DNA of 64,000 nucleotides from an uncultured Litoreibacter sp. (GTDB lineage: Bacteria; Pseudomonadota; Alphaproteobacteria; Rhodobacterales; Rhodobacteraceae): positions 1 to 64,000 of the forward strand of contig CALHHY010000115.1 in assembly GCA_938030665.1 (NCBI GenBank). Direction: 5' to 3'. The notes under the pieces were generated by a model. The model searched no databases and was not told where the DNA came from. It worked only from the letters and a program-made list of their open reading frames with translations. Of this stretch, positions 1-64,000 are shown one piece after another. The translations under genes and the position numbers were made by a program. The stretch's first letter is position 1, and every line of letters starts with the position of its first letter.

Positions 1-68
1 GCGATGGATTTGCCGCTGCCGGATTTGCACGAGATCTCCCTCCCGTTGGCGAAGACGTTATTGGCCAT
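1..68 (-). CDS. DUF4150 / PAAR-like protein, N-terminal fragment (cut by window edge)
   Basis: Only the first 22 codons are inside the window. The reading begins M-A-N-N-V-F-A-N-G-R-E-I and continues to a C-K-S-G-S-G-K-S stretch, which is the characteristic start of DUF4150 PAAR-like proteins. That family caps VgrG-type spikes and often carries effectors in type VI secretion loci. The ATG shares its A with the TGA stop of the upstream gene (TGATG), so translation is probably coupled. The rest of the gene, including any toxin domain, lies outside the window. Confidence 0.75.
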   Translation of the reverse strand, partial: MANNVFANGREISCKSGSGKSI

Positions 69-1072
69 CAGCCCACCCCCTCCAGCACCATCGCGGCCCG
101 CCTGCCGTCGTCATGGGAGGCATGCACCATCACCACCGGGCCCGGCGCATACTCTTTGCGATGGGCCATGAGACCCACCCCCAAGCAAATCGGAACAATG
201 GCGGCCCCGGTTTGGCCGATACCGTCGCACGGGTGCCACAGCTCCTCCGGGTCGCGTTTGCCGCGCCAGAGGCGGGCTTGAGCAAGAGCCGCTTCCTTGA
301 AATAATACTGCTCTCCCGACAGGTCCGAGATCCGATAGGAAATGTCCTCATAGGTCAGCCCTGCCTGCCCCAGCGCATCGCCCATGGCCTTGACCATACC
401 TTCGGCTCTGAGAGGCTCCCCGGACGTGATCGTGGCGGCTTCAGCGCCAAAGCCGACACCGCGCAAGCATAGCCCATTGGCGCCTTGTGTCAGCAGCACC
501 GCCGCGCCAGCCTCGCCCGCAATGAAACCGTTGGAGTTGCTTTCGGTCAGCAGCCGGTCTTTTCGCGAGAGCGTCCGCAACGTGTCAGCCACCAGAAAGC
601 TGTCTGTGCCAGCCACTATGACGCCCGACGCACCCCGTTCCAAATGCACCTTGGCGTCCCCGAGTGCCACCACACCGCCGACTTGCCCATAGGAGTAGCT
701 GCGCGATTCCGGGTGTAGGCCATGGCCCAAAACCTCCCGTAGCCCGGCCCAGAGGCGGGTCTCCAGCCCTTCAAACCGGCCAGGGCGATCCGTCTCAGGC
801 AAACAAACCAGCACCGGCAAGTCTTCTGGCGCGGCGCTTGCCGCGGCAAAACACTCCTGCAGGGCCCCGGCAAGCATATGGGTGAGACGCGCTACACCGC
901 GCCAAGGTGTCTCTAACGGCACTTCGGCGCCCAGGATCCAGTCTCCATCGCGCGAGATGAACCGCGTCTCCGCGAAGTTATCAAGCCGCGCGCGAAGAGC
1001 AGCGCAGGTCGCAGGCGCAGAGAGGCCAATCGCGGTGCGCATGCCGCAGGCGCGGACCATCACCCCGCTCAT
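68..1072 (-). CDS. Beta-ketoacyl-synthase-like protein lacking catalytic residues
   Basis: A 334-residue thiolase-fold protein of the kind found beside DUF2169 and DUF4150 genes in type VI secretion accessory clusters. The fold is recognisable from the nucleophile-elbow region (SYGQVGG near residue 127), VIVAGTDSF (about 150), GEAGAAVLL and the C-terminal GIGQTGAA. The residues that do chemistry in FabF/FabB are not there: the nucleophile Cys position is Tyr/Gly, the HGT motif is replaced by DLSGE, and the Lys/His of the GH loop are Asp/Gln. It is therefore read as a scaffold or chaperone rather than a condensing enzyme. The start codon overlaps the stop of the DUF2169 gene by 4 nt (ATGA), so the three genes form one operon. 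The exact function is unknown. Confidence 0.7.
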   Translation of the reverse strand: MSGVMVRACGMRTAIGLSAPATCAALRARLDNFAETRFISRDGDWILGAEVPLETPWRGVARLTHMLAGALQECFAAASAAPEDLPVLVCLPETDRPGRFEGLETRLWAGLREVLGHGLHPESRSYSYGQVGGVVALGDAKVHLERGASGVIVAGTDSFLVADTLRTLSRKDRLLTESNSNGFIAGEAGAAVLLTQGANGLCLRGVGFGAEAATITSGEPLRAEGMVKAMGDALGQAGLTYEDISYRISDLSGEQYYFKEAALAQARLWRGKRDPEELWHPCDGIGQTGAAIVPICLGVGLMAHRKEYAPGPVVMVHASHDDGRRAAMVLEGVG

Positions 1073-2169
1073 TCTGCGACCTCCTTACGCGGCAGGGCCT
1101 TCAGAGTTGGATAGTAGGTCTTGCCCAGCTTCCGTGCACGCCAGAAGGCGCGGGAGCGTTTGCCGACAATGCATTCCGTGACCTCGAAAATGTCACGTGA
1201 TAACGGCAGACCTGCCCGCCATGTAAGGTCCACCACCCGGGCGCCCGTGCGCAGCACAACCGTATCAAGCGCGGCGGTCAGCTTGACGTCCTCCGCCCGG
1301 CGGCGCGCGAAAAGAACCGGCATCTCGTGGCGCGGCAGGGTGAACTCGGTGCGGCCCTCAGACGTCAGGTTCACAAGCACCACCCGTTCCCCACCGCGCA
1401 GATGCGGCACCTGCTGGTCGAGCGGCGCACCCTGATAGTATCGCGGGTCGAAATCAGCGGGCAGGAACGGGAACACACTGTCGATCCAGTTCTGGTCGTA
1501 GGTGCCGCCGAATTTCAGCCGCTGCGGCCAACCCCGCGCAATGGGACCAAGGCCGGCGGGTTGATAATCGCCCCAAGGGGTCTCCACGGCCTCGCCGGGC
1601 TGCTCGAAATTTGGAAGTGGCTGCCCGGTCAAGTGGGCAAGGTTCGACATCTTGTGCCAGCCCCGTCCTGCCGGGTTCGGCGCATAGGCGTCTGTGCCGT
1701 CTTCCTTGGGATCAGAGCTATCGACACCGCCAAAGGCCAGCCCGTAACTGACCGGCATTTCTGCGAAGGGCTTTGTCCCCGATGCCCGGGGGCCGGCAGG
1801 CCCGGACAGCCAGACCCGGTTCCCTACGGCGTCGAGCGATTTGGACCAACCACCGAGGCTGGCTCCTGCCCGTACCCGGTCCGCCGGGCGGCCCCCAGGC
1901 GCATAGACCGTGGCGTCAAAAAGAATGTCAGTGCGCGCTTTGACATGGGCGAAGTCCATCTCCTCGCGTTGTGCGGAATGGCCGGGCTCCCCCCAGAACG
2001 TGTCAGCCATCAAAAGCGGTGTCTGAACGGGCGCAAGCTGGCAGGACTGTCGCGGATCGTCTGGGAAGGCAAAACTAGCCTTGACGACCAGAACGACATG
2101 CTCCCGACCGTCGCTGTCGATTGCCGCCGTGAATGCTGCGGCGAAGCCAGTCTCGTTATCAATCTGCAT
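1069..2169 (-). CDS. DUF2169 domain-containing protein
   Basis: A 366-residue protein beginning MQIDNETGFAA, with the family's hallmark stretches AFPDDPRQS, YGLAFGGVD, NPAGRGWH and a C-terminal half rich in beta-strand motifs. DUF2169 proteins are found next to VgrG, PAAR/DUF4150 and pentapeptide-repeat effector genes and are thought to act as adaptors for loading effectors on the spike. That role is family knowledge, not shown here. It is the first gene of a three-gene operon reading off the left edge. Upstream lies IS debris, so the promoter should fall at about 2170-2245. No link to the distant contractile injection locus is evident. Confidence 0.75.
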   Translation of the reverse strand: MQIDNETGFAAAFTAAIDSDGREHVVLVVKASFAFPDDPRQSCQLAPVQTPLLMADTFWGEPGHSAQREEMDFAHVKARTDILFDATVYAPGGRPADRVRAGASLGGWSKSLDAVGNRVWLSGPAGPRASGTKPFAEMPVSYGLAFGGVDSSDPKEDGTDAYAPNPAGRGWHKMSNLAHLTGQPLPNFEQPGEAVETPWGDYQPAGLGPIARGWPQRLKFGGTYDQNWIDSVFPFLPADFDPRYYQGAPLDQQVPHLRGGERVVLVNLTSEGRTEFTLPRHEMPVLFARRRAEDVKLTAALDTVVLRTGARVVDLTWRAGLPLSRDIFEVTECIVGKRSRAFWRARKLGKTYYPTLKALPRKEVAE

Positions 2170-2245
2170 CCGTAAATCAATGCTCTTCTAAAAGCTTGAT
2201 TAAGGCATAAAGCATCTCGTCACGCAACGGTGGCGCGGGCTTAGT

Positions 2246-2712
2246 GGGGGTCTGTTGCGCTAGCCGGGACGGTCAAGTTTGTGACTTTCTAAATTTGTTG
2301 GGTCATGCAGCTAAAACTAGCTTGCTGATAAAGTGAGGCTCAACCTCAACGCCTGGTCGTTTGTCGAATGCTATCAGTATAGGGATCATGTCGCGGATTG
2401 ATCTGACTTTTGACGCAACGAGAGGCCTGCGCCCTGTCTGTCACTATTGTTGCGGGCCGGTGCAGGCGCCCAGGCTCGATGTTTCTGTCGAGAAAGGCTT
2501 TCGCATCCCGTCTGGTGGCCAGACGGCACTTTACCATCTGACCGTTTGCGTCGACAGCGCGTCACCGGTACCGCCATCTGCCACCGACACGGAGGTAGGT
2601 TTCATCAACATGCCAATCGACGCTTGCTCGGCGGCGATTTTTTCGGCCCGTTTGGTCAGTTCGGGTCGGAATTTCTGAACGCCGCGATTAGCCGTAATGC
2701 TGCGCTCGGCCA
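2246..2712 (-). mobile_element. IS6-family insertion sequence remnant
   Basis: A decayed IS6-type element. One terminal inverted repeat survives at about 2248-2260 (GGGTCTGTTGCGC, compare the GG..CTGTTGC ends of IS6/IS26). Inside it is a broken transposase reading on the minus strand. The 3' third of the transposase between about 2260 and 2345 is deleted. The other end is missing: at about 2712 the sequence changes abruptly into the 3' end of an unrelated plus-strand gene. The element sits just downstream of fdhB, where a cytochrome b subunit gene would be expected. Confidence 0.7.
2346..2712 (-). pseudogene. IS6-family transposase fragment (stop codon, deletions)
   Basis: The minus-strand translation contains LAERSITAN and KFRPELTKRAEK, then after a frameshift DWHVDETYLRVGGRWRYR, an in-frame TGA, RAVDANGQMVKCRL, RRDAKAFLDR and RLHRPATIVTDRA. 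These match IS6-family transposases of Rhodobacterales and include the first two DDE aspartates (DWHVDE and TD). The in-frame stop near 2571, the frameshift near 2620, loss of the helix-turn-helix region and loss of the third catalytic acidic residue make it inactive. The coordinates are those of the recognisable homology, not of an open frame. Confidence 0.75.
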
Positions 2713-2870
2713 AGGGCGACCCTTTCGCCGGCCCCGCTGCGGCTCTTGCGTCTTCCGAGAAGACCCTGCCGGGCACCCCGTCGCTTGCACCTGTGCCGCT
2801 TCCCGCCGGTGGCATGTTGCTGATCACGGGCCTTGGCGCATTGAGTTTCACGCTTAGAAAGAAGGCATAA
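2712..2870 (+). pseudogene. 3' remnant of a VPLPA-CTERM sorting-signal protein
   Basis: The plus-strand frame ending in TAA at 2868-2870 reads GDPFAGPAAALASSEK, then VPLPAGG, a hydrophobic segment (MLLITGLGALSF) and a basic tail RKKA. This is the tripartite VPLPA-CTERM signal, a PEP-CTERM variant common in Rhodobacterales that targets exported surface proteins to an exosortase-type pathway. Nothing upstream encodes the body of the protein because the frame runs straight into the IS6 remnant. It is read as the tail of a surface-protein gene decapitated by the insertion or a later deletion. Confidence 0.6.
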
Positions 2871-2890
2871 GGCCTGACACGCACGGACAG

Positions 2891-2926
2891 GAAAGGGCCG
2901 CAGGGACCTAACCCTACAGCCCTTTC
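2891..2926. terminator. Bidirectional rho-independent-type terminator
   Basis: A perfect 8-bp inverted repeat GAAAGGGC (2891-2898) and GCCCTTTC (2919-2926) encloses a second stem AGGG/CCCT (2902-2905 and 2912-2915). It lies between the stop of fdhB (minus strand, 2951) and the stop of the plus-strand VPLPA remnant (2870). That is the right place to end both convergent transcripts. Confidence 0.55.
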
Positions 2927-2950
2927 TGAAGTCATAAGCGTCGTGGCGTT

Positions 2951-3544
2951 TTAGCCGTCCTGACGACCATAGGCTGAGCCCCAGCCCCAGGCGCCGGAGC
3001 CGAACCCGCGCGCCACGACGCGTTCACGGTAGATGCCCGAGACCACGTCGCCGTCACCCGCCAAAAGCGCCTTAGTCGCACACATTTCGGCGCAGATTGG
3101 CAGCTTGCCCTCCGCGATGCGGTTGCGGCCGTATTTGGCGAACTCGGCGGTTGAATGCGTCTCTTCCGGGCCACCGGCGCAAAAGGTGCACTTGTCCATC
3201 TTGCCGCGCGACCCAAAATTGCCCGCTTGCGGGAATTGCGGCGCACCGAACGGGCAGGCGTAGAAGCAGTAGCCGCAGCCAATACACAGGTCCTTGGAGT
3301 GCAGGACCACCCCTTCCTCATTCTGGTAGAAGCAATCCACCGGGCAGACGGCCATGCAAGGCGCGTCCGAGCAATGCATGCAGGCGACCGAGATCGATCG
3401 CTCGCCGGGCGAGCCGTCATTGATGGTCACCACCTTGCGGCGGTTGATCCCCCAGGGCACCTCATGCTCGTTCTTACATGCGGTGACGCAGGCGTTGCAT
3501 TCGATGCAGCGTTCAGCATCTACGAGAAACTTAGCTCTTGCCAT
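2951..3544 (-). CDS. fdhB: Formate dehydrogenase iron-sulfur (beta) subunit
   Basis: A 197-residue electron-transfer subunit with the four ferredoxin-type cysteine clusters of the DMSO-reductase-family beta subunits: CIECNACVTAC (residues about 13-23), CMHCSDAPCMAVCP (55-68), CIGCGYCFYACPFGAP (88-103) and CTFCAGG with a distal CAEMC. It passes electrons from the molybdenum subunit to a membrane quinone reductase or another acceptor. It starts 13 nt after the stop of fdhA with a GGAGG-type ribosome site. It lacks the C-terminal membrane anchor of the E. coli FdnH type, so a separate anchor or partner is needed. No cytochrome b gene follows; the next sequence is a terminator and IS debris. Confidence 0.9.
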   Translation of the reverse strand: MARAKFLVDAERCIECNACVTACKNEHEVPWGINRRKVVTINDGSPGERSISVACMHCSDAPCMAVCPVDCFYQNEEGVVLHSKDLCIGCGYCFYACPFGAPQFPQAGNFGSRGKMDKCTFCAGGPEETHSTAEFAKYGRNRIAEGKLPICAEMCATKALLAGDGDVVSGIYRERVVARGFGSGAWGWGSAYGRQDG

Positions 3545-3557
3545 CTCTCATTCCTCC

Positions 3558-6533
3558 CTAAGCTGCCCAGATTTTGCAGAGAGTGGCTTTCGTCTCCTGC
3601 ATCTGGGTCACTGAATCGTAGCCATAGGTCTGCGCCGTGTTGGTGCTTTCGCCCAGCACATAGGGGTCGGCCCCGTCGGGATATTTGTCCCGCTGGTCCA
3701 CACCCTCGAAATGGCCACCAAAGTGGAACGGCATGAAGGCCACGCCTTCGCCGACCCGCTCGGTCACCATGGCCATCACCTTGACCTTGCCGCCTTCGGG
3801 CCCTTCGACCCAGACCTGCGCGCCGTCCCGGATGCCAAGGTTGTTGGCGTCGCGGGTATTCACCTCGACGAACATGTCCTGCTGCAGTTCAGCCAGCCAC
3901 GGGTTGGAGCGCGTCTCGTCGCCCCCACCCTCATATTCGACCAGGCGGCCCGATGTCAGAATGATCGGATACTCTTGCGAGAAATCATTCTTCTGGATCG
4001 AGGCATACATGGTCGGCAGCCGGTAGAATTTGCGGTCCTCATAGGTCGGATAATCCGCCACCAGGTCCCTGCGGTTGGTGTAAAGCGGCTCGCGGTGGAG
4101 CGGCACCGGATCAGGGAAGGTCCACACAACGGCGCGGGCCTTGGCGTTGCCAAAGGGCGCCATCTCATGCGCGATGGCAACGCGCTGGATGCCGCCTGAC
4201 AGGTCCGTTTTCCAATTCACCTTGGCGACCTTGTCGTCATAGTCGGAGGGGAAGGGCGACATGCCCGCCTCGCCCACTTCCTTGGTGAAATCGGCAAACC
4301 CGTCAACGCTGGCCGCTTTGGCGATAAAGGCGCGCTCCTCCTTTGTCAGCTCTGTATGCCAGCCAAGGTCTTTGAGCATCTGGTAGGTGAATTCAGGGTA
4401 GCCGTCCTGAATGTCTGACCCCACGCTTGCCACGCCTTCGGCCAGTAGGTTGTCGCCGTCCCGCTCCACGCCGAAGCGCGCGCGGAAGGTCAGCCCGCCC
4501 TCGGAGACACGTTTGGACATGTCATAGAGGTTCGGCGTGCCAGGGTGGTTCATCTCCGGCGTTCCCCAGCAAGGCCATGGCATGCCATAATAGTCCCCGT
4601 CGGCCGGGCCACCAACCGCCTGCAACGTGGTGCGGTCAAACGTGTGCTGGTTGGCCATGTGCTTCTTGATGCGCTCAGGGCTTTGGCCCGTATAGCCGAC
4701 GGTCCACATACCGGCGTTGAATTCGCGGGTGATGCTTTCGACGTTCGGGGTCTCGGCATCTTCCATCTCGATATTGCGGAAGAAGCGGTCGGCCCAGCCA
4801 AACTTGTTGGCGAACTTGGCCATGATGACCTCGTCCGGCAGCGACTCAAACAGCGGGTCGACCACCTTGTCGCGCCACTGGATGGAGCGGTTGGACGCCG
4901 TCACCGAGCCACGCGTTTCAAACTGGGTACAGGCGGGCAGCAGGTAGACCCCGTCTTCCCGGTCATGCAGCACGGCAGACACGGTGGGATAAGGGTCCAC
5001 GACAACCAGCATATCCAGCTGCTCCATCGCAGTCTTCATTTCCTTCATCCGGGTCTGAGAGTTCGGGGCATGCCCCCAAAGCACCATGGCCCGCACCCTG
5101 TCGGGGTTGTCCATGTTGTCGGGGTCTTCCAGCACCCCGTCAATCCAGCGCGACACCGGAATGCCCGTCAGCTGCTGCAGCGAGGTTTCCTTGCCGTCGG
5201 CATCCTTGCCCTTGGCGAACTGGTTGCGCAGCCATTCGGGATCCTCGCCCCAGACCCGCGCCCAGTGCCCCCAAGAGCCCGCCGATAGCCCGTAATAGCC
5301 AGGCAGCGTGTGCGACAGGACGCCAAGGTCGGTTGCACCCTGCACGTTGTCATGGCCGCGGAAGATGTTGGTGCCACCGCCGGAGGTACCCATATTGCCA
5401 AGCGCCAGCTGCAAAACGCAGTAGGCGCGCGTGTTATTGTTGCCGTTGGTGTGCTGGGTGCCACCCATGCACCAGATCACGGTGCCGGGGCGGTTGTTGG
5501 CCATCGTCCGCGCGACGCGCTTCAGCTGGGAGCCGGGTGCGCCGGTGACGCGCTCGACCTCTTCGGGGGTCCATTTCGCGACTTCTTCCTGAATTTGGTC
5601 CATGCCCCAGACACGGGTGCGGATGAATTCCTTGTCCTCCCACCCGTTGTCGAAGATGTGCCACAGGATACCCCAGACCAGCGCCACGTCGGTGCCGGGC
5701 CGGAAGCGGACATACTCATCCGCATGGGCGGCTGTCCGGGTGAAACGCGGGTCGCAGACGATGACCGGTGCGTTGTTCTGCTCCTTCGCGCGCAGCAGGT
5801 GCAGCAGGGACACCGGGTGCGCCTCTGCCGGGTTGCCGCCAATTATAAAGATCGCGCGGGAGTTGTGGATGTCGTTGTAGCTGTTCGTCATGGCGCCGTA
5901 GCCCCATGTGTTGGCCACACCCGCAACGGTGGTCGAATGGCAAATCCGGGCCTGGTGATCGACGTTATTGGTGCCCCAGTAGCCGGCGAATTTGCGGAAC
6001 AGGTAGGCCTGCTCGTTATTGTGCTTGGCCGAGCCCAGCCAATAGACGCTGTCCGGGCCGCTTTCGTCGCGGATTTTCATCATGCCGTCGCCGATCTCGT
6101 CGATCGCCTGATCCCAGCTGATGCGCTTCCATTCCCCGCCTTCTTTCTTCATCGGGTATTTCAGGCGGCGTTCGCCATGCGCATGCTCCCGCACGGCGGC
6201 CCCTTTGGCGCAATGCGCACCAAGGTTGAACGGGCTGTCCCAGCCGGGTTCCTGCCCCGTCCAGACGCCGTTCGACACCTCTGCCACGACTGTACACCCG
6301 ACCGAGCAGTGGGTGCAGACCGATTTGACAAGCTCGACCGCACCGTCAGCCGCAGTTTGCGCTGTTGCCGGTGCAACCGCGCCCCCCGTGGCAGAGATCG
6401 CTGCAAGCCCGCCAATGGCCAGCCCCGAGCCGCGCAAGAAGGCGCGGCGGTTTACCGATGTTTCAGAAATGTCAGACAGTATGCCGGTCCGCTGGGGGCG
6501 TCGCGCTACCCCGTTGGTCTTTTTCCTAAGCAT
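3558..6533 (-). CDS. fdhA: Formate dehydrogenase molybdopterin (alpha) subunit, Tat-exported
   Basis: A 991-residue member of the DMSO-reductase family that oxidises formate to CO2 on a bis-molybdopterin-guanine-dinucleotide Mo or W centre. The N-terminus has a twin-arginine signal (NRRAFLRGSG, residues 28-37, then a hydrophobic stretch). A [4Fe-4S] site is formed by Cys73, 76, 80 and 108. The metal ligand is Cys198 in ARICHS, followed by the conserved His199, so this is the cysteine and not the selenocysteine form. The C-terminal cofactor domain is present (LTSGRLVEYEGGG, FMPFHFGG). The length fits FDH-N-like enzymes (about 1000). It lies 114 nt after the small Tat protein gene and 13 nt before fdhB. 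Action is expected in the periplasm. Confidence 0.93.
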   Translation of the reverse strand: MLRKKTNGVARRPQRTGILSDISETSVNRRAFLRGSGLAIGGLAAISATGGAVAPATAQTAADGAVELVKSVCTHCSVGCTVVAEVSNGVWTGQEPGWDSPFNLGAHCAKGAAVREHAHGERRLKYPMKKEGGEWKRISWDQAIDEIGDGMMKIRDESGPDSVYWLGSAKHNNEQAYLFRKFAGYWGTNNVDHQARICHSTTVAGVANTWGYGAMTNSYNDIHNSRAIFIIGGNPAEAHPVSLLHLLRAKEQNNAPVIVCDPRFTRTAAHADEYVRFRPGTDVALVWGILWHIFDNGWEDKEFIRTRVWGMDQIQEEVAKWTPEEVERVTGAPGSQLKRVARTMANNRPGTVIWCMGGTQHTNGNNNTRAYCVLQLALGNMGTSGGGTNIFRGHDNVQGATDLGVLSHTLPGYYGLSAGSWGHWARVWGEDPEWLRNQFAKGKDADGKETSLQQLTGIPVSRWIDGVLEDPDNMDNPDRVRAMVLWGHAPNSQTRMKEMKTAMEQLDMLVVVDPYPTVSAVLHDREDGVYLLPACTQFETRGSVTASNRSIQWRDKVVDPLFESLPDEVIMAKFANKFGWADRFFRNIEMEDAETPNVESITREFNAGMWTVGYTGQSPERIKKHMANQHTFDRTTLQAVGGPADGDYYGMPWPCWGTPEMNHPGTPNLYDMSKRVSEGGLTFRARFGVERDGDNLLAEGVASVGSDIQDGYPEFTYQMLKDLGWHTELTKEERAFIAKAASVDGFADFTKEVGEAGMSPFPSDYDDKVAKVNWKTDLSGGIQRVAIAHEMAPFGNAKARAVVWTFPDPVPLHREPLYTNRRDLVADYPTYEDRKFYRLPTMYASIQKNDFSQEYPIILTSGRLVEYEGGGDETRSNPWLAELQQDMFVEVNTRDANNLGIRDGAQVWVEGPEGGKVKVMAMVTERVGEGVAFMPFHFGGHFEGVDQRDKYPDGADPYVLGESTNTAQTYGYDSVTQMQETKATLCKIWAA

Positions 6534-6647
6534 GTTTTCCTCCCTTGCGTGCGTCGGGCCTCCCGCCCTTGCGTGCCTGGTTTCTTTATGTGTTGCGGGC
6601 GGTCGGGCGGTTCAGCCGCTGGCCCGTAGATCTTGGGTGACCGCGTC

Positions 6648-6848
6648 CTAGAACCGGGCGCTGTCGAGATAGGCGCGGGTATGCGCGGTGTCCTGCATCT
6701 TCTCGGACGTGGGGTCGACAGGCAGGGCGTCGGCCTTGCCTGTCCCGGTGGCCAACGCCACAGCAGCAACCGGCGCGGTGGTTCCGGCCAGTTTCAGAAA
6801 ATCGCGGCGGCCCTTATCGGTGGCCCGGCCTTCGGTCTTCTTGGTCAT
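6648..6848 (-). CDS. Small Tat-signal protein of the formate dehydrogenase operon (FdhX type)
   Basis: A 66-residue protein consisting almost only of a twin-arginine signal: MTKKTEGR, then RRDFLKLAG and a hydrophobic Ala/Val stretch, followed by a short polar tail. It belongs to the 'formate dehydrogenase region TAT target' family, found immediately before FDH alpha genes; its role is not established. The start at 6848 is preferred over an upstream one at 6881 because a strong GGGAGGGAGA ribosome site lies just before it. It sits between the chaperone gene and fdhA. Confidence 0.85.
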   Translation of the reverse strand: MTKKTEGRATDKGRRDFLKLAGTTAPVAAVALATGTGKADALPVDPTSEKMQDTAHTRAYLDSARF

Positions 6849-6902
6849 GGGATGTCTCCCTCCCTTTGTTTTGGCGAGCATCCCCGCCGGTAATGCGAGT
6901 AG

Positions 6903-7508
6903 CTAGCCCGCCGTCATTCTGAACGCCTCGCGCTCAATCTCCATAAAGGCGCGCCCGACATTGCCAAGCGATGCGTAAAGCACCGAATTCTTCGCCCCTT
7001 CCAAATCGGCGAAGAAATGCCCGGCCCAGGGCGCGATATGTTTGTTGAAAAAGGTCTTCTGGTCATCGACCGTCGCAGGTGCGCTAAAGCGGCCGACGAT
7101 CATGCCTGCCATCATCTCCATCAGCGAGGCGATGTTGTCCTCCGGCTCATAGACATTTGCGGCCCGCGTCATACCGCGCGCAGCCATGTCGCTGCGCAAG
7201 GCGGCAAGGGGCTTTTCGTTCAGGAACCCGGTGAGGTAGTAGCTGGCATAGGGCAGCAATTCGCCCCGGCCAAGGCCGATGAACAGCGCATTGAACTCGG
7301 TTTCAACCTTCGCAGGCTTTGTCGCCTTGGCCACCCGTGCGAGCCCCGCGATGGCCTGCCCCAGCTCGCTTTCATCGCCTGAAAGGCCTGTGCATTGATC
7401 CAGCAACAGCTGATCCGGCGGGCCGGACAGCATCAGCCCAAGGAAGTTGTAAAGGTCCGCCCGTAAGCGGTCCTCGGAGGAGACGTCGATTTGCGCTGTA
7501 GCTGTCAC
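6903..7508 (-). CDS. TorD/DmsD-family molybdoenzyme chaperone
   Basis: A 201-residue all-helical cytoplasmic chaperone of the TorD family. The signature regions are FNALFIGLGRGELLPYASYY (about residues 67-87) and the later YEPEDNIASLM. Such proteins bind the Tat signal of their partner and hold the apo-enzyme until the molybdenum cofactor is loaded. The neighbour FdhA, with its RR signal, is the obvious client. The ATG overlaps the DUF3306 stop by 4 nt, so it is in the same operon. Confidence 0.85.
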   Translation of the reverse strand: MTATAQIDVSSEDRLRADLYNFLGLMLSGPPDQLLLDQCTGLSGDESELGQAIAGLARVAKATKPAKVETEFNALFIGLGRGELLPYASYYLTGFLNEKPLAALRSDMAARGMTRAANVYEPEDNIASLMEMMAGMIVGRFSAPATVDDQKTFFNKHIAPWAGHFFADLEGAKNSVLYASLGNVGRAFMEIEREAFRMTAG

Positions 7509-8107
7509 GCGGCCTCCCCTGTTCTGAATTTCATGCGGCGCGGCGTAGGAGGAGCATAATCCGCCCCCTCCTCTTCCTCGTATGCGACGAAGGTCTCATG
7601 TGGCGGGGTCGCGGCATCCGGCGCCTCCGCCAGTACCTCTTCGGCCTCTATCTCGGGCATTTCTGGGTCGTCTTCATCCACGGCCGCAGAGGCCGCCGCC
7701 TCAGCCTGCCGGGCCATTTCCTCGACATGGCGCAGCATGCCCTTGCCCACCTGATAGGCGGTTTGCAGGTTCTCGACCACATTGGCCTTGTCGGTAAAAT
7801 CCTCACCGTAATCGACCATCGCGTCGACATTGGCCAGCACAGGGTTGCTGCGCCAAAGAACCCGCAGCGCGCGGCGTCGGATGCGATCAGGCACGGCCTT
7901 GCTCATAAAAGCGGAGAAGTCGTCGCCCAGGCCCAAGGTTTCAGGCTCCCGCAGGTCAAGTTCTGCCAAGATCTCGTCATCGGTCTTCTCTTCCAGCGCG
8001 GCATGCGCTTGAGCCAGCTCCGCGTGGTCACGGGCGGCGTCCTCTGCCTGCGTCTCGGCGGCAACGCCCGCGCGCCGGCGGGACCAGAAATCAGCCTCAC
8101 CCGTCAA
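7505..8107 (-). CDS. DUF3306 domain-containing protein
   Basis: A 200-residue protein with the family's N-terminal FWSRRRAGV motif, a central conserved block (LRVLWRSNPVLANVDAMVDY, residues about 83-102) and an acidic, low-complexity C-terminal half. DUF3306 proteins are encoded with DUF3305 and TorD genes in alpha- and betaproteobacterial formate dehydrogenase operons; their function is unknown, although enzyme maturation is the usual guess. It has 4-nt ATGA overlaps on both sides. No signal peptide is seen. Confidence 0.85.
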   Translation of the reverse strand: MTGEADFWSRRRAGVAAETQAEDAARDHAELAQAHAALEEKTDDEILAELDLREPETLGLGDDFSAFMSKAVPDRIRRRALRVLWRSNPVLANVDAMVDYGEDFTDKANVVENLQTAYQVGKGMLRHVEEMARQAEAAASAAVDEDDPEMPEIEAEEVLAEAPDAATPPHETFVAYEEEEGADYAPPTPRRMKFRTGEAA

Positions 8108-8673
8108 TGCAGTTTCTCCTTCGCGGGCTTGCTGCCCGGCGCGCGGTAGACATCGGCCATCTGCCGGATCCGGGCGTCGCCCACCCCGTCCTCACGCAGA
8201 TCCACCCGCTTCTTGTCGCGGCGGCGCTTGATGAAAACCTCGTCCTCGTGATGCAGCGCTGCAAAATCACGCACCCAGGCCACCAGGCCTTCGGGCATCG
8301 GCACTTTCTCGACCAGCTCCTCGCCGGTATCCGCGTAATCCTGCGCCTCATAGGGGGAGGCCGTGGCCAACACGACGTCCAAAGGCGCGTCGCCTGCCCC
8401 GTCGCGCATTACAACGTAGATGGCCGGTGTTTTTGCGGATAATCCTTGCAGATAGGCTTCGGTATCGGTGCGAAACAGCTCTAGCGGGACGGTCGCGGCG
8501 TGAAACTCAACCGCGTCGCCCTCTTCACGCAATGTCACCCAAGACGCATCTTTCGCCCCGGGCAGCACCGCAACCACCTTGTGCTGATGGCGCGCCCAAC
8601 GGGTCACACCGGGCACCCGCCTTACGACGATCCCCAGCGGCATTGAGATGGATTTTTGCGGCTGTTCGGCCAC
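8104..8673 (-). CDS. DUF3305 domain-containing protein
   Basis: A 189-residue protein with the family's opening motif (MPLGIVVRRVPGVTRWA, from residue 11), a central YVVMRD and SPYEAQDY, and a C-terminal KKRVD. It is the first gene of the formate dehydrogenase operon, so the operon promoter should lie in the 283-nt gap to the divergent Fe-S protein gene. The family has no assigned biochemical role. Its constant partnership with DUF3306 and FDH points to assembly or cofactor handling. Confidence 0.85.
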   Translation of the reverse strand: MAEQPQKSISMPLGIVVRRVPGVTRWARHQHKVVAVLPGAKDASWVTLREEGDAVEFHAATVPLELFRTDTEAYLQGLSAKTPAIYVVMRDGAGDAPLDVVLATASPYEAQDYADTGEELVEKVPMPEGLVAWVRDFAALHHEDEVFIKRRRDKKRVDLREDGVGDARIRQMADVYRAPGSKPAKEKLH

Positions 8674-8956
8674 GAATGTCCCCGTTTCCTACCCGTTTCG
8701 ATGCAAGCCTGCATGACCCAGGGGCAATCTCAAAGCATTTTCTTAACCATGACCGTACACGATTTCGTCTCGCTGCGCTGCGGCAGATGGCAACCCTGTT
8801 TGAACGTTGGGTTCTTTCATCAAACCCGCTCCGCCCTTGCAGCCGCAGCATCACGCATCTCTGAACGCGCGTCAGAGTTTCTAGTTTACGACCCGCGCGA
8901 ATCCCGACTAGCCTGACGCGCATCGGGGCAGTGCATCCATCGGGGAGGGGTAGAGC
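8674..8956. promoter_or_regulatory. Divergent promoter region of the formate dehydrogenase island
   Basis: This 283-nt gap separates the divergently read DUF3305 gene and the plus-strand Fe-S protein gene and must hold both promoters. No FNR-type palindrome, molybdate-responsive palindrome or terminator could be picked out by eye, and the open frames crossing it have no family resemblance. A GGGGAGGGG ribosome site (about 8941-8950) precedes the ATG at 8957. Confidence 0.4.
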
Positions 8957-10903
8957 ATGACCAAAAAACTGGTTTTGTGCGATTGTCTGGGCAGCCAGAA
9001 GCCTAACGCGACCTCGATATCGCAAGGCAGCGGGCTGCGCTGTTCCAAGGTCTACACAAGCCTCTGCCAGGACCAGTTGGGCGAAGCCGCGAAGGAATTG
9101 GCAGACGAGGACACAATTGTCGCCTGCCAGCAGGAACGCGCGGTTTTCGAGGAACTGGCAGCCGAGCTTGAGCTACCCGTTCCCGGCTTTGTCGATCTGC
9201 GCGACCGCGCGGGCTGGGGCGAGGGTGACTCGGCGCCAAAGATGGCAGCTCTTGCGGCAGAGGCCGCGCTGACCTTACCGGCTGGCAAATCCATCGACGT
9301 GATCTCCGAAGGGACCTGCCTTATCCTTGGCGGGTCGGCGGCGTTAGCAGCCGCGGCTGATCTTAGCGGCACGCTTGCGGTGACGGTTCTGATCGCCGAT
9401 GCAACCGAGATGCCAGTAGATCGGCGTTTTGACGTCGTGGTGGGGCAATTACGTCAGGGGCGCGGCGCTTTGGGCGGGTTTTCCGTCAGCTTCGACCGCC
9501 TGCAAGAGGTCATCCCCGGCGGCCGTGGCGCAGTGCAGCTGACCGCCCCGCAGGACGGCGCGCAGTCGGAATGCGATATCATCGTGGATCTGACCGGTAA
9601 CCCGCCGCTATTCCCCGCCCATGAGAAGCGCGAAGGATACCTGCGGGCCGACCCCGCCCATCCGCCAAGTGTCGCGCGGGTCCTGATGGAGGCCGCGCAG
9701 CTGATCGGGACCTTCGAACAGCCGCTTTATGTCTCGCTCGAACCCTCACTTTGCGCCCATAGCCGCGCTGAAAAGAAGGCCTGCACCAATTGCCTTGATC
9801 TGTGCCCCACCGGCGCGATTACGTCAGCCGGGGAGCATGTGGCGATTGATCCGCTGATCTGTGCGGGCTGCGGCGCGTGCTCTGCTGCCTGCCCCTCCGG
9901 CGCCATCCGCTACGACGCGCCGCCCGTGGACGCGGTGTTCAGAAGGCTCGCAACATTGGCCAGCACCTTTCGAAGCGCGGGCGGCGCCATGCCGCGGCTT
10001 CTTGTGCACGACCTCGCACACGGGCGGGAGATGATCAGCCTTGCCGCCCGCTTCGGGCGCGGCCTGCCGTCCGATGTAGTCCCGTTCGAGCTGGAAGCGC
10101 TGGCAAGTTTCGGCCATGCGGAGATGCTGGCAGCTTTGGGCAGCGGGTTCGGCAATGTCGATATCCTGCTTTCACCCAAAAGTGACCGCGCCCCGATTGA
10201 GGTTCAAGCCACCCTCGCCCGCGCGATCAGTGGGGCCGACAATGTGGCGCTGATCGACCCGGTTGATCCTGAGGCCTTGTCCGACCTACTTTACGCGGCG
10301 TCGCCAATTTCAGGCGAAACAGACCCTGTTCTACCGCTTGGTACGCGCCGGCAGGTCACCCGGCTCGCGGCCAAGGCCCTGCAACCCGACGCGAAGACGC
10401 TGCCCCTGCCCGACGGCGCGCCCTACGGGGCTGTGCTTGTGAACACGGATGCCTGTACGCTTTGCCTGTCTTGCGTGTCGCTCTGCCCCTCCGGCGCGCT
10501 TGGCGACAGCCCAGACCTGCCTCAACTGCGCTTTCAGGAGGATGCCTGCCTGCAATGCGGCCTTTGCGCCAATATCTGCCCGGAGGCCGCGATCACCTTG
10601 CAGCCGCAGCTTAACCTGACGGATACCGCGCTGAACCAGGTGGTGCTGCATGAGGAAGAACCGTTCCCATGCGTCGAATGCGGCGCGCTGTTCGGGGTCA
10701 AATCAACGGTCGAGCGGATCACCGAAAAACTGGCTGGAAATCACGCCATGTATGACCGGCCCGAGGCGCTGCGTATGATCCAGATGTGCGACAATTGCCG
10801 GGTGCAGGCGCAGTTTCATGCCGATGACAGCCCGTTCAAGGGCGCGGAGCGGCCCAGGACCCGCACGACTGATGACTACCTGTCAAAGCGGCGCGATCAC
10901 TGA
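8957..10903 (+). CDS. Multi-cluster 4Fe-4S protein of the formate dehydrogenase island
   Basis: A 648-residue cytoplasmic iron-sulfur protein. The N-terminal third (LVLCDCLGSQ, CQQER) resembles the front part of proteins annotated '4Fe-4S binding' beside TorD/FDH genes. A first ferredoxin pair follows (CTNCLDLCP, CAGCGACSAACP, residues about 275-315). A second pair lies near residues 495-545 (CTLCLSCVSLCP, CLQCGLCANICP), and a C-terminal CVECG...CDNC site may bind metal. At least four [4Fe-4S] clusters are predicted. It is read divergently from the FDH operon. A role as electron carrier or maturation factor is inference. Confidence 0.8.
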   Translation: MTKKLVLCDCLGSQKPNATSISQGSGLRCSKVYTSLCQDQLGEAAKELADEDTIVACQQERAVFEELAAELELPVPGFVDLRDRAGWGEGDSAPKMAALAAEAALTLPAGKSIDVISEGTCLILGGSAALAAAADLSGTLAVTVLIADATEMPVDRRFDVVVGQLRQGRGALGGFSVSFDRLQEVIPGGRGAVQLTAPQDGAQSECDIIVDLTGNPPLFPAHEKREGYLRADPAHPPSVARVLMEAAQLIGTFEQPLYVSLEPSLCAHSRAEKKACTNCLDLCPTGAITSAGEHVAIDPLICAGCGACSAACPSGAIRYDAPPVDAVFRRLATLASTFRSAGGAMPRLLVHDLAHGREMISLAARFGRGLPSDVVPFELEALASFGHAEMLAALGSGFGNVDILLSPKSDRAPIEVQATLARAISGADNVALIDPVDPEALSDLLYAASPISGETDPVLPLGTRRQVTRLAAKALQPDAKTLPLPDGAPYGAVLVNTDACTLCLSCVSLCPSGALGDSPDLPQLRFQEDACLQCGLCANICPEAAITLQPQLNLTDTALNQVVLHEEEPFPCVECGALFGVKSTVERITEKLAGNHAMYDRPEALRMIQMCDNCRVQAQFHADDSPFKGAERPRTRTTDDYLSKRRDH

Positions 10904-11628
10904 ACCTGAATAGGCGCGCCCAGATCTGCGGGCGCGATAGAGCCTACATAGGCGGTAATCGCCTCGATCTCTTCCAGCGTGACCTCTATTGGGGCAATGG
11001 GTGAGGGCAGGTGATCGGGAAAAGGGTCCGTCACTTCCGCCACTTGGGTGAAGGCAGGATGCGGGCGCAGCAGGAAGAAGGTCTCGAACCGTTCCTGCCA
11101 ATCAGGAAAGCTGCGCATCAGCGCAAAGGAGGGGGAGGAGCCGATGGCGTTCATCCGGTTCGTCTCGTTGATCACATGGCAGCGGCCGCATTGCGCGAGG
11201 CTCAGCTTTTCGCCCAGCTTGGCGTCGCCCGACAGGCTCGCGACCGTGGCCTGCACCTGCGCCGTCACGTCAGCGCTGAATACGGCCCCTTCGGCTGGAC
11301 GAAACTGCTCAATGGTGCCCTTGCCCACGTCAGACAGCAACCAATCCAGAAACGCGTCCGTATGCGGCCCGTCTGTCTTGCTGAAATGCCAGACCTCATC
11401 GCCGCGGCTGAACACGGGCACGCCATCCGCCCCGAAGCGTGCCTGCGTCGCGCCCTCGGTCACGGTGATCCTGATCCCTGTTTTCAGCGAGAAGCGGGGC
11501 AGCAGGTGCTTCAAAATGCCCGTTTGGGTGAGGGCGTCCGGGGCGTGCAGGTCGAAGGATTTTTCCTGCGCGCCGGCAGCGCCTGCAAAAACAGCCAGAA
11601 TGGCAATCACAGATTTGAGCATTCGCAC
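10897..11628 (-). CDS. Exported cytochrome c fused to a TupA/ModA-like half domain
   Basis: A 243-residue protein with a signal peptide (cleavage about residue 20). The first 125 mature residues resemble the ends of tungstate/molybdate-binding proteins of the TupA class: TQTGILKHLLPRF and KTGIRITV (residues 34-55), then, after a much shortened middle, AFLDWLLSDVGKGTI (92-106). A single c-type haem motif CGRCH follows (147-151), with Met residues downstream as possible sixth ligands. It is periplasmic, and its neighbour is a Mo/W-dependent formate dehydrogenase. Its 3' end overlaps the Fe-S protein gene by 7 nt on the opposite strand. The haem site is clear; the oxyanion-binding ancestry is inference. 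Confidence 0.65.
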   Translation of the reverse strand: MRMLKSVIAILAVFAGAAGAQEKSFDLHAPDALTQTGILKHLLPRFSLKTGIRITVTEGATQARFGADGVPVFSRGDEVWHFSKTDGPHTDAFLDWLLSDVGKGTIEQFRPAEGAVFSADVTAQVQATVASLSGDAKLGEKLSLAQCGRCHVINETNRMNAIGSSPSFALMRSFPDWQERFETFFLLRPHPAFTQVAEVTDPFPDHLPSPIAPIEVTLEEIEAITAYVGSIAPADLGAPIQVQ

Positions 11629-11715
11629 GCGCCTCCCAAGCGCTAGGTTGCAAGTCAGCCTAGGGTCGCTAGGGTCAATGCGTCAACATCAAGCAATCCG
11701 GGGGAGGATCGGGCC

Positions 11716-11907
11716 ATGAGCGACGATTTCAACATGTCGATGCGCAAATTTCTCAAGCAGGTGGGCGTCACCTCGCAACAAGCCATTGAAGAGGCGATGC
11801 GGAACACGGCGGATACCGCTGGAAAAAGCTTTGAGGCCAAGATTGTGCTGACCGTGGACGGGCTTGACCTCGAACACACCGTCACCGGCCAGATACAGGG
11901 CGACTGA
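11716..11907 (+). CDS. DUF6494 family small protein
   Basis: A 63-residue protein starting MSDDFNMSMRKFLK, with QAIEEAM and a C-terminal LTVDGLDLEH. It matches the small DUF6494 family that precedes Mrp genes in Rhodobacterales. A GGGGGAGG ribosome site lies just upstream. Its stop overlaps the start of the next gene (TGATG), so it is coupled to the Mrp-type ATPase. Function unknown. Confidence 0.75.
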   Translation: MSDDFNMSMRKFLKQVGVTSQQAIEEAMRNTADTAGKSFEAKIVLTVDGLDLEHTVTGQIQGD

Positions 11908-12959
11908 TGGCACTGTCCCGTGACGCCGTTCTGGAGGCGTTGAAAACCATCGCCGCACCCGGGGGCGAGAATATCGTGGAGGCCGGGCTTGTCCGCGCGC
12001 TGGACGTAACCGACGGGGCTGTGCGCTTTGTGATGGAGGTCTCTGCGCCTGAACCCTACCTGCCGATCAAGGCGGAGGCGGAAGAAAAGCTGGCGGGCCT
12101 TGGCGCCGGCCCCGTCTCCATCGTGATGACGGCGCATAGCAAACCCACGCCGCCGCCCGATCTGAAGCCGCGCGCGGCAGCCCCCTCCGGGCCGGAGCCG
12201 ATACCCGGCGTTGACCGCATCATCGCCGTGGCCTCCGGCAAAGGGGGCGTTGGCAAGTCCACCGTGGCCTCCAACCTCGCCTGTGCGCTGGCGGCAGAAG
12301 GGCGGCGCGTGGGGATGCTGGACGCCGATGTGTATGGGCCCTCGCAGCCGCGCATGCTGGGAGTCTCCGGCAGGCCGCAAAGCCCTGACGGCAAGCTGAT
12401 CCTGCCGATGCGCAATTTCGGGGTCACGATGATGTCCATCGGGCTGATGACGAACGAGGATCAGGCCGTGGTCTGGCGCGGGCCGATGCTGATGGGCGCG
12501 TTGCAGCAGATGATGATGCAGGTGCAATGGGGCGCGTTGGACGTGCTGATCGTGGACCTGCCCCCTGGTACCGGCGATGTCCAGATGACGCTTGCGCAAA
12601 AAGCGCGGCTTGATGGGGCCATAATAGTGTCTACACCGCAGGATGTGGCGCTTCTGGACGCGCGTAAAGGCATCGACATGTTCAATCAGATGGGCACGCC
12701 GATTCTGGGCATGATCGAGAATATGAGCACTCACATATGCTCCAATTGCGGGCATGAAGAGCATGTGTTCGGTCATGGCGGCGTCGTATCAGAGGCAGAG
12801 AAACTGGGCGTGCCGTTATTGGCAGAAATCCCGCTGCATCTTGACATCCGAATGGCCGCAGATGGGGGCGCCCCGATTGTCGTCTCCAAACCCGACAGCA
12901 CGCAGGCAGCGGGGTTCAGAACTGTTGCCAAGGCCCTGATCGACGCCGGCCACGCATGA
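11907..12959 (+). CDS. Mrp/NBP35-family Fe-S cluster carrier ATPase
   Basis: A 350-residue P-loop protein that binds and transfers [4Fe-4S] clusters to apo-enzymes. It has an N-terminal MIP18/DUF59-like domain (residues about 1-80), the deviant Walker A SGKGGVGKST (110-119), DADVYGPSQPR, and a CSNC motif (about 275-278) that bridges a cluster between subunits of a dimer. It lies in the island of a multi-Fe-S formate dehydrogenase, which is a plausible client. The gene order DUF6494-mrp-ligase-like-DUF6505 with overlapping junctions indicates a single transcript. Confidence 0.9.
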   Translation: MALSRDAVLEALKTIAAPGGENIVEAGLVRALDVTDGAVRFVMEVSAPEPYLPIKAEAEEKLAGLGAGPVSIVMTAHSKPTPPPDLKPRAAAPSGPEPIPGVDRIIAVASGKGGVGKSTVASNLACALAAEGRRVGMLDADVYGPSQPRMLGVSGRPQSPDGKLILPMRNFGVTMMSIGLMTNEDQAVVWRGPMLMGALQQMMMQVQWGALDVLIVDLPPGTGDVQMTLAQKARLDGAIIVSTPQDVALLDARKGIDMFNQMGTPILGMIENMSTHICSNCGHEEHVFGHGGVVSEAEKLGVPLLAEIPLHLDIRMAADGGAPIVVSKPDSTQAAGFRTVAKALIDAGHA

Positions 12960-13660
12960 CCGACCTGTGCTTTCCACCTCTGTTCACGGGCCATGCGGTC
13001 CCAAGTGGCACCGCCCCCTTTGAAGCCGCGAAGGCGGAAGCGGTGCGGGGATGTGATGCGGGTTTGGTCACCTATGATCTGGGCGCGGACAGCTTGCGCG
13101 CGGCCATCGTCTTTGCCCCAGAGGTGCCCTTGGCTGAAGCGATGGCGATGCTGCCGCTCTGCGGTGTCGGCTTTCAGAACGCCCTTGGGGCATTGGCCCC
13201 GCCTGAGGTCGCGGTGCATCTGGACTGGGACGGCGGGATCAGGCTGAACGGGGCCGTCTGCGGCGGGTTTGCGGTCGCATCCTCCGACATAGACCCTAAT
13301 CATATTCCTGACTGGCTTGTCGTGGGCCTCAGCCTGACCTTGTGGCCCCGCAGCGACGATCCCGGCGAGACGCCTGATGAAACTGCGCTTTACGCAGAGG
13401 GTTGCGGGGACGTGGACCCGGCGCAGCTGCTGGAAGCATGGGTTCGCCATACGCTGGCCCAGATCAATATCTGGTCCGATGACGGCGTGGCCCCTTTGCA
13501 CAAGGAATGGTCCGGTATCGCGCATGGCATCGGAGACCCGATTTCGATCGCGGGCCAGACAGGCGATTTCATCGGCGTGGACGAACGGTTCGGCATGCTG
13601 CTGCGCGACGCCAACAACACGCATCTCATACCCCTCACCCAATTGCTGGAGCCCGCCTGA
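12956..13660 (+). CDS. Biotin/lipoate protein ligase-like protein, probably not a ligase
   Basis: A 234-residue protein with the fold signature of biotin/lipoate ligases (FPPLFTGHAVPSGT at the N-terminus, HLDWDGGIRLNG, VVGLSLTLWP, and a C-terminal beta domain with SIAGQTGDFIGVDE). The GRGRRG-type adenylate motif of biotin ligases is absent, and the position of the catalytic Lys (KLAG in BirA) reads AVCGG. Classical biotinylation or lipoylation therefore looks unlikely. The gene overlaps mrp by 4 nt. The association with the FDH island suggests a role in maturation or regulation. Confidence 0.65.
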   Translation: MTDLCFPPLFTGHAVPSGTAPFEAAKAEAVRGCDAGLVTYDLGADSLRAAIVFAPEVPLAEAMAMLPLCGVGFQNALGALAPPEVAVHLDWDGGIRLNGAVCGGFAVASSDIDPNHIPDWLVVGLSLTLWPRSDDPGETPDETALYAEGCGDVDPAQLLEAWVRHTLAQINIWSDDGVAPLHKEWSGIAHGIGDPISIAGQTGDFIGVDERFGMLLRDANNTHLIPLTQLLEPA

Positions 13661-13661
13661 C

Positions 13662-14150
13662 ATGAAGCTCGCCCGTGCCATCCATTTCGACGAAAGCGAT
13701 ATGAACGTCTACCATGCGCCCGCGCGCACCGGCGAGTGGTGCGTCTCCGGCGGGTTCGAATTCTCCAACTGGTCGGAAGGGGATTTGGCCGGCAAAGCCA
13801 AGCAGGCGTTCTCCAACGGCTGGCTTGGGGTGGAGACCTTCGGGCGGGTGACTTTCGTCGCGGTAACCCAAGCAGAGCCGCAGGAATATCAGGCTCTGTT
13901 ACAGGCCCTTGCGGCGCATTTCGTCGCCGTCTACGGCGCGCCATCGCTCGACGCGGCCCTGCCAGTGGCGGAAGAAGAGCTGCAACAGATGGCCGAACTT
14001 TGCGCGGAGCATGACCCCAACACCGTCATCACCGTGGCGCGTGAACTCACAGAGGCCGGGGTGAAGGAAAGCTACCGCGTGATCAAGCAGCAGGAGGCGA
14101 GCCTAGATCAGTTCGCGATCCACGGCTCGCTGGATGAGGACCCGAACTAG
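13662..14150 (+). CDS. DUF6505 family protein
   Basis: A 162-residue protein beginning MKLARAIHFDESDMNVYH, with an FSNW.EGDLAGKAKQAFSNGWLG segment and an acidic helical C-terminus. It matches the DUF6505 family found after the ligase-like gene in Rhodobacterales FDH islands. The ATG one base after the upstream stop is preferred over a much longer frame extension (from 13377), which would lie inside the previous gene. The last gene of this run ends 11 nt before the convergent end of the CIS operon. Function unknown. Confidence 0.7.
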   Translation: MKLARAIHFDESDMNVYHAPARTGEWCVSGGFEFSNWSEGDLAGKAKQAFSNGWLGVETFGRVTFVAVTQAEPQEYQALLQALAAHFVAVYGAPSLDAALPVAEEELQQMAELCAEHDPNTVITVARELTEAGVKESYRVIKQQEASLDQFAIHGSLDEDPN

Positions 14151-14161
14151 CACTGACGCGC

Positions 14162-17100
14162 CTAAGGCATCGGCCCGTTTCTTGCCCGATTCAGAAGGCG
14201 ACCGATCCAGACAACGAGTACCAGCAGCGTGAAGGCGCCCAGCAAGACAGGTGCGACTTTGGCGTCACTGTCGCAGAATGTCAGGACCAATAGCAGCAGG
14301 AACAGCGTCAGATTGATCAGACGGACCGTGCCCACCATCAAGACCCGAAAAGCCAGTTTCTCGGCATTGCCGCTGTAGTAGGAGCGCCAGGTCAGAACCG
14401 CCATGGCAGCGAAAAGCCCCATGCCGATAAGGGACAGATAGGCACGCTGTGGACAGGCCACTGTGCAAAGGTCCCGAAAGGCGGTTTCGAAACTGCCAAA
14501 CAGTTCCGGCAACCGATTCTGATCAAACAGGCCGTGTATGATCTTGGCGAGTTCTGCTGTTTCCGGGCCGTCCACCAGGGGGAGCGGCCAGAACCCGATC
14601 CCCGCGAAATTATCCCGGAAATAGATGGCGTCATCTTCAAACTGACCGAACGTGTCCCTTTGTGCCGCCAGCCTCTTGGGCTTTACGGTCGGTTGCACGT
14701 TTTTATGGCCACCGGGGGGCAGCACCGGGATGATCGAATGCAGGACATTGCTGCGCTCGTCGCCCTGAAACAGTCCCTGTTCCATACGAAAACGCAGGCC
14801 CTTCTTGTTGTCGGACGTCTTGCGTTCCAGGAAAAACAGGATGCGGCTGATCATCTTCAGCGTGTCACGTTCCGTCTCAACTGACTTGGCCGGGATCGGG
14901 ATGCCGCGATTGTCGCGTGCCTGCTCCTGCACAATAATGGTGCGGGTGATCAGCAGGTCATAGAGCTCGTCAAACAGGCCGGTTTCAAGATCATCGGCAA
15001 CCCGTGCAAAATCGAAGGCCACGTTTATGTCCAGCCGCTCGCGGTTGGGCAGGGCGGCATGCACCTCCTTGATGATGTTGATCATCTGATCCATCTCGGC
15101 CGGGGTCATCTTGTTGGGCTCATAGCCGTGAAAGATCAGGGTCAACCCATCCGGTTGGGGTGTGTCAAATATTGTTGGCAGCGCAGCCGCGAAATCCTTC
15201 AGCCGGTAGCTGGGTACTTTGTCAAAGGGGGCCATTTGCACCGATATCTTTGCGATGGCCTGCTCGATGTTGCGGATGCTCCAGTGTTGCCAATTGCGCA
15301 GATCAAAGGCCACATCGACCTTCCCGCGATGGCGATGCGCTTCATTGACGAAACTGCGCTTGGCGGCGGTCCATTGATCCTCGTGCTTCAGGATCACGTC
15401 ACGTTGGCCAGCGGGCGCATCCGGGTCCACGAAGTCAAATTCCAACCCGTAATAGGCAACGCGCCCGGTCAGGCTGAAATCGATCCGGTGCGGCATCGGT
15501 TCTGCGGCGTCCGTTTCCTCCAAAGCAGCGGCACTTTCCACGGTCGGAGCTACCGGCGCAAACCAGAATGGGTAAAAGCTATAGACCTCCGTCTGCTTGT
15601 TGGTGGCCGGGACGCAGCCGCATTTCTCCTTCGCGAAGCCCTCGGTCAGGCGCGGTGCCGCGGACCTCGGGGCCTCCGTCAGGGCCACGTTAACGATCTT
15701 GTTCAGCAGGTAGTCGGATAGGGGGCGGTCGACGGGTTGCAGGTCCGCAGGTGGAACAGTGTCTAAAGCCGCCTGAAACAACCGGAGGGAGGGGTATTGC
15801 ACGCCCGCAACCTCCTTCATCCGCTCAGTCAGTTTGCCGCCCGTTGCGTCGGCCTTCGCCTCGGCGATATAGGGGATGGCAAGGATCGCGCGTCGCAGTT
15901 TGGGCGTCAGGGACCAGCCTCCTTTGGCTGCGGGGACAATCATCTCAAGCTCTTTAGCGACCTTCTGCGCACTCTGCACCTCCGCAATGGGCCGAAGAGT
16001 GGAGCGAACCTGCCCTTTAAGAAGCTCGGGCTTGGTCGCTGGCAGGAAGTTCTCCGCCAAGAGCGCTTCGATGAAGCTGCGGTTCTTCAGGCTTTGTTCC
16101 AGCGACAGGGCCGTGGCGTCGGTCACCCCCGTGGTGGGCGGCGGCGGCGCATCCGGCTGCGGGATCTCCTCAGACAGGGCCGGAGTGTCATTCAACGGCG
16201 CGACTGGTTCGGCTGCAGCGGCCAACAAGTCGGCGGCCTTCTCAATCTCAAGTTCCGCTTCCGCGAGGGTCTGCGCGCTCAGGGCGGTCTGGATTGCAGC
16301 AATCAAACGTTCCTCCGACGGGAAGGCCGCGTCGAGGAATTCTTCGATCACCTCCTTGGCGTCTTGCAGCTCAGGCTCCGCGACCAGGTTGGTCGTCTCC
16401 TCGGCATTCAGCTCAAAGCTCAACCCTAGGTTCTGGGTGTCCAGCACAACGCTGCGAACGGTCGGCAGGATGCAGTCGTCCAGCGTGCCAGAAAGGGTCT
16501 GTTCCAGCTCTGCCCATAGCCTTTCAACCGATCCTAACTCGGCATGTTCTTCGGCAAACGCCATCAGCAGCGGTTCGAGATCGAGGGAGGTTTCGATATT
16601 CGCGATGTCCTCCTCGGTCAGCTCGAAATACGTGGTGCTCGTCTCAGCAATATTTAGTGCGCAGGGATTGGGACTAGCCACCTGAGTGACGGAGGGAGAG
16701 CGATTGCGGAACCGCTTGATGACATCTCGCACGGAGGCCGGCGACCCGGCCATCCCGATCAGTGTCGGAGCGTTCTGGGCAGCAAGCCAAGGACCGAATT
16801 CGGGGTCCGTCAAATTACCAAGCGCGCCGGGGAAGTCCCGCTCTAATGCGCCAAGCGCCTCCAGTGCATCTACGAAATCTGTCGCCCCTCCGGCCATCGG
16901 CAGGACGCGGCACAGTTCGATCGGGCTGACCACATCAAAAGAGGAATAAAGCTGCCGCATCACGGCCTGCGCACTGGCACTTTCCGCCGTAGCCGCTACT
17001 GCCTGAAGGCAGGAAAACGGTGCCGTCTGATCGCCCAAAACCTTCGCCTTCATAAGCGGTGTCGCTGCAAGGCGGATCGGCAGGGCCTGTTGTTGCGGCG

Positions 17101-17479
17101 TAAGTGGGTCCGACAGCGTTGCCTTGAAATCAGATGACAACAAATTCTCGCGCCAGCGGCTGCCAGTCCCCGTCACCAAGGCCAGTTCCCCATAAGTTTC
17201 GGCCAACTTTAGAGTCGACGCTACGCTGGCTTCCCCGTCGCGGCTGATGAATTGGCACAGCCGATCAAGCCCCGCGAGCGTGTAGGCCCCCATCTGCCCA
17301 TCATCCAGCAGTGGGTTTGCATCGTTCAACGCTGTACGAAGCCCGAGCTGCACCGGTGCGACCGGTGCCCGCTGGACCGCCGCATTGTCGGGGTCCAGAA
17401 GATCCGTGCAATTGGCGAAGGCCATCCCCGGCAGCAGCAGGAAGAAAACGGCCAGCAGCGTGTTACGCAATGCAATCAT
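14162..17479 (-). CDS. Exported membrane protein with degenerate GH18-like domain, CIS-linked
   Basis: An 1105-residue protein with a Sec signal peptide (residues 1-22, ending AFA). The mature part starts with a helical region resembling a peptidoglycan-binding fold (GLRTALNDANPLLDD, GAYTLAGLDRL). A long helical linker follows, with a Pro-rich break (about 440-460). A TIM-barrel-like domain begins at EVYSFYPFWF (about 650) and continues through GRVAYYGLEFD, KVDVAFDLRNW and DGLTLIFHGYEP. That last block sits where GH18 enzymes have DxxDxDxE, so the catalytic Glu is missing. Three hydrophobic helices close the protein (about 1000-1095). It is the last gene of the CIS operon, with its ATG overlapping the AAA ATPase stop by 4 nt. 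It is inferred to be a cell-wall and membrane anchor or docking protein for the injection apparatus. Confidence 0.65.
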   Translation of the reverse strand: MIALRNTLLAVFFLLLPGMAFANCTDLLDPDNAAVQRAPVAPVQLGLRTALNDANPLLDDGQMGAYTLAGLDRLCQFISRDGEASVASTLKLAETYGELALVTGTGSRWRENLLSSDFKATLSDPLTPQQQALPIRLAATPLMKAKVLGDQTAPFSCLQAVAATAESASAQAVMRQLYSSFDVVSPIELCRVLPMAGGATDFVDALEALGALERDFPGALGNLTDPEFGPWLAAQNAPTLIGMAGSPASVRDVIKRFRNRSPSVTQVASPNPCALNIAETSTTYFELTEEDIANIETSLDLEPLLMAFAEEHAELGSVERLWAELEQTLSGTLDDCILPTVRSVVLDTQNLGLSFELNAEETTNLVAEPELQDAKEVIEEFLDAAFPSEERLIAAIQTALSAQTLAEAELEIEKAADLLAAAAEPVAPLNDTPALSEEIPQPDAPPPPTTGVTDATALSLEQSLKNRSFIEALLAENFLPATKPELLKGQVRSTLRPIAEVQSAQKVAKELEMIVPAAKGGWSLTPKLRRAILAIPYIAEAKADATGGKLTERMKEVAGVQYPSLRLFQAALDTVPPADLQPVDRPLSDYLLNKIVNVALTEAPRSAAPRLTEGFAKEKCGCVPATNKQTEVYSFYPFWFAPVAPTVESAAALEETDAAEPMPHRIDFSLTGRVAYYGLEFDFVDPDAPAGQRDVILKHEDQWTAAKRSFVNEAHRHRGKVDVAFDLRNWQHWSIRNIEQAIAKISVQMAPFDKVPSYRLKDFAAALPTIFDTPQPDGLTLIFHGYEPNKMTPAEMDQMINIIKEVHAALPNRERLDINVAFDFARVADDLETGLFDELYDLLITRTIIVQEQARDNRGIPIPAKSVETERDTLKMISRILFFLERKTSDNKKGLRFRMEQGLFQGDERSNVLHSIIPVLPPGGHKNVQPTVKPKRLAAQRDTFGQFEDDAIYFRDNFAGIGFWPLPLVDGPETAELAKIIHGLFDQNRLPELFGSFETAFRDLCTVACPQRAYLSLIGMGLFAAMAVLTWRSYYSGNAEKLAFRVLMVGTVRLINLTLFLLLLVLTFCDSDAKVAPVLLGAFTLLVLVVWIGRLLNRARNGPMP

Positions 17480-18810
17480 GACGTTCGTCCTTCCTTTCGC
17501 ATTTCATTCTGGATCGCCTCCTTGAAATCTGCGGCCGCTAAGACCTCGCTTTCGCGTCGCAGGGCGGTGATCGCTGCATGGCGGACAACGTTGGAGATCG
17601 CGCCGCCGGTCAGCTCATGCGCGCGGGCTAGGCCGTTGATATCGACATCCGGCCCCACGGGAAGACCCTGCATAATGCCTTGCCAGATACGCCTGCGCGC
17701 AGCTTCATCAGGTCGGGTGAAGCCCAAGGCCATCTGAAACCTGCGAAAAAACGCGTCATCAATGTTGGACCGCAGGTTGGTGGCGAGGATCACCAGACTT
17801 TCGCAATCCTCGATGCGTTGCAGAAGGTAGGAAACCTCCTGATTGGCATAGCGGTCATTGGACGAACTCGTCGCAGTCCGTGCGCCGAACAAAGCGTCGG
17901 CTTCGTCAAAAAACAGAATCCACTCCCGTTCAGCTGCCATGTCAAAGACAAGGCCCAGGTTCTTCTCCGTCTCGCCGATATATTTGGAGACCACCATCGA
18001 CAGATCAATGCGGTAGACATCAAGCCCGGTTTGCTTGCCCAAAAGCGTGGCCGTCAGCGTCTTTCCAGTTCCGGGCGGGCCATAAAAAAGCGCCTTGAAC
18101 CCGCCCCCGAATTGGCGTTCCAGGTTCCAGTCCTTCAGGATCTTGTCTCTGTGGGTCAACCATGAGGTAATGCTGCCAAGCTGATGCAGCAGGGGCGCGG
18201 ACAGGACGAGGTCAGCCCAGTCAAGCTTGGTCGTCAGCCGCTTGGCCGGAAAACTGGGGGAGAAATCAGGCTTTGGCGCGACGCCATTGCACAATGTGAT
18301 CACACGATGCATCGCGAGATCAAGAAGGGTGCTCGGCGTGGCATTGTTACCCTCCAGCCCATTCAGTTGAAGCCCAAGGAACCGCCGCAACGGATGATCG
18401 GGGTCGAGCAATCGCATCGCCGCGATGCGGGACTGGGTTTGGGTGCCGGCGACAAGAAACAACGCCGTCTCTGTCGTTGGCTGAAAGCCGTACGGCCCTT
18501 GATGGCCACCGAATTGGGAGAACACACGATCAATCGCGGAGTTCTTGACGTAAAATGGGTCTAACACTGCCGAATTGACGTGTGGTGCCAAGGCCAACGC
18601 TTGAACCAGCCGGGCCTCAACGTCCAGCGCGTATGTTTTGATCGACGCGCCAAGTGCGGTATCGATTCCGTGCATCGGTACGGGTGGCAAAGCGAGCGCA
18701 TCGGTTTCACCCGCAAAGAAATGCGTCAGGCGCGCCTCGATCACTGCGCCAAGCCATTCCAGCTCTGCCGCGACCGCCGAGGCGTTGAGAGTATGGGCCG
18801 CATCAGTCAT
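17476..18810 (-). CDS. AAA+ ATPase of the contractile injection system (Afp15-like)
   Basis: A 444-residue ATPase. The N-terminal half (about 1-200) is the family-specific region of CIS ATPases, and the C-terminal half is a classical AAA+ module: Walker A GPPGTGKT (244-251), Walker B ILFFDEAD (298-305), and an arginine-finger region near NIDDAFFRRF (about 350). Every Afp/PVC/MAC-type cluster carries one such ATPase; it acts in the cytoplasm, probably in assembly or cargo loading. The start at 18810 is chosen because a longer frame (from 18861) would sit inside the tape-measure gene. The remaining overlap is 8 nt. Confidence 0.85.
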   Translation of the reverse strand: MTDAAHTLNASAVAAELEWLGAVIEARLTHFFAGETDALALPPVPMHGIDTALGASIKTYALDVEARLVQALALAPHVNSAVLDPFYVKNSAIDRVFSQFGGHQGPYGFQPTTETALFLVAGTQTQSRIAAMRLLDPDHPLRRFLGLQLNGLEGNNATPSTLLDLAMHRVITLCNGVAPKPDFSPSFPAKRLTTKLDWADLVLSAPLLHQLGSITSWLTHRDKILKDWNLERQFGGGFKALFYGPPGTGKTLTATLLGKQTGLDVYRIDLSMVVSKYIGETEKNLGLVFDMAAEREWILFFDEADALFGARTATSSSNDRYANQEVSYLLQRIEDCESLVILATNLRSNIDDAFFRRFQMALGFTRPDEAARRRIWQGIMQGLPVGPDVDINGLARAHELTGGAISNVVRHAAITALRRESEVLAAADFKEAIQNEMRKEGRTS

Positions 18811-21800
18811 TGCGGTCCCTCCAGTGAACATGACAGGGTATGCGCATCCATGGCAGCGCAACCGGCGTAATGGGCCAAGGCAATCCGTCCAGTAGCATGT
18901 CGAACGGTCCCGGCAGCACGTGCAGATGGGTGCCGGTATCGTCCGCCGTCAGACTGCCGGGACGCACCAAAAACGTTTCGCGCAGCCCGTCGGGCGACGT
19001 TTTCCCAAGTCTGCCCCATTGCGCCACGACTGCCGCAAGTAGCCCCTCAATCAGCGCTTCCGTTTCCTCATTCAGCGGCCGCTGCGTAAGTTCGGGCCGC
19101 CCCTCAAGCCCTAGCAGGACATAATGCAATGCATCCGGCCGGCCATGTGATCCGGTGAGACCCTGCAGCACGCTGAAAGCATAATCGCGGCGCGTCTCAA
19201 TGATCTGGCGGTCGGCGTCCAGAATCTCCAATCGCTCAAATAGGAGCCGAAGATGCGGATGGAGCAGCACGAGTCCTGCGTGGTCTGTGATCACATCCTG
19301 GGGCCCGGCGGATGAAGAAGGCGTTTTGCTATCCTCACGAGGCTCAACCGTCTGGTCACTTAGCGATGCCGGTGCGGTTGTCCCGATGTCGGTCAGAACC
19401 GCATCAACCGCAGCGGCAAGCTCATGTCGAAGCGCCGGCCGGGGACCGCCGACCTGATAGGATAGACGTGTCGAAAGGACGCGCGCCAAATCGATCCGCT
19501 CGCTAGTATCTGGCGCAAGCCTTTCAAGACTGGCCGCGACCGAGCCGGCGAGACTCTGTGGAAACGACAAACTCAGAATGCTGAACTCCAGCAGAAAAAA
19601 ATCCTTTGGGGTCGGTATGTTTGACTTTGGCAAAGGCGGCGTATGGGTGGAGTCGTCGCCGCCCAAATCGCCGTGCTTTGCATCAAAAACGTGCCGGTAG
19701 CGTTCTGGAAGCGCCTCCCAGAGCAGTTCGAAATGGCCCCTGTGGATGATAATGTTCGTAGAACCAATAGTGTCTAACAAGCTAGAAAGCACTTCCGCTT
19801 GAGCTTGCTGCACGCCGGACGATAACGGATTCTTCTGAAGTCTCTCCACCAAGAGCGTCAAAGCCTTGCGGTGCTTATTTCGCGAGGTCACCTGCGCCCG
19901 GGGGTTATCGACGTCCGTCGGAATTGTATTGTTCAGACTTACTACGGAGTTGCCGGAAATCGATGAACGATCTCTCCGTTCCCGCCCAGCTTGCGCCTCG
20001 GTCGGTTGGTCAGCTGCGTCCGCTGTTCTTGTGATCACATTCACAGCAACCCCTTGTAACAAGTCTTGCAAAAGAGCTGTTTTTGCGTCTTTGCCCCCCT
20101 GCTTATCGTCGACATTGTTGCGAACATATCGGCGCGCGTCTGGGTGAAGTTGTGCAAGCGCAACGGAGATTAATTGATCTTGCGTCGCGTCAGAAAGCGC
20201 CTGCAACAGCAGGCCCAGCTGCCCATGATACCGACCTGCAAATGCGCGAAGCTGGTGGAATGTTATTGCCGGATCATCCGTTAGGCATTCCCAGAAAGCC
20301 AGGTCACCCTTCTGGACCACATCCGGTGACTGAGATTGCTCGGACCGCCTGCGATTGTCGTTCGGCGTAGCTGAGGCCCGCTTAGACCGGGTTCTCTTTG
20401 ATTGATTTTTGAGGTTGCTACCTGCGGTCGACCTGCCATCCGACGGTCCTGAAAGATCAGAGAAATCGATGGGCCGTTCGTCAAGAAGTGTACGCATCAA
20501 GCGTCTGAGTTTCTCAGGTTGGTCTGCGTAACTTGCGACAAAAGAGGCAAGCGTTGCGCGGAAACGTTCGGCGCCATCCGGAGCCAGCCGGTCGCAAAGC
20601 GTCGCGATGTCTTCCGCGGCAGCAGTACAAATAAACGGCTCTAACCCAGCAGAATTTTCGTTCCACAATCTCCGCAAGGTTTCAGCAGAAGCGCTTACAA
20701 ACTGATCTCTGGTCAACGGTTGAACCGGGTCCAGATGATTGAAGAAGCCAGCAACCCCCACCTGAAGACGCATCACATCGTCCTTATGCTGGCCGACCAT
20801 GCCAATCATATGATGCGCCGCGTTCGGTAGAAAGATCGCAAGATAATCGGCCAGACGGCCAAATGGCGCCGTTTCCAGTACCCTCATCCGTTGCTTAGCG
20901 CTGAGCTTTGCGATGCGAGCAAACTCCTGATGCCAATCCGGCTCGTTGCCTCTAGGGCTATCGCGGCTATAACCAACGTTCGCTGACCCCAGTCTTCGCT
21001 CAATATCAGCCCGGTCCGGGCTTCGAATGGTTTTGAAATCACTCGATGCGCGCGAAGTTAAGTTTTCAAAATTGATGGCAGCCCCGTGGAGTAGTGCCCG
21101 CAATAGCAGTAACCGCTGATCGGTAGACTGAGGCTCCTCACCCAGAACCTGTTTAAGCTTCTGGCGCAATTCGGCGGCCCCTTGGGGGATCAGGTTGATC
21201 AGCAGTTTACGCTGTTCGTTGTCATCAAGTTCCTCGAAATGAGTCTCCAACTGGGTGGGATTGGCTCGCCAAAGCGCTCTTATTGCAGAATGACGATTTG
21301 ACTGATCGGCCGATTTCTTATCCCGCGGGAAAAGCTCTGCATTATAATCTGAACCAGCCAGAAGCGCGCGCAGGCTCGCATGCGACTTTCCGGGTTGATT
21401 GAAAACAGAGAGGATCGTCTGAACGTCGCGGTCCAGCTCAGAAGCGGGGCTTTGAGACGCCAGGAGCGCCCAAATACGATCCCGCCGCTGTTTGGGAATA
21501 TGCGCCTGAACGGCCTCGTTCAAAGCGACAGAGTTCGTCCGACTAAGCGCTCTTAGACCTGCATGCGATATACCTGTCCGACCGAAGACAGCAAGAAGCG
21601 TCTCGATGTCCTGATCCAATTCTGAGGATAGCATGGTTGACCGTACCGGAGCATCGGGCAACGTTTGCGACCCCTCATGGTCAGAGTCTTGTGCCAAGAA
21701 ATTGGTCAGAAGCGGCAGCACCACAGCCGCCGCAAGCAGCGCTGACTTCTGGTCGATCTCCAGATCGTTCGACACGCCCTCAAAGCTCGCCAGAAGCTCG

Positions 21801-22534
21801 GACACATGGTTCTGTACGTCCTCAAGCCAGAAACGATGCGCCTCCAGCTGTTGGACCATGAGCGCATCCCCGCCGCTGTCAGGTCCGTCTGCAAACGGTA
21901 AAGAGCGCTGGAGAATTGCGATGACACTCGAATGCGGCCCCGGTTCCTCTTGAACAAGATAACTCGGCGATGTGAGTTGGTCTTGCAGACGCGCGATGTC
22001 CGCAGCGGACCAGCTTTCATACATCCTCTGACGTCGTGTAGATGTAGAGAATAGGCTGGAATAGAGCCTTTCTTGGTGTTCAGGGTACTGTGCAATATGC
22101 GAAGCGATAATCTGTCGCGCCTTTGCGGCGGAGAGCCGCAAAAGATCGGCGGCCGTTGGCGGTGTGAACGGGTCTGACCCGCGTTCGGTGGGTGCCTCTA
22201 AATTGTCATCTCCCGGACCCTGACCCGGCCAGATCACATAAGGAGCCAGCGCGTTGCGCAGCTTCTGTGCGAAGACGTAGCGCAGCTCTGCCCAGTCCGG
22301 GGGATCGGACCAGTGCCCTAGGTCAATCTCCAATATCTCAACGTCGGCAAGTGCCTGGCGGAGAGGCCCAGCATCCAACACCTGCTCCAACACGGGCAGG
22401 ACCTCTGCTTTCAAGGCCACCGCAAGGCTATCCAGCGTGGCGAGCGAACTATTCAAAGCTTCGACATGCAAGTCCGTCTGCAGGATGCCGATGCGCGGAC
22501 GGACGCGTGCCTTTGAGGTCACCGGCGCGCTCAT
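18803..22534 (-). CDS. Contractile injection system tape measure protein
   Basis: A 1243-residue protein of the CIS_TMP family, thought to set tube length and fill the lumen during assembly. The N-terminal family signature is clear (VLPVLEQVLD, then EILEIDLGHW at residues about 67-76), as is the C-terminal one (GLVLLHPHLRLLFERL, then GLRETFLVRPGSL, FDMLLDGLPWPI and ALPWM near the end). Residues about 305-400 contain two diverged copies of an ELD-D-LL-VF-GKSHA-LRALL unit. The middle (about 20000-22000) has visibly lower GC than its neighbours. It overlaps the upstream baseplate gene by 4 nt. The roughly 1000-residue centre shows no domain I recognise. Confidence 0.85.
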   Translation of the reverse strand: MSAPVTSKARVRPRIGILQTDLHVEALNSSLATLDSLAVALKAEVLPVLEQVLDAGPLRQALADVEILEIDLGHWSDPPDWAELRYVFAQKLRNALAPYVIWPGQGPGDDNLEAPTERGSDPFTPPTAADLLRLSAAKARQIIASHIAQYPEHQERLYSSLFSTSTRRQRMYESWSAADIARLQDQLTSPSYLVQEEPGPHSSVIAILQRSLPFADGPDSGGDALMVQQLEAHRFWLEDVQNHVSELLASFEGVSNDLEIDQKSALLAAAVVLPLLTNFLAQDSDHEGSQTLPDAPVRSTMLSSELDQDIETLLAVFGRTGISHAGLRALSRTNSVALNEAVQAHIPKQRRDRIWALLASQSPASELDRDVQTILSVFNQPGKSHASLRALLAGSDYNAELFPRDKKSADQSNRHSAIRALWRANPTQLETHFEELDDNEQRKLLINLIPQGAAELRQKLKQVLGEEPQSTDQRLLLLRALLHGAAINFENLTSRASSDFKTIRSPDRADIERRLGSANVGYSRDSPRGNEPDWHQEFARIAKLSAKQRMRVLETAPFGRLADYLAIFLPNAAHHMIGMVGQHKDDVMRLQVGVAGFFNHLDPVQPLTRDQFVSASAETLRRLWNENSAGLEPFICTAAAEDIATLCDRLAPDGAERFRATLASFVASYADQPEKLRRLMRTLLDERPIDFSDLSGPSDGRSTAGSNLKNQSKRTRSKRASATPNDNRRRSEQSQSPDVVQKGDLAFWECLTDDPAITFHQLRAFAGRYHGQLGLLLQALSDATQDQLISVALAQLHPDARRYVRNNVDDKQGGKDAKTALLQDLLQGVAVNVITRTADAADQPTEAQAGRERRDRSSISGNSVVSLNNTIPTDVDNPRAQVTSRNKHRKALTLLVERLQKNPLSSGVQQAQAEVLSSLLDTIGSTNIIIHRGHFELLWEALPERYRHVFDAKHGDLGGDDSTHTPPLPKSNIPTPKDFFLLEFSILSLSFPQSLAGSVAASLERLAPDTSERIDLARVLSTRLSYQVGGPRPALRHELAAAVDAVLTDIGTTAPASLSDQTVEPREDSKTPSSSAGPQDVITDHAGLVLLHPHLRLLFERLEILDADRQIIETRRDYAFSVLQGLTGSHGRPDALHYVLLGLEGRPELTQRPLNEETEALIEGLLAAVVAQWGRLGKTSPDGLRETFLVRPGSLTADDTGTHLHVLPGPFDMLLDGLPWPITPVALPWMRIPCHVHWRDRND

Positions 22535-24666
22535 TGTGCCGGCTCCAGCGTTTGTAGAAACGCATGTAATTCGAGTTGACCGTCAGGCGTTGGCTTGATT
22601 TCACGCAACTCTTCAAACCGGGCCATGTGAGGGTGATCCAGCCAAAAGACGTCAATCTTCACATGCGCAGGAGCCAGCCGCTGAACCAGCTGCGCGACAT
22701 AACCGCGGTAGGCATCCAATCGGGTGCGAGCGGTCCAACTTGTGATCAACAATCTTGCGCAATTGGCACGATAAGGCGCGCGGCTTCCAGCGAAGCCAAC
22801 ATCCTCGATCAGGTAACAGCCTTCACTGCGTTCGTGGAGCGCCCGCCAGCTGGCGCGCAGCCGGTGCACTGTCTCAAGGCCATCCGTTTTGTCCAGACCA
22901 GCTGCGATCAGAATAGGCTCTAATCCATCGGAATAGTCAAATAATACCTGCCATCCTTTGTTGTCGTCTGGGGCCATAGTGAAGGCAAACGGATCAGCGG
23001 CTCGGGCGTATAGGGCCGGTGAAAGCACACCTTCTGACACCCAAGGGGACTGTTCACGCAAGATCGCGTCATCATAGGGGAGGGCCTGATCGTCCAGGGG
23101 CACCAACATGTCAAACGGGTTCAGATCGCGCCTGCGTTCGGGATTGGCCACGCGGGCTGGCTGCTGTGGCGCCTCCGCGGCAAGTTGAAAACCACAGGCG
23201 GTAAGGGGCGCGGCGGCATTGCCTGGTGTGATCGGCAAATCAGCGAGCAAGCCAAGATAGCCCAAAAACCCGCCGATCGTCCAGCCGCCGGGTCCCACGC
23301 CCTTCGCTGCGTTGATCTCGGTCAGGGCATGCAGGATGCGTTGCCGCCAGGCCAGCTCGAACGCGTGCCGCTCGCGGGCGCTGCGGTAATGATGCAGCCC
23401 CGTGTGCCGGGTAGCAGGCAGAGTTTCACCATGAAGCGCGATACGGTAGTCCAGCAGCGCGATGCGCTGACGGTAAAGCACAGGATCGTCCAAGGCCGGA
23501 TCGGTCCGCGCCGCGAATATGGCCGGAAGTTCCGCCAACGCTGTGCGGTGCAAATCCAAATGTGTCTCTAAACTGTTACGAAACGCGGCAAGTGGCACGT
23601 CTGAGCGGTCGTGCTGATACCCATGAGCCGGATACAGTCCGGGTAAAAGCGTATCCACATGCGCTGCTTCAAATGACCGATCTTGGCCGCCATAGCGCAC
23701 TTGCCAATCAGCTTGCGTGACATGGTGATGCGTGGTGCTGATCTGCTCCGCAGTGATACGCATCAGCTCTTCCCGGATGGTCGCCGCGGACAGGTCGACG
23801 TTCAGCCCATTCAGCGTGAAATCCAGACCGACCTGACCATCGGTAACCGGGCGGACCGTGGCGTAGAAATTCGGCACCCCGGTGCTGCGACGGTCCAGCG
23901 GGTCTAGCTCAAGCTCGGTGATGTTGCGGATACCGGGAATATCGCGCAGCGTTTTGAGATGCGCGTGCAGGTCGGGGGACCGCGTCCGCCGCGCCCCGCT
24001 GCGCCGCCAAAGGGCAATGGGATCGTCATACACATCGTCTCGCGTCGCCCCGATGACGGTCGTGCGCGTGTAAGGCAGCCCCCGAAGAATGACGGACACG
24101 GCGTGGTAAAGCTCTGCTGCGACCCGCTCCGGCAGGACGGTATCGCTGATCTCGACCTCGCCTTTCAGGATCACGCGCTGCTGTTTGGCAATGACGACAC
24201 GGCCCAACCCGGTGCAAAGCGGCCGAATGCGGGCAAACCCTTCGCGGACGATGGTTTCAAGCCGCTTCGCCCCGATTTGATCTTCGGCCGGAACCACCAC
24301 CGCGTCGTATAACCCCGGCTCCCGAGCAGGATCGACCCAGGCACGGGCAACCCCGGGAAGGTCGGATAGATACGCATTGAGGTCCTGCAAGGTCACGGGT
24401 GCGCTGCGCAGAACCTTTCGCGGGTTGTATTGAGGATGCTCAACGCCTGCTGCAAATGCCCCGTTCTGATCCGTCAGCAGGTCTCGCACCGGAAAATCAG
24501 CCTGATAGGCGGTCTGGCTTAGGGCGAAACACGTCTGCTCCAACAGGGTGACGCCGGGGTCGTGCAGGTTGTAGTCGGTCCATAACTCGCCCGAGGCATG
24601 TTGCGCGTGGTCTATCGCCTCCCGGCGCAGCTCGGCAAAGGTGATATGAGGCGGGTTATCCGTCAT
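22531..24666 (-). CDS. CIS baseplate protein J2 (Afp12-like)
   Basis: A 711-residue baseplate wedge protein. It opens with the family block DYNLHDPGVTLLEQTCFALSQ (residues about 32-52), continues through a region homologous to gpJ/gp6-type wedge proteins (LNAYLSDLPGVARAWVDP, about 95-112) and a central DIPGIRNITELEL, and ends in a domain with HVKIDVFWLDHP. It pairs with the larger J1 protein to form the baseplate wedges that hold the sheath until firing. Both junctions are 4-nt ATGA overlaps. Confidence 0.85.
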   Translation of the reverse strand: MTDNPPHITFAELRREAIDHAQHASGELWTDYNLHDPGVTLLEQTCFALSQTAYQADFPVRDLLTDQNGAFAAGVEHPQYNPRKVLRSAPVTLQDLNAYLSDLPGVARAWVDPAREPGLYDAVVVPAEDQIGAKRLETIVREGFARIRPLCTGLGRVVIAKQQRVILKGEVEISDTVLPERVAAELYHAVSVILRGLPYTRTTVIGATRDDVYDDPIALWRRSGARRTRSPDLHAHLKTLRDIPGIRNITELELDPLDRRSTGVPNFYATVRPVTDGQVGLDFTLNGLNVDLSAATIREELMRITAEQISTTHHHVTQADWQVRYGGQDRSFEAAHVDTLLPGLYPAHGYQHDRSDVPLAAFRNSLETHLDLHRTALAELPAIFAARTDPALDDPVLYRQRIALLDYRIALHGETLPATRHTGLHHYRSARERHAFELAWRQRILHALTEINAAKGVGPGGWTIGGFLGYLGLLADLPITPGNAAAPLTACGFQLAAEAPQQPARVANPERRRDLNPFDMLVPLDDQALPYDDAILREQSPWVSEGVLSPALYARAADPFAFTMAPDDNKGWQVLFDYSDGLEPILIAAGLDKTDGLETVHRLRASWRALHERSEGCYLIEDVGFAGSRAPYRANCARLLITSWTARTRLDAYRGYVAQLVQRLAPAHVKIDVFWLDHPHMARFEELREIKPTPDGQLELHAFLQTLEPAQ

Positions 24667-25523
24667 AGCAGATCCGGATCACGTGGCGGCTGCCCCCGTG
24701 ACCCGCGCATCGTCTGATCAAACCAGAGCCGCGTAAGTCGGTACTGGATCGTGTGCTTGCCACCGAAATCGGCATTTGTGCAAATCTGCAACCGGAAGTG
24801 ATGCGGCGCGGGGTCCTTCACCCAACGCAACCGGATGCGATCCGCGTAGCTGCCATACATCGCGGTTTGCGTTCTGATCTGGCGGCGCCTGAATATCCAA
24901 TTCAACACCCGGTTACGCGGATGGTAGGCGTTCATCGCGATGGCATAGAGCATCGAGTAGCGCCCCTGCCCCTCCTGCCCGCCTGCGCCCGCGACCACCT
25001 CAAAGGCCTGACAGCCGGTCATCTCCTTCGTGATGTCCTGCCATTTGCCGTTGGCGTAGACCTCCTTGACCCCGGCGCTTTCAACCCCGATCCGGCCATG
25101 CATCCGGGCGACCCCGTTTACGTCAAGCGGCCAGGTCGGCTTGTGAAGCCCGATGCCCACCTGCCCGGCAGCGTCAATGCTAATACCGCGTTCAGGCACC
25201 GCATCATTGGCATCTGGCGGTTTGTTAGGGTCTAGTTTATGGGCATTCTTCCCTTTGTCAGGGCGGATATGTAACGCGCCGGGATTGGTATCACCATGCT
25301 CGATCACCCATGATGGGGACGGGGTGCCATAATCCTCATAAAGGCTCATCACCTTTAGCGATGACCCGACCGAGCTCAGCTTCAGCCCGTCAATATCGGT
25401 TTTGTCGAACCCGTCCTCGACCTGATTCACACTGCTGTCGATCAGGTCACGGTAATGGCTTGCGCTTGGCAGCGCGCCATCGCGAAAGAAGGATTTTAAC
25501 GTTGTGCGGTCCGTTTTGCTCAC
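24663..25523 (-). CDS. Short tail-fibre-like protein between the two baseplate genes
   Basis: A 286-residue protein starting with GTG. The N-terminal 60 residues (LKSFFRDGALPSASHYRDLI, VNQVEDGF) would bind the baseplate. The centre carries the classic fibre motif GISIDAAGQVGIG...PLDVNGVARMHGRIG (about 123-163), seen in trimeric phage fibres before the receptor-binding tip. The last 130 residues form a compact basic and aromatic domain with no recognised relative. It is probably the receptor or surface contact element of the CIS; at this size it is a short spike and not a long fibre. One base separates it from the J1 stop. Confidence 0.6.
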   Translation of the reverse strand: MSKTDRTTLKSFFRDGALPSASHYRDLIDSSVNQVEDGFDKTDIDGLKLSSVGSSLKVMSLYEDYGTPSPSWVIEHGDTNPGALHIRPDKGKNAHKLDPNKPPDANDAVPERGISIDAAGQVGIGLHKPTWPLDVNGVARMHGRIGVESAGVKEVYANGKWQDITKEMTGCQAFEVVAGAGGQEGQGRYSMLYAIAMNAYHPRNRVLNWIFRRRQIRTQTAMYGSYADRIRLRWVKDPAPHHFRLQICTNADFGGKHTIQYRLTRLWFDQTMRGSRGQPPRDPDLL

Positions 25524-25524
25524 G

Positions 25525-28500
25525 TCAGCTTCCTTCTCCTACGACCAGCATGTCACCAACGGTGAGGCGGCTGATACCTGTCGGGGCCGCGGGCTCTTGT
25601 TGCAGGTCAGTCTCAACCGTCAGCACATGGTCGCGAGTGGACAATGGCAACGCCCATGGACGGGTAGCACGCAGAACGGCGCCCGCCCCGCGCGCTGTGT
25701 CGGCAAGCCGGTACACCGCCGCATCATCGCCCGCCAGATGCAGCACCGAGAACTCGGACAGGGCGCGGACATATGGCTGGGCCAGGATATGCGCCTGTAA
25801 CGCCCGGATGTTGAGCGACCAGCCAAACCGTCCGAGCGTTTCATCTGCGGTCCAGACCGATAGATAGGCCGCCAGGTCCTTCTTCAGCTGTTGTGCCATG
25901 GCCCCGTTTTCGCGCTCTGGCTCAAAGTCCAGCTTGGCACGCACCTGCAACCGCTCAAAACTTGGGTTAACGACTTCGAGCTGCGCATTGTTAGAGCCTA
26001 TTTTTGTAACAAACGCTTTGATACGGGACAGCGTGGCGACGTCGAACAAACTTGGCTCAAAACTGCCATTTGTCCCATGTACCAAGGCCCGGCGCGCCAC
26101 GACAAGCGTCGCATATCCCGGCTGCGGCATCGGCGTTGTTCGCCGCGTATGGGGCAGGCAGTTGGCCATCCAGACCTCTGGGAAGGCTTCCAGCACCAGC
26201 CGCTCGATGTCCCACGGCGTGACGGCGCGACCCCGGTGTTTCAACCGCTCGCCAACTCGCGTGACAAAGGCCTGTTCTGTTTCCGGGGGGTGGATTGCGG
26301 CGGGGGTCACGATCTCCGAAATGCCTGCAATATCGGGGCGGGCCGGGTTGAAGGTCCAAACCCGGGACGCCGACGCGCCGGGGGCGAAATTGGTGTCGCG
26401 AGCGCTGGCCCAGACGCCATTCACCTTGACCCGTTCTAGCTGCGGGAAGTCGTCCAACCGCTGACCTTGGGCGATGGCCGCAATCCAGACCCCGCCGACG
26501 GGCATCTCGGGCGAGTGCCGGGCGGCATCCTCGGGCAGGTCAATGGAGACAAGCCCCGATCGCATCAGCCCCGCGGTCGTATCAGAAGAGATCGCGGTTC
26601 CCGGCAGACGCTGCCATCCAAGCGGTGACAGATAGTGCCAAGTCACCGGGTTAGATGCGGGCACAACGCGCAAATGCCCGCTTTGCGCCATCTCAAAACA
26701 CAAGACGGTTGGCCCTGTCACATGCGCGCCCGTAAGCTGGATAAACAACTGCCCGAAACCGAACCGTTCCGGGAACAGGCAAATGGGGCGCAGCATGCGT
26801 TGCGGGAAGACCTCGACCTGGCCAAAGGGGCCAACCTGCACGATGCTGTCGCCGGTGCGGGCCGAGTCCGGGGCTGCGACCTCGATCGTGTCAGTGGCCG
26901 TATATGAAAGACTAAACCGGCCTATCTTGGGCACAAAGGGCTTGGGCGGCAGCACCCTTTGCCGCAAAGGGTTCAAACGGGGGCGCATCGCGTCAACCAG
27001 GGCCAGCGGATAGCGATTTGCATGAAATCCACCAGCCGTGCCGCTGAGCCTCAAACGCACGATACCTGCGCGAATGGTCTGACGGGATGCAAACTCCTTT
27101 GCTTTCACCACCCCGTGCGCGGGCTGGGTATGCCCCGTTACCGCGCCGTGGTAGCGCCAGCCTGGCGTCACGACATCGGTGATCGGGTCGCTTTCAAGCA
27201 TCGCAGCCGGTCCGCCTTTCACGGCCTTCCAACCGTCGCCGCTTAGATAGTCGACACTCAGCTGCGGTTTGGGTGCCTCCACGCCGCGGCCATAACTTTC
27301 ATAATGCGTGGACAGCCCGCCGGGTTGATCCGGCAGATCCGTCCAGTCGAGTGATATGCCAACATGAGTGACCGATTTACGCGCCATCTCGGGCGCGCCG
27401 GCAACAAATGTTGCGCCGTCATCCGGTTGGATGCCGAAAGGCAGGAACGTCTGATCCGTGGCAACAAGTCCGTCATCCGAGAACGCGGCGAGGGTTTTCA
27501 GCCCGGCGACCTGCACGCTGATATCAATACTTTCAACCCGGTAGCGTTCGAAAAACGACACCGGGCAGACAACGGCGGACCCGGCCATGCGTAGCGACAG
27601 CTTGGGGGCGGCTCCCGGCGCAAGCCCCGCGATAGCGGGCATGCTGTCATCAAGGGCCATGCTGATGCACAGGCCCGCTGGCGCGCCTTGATCGCTGGGG
27701 GCGACGTGCAGAATGCCGGGCCGCACCATGCCCTGTGCGGTGCTGATCCGAATATCAAATGCGTCGCCCAAAAGCTTTTGGAAAACATCAACAGGTGCGT
27801 TGTCGATTGCGCCATCTGGCAAAGCGGAAAAGGCTCTAAATATGCCCGATTGTTGCACATTCATTGGTGACATGGCGCTATTTGGGTCACGGTTCTGGCC
27901 GGTCAGCTCCGTGCGACCTCTGGCAATCTGCGCAAATATATCGCGCCAATACCGACCCTTCGGGAAGTCAATGTTGTGGATGATGCACAAGCCGGCGATC
28001 CGCATCAACAACAGGCGCAAGGCTAGGATATTGGGCACCGGGTTGCGCGCCAGAACCTCGTAGATCAACCACAGGCTGGGCCGGACGTTTCGACGCCGGG
28101 CGGTGTCGCTGATCTTGAAGGCGAGAAGGTGGATGGCAGATTCAGGTGGGCCCGCACAGAAGGCCGCGATTAACGCCGGATCAGCGCGCAAAGCCAGGAC
28201 CAACTCCGGCTCAACCGTGCCGCGCTTGGGCCGCTCTTCCCCGTCGCGGTAGGGCGTGGATATGGCGGGCAAGTCCGTGGGAGGGCTGAGATTGATCTGA
28301 ACGGTGATCTTGCGCTGCCCCTCGGCCAGTTCAAGCGTGGTCGAGTAAATGTCCAACCCCATGTCGATCGCTGCTGGGGCCCCTGCGTTAAACATCTTCC
28401 CACTGCCCACATCGCCGCCCTGCGCATATGTCGCCGTGACGCCTGTGATCGCGTTGAATGCCGCGTTGAACGACACGTCAGGGTCGGTCTCATAGCTTAA

Positions 28501-29424
28501 CGTGGCAACGGCCGTCACTTTCGCCGGGTTCAGATGGACCCCCGCATCTGTCGCAAAGCTTTGCACGGTGTTGTCAGGCAGCCGCGCCTCTAATCTGCTA
28601 CCCGCAGGCAAAAAGCTGGGTTGGGGCCCGGCGGTCAAATCAAGCAGAACGGTTTCGGGCGTCGCAGGGCGGGGCTTCTGGCCAATAATGTCTTCGTAAA
28701 AGAACCGCGTGTGACGCGGCACAATCGCGTTGATCCGGTCCTCGATCCGGCCGGAAACCTTAATCTCGGCAAGCAAAAGGCCCAGAACAGGCTCTATTCT
28801 TTTCGATTTCAATCGCATCTCGAACGCGGCCCTTGCCTGCGGTTGCAAGGCGGCCACGGCGTTTCGTAACATGCGATGCGCGGTCTCCAGCGCGTGCTTC
28901 ATTGCGCGGGCCTCAGCGATGCCCCCGCGAGCAGACGCGAGCTGAGGGGCGAGACCGGCAGCCTCGATCCCCTTTAGCAGCGCCGTCGGCCTGTATTGTG
29001 CGAGCTCTGCCAGGACACGCTCCAAATCCGCCTCGACATTGAGCTGGTCCAGCTGATCGCGAAACGTATCAAGCGGCCCCGTGCGGATGCGGCCGACCCA
29101 GTGATGCAGCTTCTTGGCCAGGTCGGAGAGTAGCCGAACCGCTTTCAGCGGCTCATAATCAAGCGCATTCTCAAAAGAAAATGCAGCGTCGTCGGCCCGA
29201 AAGGTCAAGATTTCGGCAAATAGAAATGCGGGTTCCTGATGGAAAAGCCGCTGCCAAGGCCCCTTTTCCGGATGAAGCGCGCCCGCAGATAGCCGATTTC
29301 CCGCCGCACAGAACGCCTCCGCCAACCCGTCCATATGGATGCGAAACCTGCCCTCCCCTAATGCAGGAGGCAGGCGGTCGCTGGCGCGGGTGCCGGGTGT
29401 TACGTTGATGTCGGTCCAGTCCAA
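25525..29424 (-). CDS. CIS baseplate protein J1 (Afp11-like)
   Basis: A 1299-residue baseplate wedge protein. The early part is helical, followed by FYEDIIGQKPRPATPETVLLDL and FLPAGSRLEA (residues about 240-290), typical of Afp11/J-like proteins. A large variable centre follows, then a gpJ/gp47-like C-terminal domain (VTPWDIERLVLEAFPEVW, about 1085-1102). The first usable codon is TTG at 29424, 33 nt after the lipoprotein stop; an ATG at 29455 in another frame ends after eight codons. The start is therefore non-canonical and may lower translation. This is the largest protein in the operon. Confidence 0.82.
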   Translation of the reverse strand: MDWTDINVTPGTRASDRLPPALGEGRFRIHMDGLAEAFCAAGNRLSAGALHPEKGPWQRLFHQEPAFLFAEILTFRADDAAFSFENALDYEPLKAVRLLSDLAKKLHHWVGRIRTGPLDTFRDQLDQLNVEADLERVLAELAQYRPTALLKGIEAAGLAPQLASARGGIAEARAMKHALETAHRMLRNAVAALQPQARAAFEMRLKSKRIEPVLGLLLAEIKVSGRIEDRINAIVPRHTRFFYEDIIGQKPRPATPETVLLDLTAGPQPSFLPAGSRLEARLPDNTVQSFATDAGVHLNPAKVTAVATLSYETDPDVSFNAAFNAITGVTATYAQGGDVGSGKMFNAGAPAAIDMGLDIYSTTLELAEGQRKITVQINLSPPTDLPAISTPYRDGEERPKRGTVEPELVLALRADPALIAAFCAGPPESAIHLLAFKISDTARRRNVRPSLWLIYEVLARNPVPNILALRLLLMRIAGLCIIHNIDFPKGRYWRDIFAQIARGRTELTGQNRDPNSAMSPMNVQQSGIFRAFSALPDGAIDNAPVDVFQKLLGDAFDIRISTAQGMVRPGILHVAPSDQGAPAGLCISMALDDSMPAIAGLAPGAAPKLSLRMAGSAVVCPVSFFERYRVESIDISVQVAGLKTLAAFSDDGLVATDQTFLPFGIQPDDGATFVAGAPEMARKSVTHVGISLDWTDLPDQPGGLSTHYESYGRGVEAPKPQLSVDYLSGDGWKAVKGGPAAMLESDPITDVVTPGWRYHGAVTGHTQPAHGVVKAKEFASRQTIRAGIVRLRLSGTAGGFHANRYPLALVDAMRPRLNPLRQRVLPPKPFVPKIGRFSLSYTATDTIEVAAPDSARTGDSIVQVGPFGQVEVFPQRMLRPICLFPERFGFGQLFIQLTGAHVTGPTVLCFEMAQSGHLRVVPASNPVTWHYLSPLGWQRLPGTAISSDTTAGLMRSGLVSIDLPEDAARHSPEMPVGGVWIAAIAQGQRLDDFPQLERVKVNGVWASARDTNFAPGASASRVWTFNPARPDIAGISEIVTPAAIHPPETEQAFVTRVGERLKHRGRAVTPWDIERLVLEAFPEVWMANCLPHTRRTTPMPQPGYATLVVARRALVHGTNGSFEPSLFDVATLSRIKAFVTKIGSNNAQLEVVNPSFERLQVRAKLDFEPERENGAMAQQLKKDLAAYLSVWTADETLGRFGWSLNIRALQAHILAQPYVRALSEFSVLHLAGDDAAVYRLADTARGAGAVLRATRPWALPLSTRDHVLTVETDLQQEPAAPTGISRLTVGDMLVVGEGS

Positions 29425-29457
29425 TGTCTTACTTTCTAAATTGGGCGTCGGTCATAG

Positions 29458-30402
29458 CTACTCAGACGCCGCTTCAGGGGCCGGTTCGGGTGGATCGTCT
29501 GACAGAAAAACGGCACTGATCGTGCCCAGATCGCTTTCGATGATAAGGATGCCCCCGAAGGATTGGGGCGGGCCGGGTCGGTCCATCGGGGCGAATTGGG
29601 AAGCCTCAAAAGAGGCGCGGAGCGGCACGGGTTCGCGGCCCGTTTGGAACGGGTACCGGCGCGCGCCGCTGACGCTTACCTGCACTTCACCTTGCCCGCT
29701 GCTGACAAACCTGGCCCCGCAAAGAAACAGCTCCGTCCAGGTCAACTCCGAGAATGTGACGCGGCCATCGGTCGGCAGCTCGAATATCGTGAATGACCCC
29801 CTGCCCGAACCGTAACCGGCCTCAAACCGGAAGCGCGCCTGAACCTCTTGCGTCGTCAGCCCCCCTTCGTCGTCGAAGGCGTGCAGCTGCAGCGCTACGG
29901 GGCCGGTAAACACCGCCTTGCCAGTGGTAGGAATTTCAGTCGCCGCAGGGCCGGGACCCACAACCAATGGCCCCTGATAATTGACCTTCTTGGTGCGGTA
30001 ATTGAGGTCATAGACATTTGGCAGCTGATCGGTCGGGCCGAAACCGCTGCGTGCCGTCGCCTCCGACTTACGGGAGCCTTTGAATCCATCATCGTCCAAG
30101 GGCCGCAGCCTGCGGATCGCGGTGTCATCAAACTGGATGTTCTTCTTCAGCCCACGCCGGTTGATCCGCCCGTCAATAAAAACAGGGTCGAAGCCAAGTG
30201 CTGCAACGGGTTGGCGCAAGTAAGCGCCGGCCAAGCGACGGCCTTCACGCGGTGTGATCACACAGGGCTGGTCCTGAACAAGCCCTACCAACTGCGCCGT
30301 TGGGCTTTCCTTCACATCATCCACAACCCCCTCGCAGGACGCAAGGAAGGCGGCGGCGAACAGCGCGCAGATCACGGGCGATATGGAGAGGCGCCAACCC
30401 AT
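29458..30402 (-). CDS. Predicted lipoprotein encoded inside the CIS baseplate genes
   Basis: A 314-residue protein. Starting at 30402, one base after the gp25 stop, the N-terminus is MGWRLSISP, a hydrophobic core (VICALFAAAFL) and the lipobox LASC, with Cys23 as the predicted lipidation site and Glu at +2, which favours outer-membrane sorting. The mature part is polar and strand-rich and ends in an acidic Pro/Glu tail; I recognise no family. A lipoprotein within a CIS operon is unusual and suggests that the apparatus, or its baseplate end, is tied to the cell envelope. The signal is clear; the function is inferred. Confidence 0.7.
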   Translation of the reverse strand: MGWRLSISPVICALFAAAFLASCEGVVDDVKESPTAQLVGLVQDQPCVITPREGRRLAGAYLRQPVAALGFDPVFIDGRINRRGLKKNIQFDDTAIRRLRPLDDDGFKGSRKSEATARSGFGPTDQLPNVYDLNYRTKKVNYQGPLVVGPGPAATEIPTTGKAVFTGPVALQLHAFDDEGGLTTQEVQARFRFEAGYGSGRGSFTIFELPTDGRVTFSELTWTELFLCGARFVSSGQGEVQVSVSGARRYPFQTGREPVPLRASFEASQFAPMDRPGPPQSFGGILIIESDLGTISAVFLSDDPPEPAPEAASE

Positions 30403-30403
30403 T

Positions 30404-30844
30404 CTAATAGGCCGGAACGGGCGTGTCGGAGACCAGAGTGCCCTCCCGCTGATAGAAGGGGAACACCATGTTGGCCCGGTCATTGGTCTGATTCACGGTG
30501 TATTCGAGCCGGATCGCCAGACCCCCCTCTAGCCAGTCCTCGGTCTTGACCTCGATATCCAGCAAGGTGATCCGAGGTTCAAAGTACAGCACGGCCTGAG
30601 TGATCGCGACCTCAATCGCCGCATCAAGGTCTTCCCCCATGGGATCAAAAACGAGGTCGAACAGGCGGCAGCCGTAATCGGGCTGCATGATCCGCTCCCC
30701 CGGCCGGGTGCCCATCAGGATGCGCAGGCTTTCCGCGATGTCTTCTTCTGCCGCCACCATGGCCGCGCGCCCAGTGGCCGGGTCAAGCCGCAGCGGGAAG
30801 GCCCATCCGCGCCCCAGAAATGCCGGTTCCACATCATTCATCAA
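30404..30844 (-). CDS. gp25-like baseplate wedge protein (Afp9-like)
   Basis: A 146-residue member of the gp25/lysozyme-like wedge family. The core motifs are ESLRILMGTRPGERIMQPDYG (about residues 38-58), LFDLVFDPM, and a C-terminal half with EPRITL. These small proteins join the sheath to the baseplate in T4, T6SS (TssE) and CIS. It ends one base before the lipoprotein ATG and begins right after the PAAR gene stop. Confidence 0.88.
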   Translation of the reverse strand: MMNDVEPAFLGRGWAFPLRLDPATGRAAMVAAEEDIAESLRILMGTRPGERIMQPDYGCRLFDLVFDPMGEDLDAAIEVAITQAVLYFEPRITLLDIEVKTEDWLEGGLAIRLEYTVNQTNDRANMVFPFYQREGTLVSDTPVPAY

Positions 30845-31135
30845 TTATCCCCCAATCATCACAGTCGGCGCGCCGAGAATGATCGCACCGCCATGGGACG
30901 TCGTGTCGCCCATCCGCGCCGCCGGTTTACCGCCGATCATGACCGTGCCCGAGCCCTTGGCGATGGTCGCAGGCGGCCCGACGCAGGTGCAGTTGTCGCC
31001 CTGAACCGCTGCGGGCAGGCCCGCGATCAGCACCGTCGGCACCCCCGGTCCGATGATTGGCCCGCCCACATGCGGGACGATCCCGGTCACCATCGGGCAG
31101 CTGTGCATGTCGGTCAGTCTTGCGGCTGGTGGCAT
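30845..31135 (-). CDS. PAAR-domain spike tip protein (Afp10-like)
   Basis: A 96-residue PAAR protein: MPPAARLTDMHSCPM, then repeated Gly-rich turns (GGPIIGPG, GGKPAARMGD, GGAIILGAP), with Cys and His residues positioned to bind the zinc at the tip. It sharpens the VgrG-like spike. It has no C-terminal extension, so it carries no fused effector. The ATG at 31135 is favoured by a GAGGGA ribosome site; an in-frame GTG at 31165 would add ten residues. Confidence 0.88.
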   Translation of the reverse strand: MPPAARLTDMHSCPMVTGIVPHVGGPIIGPGVPTVLIAGLPAAVQGDNCTCVGPPATIAKGSGTVMIGGKPAARMGDTTSHGGAIILGAPTVMIGG

Positions 31136-31167
31136 TGTCCCTCGCGCCCCTTTTCCATGTCTCACCC

Positions 31168-32934
31168 TTAGTTGATCATCACGACGCCGCCGGTCACCTT
31201 CGCCTCGCCGCCGCCCTCAAGCGCCGCCGACGCACCGCCACTACCTTTGAACGAGGCGCTCGCGTCGCAGGTCACGTTCACCCCGGAAATGGTAGCATCA
31301 GAGCCTGCGCCGATATCGACCGTGCTAGCTGCCGTCACCTCGATGCTGCCGGCGCTGTCAATCTTGATGCCGCTGCTACCCATGGTGATCGTGTTGCCGT
31401 TGCTGTCAGAGATCTTCACCTCGGCCGCATCGTCATCCATCACCACGCTATGCCCGCCCGGGGTCGAAACGGTGATGATCTTCTTTTCCTCGTCAAAGAG
31501 GATTTTCATGTCCTCCCGCGTGACAATTGACTTGATGAAGTTGTCATCTGTCGGGGCATTGGGCTGGGCCGCCGTCGCGCTATGCAGCGAGCCGATGACC
31601 ACCGGGGCATGCGGATCAGCGTTCAGGAACGCCACCAGCACCTCGTCATCGATCTCAGGCATGAACTGGATCCCGGCGTTGTTGCTGGCATAAGGCTGGG
31701 CATAGCGGGCCCATACCGGCGCGCCCTCGGCCGTAATGAGCGGCAGCAACACCTTGATCCGCAACAGCCCATCGGGGTCTTCTGCCAGCTGCTGCACCTT
31801 GCCAATATGCAGCCCATGGATGGGCGAGGCGAGGCCTTGGGTGACACCCCCGCCGACGGACGGGCCATCCGCCACAAAAGTTTCCGGCAGGCCCAGAGTT
31901 GCTGTCGTCTCCCACTGGCCCTTTTCGGCCTTATGCGTCACGGCGGAGATATAGGCCTTCCCTTCGTACCGCTTACCAAGGTTCTTGAGCTCTAGAACAC
32001 TATTGGCTTGAGCCTTGTTAGAGCCTTGAAACCGGCAGCGCCCCTGAATGCCAGACAAGACGGACCGTGTCAGGCGGGCATCCGACATGGTCTTCAGCTC
32101 CGCCGCGGCCAGCTCCCGCGAGGTGGCGAACGCCAGTTCCCGTTCCACCACGGTCTTGGCCAAATTCGACGGCGTCACATTGCCCCATGTGCTGGAAGGA
32201 AGGGCGCCGCCGACCCCCTCGACAGTTTCTTGTGTTTTGGAATCCCAGGCCCGCCCCTTGGCAGTGCTCGCCAGAAACTGCGCGTCGATCCGCGCGTCGA
32301 ATTCCAGTATGTCGTCGCCCAGAGTGCAGGTCAGAACCGGATCGCCTGATGTGTCAGGGGTGCCGACATGTACCTTGCCTGCGGCAACATAGACAATTTG
32401 CCCATTGCGCTCGGCCACACTGCGCAGAAAATCCCAGTCGGTCATATCATGCTGGATCTGGTCTCGCGCGACGTCCTGCGTGGCGGTGACGTCAGTGGTC
32501 AAACCGTGGTCGGACAGGATCGCGTTGATAACATCACTGTCTTTTTGCTGCTGAAACAGGGTCGTTTTCTTGACGCGCATCATCGCCACCGCCTTGTCGC
32601 GGGCGATGACCTCCAGCACTGGGCCGCGGCTCATCGTGATCCGCATCCGTTTGCCGACAATAACCCCTTCAAAGAACGTCAGCGCGCCCCCGTCACCGTA
32701 GCTGCCCGCGATGGTGATTGCTTTGCCTTCTTCGAAAACGCTGCTGTCGGCTTCGGGAAACTCGCCCTCCGCCACGTCGCCTGCTGCAAGGCGCAGCACG
32801 GCCTCAGGCATCTGCCCCACCCCTTCCTCAGCATGGGCGGAGATGACCTGATAGAAATCCGGAATGGCCGCGCCATCTGTTTTGACCTGCAGACCGAAGA
32901 CACCTTCGGCACCTGTTCTGGGGCTATCGGCCAT
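31168..32934 (-). CDS. VgrG-like spike protein (gp27-gp5 fusion, Afp8-like)
   Basis: A 588-residue central spike protein. The gp27-like ring domains span about residues 1-350 (VISAHAEEGVGQMPEAVLRL, VRDQIQHDMTDWDFLRSVAERNG-type block, and TAKGRAWD). They are followed by an OB-fold (GKVQQLAEDPDGLLRIKVLLP, about 376-396) with VWARYAQPYA and GSLHS. The beta-helix needle consists of short alternating repeats and ends in the final residues MIN, where the PAAR tip docks. No C-terminal toxin is fused. The start lies 3 nt after the LysM gene stop. Confidence 0.9.
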   Translation of the reverse strand: MADSPRTGAEGVFGLQVKTDGAAIPDFYQVISAHAEEGVGQMPEAVLRLAAGDVAEGEFPEADSSVFEEGKAITIAGSYGDGGALTFFEGVIVGKRMRITMSRGPVLEVIARDKAVAMMRVKKTTLFQQQKDSDVINAILSDHGLTTDVTATQDVARDQIQHDMTDWDFLRSVAERNGQIVYVAAGKVHVGTPDTSGDPVLTCTLGDDILEFDARIDAQFLASTAKGRAWDSKTQETVEGVGGALPSSTWGNVTPSNLAKTVVERELAFATSRELAAAELKTMSDARLTRSVLSGIQGRCRFQGSNKAQANSVLELKNLGKRYEGKAYISAVTHKAEKGQWETTATLGLPETFVADGPSVGGGVTQGLASPIHGLHIGKVQQLAEDPDGLLRIKVLLPLITAEGAPVWARYAQPYASNNAGIQFMPEIDDEVLVAFLNADPHAPVVIGSLHSATAAQPNAPTDDNFIKSIVTREDMKILFDEEKKIITVSTPGGHSVVMDDDAAEVKISDSNGNTITMGSSGIKIDSAGSIEVTAASTVDIGAGSDATISGVNVTCDASASFKGSGGASAALEGGGEAKVTGGVVMIN

Positions 32935-32937
32935 GCG

Positions 32938-33624
32938 TCACCTCATAGGCGGGAAGCGCAGCAGCGTTCCCGGCGTCAATGAGCGAAAATTGTCGAGGCC
33001 GTTCAAAGCCGCAATTTCAAGGTACTTGCCCGCGTCCTTGTAGATGCGGTGGCACAGCATCGGCAACGTGTCCCCGTCGACCACCTGAACGACATGGGTC
33101 AGATCAGGCGACTTGCGTTTGGCTTCCAGCGCTTCCTGCGCCTCGGTGCGGGCCTCGATGAAATCCATCTTGATCTTGGCGCGTAAAGCTTCGCCGTTGG
33201 GGTGGAATAGAGTATAATCCATGGACATGGAGGTAAGCCGCCCGAAGAAGGCTTTCAGCCCCTTCCCCCACATGATTTTGACGGCTGTTGGCTCATGCTC
33301 GTCGCCATCATAATCGTAGACGATCTTGCGCAACTGTTCGATCTGCTTCGCGACGGTCTGCTTCTTCTTGTCAGGCACCACCCCGGTGCCGTCGACAATG
33401 ATCGAGAAGCTCACTTTCTCCGGCTCGGCCATCGCATATTTCGGCACCGGGGCGGAGCTGCCAATCGGGTTCTCCCCCTGCCCCATCGTGCCGGTGTAGT
33501 TTAGCCCGAAATTATGCGAATAGCTTTCCGGGTTAATCACGGCCTCAAAGATGTTGGCCGGGCCTTTCTTGGGCTCTATCTTGCTTTTGCCCATCTTGCA
33601 GCGCTGAATGCGGAGCTTGGCCAT
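32938..33624 (-). CDS. LysM-domain baseplate hub protein (Afp7-like)
   Basis: A 228-residue protein. The first 170 residues match the gp53/Afp7-like adapter found between tube and spike (NPESYSHNFGLNYTG, VPDKKKQTVAKQIEQLRK, KIMWGKGLKAF). The C-terminal 50 residues are a LysM motif (VVDGDTLPMLCHRIYKDAGKY, then IAALNGLDN and LTPGTLLRFP). In CISs this domain locks the hub inside the baseplate and need not touch peptidoglycan. The stop of the DUF5908 gene lies 3 nt upstream. Confidence 0.87.
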   Translation of the reverse strand: MAKLRIQRCKMGKSKIEPKKGPANIFEAVINPESYSHNFGLNYTGTMGQGENPIGSSAPVPKYAMAEPEKVSFSIIVDGTGVVPDKKKQTVAKQIEQLRKIVYDYDGDEHEPTAVKIMWGKGLKAFFGRLTSMSMDYTLFHPNGEALRAKIKMDFIEARTEAQEALEAKRKSPDLTHVVQVVDGDTLPMLCHRIYKDAGKYLEIAALNGLDNFRSLTPGTLLRFPPMR

Positions 33625-33627
33625 CGG

Positions 33628-33801
33628 CTATCGCTCCCCCGCGCGTCGCTGCGCGTCCTCAAGCATATCGCGCATCTCGGAAAGCAGGTCGCGGCGCCAT
33701 AGCTCCAACTCTTGCCGTGTTACGGAAGGCGCCGCGTCTCGATCCGCAGGCGCGCTGCCGAACGTGCCTTTGACCACCAATGTCCCGATCTCTACCGCCA
33801 T
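33628..33801 (-). CDS. DUF5908 small protein (Afp6-like)
   Basis: A 57-residue gene. The translation begins MAVEIGTLVVKGTFG, then a short linker, then a charged helix (RQELELWRRDLLSEMRD). This matches the tiny DUF5908 proteins that lie between the second tube gene and the LysM gene in Afp/PVC-type clusters; their role is unknown. The ATG shares its A with the TGA of the upstream tube gene (TGATG), so it is translationally coupled. Confidence 0.8.
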   Translation of the reverse strand: MAVEIGTLVVKGTFGSAPADRDAAPSVTRQELELWRRDLLSEMRDMLEDAQRRAGER

Positions 33802-34256
33802 CAGACTTTCCTTTTGATCGTGTTATACGCAAGCTCGATCGTCTCTACGGCCAGCTCGTTTTTCATCGCGTCAAAGCCGCCAACCTCCCAGCTAACCGGG
33901 TAGGCGTTGGTCACGGTCCAGCTGGCCAGGGGGTCCCCCTCCTCATCCAGAAGGGAAACCGTAAGGTCTTTCGGCTCGATCCGCTTGGCTAGGTCCCGTT
34001 CCAGCGTTGCCTGACACCACTTCACCAACTCGCTGTTCTTCTTGGTCAGACTGCGCTTCAGCTTCAGGTTCGGGTTCTTCGCCGGTTTGGGTAGCTGGTG
34101 GACGAAACGGTTTTCCCCGCCTTCGACCACCGCTTCGGTGTCAAACCCCGCCTTCAGCCCGGACACTTCTTGAAAAGCCGCGTCCGAGATGGACGGGCCG
34201 GCCCCGGAAAAAGCGACCGAGAAGTGAAACGCTACGGGAAAAACAGGGTCTGACAT
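33801..34256 (-). CDS. CIS inner tube / tube-initiator protein (Afp5-like)
   Basis: A 151-residue gp19-family protein: FPVAFHFSVAF, FQEVSGLKAGFDTEAV (about residues 27-42), LKRSLTKKNSELVKWC, and the C-terminal VETIELAYNTI. The second tube paralogue in CIS clusters usually forms the first ring that contacts the baseplate hub. It lies just after the main tube gene and before DUF5908, the same order as in Afp. Confidence 0.88.
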   Translation of the reverse strand: MSDPVFPVAFHFSVAFSGAGPSISDAAFQEVSGLKAGFDTEAVVEGGENRFVHQLPKPAKNPNLKLKRSLTKKNSELVKWCQATLERDLAKRIEPKDLTVSLLDEEGDPLASWTVTNAYPVSWEVGGFDAMKNELAVETIELAYNTIKRKV

Positions 34257-34265
34257 GGCTTAACA

Positions 34266-34724
34266 TCACGCGTTTTCGATCACGAAGCCCTCATGGGCGA
34301 TCTCGATGCTTTCGACCGCGACCTCATTGCCCTCGGCCTTCAGATCAGTGCCCTGCACCTTGACCGGGAAGGCGTTTTGGACCTTCCAGACCATGGTCGG
34401 CGCCTGCGCCTCGTCCAGCAGCGAGATCGTCAGCGCCTTACGCTTGATGGTGTTCATCTTCACCTCTTTGAACCAGTCAAACAGCGCGTTGTCCTGAATG
34501 AAGACGCCTTTCTTCATTGTGATGTTGGAGTATTTGATCATCCCCGGCATCTTGATCTTGGAGAAGACCGGGTTGTTGCCCGCGCGGTATTCCAGCGGTT
34601 CGTTTTCCATGTCGAGGCCGGAGACCTCCTGAAACGCCATTTCCGTGTCGTCCCACTTCACCTGGAAATGGAACTTTGGAAGCGGCCAGATTGCGTTTGT
34701 TTGGGCGGAGCCATCATCTGCCAT
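34266..34724 (-). CDS. CIS inner tube protein (Afp1-like)
   Basis: A 152-residue gp19/Hcp-like tube protein: KFHFQVKWDD, FQEVSGLDMENEPLEYRAG (about residues 33-51), ITMKKGVFIQDNALFDWF, and the C-terminal VAVESIEIAHEGF. Stacked hexamers form the rigid tube that is expelled through the membrane. It follows the sheath gene by 22 nt and is likely the major tube subunit. Confidence 0.9.
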   Translation of the reverse strand: MADDGSAQTNAIWPLPKFHFQVKWDDTEMAFQEVSGLDMENEPLEYRAGNNPVFSKIKMPGMIKYSNITMKKGVFIQDNALFDWFKEVKMNTIKRKALTISLLDEAQAPTMVWKVQNAFPVKVQGTDLKAEGNEVAVESIEIAHEGFVIENA

Positions 34725-34746
34725 GTGTCTATTCCTTTTCTAAAAC

Positions 34747-43132: not shown

Positions 43133-43987
43133 ATGGAAATACTCGTATCGGTCGTGCTGCCTCTGGGGCTGGCGTTCATCATGTTCAGCCTCGGCGTCGG
43201 GCTGACCCCGGCGGATTTCTGGCGGGTGGGCCAGCGCCCTCTGGCCTTTGGAATCGGCGCGGTCAGCCAGGTTTTGCTGCTGCCGGTTGTCGTCTTGGCC
43301 CTAACGCTTCTGTTCGGGCTTACGGGCGAGCTGGCGGTTGGCATGATGATCCTCGCGGCCTGCCCCGGCGGGGTTACAAGCAACATCCTGTCCCGCCTTG
43401 CCAAGGGTGATGTGGCGCTTTCGGTCTCGCTGACCGCGGTGATCAGCCTGCTCAGCGTGGTTACCGTGCCGCTGATCCTCAGCTTTGCGATGGACCGTTT
43501 CATGGGGGCCGGCGCCCCGCCGGTGAATATCACGCGCACGGCCGTCACCATGTTCCTGCTGACGGTGGTTCCAATCCTCGTCGGCCTTGGCCTGCGCGCG
43601 GCCTTTCCGCAGAAGATGACTGCCGCGGAGCCAATCCTGGTGCGCCTGGCCACCGCGCTTTTCGTCATCATCATCGTGGCCGCGTTGGCCGCCAACCTTG
43701 ACCTATTCGTGGCAAACCTTTCCGTGCTCGGCCCCGCGCTTGTCAGCATGGTCGTGATCCTCGTGGCCACTGGCTACGCGGTGCCGCGCCTGTTGGGCCG
43801 CAGCCGGACGGAGGCCAAGACGATCTCCGTCGAGACGGGGGTGCAAAACGGCACGCTTGGCATTGCCATCGCCGCGATCATCGTGGGCGACAGCCTGAAC
43901 GCCTATGCGGTGCCATCCGCGATCTATGGCGTGATCATGTATCTGACAATCCTGCCCGTTTTCTTCATCTACCGGCGGATGGAGTAG
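43133..43987 (+). CDS. Bile acid:sodium symporter (BASS) family transporter
   Basis: A 284-residue inner-membrane protein with about nine hydrophobic helices and the family motifs MFSLGVGLTPADFW (about residues 18-31), CPGGVTSNILSRLAKGDVALSV (about 78-99) and VETGVQNGTLGIAIAAI near the end. BASS proteins carry organic anions, often with Na+. The ligand cannot be read from sequence; the neighbouring FAD enzyme may act on it. The start at 43133 is chosen over an in-frame TTG at 43118 because the GGGAGGGGG ribosome site fits it. Confidence 0.88.
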   Translation: MEILVSVVLPLGLAFIMFSLGVGLTPADFWRVGQRPLAFGIGAVSQVLLLPVVVLALTLLFGLTGELAVGMMILAACPGGVTSNILSRLAKGDVALSVSLTAVISLLSVVTVPLILSFAMDRFMGAGAPPVNITRTAVTMFLLTVVPILVGLGLRAAFPQKMTAAEPILVRLATALFVIIIVAALAANLDLFVANLSVLGPALVSMVVILVATGYAVPRLLGRSRTEAKTISVETGVQNGTLGIAIAAIIVGDSLNAYAVPSAIYGVIMYLTILPVFFIYRRME

Positions 43988-44000
43988 TAGGGGCGGCCGG

Positions 44001-45653
44001 GTGGAACAATCAGACGTCATCATTGTCGGCGCGGGGCTGGCCGGGCTGGTCGCCGCCGCCGAGCTTGCGGATCGCGGCAAGCAGGTCACCATTATTGATC
44101 AGGAGCCGGAGGGGTTTCTGGGCGGGCAGGCCTTCTGGTCTCTTGGCGGGCTTTGCCTGATCGACACGCCCGAGCAACGCCGCATGGGCATCCGCGACAG
44201 CCGCGACCTCGCCTTGCAGGATTGGATGGGCGCGGCCCAGTTTGACCGACCCGAGGACACGTGGCCCCGCAGATGGGCAGAGGCCTATGTCGATTTCGCC
44301 GCCGGCGAGATGCGGCCTTGGCTGCACGGCATGGGGATGCGGTGGTTTCCCATTGTGGGGTGGGCGGAACGGGGCGGCGGCTTCGCCTCTGGCCATGGCA
44401 ACTCCGTGCCACGGTTCCACCTGACCTGGGGCGTGGGTCCCGGCACGCAAGAGCCGTTCGAGCGGCGCGTCAGGGCGCATGAAGACGCGGGGCGCATTAC
44501 ACTGAAGTTCCGGCATCGCTGCTCCCACATCATCATGGAAAACGGCGCGGCCAAAGGCGTCGGGGGGGAGGTTCTGGCCCCCGACAACGCGCTACGCGGG
44601 CAAAAGACCAACCGCGACATAGCGGGCGAATTTGAGCTGCGCGCGCCTTCGGTCCTCGTCACCTCAGGCGGGATTGGCGGCGATTTCGACCTGATCCGCA
44701 AGGCGTGGCCGACCGACCGGCTGGGACCCGCGCCTGCCAATATGATCGCGGGCGTCCCGGCCCATGTCGATGGCCGGATGGTGGGTATCAGCCAGCAGGC
44801 GGGCGGGCATCTGATCAATAATGACCGGATGTGGCATTACACCGAAGGCGTAAAGAACTGGGACCCGATCTGGCCCAACCACGGCATCCGCATCCTGCCA
44901 GGCCCGTCGTCCCTGTGGTTCGACGCGCGGGGCAACCGGTTCAAGCCCCCGGCGCTGCCTGGATTTGACAGCCTTGGCACCTTGAAGGCGATCCTGGACA
45001 CCGGGTTCGACTATTCATGGTTCATCACCACGCAAAAGATCATCAAGAAGGAGTTCGCACTTTCCGGGTCGGAGCAGAACCCAGATTTCGAGCAGAAATC
45101 TTGGAAAGAGGTGTTGAAGCAGCGCATCTTCAACAAGGCCGCCACCCCCGCTGTGGAGGCCTTCAAGGAACATGGCGAGGATTTCGTCACCGCCACCAGC
45201 TTACCTGAGCTCGTCGCCAAAATGAACGCGTTGCAGGGCAACGACCTACTGCCGCTGGACCGGATTGAGGCAGAGATCAAAGCCCGCGACGCGCAATGCG
45301 ACAACCCGTTTACCAAGGACGCACAAATGATGGCGATTCATGCGGCGCGCAAATATCGCGGCGACAGGTTCCAGCGCACGGCCAAGCCGCACCGGATCCT
45401 TGACCCCGACAATGGGCCGCTGATCGGCGTGCGGCTGAACATCATCACCAGAAAGACGCTCGGCGGGCTCAAAACCGACCTGAATAGCCAAATGCTAACC
45501 GCTGAAGGCCCACCTATCCCCGGCCTGTTTGCCGCAGGCGAGGTCGCGGGGTTCGGCGGCGGGGGCTATCACGGCTATAACGCGCTGGAAGGCACGTTTC
45601 TGGGTGGTTGCATCTTCTCAGGCCGGCAGGCCGGGCGGGCGGATACGATCTGA
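44001..45653 (+). CDS. FAD-dependent dehydrogenase (fumarate-reductase / ketosteroid-dehydrogenase-like)
   Basis: A 550-residue flavoprotein beginning with GTG. It has the dinucleotide motif GAGLAG (about residues 10-15), ADRGKQVTIIDQEPEG, GGQAFWSLGGL, VTSGGIGGDFDLIRKAWP (mid-protein) and, at the C-terminus, LFAAGEVAGFGGGGYHGYNALEGTFLGGC with the flavin-binding AAGE. It belongs to the large family typified by 3-ketosteroid delta-1 dehydrogenase and fumarate reductase flavoproteins. The substrate is unknown. It lies 13 nt after the BASS gene, so uptake and oxidation of one substrate is plausible. Confidence 0.82.
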   Translation: MEQSDVIIVGAGLAGLVAAAELADRGKQVTIIDQEPEGFLGGQAFWSLGGLCLIDTPEQRRMGIRDSRDLALQDWMGAAQFDRPEDTWPRRWAEAYVDFAAGEMRPWLHGMGMRWFPIVGWAERGGGFASGHGNSVPRFHLTWGVGPGTQEPFERRVRAHEDAGRITLKFRHRCSHIIMENGAAKGVGGEVLAPDNALRGQKTNRDIAGEFELRAPSVLVTSGGIGGDFDLIRKAWPTDRLGPAPANMIAGVPAHVDGRMVGISQQAGGHLINNDRMWHYTEGVKNWDPIWPNHGIRILPGPSSLWFDARGNRFKPPALPGFDSLGTLKAILDTGFDYSWFITTQKIIKKEFALSGSEQNPDFEQKSWKEVLKQRIFNKAATPAVEAFKEHGEDFVTATSLPELVAKMNALQGNDLLPLDRIEAEIKARDAQCDNPFTKDAQMMAIHAARKYRGDRFQRTAKPHRILDPDNGPLIGVRLNIITRKTLGGLKTDLNSQMLTAEGPPIPGLFAAGEVAGFGGGGYHGYNALEGTFLGGCIFSGRQAGRADTI

Positions 45654-45681
45654 CCCCACCCGCCGCGCCATATACTATGCG

Positions 45682-48129
45682 TCAGACCTTAACGCGCTCA
45701 GAGGTGGGATCATAGAACGGCTTTGACGACACCTCAGCCTTGACCCGCGTGCCTGCGACGTCGATCTCGTAATCCGAGGCCAGCACATCGGCCAGCTTCT
45801 CGCCGGGGCATTGGATGTAGCCCATCCCCATGGCTGCCCCCTCCGAATGGCCATAGGCGCCCGAGGTCAGGTAGCCAGCAAGCTCCCCATCCCGGAAAAC
45901 CGGTTCGGCGTGGTAAAGCAGCGGCTCAGAGTCGGTCAGCTTGAATTGCAGCAACCGCATCTGCAGCCCCTCATCCTGCTTTTTCAGGATCGCGTCACGC
46001 CCCATGTAGTCAGGCTTATCCTTCTTGACCGCAAAGCCCAGGCCCGCCTCCATCACATGGTCTTCGGACGTGATGTCATGGCCGAAATGGCGGAACCCTT
46101 TTTCGATCCGGCAGGTATCCATCATGTGCATGCCGCAAAGTCGCATGCCGAAATCAAATCCCGCCTCCGCCAGCGTTTCAAATACATGGCCACATTGATC
46201 AGCGGAGACATAGACCTCCCACCCCAGCTCACCTACATAGGTCACGCGGTGGACGCGGGCGAGGCCCATCCCGATCTCGATCTCTTGCGCCGTGCCGAAC
46301 GGATTGGTCTCGTTCGAGAAATCCGCGCTGGAAACGGTTTGCAGAAGCTCACGCGAGCGCGGCCCCATAATCGCCAGAACGCCCTCGCCCGCCGTCATAT
46401 CCATGATCGTGACGTCGAAATCCTTGGCGCGCGCAATGCGCTCCATCCAGGTCTGATCGGCCAGACGCGTGGCCGCCGGGGTCACGACAAGGTAGTCGAA
46501 CTCCCCCAGACGGGTGACGGTGACATCCGCCTCGATCCCCGCTTTTGAATTCAGGAACTGGGTGTAGACGATCTTGCCATTGGGGACGGAATAGTTGCCA
46601 CCGCCCACATAGTTCATGAACGCCTCTGCATCGCGCCCCGCCACCCGGATTTTGCCGAAGGAGGACATGTCATACATGCCGACATTCTGCCGGACCGCCA
46701 TATGTTCTTCCCGCACGTTGTCGAAGAAGTTCTGGCGCTTCCAGCTATACTGGTACTCGGCTTCCTGATTTTCGCGCGCGAACCAGTTGGCGCGGTCCCA
46801 TCCCGCCAGCTCCCCCATGACCGCGCCGCGTTCCAGCAGGTGGTGGTGGAACGGGGTACGGCGCACGCCACGGGCGGTTTTCTTCTGCAGGTAAGGGAAG
46901 TGGTCGGCGTAAAGCAGGCCAAGCGTCTCTTTCGAACGCTCGAACAGGTAGGTCTTGTTGCCCTGAAACGGCTGCATCCTTGAAATATCGACGTCGCCCA
47001 GGTCAAACGGCTTCTCGCCTGCATCCATCCATTGCGCCAATGCCTGACCCGCGCCACCGGCGGATTGGATACCAATCGAATTGAAGCCTGCGGCGACCCA
47101 GAAATTGTCCAGCTCAGGCGCGAGGCCCAGATGGTAGGCGTCATCGGGCGTAAAGCTTTCAGGCCCGTTGAAGAACGTATGAATGCCCGCCTCCGCCAGC
47201 ATCGGCATCCGCTCAACAGCGGCTTCAAGGATCGGCTCGAAATGGTCGAAATCCTCGGGCAGCTGGTCGAACTCGAAATCCTTCGGGATATCCAGCGTCC
47301 AGGGTTTCGAGACAGGCTCGAACGCGCCCAGCAGCATTTTTCCTGCATCTTCCTTGTAGTAGGCGCATTCATCAGGCACCCGCAGTACCGGCATTTGCGT
47401 CAGGCCGGGCACGCTTTCGGTCACAATGTAGAAATGCTCGCAGCTATGCAGGGGCACGTTGACACCCGCCATACGACCCACCCCATGGCCCCACATGCCG
47501 CCGCAATTGACCACATGCTCACAGGCGATCTGACCGGTTGCGCCGTCCTTGTCTTCCCAAGTCACGCCAGTGACGCGGCGGCCCTCTTTCTGGATTGCGG
47601 TGACCAGATGGCCTTCCTTGACCAGCGCCCCGTTCTGCCGGGCACCTTTTGCCAGCGCCTGCGCGATGTTGGCCGGATCACCCTGACCGTCAAGCGGCAG
47701 GTAAACCCCGCCGACCACGCCGTCGATATTGATATGCTCGTAGCGCTTCTTGACCTCGGCGGGCGAAATCGGCTCCGCCTCCACCCCGAAGGAGCGGGCC
47801 ATGGCGGCCTGGCGGCTGATTTCTTCCTGGCGTTCCTCGGTCAGGGCGACGGTGATCGAGCCGCAACGCTTGAACCCGGTCTCCACCCCCGTTTCGGCCG
47901 CCAGATCGCCGTACAGCTCCTGGCTGTATTTCGCGAGCTTCGTCATGTTTTTCGTCGCACGAAGCTGCGCGATCAGGCCTGCCGCGTGCCATGTCGTGCC
48001 GGAGGTCAGCTGTTTGCGCTCCAGCAGCACAATGTCCTTCCAGCCCTGCTTGGCCAGATGGTAGGCGACGGAACAACCGATAACGCCGCCGCCGATGATG
48101 ACGACGCGCGCGGATGTGGGAAGGCTCAT
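45682..48129 (-). CDS. Dimethylglycine/sarcosine dehydrogenase-like protein, copy 1
   Basis: An 815-residue, two-part enzyme. The N-terminal amine-oxidase half has GGGVIGCSVAYHLAKQG (residues about 12-28) and TSGTTWHAAG, in which the His carries covalent FAD in the DMGDH family. The C-terminal half is GcvT-like and binds tetrahydrofolate (MYDMSSFGKIRVAG, GELGWEVYVSADQ, CRIEKGFRHFGHDIT). The expected reaction is oxidative N-demethylation of a methylated glycine with the one-carbon unit captured on folate. It shares domain order with the paralogue at 49554-52004. The start overlaps the PNPOx-like gene by 4 nt. Confidence 0.88.
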   Translation of the reverse strand: MSLPTSARVVIIGGGVIGCSVAYHLAKQGWKDIVLLERKQLTSGTTWHAAGLIAQLRATKNMTKLAKYSQELYGDLAAETGVETGFKRCGSITVALTEERQEEISRQAAMARSFGVEAEPISPAEVKKRYEHINIDGVVGGVYLPLDGQGDPANIAQALAKGARQNGALVKEGHLVTAIQKEGRRVTGVTWEDKDGATGQIACEHVVNCGGMWGHGVGRMAGVNVPLHSCEHFYIVTESVPGLTQMPVLRVPDECAYYKEDAGKMLLGAFEPVSKPWTLDIPKDFEFDQLPEDFDHFEPILEAAVERMPMLAEAGIHTFFNGPESFTPDDAYHLGLAPELDNFWVAAGFNSIGIQSAGGAGQALAQWMDAGEKPFDLGDVDISRMQPFQGNKTYLFERSKETLGLLYADHFPYLQKKTARGVRRTPFHHHLLERGAVMGELAGWDRANWFARENQEAEYQYSWKRQNFFDNVREEHMAVRQNVGMYDMSSFGKIRVAGRDAEAFMNYVGGGNYSVPNGKIVYTQFLNSKAGIEADVTVTRLGEFDYLVVTPAATRLADQTWMERIARAKDFDVTIMDMTAGEGVLAIMGPRSRELLQTVSSADFSNETNPFGTAQEIEIGMGLARVHRVTYVGELGWEVYVSADQCGHVFETLAEAGFDFGMRLCGMHMMDTCRIEKGFRHFGHDITSEDHVMEAGLGFAVKKDKPDYMGRDAILKKQDEGLQMRLLQFKLTDSEPLLYHAEPVFRDGELAGYLTSGAYGHSEGAAMGMGYIQCPGEKLADVLASDYEIDVAGTRVKAEVSSKPFYDPTSERVKV

Positions 48130-48581
48130 GGATACATCTCCGAGAATTTGGCCTTGTGAAGGGCGATCATCTCGTCCTCCGTCGTGCCAGTGTCATAAGG
48201 GGGGGTCACCAGAGGCTTCACCTCGGTAACGGAAATCTTGACGATCAGGTTGAACCGGTCGGTCAGCTCGCCCCAGACCTCCTGAAACCGGGGGAGGAGC
48301 GCGTCATATTCCCCCGTGCCTTTGCGCACCATCGCCCCGGTCCCGCGCAGCCGCGCGCCCTTGCGGATGAACGCGTCCACGAAATTGACTTCGCATTCCG
48401 GGTTGTGGGTCAGGTTGGTGACGGTCTGCGGTGACCTTATTTCGCCAAAGGCAATGGTGCTGTCATCGACCACCAGAAACGTCCCCTTGGGGCTAACCGA
48501 CGGCCTGCCCCCCGGCGTGATGGTCGCGATATGGCCCAGCCGCCACCGGGTGATCAGCTCTTGTGTTCTGTTCGGGATCAT
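48126..48581 (-). CDS. Pyridoxamine 5'-phosphate oxidase-like FMN-binding protein
   Basis: A 151-residue split-barrel flavin-binding protein. Its motifs are LGHIATITPGGRPSVSPKGTF (about residues 14-34), TVTNLTHNPECEVNFVD, and GTGAMV. Enzymes of this fold reduce or oxidise small substrates with FMN or F420; the actual substrate is unknown. The ATG at 48581 overlaps the stop of the methyltransferase gene (ATGA). A longer frame to 48668 overlaps that gene and is rejected. Confidence 0.8.
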   Translation of the reverse strand: MIPNRTQELITRWRLGHIATITPGGRPSVSPKGTFLVVDDSTIAFGEIRSPQTVTNLTHNPECEVNFVDAFIRKGARLRGTGAMVRKGTGEYDALLPRFQEVWGELTDRFNLIVKISVTEVKPLVTPPYDTGTTEDEMIALHKAKFSEMYP

Positions 48582-49453
48582 GCCGCGAACCTTTTGCTTA
48601 GCTCGGCGATATGGGCAGGCCCCACCTCGCAGCAGCCGCCTACCACCTGCGCGCCATCGGCAATCCATTGGCCCGCGAAATCGGCATAGGCAGAGGGCGT
48701 CAGGTCTTCGCGGGCAGACAGCACATCCACGGTTGCGCCAATATGGTCGAATTTGTCAGTGATGCCAGTAAAGCCGTTGGCATAGGCCCCCACCAATGCG
48801 CCGCAGCCGGCGATCAGCGGCACCGCCGTGCTGACGGCCTCCGGGCGGGAGCAATTGATCAGCACCGCCTCCGGCTGGAATTCTGCGATTAGTGGCAGCG
48901 CGTCGGTCAAGTCCTCCCCGGACCGCAATTTGCTGCCATCCGTGTCCAAGACTGACAGCGCCAGCCAGACCGGCTTGCCCGTCACACCCGCCCCCATCAG
49001 CCCGCCCCGCGCCTGATCGACGGAGGCCATGGTTTCAAGAAGGTGCATGTCGACAAATGGCAGCTGGTAGCGGGCAAGCTGCGCATAGATTTCCGCCGCT
49101 TCGCTTGCAGGCGGGGCCAGGTCCGGCTGGTAGGAAAATCCAAGCGGCCCCATGGCACCGGCCACAAGCCCGGACCCATGCGCGTCACGGGCGTTGCAAG
49201 CAATCTCGCATGCCAGGTCGGACAGCTCCTGCAACCGGTCGAACATGTCGTAGGTTTCCAACCTGTCCGGCAGCACGGCGTAGGTGTCCGTCGTCGCGAT
49301 TTGCGCGCCGGCGGCAAAGAAATCGTCATGCACGGCCCGCACCAGCTCAGGTGCGTCCAGTAATGCCTGCGTCGACCACAGGCCCGTGGCCTTGCCCGCG
49401 CGTCGGATCAGCTCCTGCCCCATGCCGCCATCCAGGATCGTGACCCCGCTCAT
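48578..49453 (-). CDS. Homocysteine S-methyltransferase family protein
   Basis: A 291-residue TIM-barrel methyltransferase. It starts MSGVTILDGGMGQELIRR and has the zinc-cysteine positions INCSRPEAV (about residue 191) and GGCCEVGP (about 279-286) that bind and activate the homocysteine thiol in BHMT/MmuM-type enzymes. The methyl donor is likely a betaine or S-methylmethionine-type compound; the flanking DMGDH genes favour betaine metabolism, since BHMT yields dimethylglycine. Upstream codons to 49642 lie in a GC-rich hairpin region and are not counted. Confidence 0.82.
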   Translation of the reverse strand: MSGVTILDGGMGQELIRRAGKATGLWSTQALLDAPELVRAVHDDFFAAGAQIATTDTYAVLPDRLETYDMFDRLQELSDLACEIACNARDAHGSGLVAGAMGPLGFSYQPDLAPPASEAAEIYAQLARYQLPFVDMHLLETMASVDQARGGLMGAGVTGKPVWLALSVLDTDGSKLRSGEDLTDALPLIAEFQPEAVLINCSRPEAVSTAVPLIAGCGALVGAYANGFTGITDKFDHIGATVDVLSAREDLTPSAYADFAGQWIADGAQVVGGCCEVGPAHIAELSKRFAA

Positions 49454-49553
49454 AGCAGGGCGCTCCCGCCGCGCAGCGGCGCCCCCGAAGGTGACGCGCA
49501 CCGCGCGGAAGGGAGGGGGGCGGGCCCGCCGCCGAACAAGGGCGCTACGCGGG
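49454..49553 (-). other. GC-rich intergenic hairpin between DMGDH copy 2 and the methyltransferase
   Basis: This 100-nt gap contains an inverted repeat GGGCGC (49458-49463) and GCGCCC (49479-49484), with an inner CCGC/GCGG stem. It is followed by further GC-rich palindromic sequence near 49520-49533. It could be a terminator or attenuator between the two genes, or a small REP-like element. There is no T-run. Confidence 0.3.
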
Positions 49554-52004
49554 TCATGCCCGAATACGCGCGTTTTCAGGGTCCCAAAGCGGCGCGTCTT
49601 CCTGCACCACGGCAGGGTATTTCTGGCCGTAGATCTCGACATGCAGTTCGGTGCCGGGCTTTGCGGCCTCGGTCTTCACCACGCCCAATGCCACGGATTT
49701 GTTGATACGGAAGCCCCAGTCGCCGGAGGTGGTTTCCCCAACGATCTCGTCACCCATCCAGACAGGCGACATGTAAGGCGCGTCGGCCTCGCCTGCCTCC
49801 ACGATCAGCGTCACGAAGCCCTTCTTCGGGCCTTGTTGCATCTCGTTGGCCAGCGCGGTTTTGCCGGGGAAATCCTGCTCCTTATTCAGACGCAGGAACC
49901 GGTCAAGGCCGCCTTCCAGCAGGGTGTAGTCGGTGGAAAGGTCCCCCTTCCACGTGCGGTACCCTTTCTCGATCCGCATGGAATTCAACGCATACATGCC
50001 AAATGGCACGGCACCCGCGGCCCGGATAGCGTCATAAACGACGGGACTGTCATCGAAGGAGGTATGGACCTCCCACCCCAGCTCGCCGGCGAAGGAGATG
50101 CGGAACAGCTTGGCGGGCTTGCCCGCCACGGTGGCATCCTGAATGGTCAGCCACCCGCTTTCCAGATCCGCGCCCTCGGTGATCCCCGCCAGCATGTCAC
50201 GCGACTTGGGGCCGGTCAGAAGGTGGGTTGACCAGTCCGTGGTGATGTCGACCAGCTCAAGGGAGCCGTCTTCAGGCAGCCGCGATTGCAGGAACTCGAA
50301 ATCATGCCATTGCGCGACGGCGGCGGTCATGATCCAGAAATCATCGTCACCCCAGCGGATGATCGTCACCTCCGTCACGATCCGGCCGCGCGAGTCGGTG
50401 AAATAGCCCAGGTTCATGCGGCCCGCTTTCGGCAACGCGCCTGCGATCTGCGTGCGCAGCCATTCGGCAGCACCAGCCCCTTTCAGCGTGTAACGGGAGA
50501 AGCCCGGCATATCGAGCACACCTGCGGAGTCGGTGCAGGCCTCAACCTCTTCCTTGATCCGCTGCTTCCAGGGACCTTCGCGCATCCAGGTTTGTGTCGC
50601 TTCCTCAGACGTATCGTCGCCGTCCTTGGCGAACCAGTTCGCCCGCTCCCAGCCGTTATACGCGCCCATTTGCGCGCCAGAGGCCAGCAGCGTTGCGTGG
50701 TTGGGCGACAGCTTCTTGTCGCGCCCTGCTGGCCATTCGTGATGTGGGAAATGCATGGCGTATTCGTGGCCATAGGTCTCCAGCGCCTTGGCATGGCAAT
50801 AATCGTGGTCGGCGTAATCGGTGTAACGGCGCGGGTCGACGGACCACATGTCCATCTCCGTCTCGCCATGCATGATCCATTCGGACAGCACCTTGCCAGC
50901 ACCACCGCCCTGCGCGATGCCGAAGGTAAAGGAATGGCCTTCAAAAGCGTTTTTGACACCGGGCATCGGGCCGATCATCGGCAGACCGTCGGGCGCATAG
51001 GGGATCGGGCCGTTGATGTTGCGCTCCACCCCGCCTTCACCCAGCAGCGGCAGACGCGCCATCGCGTCCTCGATATAGAATTCAAGCCGGTCCAGATCGT
51101 CAGGATATAGCTGGAAGGAGAAATCTTCCGGCATCTGGTCGTCAGGCGTGACCCAATGCGCCTTGCAGTTGCGCTCATATGGCCCGAGGTTCAGCCCGTA
51201 TTTGTCCTGCCGCAGGTAATAGCTGATATCGGGGTCGCGGATCATGGGCATTTTGTGACCCTGCTCCTTCGTCCAGTCCTCAAGCTCGGACAGCTGACCG
51301 GTCAGGAAATACTGGTGCGACATGACCACCATCGGTACGGTGCGCCCGCCGAACGGCTTGAACATCTCGCCCAAGCGCTGCGCGTAGTAACCCGCGCAAT
51401 TGACGACCTTCTCGCAGCGGATATAGCCCTTGTCGGTCTTCACGATCCACTCGTCACCGTCCCGCTCAATGCCCGTGACCGGGCAGAAACGCTCGATCCG
51501 GCCCCCTGCGTCGCGCGCACCTTTTGCCAGTGCCTGGGTCAGCTGCGCCGGGTCAATGTCACCATCCAGCGGGTCCCACAAGCCGCCTGCCAGATCATGG
51601 GTTTCCATGAACGGGTTATGGCCGCGCAGCTCTTCGGGGGTGCAGATATCCATTTGCAGACCCTGGTACCGCGCCTGGGAGGCGATCTTTTCGAACTCCT
51701 GCATCCGCTCTTTCGTATGCGCCAGCCGGATCGCGCCGGTGACGTGGTAGTTCATCGGATAGTCCACGTCGTCGGCCAGCGTGCGGTACATCTCCAGGCC
51801 GAAGCGCTGCATGTTCATCACCGCCCAGTTCGGCGCGAAGTTGGGGCAGTTGCCCGCCGCGTGCCATGTCGATCCGGCGGTCAGCTCGTTCTTCTCCAGC
51901 AGCACGGTGTCGGTCCAGCCCGCCTTGGCCAGGTGATACAGCGTCGAGGTGCCGACGACGCCGCCGCCGATGATGACCACGCGGGCCGTCGTTGGAAAAT
52001 CTGA
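49554..52004 (-). CDS. Dimethylglycine/sarcosine dehydrogenase-like protein, copy 2
   Basis: An 816-residue paralogue of the protein at 45682-48129 with the same layout: GGGVVGTSTLYHLAKAG near the N-terminus, TAGSTWHAAGN with the FAD-linked His, and a GcvT-like second half (LDMPGFSRYTLKG, GELGWEVHTSFDD, MRIEKGYRTWKGDLS). The start at 52004 follows a GGGAGACTTCC ribosome site; upstream codons to 52244 lie in the GFA gene in another frame. It may demethylate a different methyl-amine (sarcosine or dimethylglycine) than copy 1. Confidence 0.88.
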   Translation of the reverse strand, partial: SDFPTTARVVIIGGGVVGTSTLYHLAKAGWTDTVLLEKNELTAGSTWHAAGNCPNFAPNWAVMNMQRFGLEMYRTLADDVDYPMNYHVTGAIRLAHTKERMQEFEKIASQARYQGLQMDICTPEELRGHNPFMETHDLAGGLWDPLDGDIDPAQLTQALAKGARDAGGRIERFCPVTGIERDGDEWIVKTDKGYIRCEKVVNCAGYYAQRLGEMFKPFGGRTVPMVVMSHQYFLTGQLSELEDWTKEQGHKMPMIRDPDISYYLRQDKYGLNLGPYERNCKAHWVTPDDQMPEDFSFQLYPDDLDRLEFYIEDAMARLPLLGEGGVERNINGPIPYAPDGLPMIGPMPGVKNAFEGHSFTFGIAQGGGAGKVLSEWIMHGETEMDMWSVDPRRYTDYADHDYCHAKALETYGHEYAMHFPHHEWPAGRDKKLSPNHATLLASGAQMGAYNGWERANWFAKDGDDTSEEATQTWMREGPWKQRIKEEVEACTDSAGVLDMPGFSRYTLKGAGAAEWLRTQIAGALPKAGRMNLGYFTDSRGRIVTEVTIIRWGDDDFWIMTAAVAQWHDFEFLQSRLPEDGSLELVDITTDWSTHLLTGPKSRDMLAGITEGADLESGWLTIQDATVAGKPAKLFRISFAGELGWEVHTSFDDSPVVYDAIRAAGAVPFGMYALNSMRIEKGYRTWKGDLSTDYTLLEGGLDRFLRLNKEQDFPGKTALANEMQQGPKKGFVTLIVEAGEADAPYMSPVWMGDEIVGETTSGDWGFRINKSVALGVVKTEAAKPGTELHVEIYGQKYPAVVQEDAPLWDPENARIRA

Positions 52005-52017
52005 CATGGAAGTCTCC

Positions 52018-52401
52018 CTATTGCTCATGTTGCGGAAGGTTATCCGCGATGTCGTAATAGTCGCCTTTATCAGCGACGAAGATGTGTTTTTCGGTGTGAA
52101 GGCCCGTCGGCCCGTCCAATGTCCCTGTGCCAATAGAGACCGCGCCGGCGTCCCCGTCGTGCATCCAAAAAAGCGACGATCCGCAACGGTGGCAAAAGCC
52201 GCGCTTGGCATCCGTGGAGGAGGCGAACCACGACAGCGTTTCATCTGATGTCAGCGCGAATTGATCGGCCCCAACTTGAGTCGCAGACCAATAATGGCCG
52301 GAGGTTTTGCGACATTGGCCGCAGTGGCACGCCACCGATGGGCGCAATTCGCCCTTCAATTCGTAACGAACACCCCCACACAGACATTGACCTGTTTTCA
52401 T
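52018..52401 (-). CDS. GFA family (glutathione-dependent formaldehyde-activating-like) protein
   Basis: A 127-residue zinc protein with the family cysteines in CLCGGVRYE (residues 6-14), CHCGQCRKTSG (about 40-50) and FCHRCGSSLFW (about 94-104). GFA/CENP-V proteins bind S-hydroxymethyl-glutathione or act on formaldehyde adducts. Next to demethylating flavoenzymes it may handle released formaldehyde. The ATG overlaps the LysE stop by 4 nt. Confidence 0.85.
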   Translation of the reverse strand: MKTGQCLCGGVRYELKGELRPSVACHCGQCRKTSGHYWSATQVGADQFALTSDETLSWFASSTDAKRGFCHRCGSSLFWMHDGDAGAVSIGTGTLDGPTGLHTEKHIFVADKGDYYDIADNLPQHEQ

Positions 52402-52697
52402 GCCGTTCTTCCCGGTGATTGGCTTGCCCCAAGCACGACACCACAGATCAACACCGCCGCGCCTATAAGTTTGCCCCAGAAAAACGCCTCCGGCACTGTG
52501 GCCAGCAGCGCGGTGACGCCCGCGGCAGACAGCAGCAGGAATAGCGTGGCCTGCGTCAGGATGGCCAGCACCCCCCAAAGGCTGCGTTTGAATCCGTGGG
52601 TCAGCCCGTTGGTCACGCAATTTACCGCGTTCGGCCCCGGCGTCGTCACGAAGACGACCCAGAACAGCGCGAATATGATCCAACCCTCGACGCTCAT
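52398..52697 (-). CDS. LysE/RhtB-family exporter, N-terminal half only
   Basis: A 99-residue membrane protein. It starts MSVEGWIIFALFWVVFVTTPGPNAV, with the conserved TPGPN(A/P) motif of the LysE family, continues ILTQATLFLLLSAAGVTALL and ends soon after LIGAAVLICGVVLG. Family members are about 200 residues with six helices; here only the first three are present, and the next gene begins at the stop. It is either a half-size variant that acts as a dimer or a truncated copy. Confidence 0.7.
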   Translation of the reverse strand: MSVEGWIIFALFWVVFVTTPGPNAVNCVTNGLTHGFKRSLWGVLAILTQATLFLLLSAAGVTALLATVPEAFFWGKLIGAAVLICGVVLGASQSPGRTA

Positions 52698-52699
52698 TG

Positions 52700-53272
52700 C
52701 TAATAGACCGGCGGGGCTATGACCCAGATCACCTGCGCGGGATCGGGATAGGGGTTGGCCCAGCTATACTGCTCCCCCCTTATGCGGAAGCTGTCGCCGG
52801 CGTTCAACGTATGCGACGTGCCGTCAATGCTGACATCCAGCCTGCCGGAGATGATATAGCCCACCTCCTGGGTCGGACGGGAGTTCGGCTCCGACAGTGA
52901 CGCGCCGGGCTCGAAGGTGGAGTGGACAACCTCAAAATCATCGGTCAGGTCGGGCGATAGAAGCTCTTCGACCAGCCCTGCCTCGCGCGACCCGATGGGA
53001 CGGCGCGCACCCGCGCGTACGATGAAGCCCTGCTCATGCGCGGGCACCGCGTCCTGTCGAAACAGGCTGGAGACAGATACATCCAGCAGCCGCGCCATCT
53101 GGCGCAGATCGGTAACACCGGGTTCGGATTTGTCCCTTTCGACCTGGCTGAGCCACCCGACGGAGCGGCCAAGCGCGTCCGACATCTCCACCAGCGTCAA
53201 CCCGCGCGCTTTGCGCAGCGCCCGCAGGTCGGCCCCCAGCGTCTGGGTCTGAGATGGGTTGTCGAACTTCAT
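52700..53272 (-). CDS. XRE-family transcription regulator with C-terminal cupin domain
   Basis: A 190-residue regulator with an N-terminal helix-turn-helix (LRALRKARGLTLVEMSDALG, SVGWLSQVERDKSEPGVTDL, residues about 17-56) and a C-terminal cupin barrel (PNSRPTQEVGYIISGRLDVSIDG, GDSFRIRGEQYSWANP) that likely senses a small ligand. It is the first gene of the minus-strand cluster ending with DMGDH copy 1, so it probably controls it and itself. Confidence 0.88.
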   Translation of the reverse strand: MKFDNPSQTQTLGADLRALRKARGLTLVEMSDALGRSVGWLSQVERDKSEPGVTDLRQMARLLDVSVSSLFRQDAVPAHEQGFIVRAGARRPIGSREAGLVEELLSPDLTDDFEVVHSTFEPGASLSEPNSRPTQEVGYIISGRLDVSIDGTSHTLNAGDSFRIRGEQYSWANPYPDPAQVIWVIAPPVY

Positions 53273-53311
53273 GCCCTCTAGCCGCGCCTCGTGAAATTTT
53301 GTCCCGTTTTT

Positions 53312-53374
53312 TCACGTAACGTCAGAAGGCTGAGTCGGGCAAGTATTTTGTATGCCACGGCATGTTTTACGTGA
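53312..53374. promoter_or_regulatory. Candidate operator with inverted repeats upstream of the XRE-cupin gene
   Basis: The intergenic region holds an inverted repeat TCACGTAA (53312-53319) and TTACGTGA (53367-53374; the latter covers the GNAT gene stop), with a palindrome ATGCC-AC-GGCAT (53352-53363) between. Such symmetry upstream of a helix-turn-helix gene suggests binding of that regulator. This is inferred from position and symmetry only. Confidence 0.25.
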
Positions 53375-53816
53375 GCGTTTTTTCGAAATAGACGCGGTCA
53401 AACCCGTTCTCGACCCGCCTGCCGGTCTCAATATATCCGAGCTTGGGATAAAGCCTTAGGTTTTGGGTCATCTTCGCATTGGTGTAGAGAGAGACGGACT
53501 TGGCACCGTGATCTCGGGCCACATCCTCGCAATGCGAAATCAGCGCGCGGCCCACCCCTTTTCCCCGCGCTGTATCGACTACCGCCACGTTTTCCAGAAA
53601 CAATTCGGGGGCCATCAGATAGAATACGATAAAACCCGAAAACGCGCCGTCAGCGCCATGGGCCACGTGGACATGACCTTGTGCTATCTGGGCCCGAAAA
53701 TCCGCCACCATCGGTGCCGGTTCACGCCCGATGGCCGCAATGTAGGGGCTATAGGCCTGCCGAGCACAGGTGTTTACCTCAGGCAGGTCGTCGGGCGTGG
53801 CGCGTCGGATCAACAT
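53367..53816 (-). CDS. GNAT-family N-acetyltransferase
   Basis: A 149-residue GNAT protein: MLIRRATPDDLPEVNTC, LENVAVVDTARGKGVGRALI (about residues 74-93), which is the acetyl-CoA-binding motif A with its R/Q-G-x-G-x-A loop, and a C-terminal NLRLYPKLGYIETGRR. The substrate is unknown. It lies 15 nt after the next GNAT gene in the same direction. Confidence 0.82.
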   Translation of the reverse strand: MLIRRATPDDLPEVNTCARQAYSPYIAAIGREPAPMVADFRAQIAQGHVHVAHGADGAFSGFIVFYLMAPELFLENVAVVDTARGKGVGRALISHCEDVARDHGAKSVSLYTNAKMTQNLRLYPKLGYIETGRRVENGFDRVYFEKTLT

Positions 53817-53831
53817 TTAGCGGCGCGCATG

Positions 53832-54293
53832 TTACAGCGCCTTACGGAAAATGACCTTGTCATCACCCGCCGCCCAGAAATCGCGGATGCGTGCCTCTTC
53901 CTCGTAGCCATTCTTGGCGTAGAAAGCGCGGATCCGCGCAAAGTCGTCGGTGCCAGAGGTATCCACGATCAAGACGCGATAGCCGTCCTTTCGCAATCTG
54001 TCCTCGGTCGCCGCAACCAACGCAGCGCCGAACTGCCGGCCCTGAACATCAGGATGAACGGCCAAGGCACGCATGTTGCAGGTCCCATCCGTCAATTCCT
54101 CAGGCGTGGTGAAGCAGAAGCCTATGGCCGCGCCCTCATGATGGCAGGTCAACCACATGGCCTCCGCCTCACCTGCCAAAGCAGGCGCGAGCATGTCGGG
54201 CAGCATCTCGGCGGGGAAAAGCTGCGTGGCTTCTAATACATTCTGCAGGGCGGAAACGTCCTCGGATGCAGTGGCCTTGATCAGTGGTTTCAT
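53832..54293 (-). CDS. GNAT-family N-acetyltransferase
   Basis: A 153-residue acetyltransferase with the CoA loop DVQGRQFGAALVAATEDRL (about residues 80-98) and C-terminal ARIRAFYAKNGYEEEARI. The substrate is unknown; the order with the adjacent GNAT gene suggests co-transcription. It is not a close copy of its neighbour, so it is not a recent duplication. Confidence 0.8.
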   Translation of the reverse strand: MKPLIKATASEDVSALQNVLEATQLFPAEMLPDMLAPALAGEAEAMWLTCHHEGAAIGFCFTTPEELTDGTCNMRALAVHPDVQGRQFGAALVAATEDRLRKDGYRVLIVDTSGTDDFARIRAFYAKNGYEEEARIRDFWAAGDDKVIFRKAL

Positions 54294-54353
54294 GTCATCT
54301 TCATCTCATTGGCGCTGATGCGGTTTGGACAGTAGGCAGGTCGACCGACCAAA

Positions 54354-54806
54354 CTACCTGGCAAAGCAATCGGCTAGAATGCCCTCCAACGCGGATGCAT
54401 CTTCATGGGTGAACGCGTCGGGCTGGTCGCTGTCTATGTCCAGCACAGCGATGATATCACCGGCGGCGTTGCGCACCGGCAGCACCAGTTCCGACCGGGT
54501 TGACGACGCGCAGGCGATATGGCCCGGGAAAGCGTCTACATCCGGGACAAGCTGGGTTTCCCCTGTGCGGGCGGCAGCCCCGCAAACCCCGCGAGAAAAG
54601 GGGATCACCAGGCAGCCGTGCCCGCCCTGATAGGGGCCGATTTTTAGAAGCTCCGACGCCGTCACGCGGTAGAACCCGGTCCAGTCGAAACGGTCATCGG
54701 CGTGATGCAATTCGCACACGATGGTGGCCATCAAGGCGACCGCGTCATCCTCCCCCTCCGTCAAGCTGGCAATGCTGCGCGACAGCGCTGCGTAATCGGC
54801 CCTCAT
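54354..54806 (-). CDS. msrC: Free methionine-(R)-sulfoxide reductase (GAF domain)
   Basis: A 150-residue GAF-domain enzyme that repairs free methionine-R-sulfoxide. The ligand/active-site region is conserved: IGPYQGGHGCLVIPFSRGVCG and FPGHIACAS, which together supply the three cysteines used by fRMsr, plus VLDIDSD at the C-terminus. The ATG overlaps the thiolase stop by 4 nt, so it is co-transcribed with the thiolase gene. Confidence 0.85.
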   Translation of the reverse strand: MRADYAALSRSIASLTEGEDDAVALMATIVCELHHADDRFDWTGFYRVTASELLKIGPYQGGHGCLVIPFSRGVCGAAARTGETQLVPDVDAFPGHIACASSTRSELVLPVRNAAGDIIAVLDIDSDQPDAFTHEDASALEGILADCFAR

Positions 54807-55975
54807 CCGCGTTCAATCGCGATGGCCGTGCCTTCGCCGCCGCCGATGCAGATGGCCGCCACCCCGCGCTTCAGCCCGCGCTTTTCAAGCGCATTGAGCA
54901 AGGTCACCATGATCCGCGCACCTGACGCCCCGATAGGATGACCCAGGGCGCATGCCCCGCCATTGACGTTCACTATGTCATGGCTCAGCCCCATCTCGTG
55001 CATGAAGGCCATCGGCACGACCGCGAAAGCCTCGTTGACCTCCCATAGATCAACATCCTCTTTAGACCAGCCGATGCGCTCCAGCAGCTTTTGCGCGGCG
55101 GGCACCGGGGCCGTGGTAAAAAGGCTGGGTGCCTGCGCGTGACTGGCGTGGCCCACGATCCGAGCGCGGATATTGAGCCCTTGCCCATGTGCAGCATCTT
55201 CGGACGCCAGCACCAGCGCCGCCGCCCCGTCGGAGATGGAGGAGGAGTTCGCCGCCGTCACCGTGCCGCCGTCGCGGAAGGCTGGCTTGAGCTGCGGGAT
55301 CTTTTCGGGGCGCGCCTTGCCCGGTTGCTCATCCGACGCGATCTCGCTGTCGCCGCGACGCGACGGCACGGTGACCGGCGCAATCTCACCCTCAAAGGCG
55401 CCGCTTTCCTGCGCCTCCAATGCGCGGTGGAGCGAGGCCAGCGCATAGCCGTCCTGCGCCTCCCGCGTGAATTGGAACGCCTCGGCGCAATCCTCGGCGA
55501 ATGTCCCCATCAGCCGACCCTTGTCATAAGCATCTTCAAGCCCGTCCAGGAACATCGAATCCTGCACATTCTGATGGCCGATCCGTGCACCACCCCGCAT
55601 TTTGGGCAGCAGGTAGGGGGCATTTGTCATGCTCTCCATCCCTCCGGCAACCATCGTTTCGGCATAGCCCAAGGCGATCTGGTCAAAGCCCATCATCGCC
55701 GCCTTCATGCCTGAGCCGCACATCTTGTTAAGCGTGGTTGCGGGCACGTCTTCGCCCAGGCCTGCTGCAAAACCGGCCTGACGCGCCGGGGCCTGGCCCT
55801 GGCCTGCGGGCAGCACGCAGCCCATCAGCACCTCGTCCACGCTGGCAGCGCCCGCGTCCGCCAGTGCGGCCTTGATGGCCACCCCGCCAAGCTGAGCTGC
55901 GTTCATGGGCTGGAAATCACCCTGAAACCCGGCCATTGCCGTGCGTGCCGCCCCAGAAATCACGACTGTCTTCAC
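54803..55975 (-). CDS. Acetyl-CoA acetyltransferase (thiolase)
   Basis: A 390-residue thiolase that condenses or cleaves acyl-CoA at the beta-keto position. It has the nucleophile Cys in [11 protein letters not shown] (about residue 88), the His of [17 protein letters not shown] (about 346) and CIGGGEG near the end (Cys about 376). The expected length is 391. The GTG at 55975 with a GGAGAG ribosome site is chosen; the frame extends to 56092, but those codons show no family similarity. Likely roles are PHB synthesis or degradation of ketoacyl-CoA. Confidence 0.88.
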
Positions 55976-56068
55976 AATAGCTCTCCATAAATCGAAAATT
56001 TGCGCCATAGATACCGAATGGTAACGAATGGTGTCTAGTGCGGTCGGGACCCAGCACTGGAGCAGCCC

Positions 56069-56413
56069 ATGAACCTGACCGGCCTCACCCAAAACGGCGT
56101 TCTTATCCTGACCCCGGATTCGGAGCGTATCGACGCCGCTGGCGCGATCTACCTTAAGGATCAGTTCCGCGACCTGACAACTGACACGGACTGTCGGGTG
56201 GTGATGGATTTATCCAACGTCACCTTCATGGATAGCAGCGGTCTGGGGGCAATGGTGTCGGCGTTGAAGCTGCTTCAGGGGCGCAAGCTTGAGCTGTCAG
56301 GCCTGACGCCGGTTGTGGCAAAGGTGCTGAAACTCACCCGAATGGATCAGGTGTTTGTTGTTCACCCGGACCTAAATGCAGCCTTGGCTTATGACGGCGC
56401 CAATGCAGCATGA
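56069..56413 (+). CDS. STAS-domain anti-sigma factor antagonist
   Basis: A 114-residue STAS protein: VLILTPDSERIDAAGA, VVMDLSNVTFMDSSGLGAMVSALKLL (about residues 49-74, with the phosphorylatable Ser in FMDSSGLG), and LTRMDQVF. In partner-switching, the non-phosphorylated antagonist traps the kinase encoded next door. The stop lies inside the start region of that gene. Confidence 0.88.
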   Translation: MNLTGLTQNGVLILTPDSERIDAAGAIYLKDQFRDLTTDTDCRVVMDLSNVTFMDSSGLGAMVSALKLLQGRKLELSGLTPVVAKVLKLTRMDQVFVVHPDLNAALAYDGANAA

Positions 56414-56888
56414 TCCGCATCCAAATGTGGAATTCAATGCGCTTGATCCGGCAAGCGACTGGCAGACATTCACTGGCGAAACAGGAAGCAACGGCATTCG
56501 GGACGTCATGCTGGTGGTATCAAGACAATTGGCGGAAGCTATCCTGATCCCCGAAGGGCTGCGCGAAAACGCGGAGGTTGTGATCGCCGAAGTGCTCAAC
56601 AACATCGCGGAACATAGCTACAAGGGGGAGGCTGGCGGAAAGCTGCAGCTGCGCCTTGGCCTGCACGCGACCTGGATAGACGTAGAGACACAAGATTTCG
56701 GGGTCCCGATGCCGGGGCTCGATATCCCCGCGAAGCGGCAACCGAACCCTGACGCACCCGCTGCCGCACTGCAAGAAGGCGGATTTGGCTGGTACCTTAT
56801 TCATACGCTGGCCCCGAAGCCGCACTACATCCGCCGGGGCAAAACAAACATCCTGCGTTTCAGGGTGACGGAAAGCGCCCTGAACTAA
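56391..56888 (+). CDS. HATPase-domain anti-sigma / serine kinase (RsbW-like)
   Basis: A 165-residue GHKL-type ATPase. Its N-box is VVIAEVLNNIAEHSY (about residues 61-75), followed by a G1-type DFGVPMPGLDIP and a late GGFGWYLI...YIRRG region. It overlaps the STAS gene by about 20 nt, so the two form a partner-switching pair of kinase and antagonist. No phosphatase or sigma factor lies beside them. An ATG at 56403 would shorten it by four residues. Confidence 0.8.
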   Translation: MTAPMQHDPHPNVEFNALDPASDWQTFTGETGSNGIRDVMLVVSRQLAEAILIPEGLRENAEVVIAEVLNNIAEHSYKGEAGGKLQLRLGLHATWIDVETQDFGVPMPGLDIPAKRQPNPDAPAAALQEGGFGWYLIHTLAPKPHYIRRGKTNILRFRVTESALN

Positions 56889-57288
56889 CGCCCGTAAGCC
56901 AGCCAGTTTCGCCAGCGGAGCGCAGGTCCAGGCGGATTGCCCGATTGTTTCCAGAGGCCCGACAGTGCAGATCATTGTTCTTCGGATTTAGCGATTTGCC
57001 CCACGCTCGCCGCAATTCTTGCGCATCTCGGTCGGAATTGAAGGCGATCTAGGTCGGGTAGCTGCATAGCTTCCCTCGGCGCCGCGTTTATCAGCCCCCA
57101 CCCAGATGCGTGGCGTCGAGGAACCTTCCCCCTCCCAGAATCGTCGACTTACCCATCACACCCACGCAATGCTATTTTGCGATTGGCCCCGGATGGTGCT
57201 TCAGGGCGCGTATCGAAACTGTGTCCTAGACATTCGACACAGCAATCCTATCCTGCTGCCTCAACACCATCCGTGCAGAGAGGCTTGC
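56889..57288. other. 400-nt intergenic region without recognised features
   Basis: No gene, RNA, repeat or strong hairpin was recognised between the HATPase gene and the gamma-glutamyltransferase gene. An open frame runs through the last 183 nt in the transferase frame (from 57106), but its codons show no family similarity. The transferase promoter is presumably here. A GAGAGG ribosome site precedes the ATG at 57289. Confidence 0.6.
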
Positions 57289-58869
57289 ATGCGCGACTTC
57301 CACCTTCCCGGCCGCTCCACGGTTATTGCTGCAAACGGGCTTTGCGCCACCTCCCACCCACTGGCCGCGAAAGTCGCTGTGCAAATGATGGAGGCTGGCG
57401 GCAACGCCGTCGACGCCGCAATCTCCGCCGCGCTGCTTTTGGGCATATGCGAGCCGCAGATGACAGGCATTGGGGGCGATTGCTTTGTGCTCGTCAAGCC
57501 TGCCAGCAGCGACGATGTCGTCGCATTGAACGGATCCGGGCGCGCACCCAAAGGGCTGGATGCCGCTGATCTGCGCGCGGCTGGGCAGTCCATCATGGAC
57601 CCGTCTAGCGCGGCGTCGGTGACGGTGCCGGGCGCGATGGACGCATTTTGCAGACTTTCCAAGGATTACGGCAGCCTTGGCCTCAAAGCCATCTTCGCAC
57701 CCGCGATCCATTATGCCGAAGCCGGGGTGCCGGTCGCGCCGCGCACCACCTTTGATTGGAAAGTCGCGAAAGATGTCCCCCAAGGTGCAGCCGCGGGTTT
57801 CTATCTGTTGGACGGAAGAGCACCCAGCGCGGGGCAGATGTTTCGCGCCCCTCAACAGGCCGAGGTCTTGCGCCGCGTGGCCCAGGACGGGCGCGATGCG
57901 TTCTACGAGGGCGAGATCGCCGAGGACATGGTCACCTCGCTTCAAAACGCGGGCGGCGCCCACACCCTAGAAGATTTCGCGAGCACGCGCTGCGACTACA
58001 CGACCCCTATCTCAGGCACCTATAAGGACATCGAGCTGGTCGAGCATCCGCCCAATGGGCAAGGCGCGACAGCGCTGTTGATGAACAATATCCTGGCGCA
58101 GTTCGACATTGCCGCACTCGACCCGTTCGGCAGCGCGCGCGCGCATATCGAGGCTGAGACCGCAAAGCTGGCATATGACGCGCGCAACCGCTTCCTGGCC
58201 GATCCCGACCACATGGCCCGGCTCGACCATATGCTGGCGATGGAAACGGCCAAAAAACTGGCGGCGTTGATTGACACAAAAAAAGCGATGGCCGCGCCGG
58301 CGCCCTTGACCGAGAATATCCACCGCGAAACCGTCTATCTGACCGTTGTGGATCGCAACCGGATGGCCGTGTCGCTGATTTATTCGATCTTCCACAGCTT
58401 CGGGTCTGGGATCGCGTCAGACAAGTTTGGCATTCTGTTCCAGAACCGCGGCGCCGGCTTCAGCCTTGAGGACGGCCACCCCAACGAGGCGAAAGGTGGC
58501 AAACGCCCGATGCACACGATCATCCCCGGCATGCTCAAAAAAGCAGGCAAGGTGGTGATGCCCTTCGGCGTGATGGGCGGTGCATATCAGCCCAACGGGC
58601 ATGCTCGGTTCATCTCCAACATCGCCGATTTCGGCATGGACCCGCAGGCCGCGATTGACGCCCCACGCAGCTTCTCAGACGATGGCGACATGAAGGTCGA
58701 GCGCGGCTACAGTGACGCCGTTCGGCAGGAGCTGTCGGATATGGGCCATAATGTCAGCATCCCCGATACCGCAATCGGAGGGGCACAGGCCATCATGATT
58801 GATGATGAGAACGGTGTGCTGCATGGCGCATCAGATCCACGCAAAGATGGCTGTGCGCTAGGCTATTAG
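57289..58869 (+). CDS. Gamma-glutamyltransferase family protein
   Basis: A 526-residue Ntn-hydrolase precursor. The N-terminal part has ATSHPLAAKVAVQMMEAGGNAVDAAI and MTGIGGDCFVLV (about residues 24-70). The autoprocessing site is in ETVYLTVVD (about 347), whose Thr becomes the N-terminal nucleophile of the small subunit. It is followed by SIFHSFGSGI and the GGAYQPNGHARF-type substrate region. The enzyme class cleaves or transfers gamma-glutamyl groups or related amides. No classical Sec signal is seen at the chosen start. Confidence 0.86.
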   Translation: MRDFHLPGRSTVIAANGLCATSHPLAAKVAVQMMEAGGNAVDAAISAALLLGICEPQMTGIGGDCFVLVKPASSDDVVALNGSGRAPKGLDAADLRAAGQSIMDPSSAASVTVPGAMDAFCRLSKDYGSLGLKAIFAPAIHYAEAGVPVAPRTTFDWKVAKDVPQGAAAGFYLLDGRAPSAGQMFRAPQQAEVLRRVAQDGRDAFYEGEIAEDMVTSLQNAGGAHTLEDFASTRCDYTTPISGTYKDIELVEHPPNGQGATALLMNNILAQFDIAALDPFGSARAHIEAETAKLAYDARNRFLADPDHMARLDHMLAMETAKKLAALIDTKKAMAAPAPLTENIHRETVYLTVVDRNRMAVSLIYSIFHSFGSGIASDKFGILFQNRGAGFSLEDGHPNEAKGGKRPMHTIIPGMLKKAGKVVMPFGVMGGAYQPNGHARFISNIADFGMDPQAAIDAPRSFSDDGDMKVERGYSDAVRQELSDMGHNVSIPDTAIGGAQAIMIDDENGVLHGASDPRKDGCALGY

Positions 58870-58890
58870 ACCGGCGCGGTCGAGGACACG

Positions 58891-59220
58891 CTAGTTGAAA
58901 TCGAATTGCAGCGGGTATTTGCCCTGCCCGTCGAAAGAACCAAACATCGCGTTCAGGTCAGGGTGCTCGACAGGTTTACCGGTGGTGTCTTCCAGCAGGT
59001 TCTGCTCTGACACGTAGGCCACGTAATAGCTTTCATCATTTTCGGCCAGCAGATGATAGAACGGCTGATCACGCCGGGGGCGAGACGCCTCCGGAATGTT
59101 GTCATACCATTCTTCGCTATTGTTGAATTCAGGGTCGACGTCAAAAATGACACCGCGAAACGGATGTTTCTTGTGCCGAACAACCTGGCCAAGTGTATAT
59201 TTTGCGCACTGTCTAAGCAT
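58891..59220 (-). CDS. hspQ: Heat shock protein HspQ
   Basis: A 109-residue YccV-like protein: YTLGQVVRHKKHPFRGVIFDVDPEF (residues about 8-32), PRRDQPFYHLLAE, YYVAYVSEQNLL and HPDLNAMF. HspQ is a small heat-induced protein linked to degradation of unstable proteins (Lon specificity factor in enterobacteria). It reads divergently from the AEC transporter. Confidence 0.9.
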   Translation of the reverse strand: MLRQCAKYTLGQVVRHKKHPFRGVIFDVDPEFNNSEEWYDNIPEASRPRRDQPFYHLLAENDESYYVAYVSEQNLLEDTTGKPVEHPDLNAMFGSFDGQGKYPLQFDFN

Positions 59221-59306
59221 AACAATTGATGACCCCCGATGCTTTAGTTAGACCCCGCTTTGTGGGTTTGTCCACATTTCCAAGCGAAAAAACAACGAAA
59301 CAGTCT

Positions 59307-60188
59307 GTGAACCTTATCCTGACAGTCTTTGAAGTCGTAGCGCCGGTGTTCCTGCTGGCGAGCATCGGCTTTGCCTGGGTGAAGCTTGGTTTCGACTACC
59401 GAATCGAGTTTGTAACCCGGTTGGCCATGACCCTGTCGGTGCCCTGCCTGATATTCGCGGCCCTCATGCAGACCGAGATCGCGCCCGAGGCGCTTGGCAC
59501 CGTGTTTCTGGCGACGGTCGTGACATACGCGCTGATCACCGTGGGCTGTTACTTGCTGGTCAAGGCCGGGCGGCTGAACGTGCGCACCTATCTGGCACCG
59601 CTGATCATGGGTAACACGGGCAATCTGGGATTACCCTTGGCGCTTTTTGCGTTCGGGGATGAGGGGTTGGGTTACGCCGTCGTCATCTTTGCAATGATGG
59701 GAATTTATTCCTTTACCTACGGGGTCTGGCTGGTCTCGGGCGGCGGCGACCTGCGCAAAGTGGTGGAGGAACCCTTGGTCGGGGCCACGCTTCTGGGCGC
59801 GCTGTTTCTGTGGCAGGGCTGGCAAACGCCGCGTTTCCTGACCAACACGATTGAGCTTGTGGGCCAAATGGCGATCCCGTTGATGCTGATCACGCTTGGC
59901 GTCGCGGTGGCGCGGCTGCAACCGGGCGCCGTCAGCCGGGCGATCTGGCTGTCGGCGCTAAAAGCCGCGCTATGCGTCGCCGTCGCATGGTCTGCCGGCA
60001 CCTATTTTGCGCTCGCGCCCGTGCCCTTGGCCGTCCTGATCCTGCAGGCTGCGACCCCGGTGGCTGTGACCTCCTACCTGCTGGCGGCGAAATACGAGGC
60101 GGATGCCGACCCGGTGGCGGGGCTTGTCGTGGTTTCCACCCTGATGTCGGTTGGCTTTATCCCGCTGATCCTCGTCTTTTTGATTTAG
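59307..60188 (+). CDS. AEC (auxin efflux carrier) family transporter
   Basis: A 293-residue inner-membrane protein with about ten hydrophobic helices. It opens NLILTVFEVVAPVFLLASIGFA and has the family block LAPLIMGNTGNLGLPLALFAFG (mid-protein), then a C-terminal half that repeats the fold (QMAIPLMLITLGVAVARL, ATPVAVTSYLLAAKYEAD). The start is uncertain: GTG at 59307 fits the usual N-terminus of the family and leaves 86 nt for two divergent promoters; an ATG at 59226 would add 27 residues of unrelated sequence. Confidence 0.8.
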   Translation: MNLILTVFEVVAPVFLLASIGFAWVKLGFDYRIEFVTRLAMTLSVPCLIFAALMQTEIAPEALGTVFLATVVTYALITVGCYLLVKAGRLNVRTYLAPLIMGNTGNLGLPLALFAFGDEGLGYAVVIFAMMGIYSFTYGVWLVSGGGDLRKVVEEPLVGATLLGALFLWQGWQTPRFLTNTIELVGQMAIPLMLITLGVAVARLQPGAVSRAIWLSALKAALCVAVAWSAGTYFALAPVPLAVLILQAATPVAVTSYLLAAKYEADADPVAGLVVVSTLMSVGFIPLILVFLI

Positions 60189-60268
60189 CGCCAGCGTTGC
60201 GCGCTTTGCACAGGAGCGAATTTCGGGTAACATTGCCCCAATAAGCCGGACAACCGGCACCGCAAAAC

Positions 60269-60865
60269 ATGAGCAGGCAGATGATCACCCCTTTCCGCGC
60301 TATGGCGCTTTTATTGCTTTTGGCAGCCTGCGGGTCGAACACCGGATCCGCCCCCCGCAACCTGGATAATGCGTGCCTGATCGTGGCGCAGAACCCGAAC
60401 TGGCTGCGCGAAATGAAACGGACGGAGCGGAAATGGGGCGTGCCTGTCGCCGTGCAGATGGCCACGATCTACCAGGAAAGCAAATTCGTGCATAACGCGC
60501 GCCCGCCACATCGCTACGCGCTTGGGGTGATCCCCAAAGGGCGCCAGTCATCCGCCCTAGGTTTCAGCCAGGCGCTGGACGGTACCTGGAAGGAATACCA
60601 ACGCGACCAGAACAAGTTCCGCGCCAAGCGCACCCGCTTTGGCGACGCGGTTGATTTCATGGGCTGGTATATGGATGGCAGCGCCCGGCGGATCGGCGTG
60701 TCGAAGACCGACACACGCAACCAGTATCTGGCCTATCACGAAGGGCGGACGGGGTTCGCGCGCGGCTCCTACCGGAACAAGTCCTGGCTGGTGCGTATCG
60801 CAGGAGAGGTTGCCGCGCGGGCGCAGACTTATAACGCGCAGCTGATCTCCTGCGGGAAGGTCTAG
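60269..60865 (+). CDS. Lytic transglycosylase-like lipoprotein
   Basis: A 198-residue protein with a lipobox LAAC (Cys about 21). The transglycosylase-type core follows: QMATIYQESKFVHNARPP (about residues 67-84), whose Glu in QES is the likely catalytic acid, ALGFSQALDGTWKEYQ and YLAYHEGRTGFARGSY. It cuts peptidoglycan between MurNAc and GlcNAc in this family. It lies 13 nt before the Crp/Fnr gene but probably has its own promoter. Confidence 0.8.
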   Translation: MSRQMITPFRAMALLLLLAACGSNTGSAPRNLDNACLIVAQNPNWLREMKRTERKWGVPVAVQMATIYQESKFVHNARPPHRYALGVIPKGRQSSALGFSQALDGTWKEYQRDQNKFRAKRTRFGDAVDFMGWYMDGSARRIGVSKTDTRNQYLAYHEGRTGFARGSYRNKSWLVRIAGEVAARAQTYNAQLISCGKV

Positions 60866-60878
60866 GAAGGCCGCCCTC

Positions 60879-61508
60879 ATGACAAAATCCGGCCCGGATG
60901 AGCTTCACCATTACGCGGCCAAGGGCAGTCTGCTGGAGGCCCCCGACGGGGCCTGCCTGTTCCGCCCCGGTGACGAGGGGCGTGCCTTTCTGATCGTCAC
61001 CTCCGGCGCGGTGCGGGTGGAGCAGACAAACAGCGCCGGTCGCACCATCGTTTTGTACCGGGTAGAGGCGGGCGATAGCTGCGTTCTGACGACCACCAGC
61101 CTGTTGTCGCGCAAACCCTACGCGGGCTACGGCTATGCAGAAGGGGATGTGAGCGCCATCGCGATTTCCGCCGCGCAATTTCGCCAGCTCCTGGCCACCG
61201 ACGCGCGGTTTCAGGAACTTGTCTTTCGCAGCTTCGCCGACCGCGTGGGGGAACTGACGGATGTCATCGACGAGCTGCTGGAACACCGCACGGACCTCAG
61301 GCTCGCGCGCTGGCTGGCAGAGCGCGACACCGCGCCGATCTCCACGACACAACAGGCCCTCGCACAAGAGCTTGGCACCGCGCGGGAGGTCGTGTCGCGC
61401 AGTTTGAAACTGTTTGAAAAGCGCGGCTGGATCTCACATAGCCGTGGCACAATCACGGTGCACGATGCGCCAGGTCTACGCGCCTATGGCAGTCAGGCGG
61501 GTTTGTGA
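60879..61508 (+). CDS. Crp/Fnr-family transcription regulator
   Basis: A 209-residue regulator with a cyclic-nucleotide-type beta barrel (about residues 15-125; FRPGDEGRAFLIVTSGAVRV) and a C-terminal helix-turn-helix (STTQQALAQELGTAREVVSRSLKLFEKRGWI, about 150-180). The N-terminal cysteines of FNR are missing, so it is not an oxygen-sensing Fe-S form; heme, redox or nitrosative sensing is possible. The small membrane protein gene downstream is a likely target. Confidence 0.85.
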   Translation: MTKSGPDELHHYAAKGSLLEAPDGACLFRPGDEGRAFLIVTSGAVRVEQTNSAGRTIVLYRVEAGDSCVLTTTSLLSRKPYAGYGYAEGDVSAIAISAAQFRQLLATDARFQELVFRSFADRVGELTDVIDELLEHRTDLRLARWLAERDTAPISTTQQALAQELGTAREVVSRSLKLFEKRGWISHSRGTITVHDAPGLRAYGSQAGL

Positions 61509-61575
61509 CTCTGTCACGGTAACGATGCGCAATTCGTGATCTGAAGGCCCCGTAACCACGAGGGAAGGACCTTCA

Positions 61576-61764
61576 ATGACACGCAATCTTGGACAAATCG
61601 ACCGCATCGCCCGCTTCATTTTGGGCACCATCCTGATTTTGATGGCAGCCATGGGCATGATCGGGGCGTGGGGCTATCTGGGCGTCATTTTTGCCGCCAC
61701 ATCGCTGATCAGCTTTTGCCCGATCTATCGGATCTTTGGCCTGAAGACGTGCCAAGACTGCTGA
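61576..61764 (+). CDS. DUF2892 small membrane protein (YgaP-like)
   Basis: A 62-residue inner-membrane protein: MTRNLGQIDRIARFILG, two hydrophobic helices, and a C-terminal YRIFGLKTCQDC with paired cysteines. It matches the DUF2892 family, related to the membrane part of YgaP sulfurtransferases. The ribosome site GGGAAGGA precedes the ATG. Its position just after a Crp/Fnr gene suggests regulation by it. Confidence 0.85.
   Translation: MTRNLGQIDRIARFILGTILILMAAMGMIGAWGYLGVIFAATSLISFCPIYRIFGLKTCQDC

Positions 61765-64000: not shown

What the first reader, a model, noticed from the sequence alone, without database searches (positions are those of the whole stretch)
29458..30402. Lipoprotein gene set between gp25 and baseplate J1
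The protein has a clean lipobox (LASC, Cys23, Glu at +2) and starts one base after the gp25 stop, so it is made together with baseplate parts. A lipidated periplasmic-facing protein would not meet a cytoplasmic baseplate unless the apparatus is anchored across the envelope or the lipoprotein acts as an exit port or receptor.
Basis: partly seen in the sequence, partly recalled or inferred. Interest (0 to 1): 0.72.

Follow-up and report, generated by a model that had tools for sequence, protein, structure and literature searches.

The report
Lipoprotein tied to an injection machine
In one branch of marine and soil bacteria, every copy found of a phage-tail-like injection machine carries, next to a baseplate gene, a gene for a membrane-anchored lipoprotein with the predicted shape of a transferrin-binding surface protein, which suggests that this machine is coupled to the cell envelope rather than being a simple free-floating particle.

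Summary
On the minus strand, 29458-30402 encodes a 314-aa protein with a type II signal peptide (LASC|E). It starts one base after the gp25 stop and ends 33 bases before the large baseplate gene J1. It is conserved: 20 Rhodobacteraceae loci with this J1 type all have it directly upstream of J1. The lipobox Cys is kept in all 19 that have a sequenced N-terminus, and each mature protein has exactly three cysteines, the lipidated one plus an invariant pair. Ordinary eCIS loci, including four in the same family, go straight from gp25 to J1. The predicted fold is a TbpB lobe (handle plus eight-stranded barrel; Z 15), yet 11 of 13 carriers lack a detectable Slam exporter. The gene belongs to a co-inherited membrane set: a large signal-peptide/TM protein (24/25 carriers, 0/15 others), a permease-like pair with a solute-binding domain, and a GluR0-like channel. 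Best reading: the outer-membrane lipoprotein of an envelope module that docks or gates this injection machine, doing what TssJ/TssR do in T6SS without being related. Docking is inferred, not shown. Rivals: a self-recognition shield or receptor; a ligand sensor. New variant of a known kind.

The parts
29458..30402 (-). TbpB-fold lipoprotein (LIPO), 314 aa; lipidated Cys23, conserved Cys47 and Cys228
   Evidence: translation; orthologue alignment A2; Cys census; AlphaFold2 pLDDT 80.7; Foldseek TbpB C-lobe E 2.2e-7; VIA Z 15.0
30404..30844 (-). gp25-like baseplate wedge protein, immediately upstream
   Evidence: PF04965 E 2.1e-25
25525..29424 (-). J1-type baseplate protein, always directly downstream of LIPO
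   Evidence: phrog_33902 E 4.7e-7, phrog_219 baseplate wedge E 0.03; 20/20 adjacency
24663..25523 (-). Tail-fibre/Cis13-like protein between J1 and J2, no TM segment
   Evidence: profile hits Bd2133 fibre E 0.0013 and All3316 (Cis13) residues 3-41 E 0.059
22531..24666 (-). J2-type baseplate protein
   Evidence: TIGR02243 E 8.5e-9
18803..22534 (-). CIS tape measure protein
   Evidence: PF19268 E 1.7e-44
17476..18861 (-). AAA+ ATPase of the CIS
   Evidence: PF00004 E 2e-27
14162..17479 (-). 1105-aa protein with signal peptide, large predicted periplasmic part and C-terminal TM segments; co-inherited with LIPO
   Evidence: hydropathy; 24/25 LIPO genomes versus 0/15 others; profile hit to 9r9a_B E 1.9e-9; PG_binding_1 only E 0.11 in one member
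30845..31165 (-). PAAR tip
   Evidence: PF05488 E 9e-26
31168..32934 (-). VgrG-like spike
   Evidence: PF04717 E 1.9e-21
32938..33624 (-). CIS_tube/LysM protein
   Evidence: PF19266 E 1.2e-44
33801..34724 (-). two tube proteins (33801-34256, 34266-34724)
   Evidence: PF06841 E 2.7e-43 and 2.1e-50
34747..37050 (-). sheath protein with cadherin-like insert
   Evidence: PF17482 E 1.1e-10, PF16184 E 2.4e-13
37067..37810 (-). conserved gene of unknown role between Pvc16 and sheath
   Evidence: found in several orthologous loci
37807..38382 (-). Pvc16-like cap protein
   Evidence: PF14065 E 4.7e-33
38528..39205 (-). degenerate amino-acid ABC-permease-like membrane protein
   Evidence: TM segments; colinear to 4yms_D, E 0.25 only; strong in 18/25 LIPO genomes, 0/15 others
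39163..40848 (-). solute-binding-domain plus permease-like fusion
   Evidence: PF00497 E 8.4e-22; TM segments
41576..42907 (-). GluR0/ionotropic-glutamate-receptor-like channel (split SBP domain around two TM segments)
   Evidence: PF00497 split in two stretches; best PDB hits Slr1257/GluR0 E 8.5e-9; present in 16/18 LIPO genomes

Best explanation
The gene encodes an outer-membrane-targeted lipoprotein with a TbpB-like handle-and-barrel fold. It is the outer part of an envelope module dedicated to this clade of contractile injection systems. SHOWN: the gene and its lipobox; the invariant place upstream of J1; exclusive linkage to this J1 clade; co-inheritance with a signal-peptide/TM protein and, in most carriers, with permease/SBP and GluR0-like membrane proteins; absence from the other eCIS loci examined. 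PREDICTED: the fold, the lipidation, one disulphide (Cys47-Cys228), and sorting to the outer membrane (no Asp at +2, by the E. coli rule). INFERRED: the lipoprotein faces the periplasm and, together with the 1105-aa membrane protein, forms a docking or exit site. J1 and the baseplate are brought there before firing, and the SBP-bearing membrane proteins feed in an outside signal. It would then do the job that TssJ (T6SSi) or TssR (T6SSiii) does, by an unrelated protein.
For: LIPO lies directly upstream of J1 in 20/20 loci found by searching with J1, not LIPO; one has a 183-aa secreted protein inserted between them (L053). In 390 genomes of the order, all 16 strong LIPO hits (loci L068-L083) adjoin J1. 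LIPO and J1 diverge in step (rho 0.78, Mantel 0/2000). Other eCIS loci have gp25 then J1 with no LIPO. Mature proteins have exactly three Cys in the window and in 19/19 N-terminally complete orthologues, as expected for one lipid anchor and one disulphide outside the cytoplasm. Membrane partner 14162-17479 is in 24/25 LIPO genomes and 0/15 controls, five of which have other eCIS (Fisher 4e-10). Permease-like 38528 is strong in 18/25 versus 0/15. GluR0-like 41576 is in 16/18. The T6SS membrane gene DotU is absent from 16/21, so most of these genomes cannot borrow a T6SS complex. Precedents for dedicated CIS membrane factors: TssJ and TssR lipoproteins (PMC10781749), CisA (PMC12237407), tCIS (PMC8894136).
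Against: No direct evidence of contact between LIPO and any CIS part. TbpB-like lipoproteins are known as surface binding proteins, not assembly parts. The locus also has a fibre-like gene (24663-25523), as released eCIS do, and no component was shown to bridge cytoplasm and periplasm. In many Roseobacter loci a spacer of roughly 80-135 bases, possibly with a promoter, separates LIPO from J1, so the two are not always one transcript. The 1105-aa partner model is poor beyond residue 600.
Confidence: 0.45

Rival explanations
1. Self-recognition shield or receptor: LIPO sits on the outer surface, as TbpB, fHbp and HpuA do, and either binds the machine's own fibre or tip to protect sister cells (like phage superinfection-exclusion lipoproteins) or serves as its recognition handle.
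For: The fold is that of Slam-type surface lipoproteins; no inner-membrane retention signal; a fibre-like gene is in the operon.
Against: PF04575 (Slam) found in only 2 of 13 LIPO genomes, the window's own among them; LIPO neighbours the baseplate gene J1 rather than the fibre, and co-diverges with it.
Confidence: 0.2
2. Ligand sensor: LIPO binds an extracellular protein or small molecule and, with the SBP-permease pair and the GluR0-like channel, triggers production or firing without touching the baseplate.
For: TbpB-type proteins bind ligands; the cluster carries three proteins related to amino-acid binding or transport, two of them with solute-binding domains, conserved beside the CIS.
Against: The permease-like gene is missing in 7/25 carriers while LIPO and the 1105-aa protein stay; the LIPO position is fixed to J1.
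Confidence: 0.15
3. Assembly or release helper: LIPO perturbs or opens the outer membrane, or helps lysis, so that particles can leave.
For: eCIS are classically released by lysis (PMC12237407); no holin/endolysin gene was recognised by Pfam among the operon genes scanned.
Against: A 314-aa ligand-binding-type fold is unlike spanins or lysis lipoproteins (short, Pro-rich, from general knowledge); no lysis partner.
Confidence: 0.1
4. Genetic hitch-hiker: a host surface-lipoprotein gene trapped between baseplate genes with no role in the machine.
For: TbpB-like lipoproteins also occur outside CIS loci (L008, L084, L085).
Against: 20/20 linkage across genera, survival of operon splits and inversions, co-divergence with J1, never found strongly without J1.
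Confidence: 0.07

Closest known systems
TbpB / LbpB / HpuA / fHbp / NHBA surface lipoproteins (Pfam TbpB_B_D, PF01298)
   Same: Lipobox; predicted handle plus eight-stranded barrel; TbpB C-lobe Foldseek E 2.2e-7, VIA Z 15.0 over 200 residues at 4.2 A. Sequence bridge: the LIPO profile hits L085, which matches PF01298 at E 2.2e-5, just under cut-off.
   Different: No direct Pfam match; no adjacent Slam gene and no Slam detected in 11/13 genomes; fixed position in a CIS operon.
TssJ of T6SSi and TssR of T6SSiii (membrane-complex lipoproteins)
   Same: Lipoprotein made with a contractile machine that also has dedicated membrane proteins (precedent: PMC10781749).
   Different: No TssJ match among Pfam families; structure hits are to TbpB-type barrels; no TssL/TssM in the operon; the machine is of the eCIS type (CIS_tube, CIS_TMP, Pvc16, AAA).
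Thylakoid-anchored CIS (Anabaena tCIS)
   Same: eCIS-type genes; fibre-like protein with weak N-terminal similarity to Cis13/All3316 (E 0.059).
   Different: There anchoring is by a Cis13 TM helix and a Cis12 extension (PMC8894136); here the Cis13-like protein has no TM segment and separate membrane proteins exist.
CisA of Streptomyces CIS
   Same: Accessory membrane factor encoded by the CIS locus next to baseplate genes (PMC12237407).
   Different: CisA is a bitopic TM protein of a monoderm, encoded downstream of the baseplate genes; LIPO is a lipoprotein upstream of J1 in a diderm.

Membership tests
Bacterial lipoprotein (signal peptidase II substrate) | N-terminal hydrophobic segment followed by a lipobox with invariant Cys | tested here: met
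   LASC in the window; Cys in 19/19 N-terminally complete orthologues
Bacterial lipoprotein (signal peptidase II substrate) | Diacylglycerol on the Cys | not testable with these tools
   needs mass spectrometry or labelling
TbpB-like surface lipoproteins (Slam-dependent) | Handle plus eight-stranded beta-barrel fold | tested here: met
   AlphaFold2 pLDDT 80.7; TbpB/NHBA/fHbp/HpuA fill the match list; predicted only
TbpB-like surface lipoproteins (Slam-dependent) | Direct match to TbpB_B_D (PF01298) | tested here: not met
   0 families for P0001; none of 21 members matched PF01298
TbpB-like surface lipoproteins (Slam-dependent) | Slam (PF04575) in the genome or beside the gene | tested here: not met
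   2 of 13 LIPO genomes, and not beside the gene
TbpB-like surface lipoproteins (Slam-dependent) | Exposure on the cell surface | not testable with these tools
   needs protease or antibody accessibility
eCIS-type contractile injection locus (for the surroundings) | Sheath, tube, CIS_tube, VgrG, PAAR, gp25, J-type baseplate, CIS_TMP, AAA, Pvc16 | tested here: met
   Pfam/NCBIfam/PHROG matches
T6SS membrane complex (TssJLM) | TssJ homology of the lipoprotein | tested here: not met
   no TssJ family among Pfam or NCBIfam matches
T6SS membrane complex (TssJLM) | DotU/TssL available in the genome | tested here: not met
   absent from 16 of 21 LIPO genomes; the window's genome has one on another contig
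tCIS | Cis13 with a transmembrane helix | tested here: not met
   24663-25523 product has no TM-like segment
CisA | Sequence homology to SCO4242 | not tested
   no CisA sequence was compared

The most novel reading that the evidence does not exclude
Rhodobacteraceae carry a further class of contractile injection system that works from the cell envelope. Built from eCIS parts, it has its own trans-envelope complex, unrelated to TssJLM or TssNQOPR, made of a TbpB-fold outer-membrane lipoprotein and a large periplasmic/TM protein. It is gated by a glutamate-receptor-like channel and an SBP-permease pair that senses amino acids.
Probability: 0.3. Interest if true: 0.87.

Novelty: new variant of a known kind. 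Interest (0 to 1): 0.62.

Why it matters
eCIS are usually described as free particles let out by lysis; envelope anchoring outside T6SS is known in only a few cases. A clade in which a lipoprotein and other membrane proteins are always inherited with the baseplate gives a genetically testable case of how a particle-type machine could be tied to, or triggered through, a two-membrane envelope. It would also be a role for the TbpB fold other than binding host proteins. Full-text searches of the held library found no paper describing these loci; that is not proof that none exists.

Tried and rejected
Direct family searches of the lipoprotein gave nothing useful: Pfam and PHROGs 0, NCBIfam only a T6SS-immunity lipoprotein model at E 0.042 covering just the signal region. 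Viral contigs with J1: no relatives. Phage and plasmid records with LIPO: no match. Viral fold library: no match below 0.001. The fold of the 1105-aa membrane protein was confident only to about residue 600, and its structure searches gave nothing; its one solved relative, 9r9a_B 'uncharacterized protein' (E 1.9e-9), could not be identified further. Rejected: TssJ homologue (no match); prophage lysis lipoprotein (size, fold); artefact of a wrong start (orthologues agree). The first gene caller mis-called some high-GC loci and seemed to lose LIPO in four of them; a profile search recovered all.

Full report
OBSERVATION. The gene lies on the minus strand, 29458-30402, and encodes 314 aa with a signal peptide ending LASC|E. 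Its ATG is one base from the gp25 stop. gp25 is PF04965. The next gene, a 1299-aa J-type baseplate protein (J1), starts 33 bases after the lipoprotein stop. The surroundings are a complete eCIS-type operon: Pvc16, sheath, two tubes, CIS_tube/LysM, VgrG, PAAR, gp25, LIPO, J1, a fibre-like protein, J2, tape measure and AAA.

ORTHOLOGUES. To avoid bias I searched with J1, not with the lipoprotein. One scan of genome contigs found 20 Rhodobacteraceae loci (Roseobacter, Paracoccus, Rhodovulum, Octadecabacter, Cereibacter and unnamed relatives) and one short Cupriavidus contig. All 20 have a LIPO orthologue directly upstream of J1; in one (L053) a 183-aa secreted protein sits between them. In Rhodovulum and Cereibacter the sheath genes are inverted or moved and gp25 is not next door, yet LIPO stays with J1. 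In 390 genomes of the order, the 16 strong LIPO hits besides the window all adjoin J1; two weak hits elsewhere are other TbpB-like lipoproteins. In the family sample the six genomes with close J1 relatives are the ones whose LIPO hits lie at J1. Four genomes with distant J1 relatives and readable upstream sequence have gp25 then J1 with nothing between, as do the Azospirillum and Aureibacter plasmids; in Pararhizobium no gp25 was called but J1 likewise follows PAAR without LIPO. Pairwise identities of LIPO and J1 rise and fall together (rho 0.78; 0 of 2000 permutations).

LIPOPROTEIN CHARACTER. Nineteen of the 20 orthologues have an N-terminus, and all 19 keep the Cys; -1 is always A, G or S, +2 is never Asp. 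Position -3 is relaxed (P, C or S) in five. The mature part has exactly three cysteines in every complete sequence: the first residue and two invariant ones (window Cys47, Cys228). That pattern fits one lipid anchor and one disulphide, hence a place outside the cytoplasm. The pairing itself was not measured.

FOLD. AlphaFold2 on the 21-row alignment gave pLDDT 80.7, pTM 0.77, an almost all-beta protein after the signal. Foldseek against the PDB returned TbpB lobes first (5kkx E 2.2e-7). VIA-align gave Z 15.0, 200 residues, 4.2 A, followed by NHBA, fHbp and HpuA. All are surface lipoproteins with a handle and/or an eight-stranded barrel (reviewed in PMC7857515). A sequence bridge agrees: the LIPO profile finds L085, which matches TbpB_B_D at E 2.2e-5. 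But the exporter of such proteins, Slam (PF04575; PMC5449769), was detected in only 2 of 13 LIPO genomes. So it has the fold but cannot be filed as a Slam-dependent surface lipoprotein.

COMPANIONS. The same operon ends with a 1105-aa protein with a signal peptide and C-terminal TM segments. It occurs in 24 of 25 LIPO genomes and in none of 15 controls, including five with other eCIS (Fisher 4e-10). Upstream of Pvc16 lie a permease-like protein (strong in 18/25, 0/15), an SBP-permease fusion, and a protein with a solute-binding domain split by two TM segments, whose best solved relatives include the GluR0 ligand core; the last is in 16 of 18 genomes. I saw no ABC ATPase gene among the operon genes scanned. 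The T6SS gene DotU is absent from 16 of 21.

MECHANISM. Lipoprotein, membrane partner and J1 form a co-inherited set. The simplest reading is an envelope module for this machine: LIPO on the outer membrane, the 1105-aa protein spanning the inner membrane and periplasm, the baseplate docking from inside. Shown: sequence, linkage, co-occurrence. Predicted: fold, lipidation, disulphide, sorting. Inferred: docking and gating. T6SS offers the analogy (TssJ, TssR; PMC10781749), CisA and tCIS the nearest non-T6SS precedents. Rivals (shield/receptor, ligand sensor, release helper, hitch-hiker) are given with their tests.

VERDICT. It is a new variant of a known kind (an eCIS-type locus with a dedicated lipoprotein and membrane set), and possibly more if docking is shown.

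Noticed in passing
41576-42907 (-): GluR0/ionotropic-glutamate-receptor-like protein: solute-binding domain split around two TM segments with a K-channel-like stretch TIGLKGVGDSYTTP; present in 16 of 18 LIPO genomes, usually just upstream of the CIS.
   Followed up: partly
38528-40848 (-): SBP-permease fusion and a second permease-like protein next to the CIS; the second has the VIGADEIVGRA stretch reminiscent of amino-acid permeases but no recognisable Pfam match. They may be sensors rather than transporters.
   Followed up: partly
14162-17479 (-): 1105-aa signal-peptide/TM protein co-inherited with LIPO (24/25 versus 0/15); profile hits solved chain 9r9a_B 'uncharacterized protein' in three colinear stretches.
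   Followed up: partly
34747-37050 (-): Sheath protein carries a cadherin/CshA-like insert of about 200 residues in the middle.
   Followed up: no
L047, L048, L055, L056, L060, L065 downstream of LIPO stop: Conserved spacer of roughly 80-135 bases between LIPO and J1 with CTTGC...(about 17)...ATA-like elements that look like an own promoter for J1.
   Followed up: no
L053 / G001:C12 (118,708 bases): CIS genes run off one end of the contig and the 1105-aa gene lies near the other end, so the contig is probably a circular replicon; LIPO-J1 are separated from the permease and GluR0 genes by about 30 kb.
   Followed up: no
60269-60865 (+): Another predicted lipoprotein (MSRQMITPFRAMALLLLLAACGS) away from the CIS operon.
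   Followed up: no
24663-25523 (-): Fibre-like protein between J1 and J2 with weak N-terminal similarity to Cis13 of the thylakoid-anchored CIS and to a Bdellovibrio fibre.
   Followed up: partly
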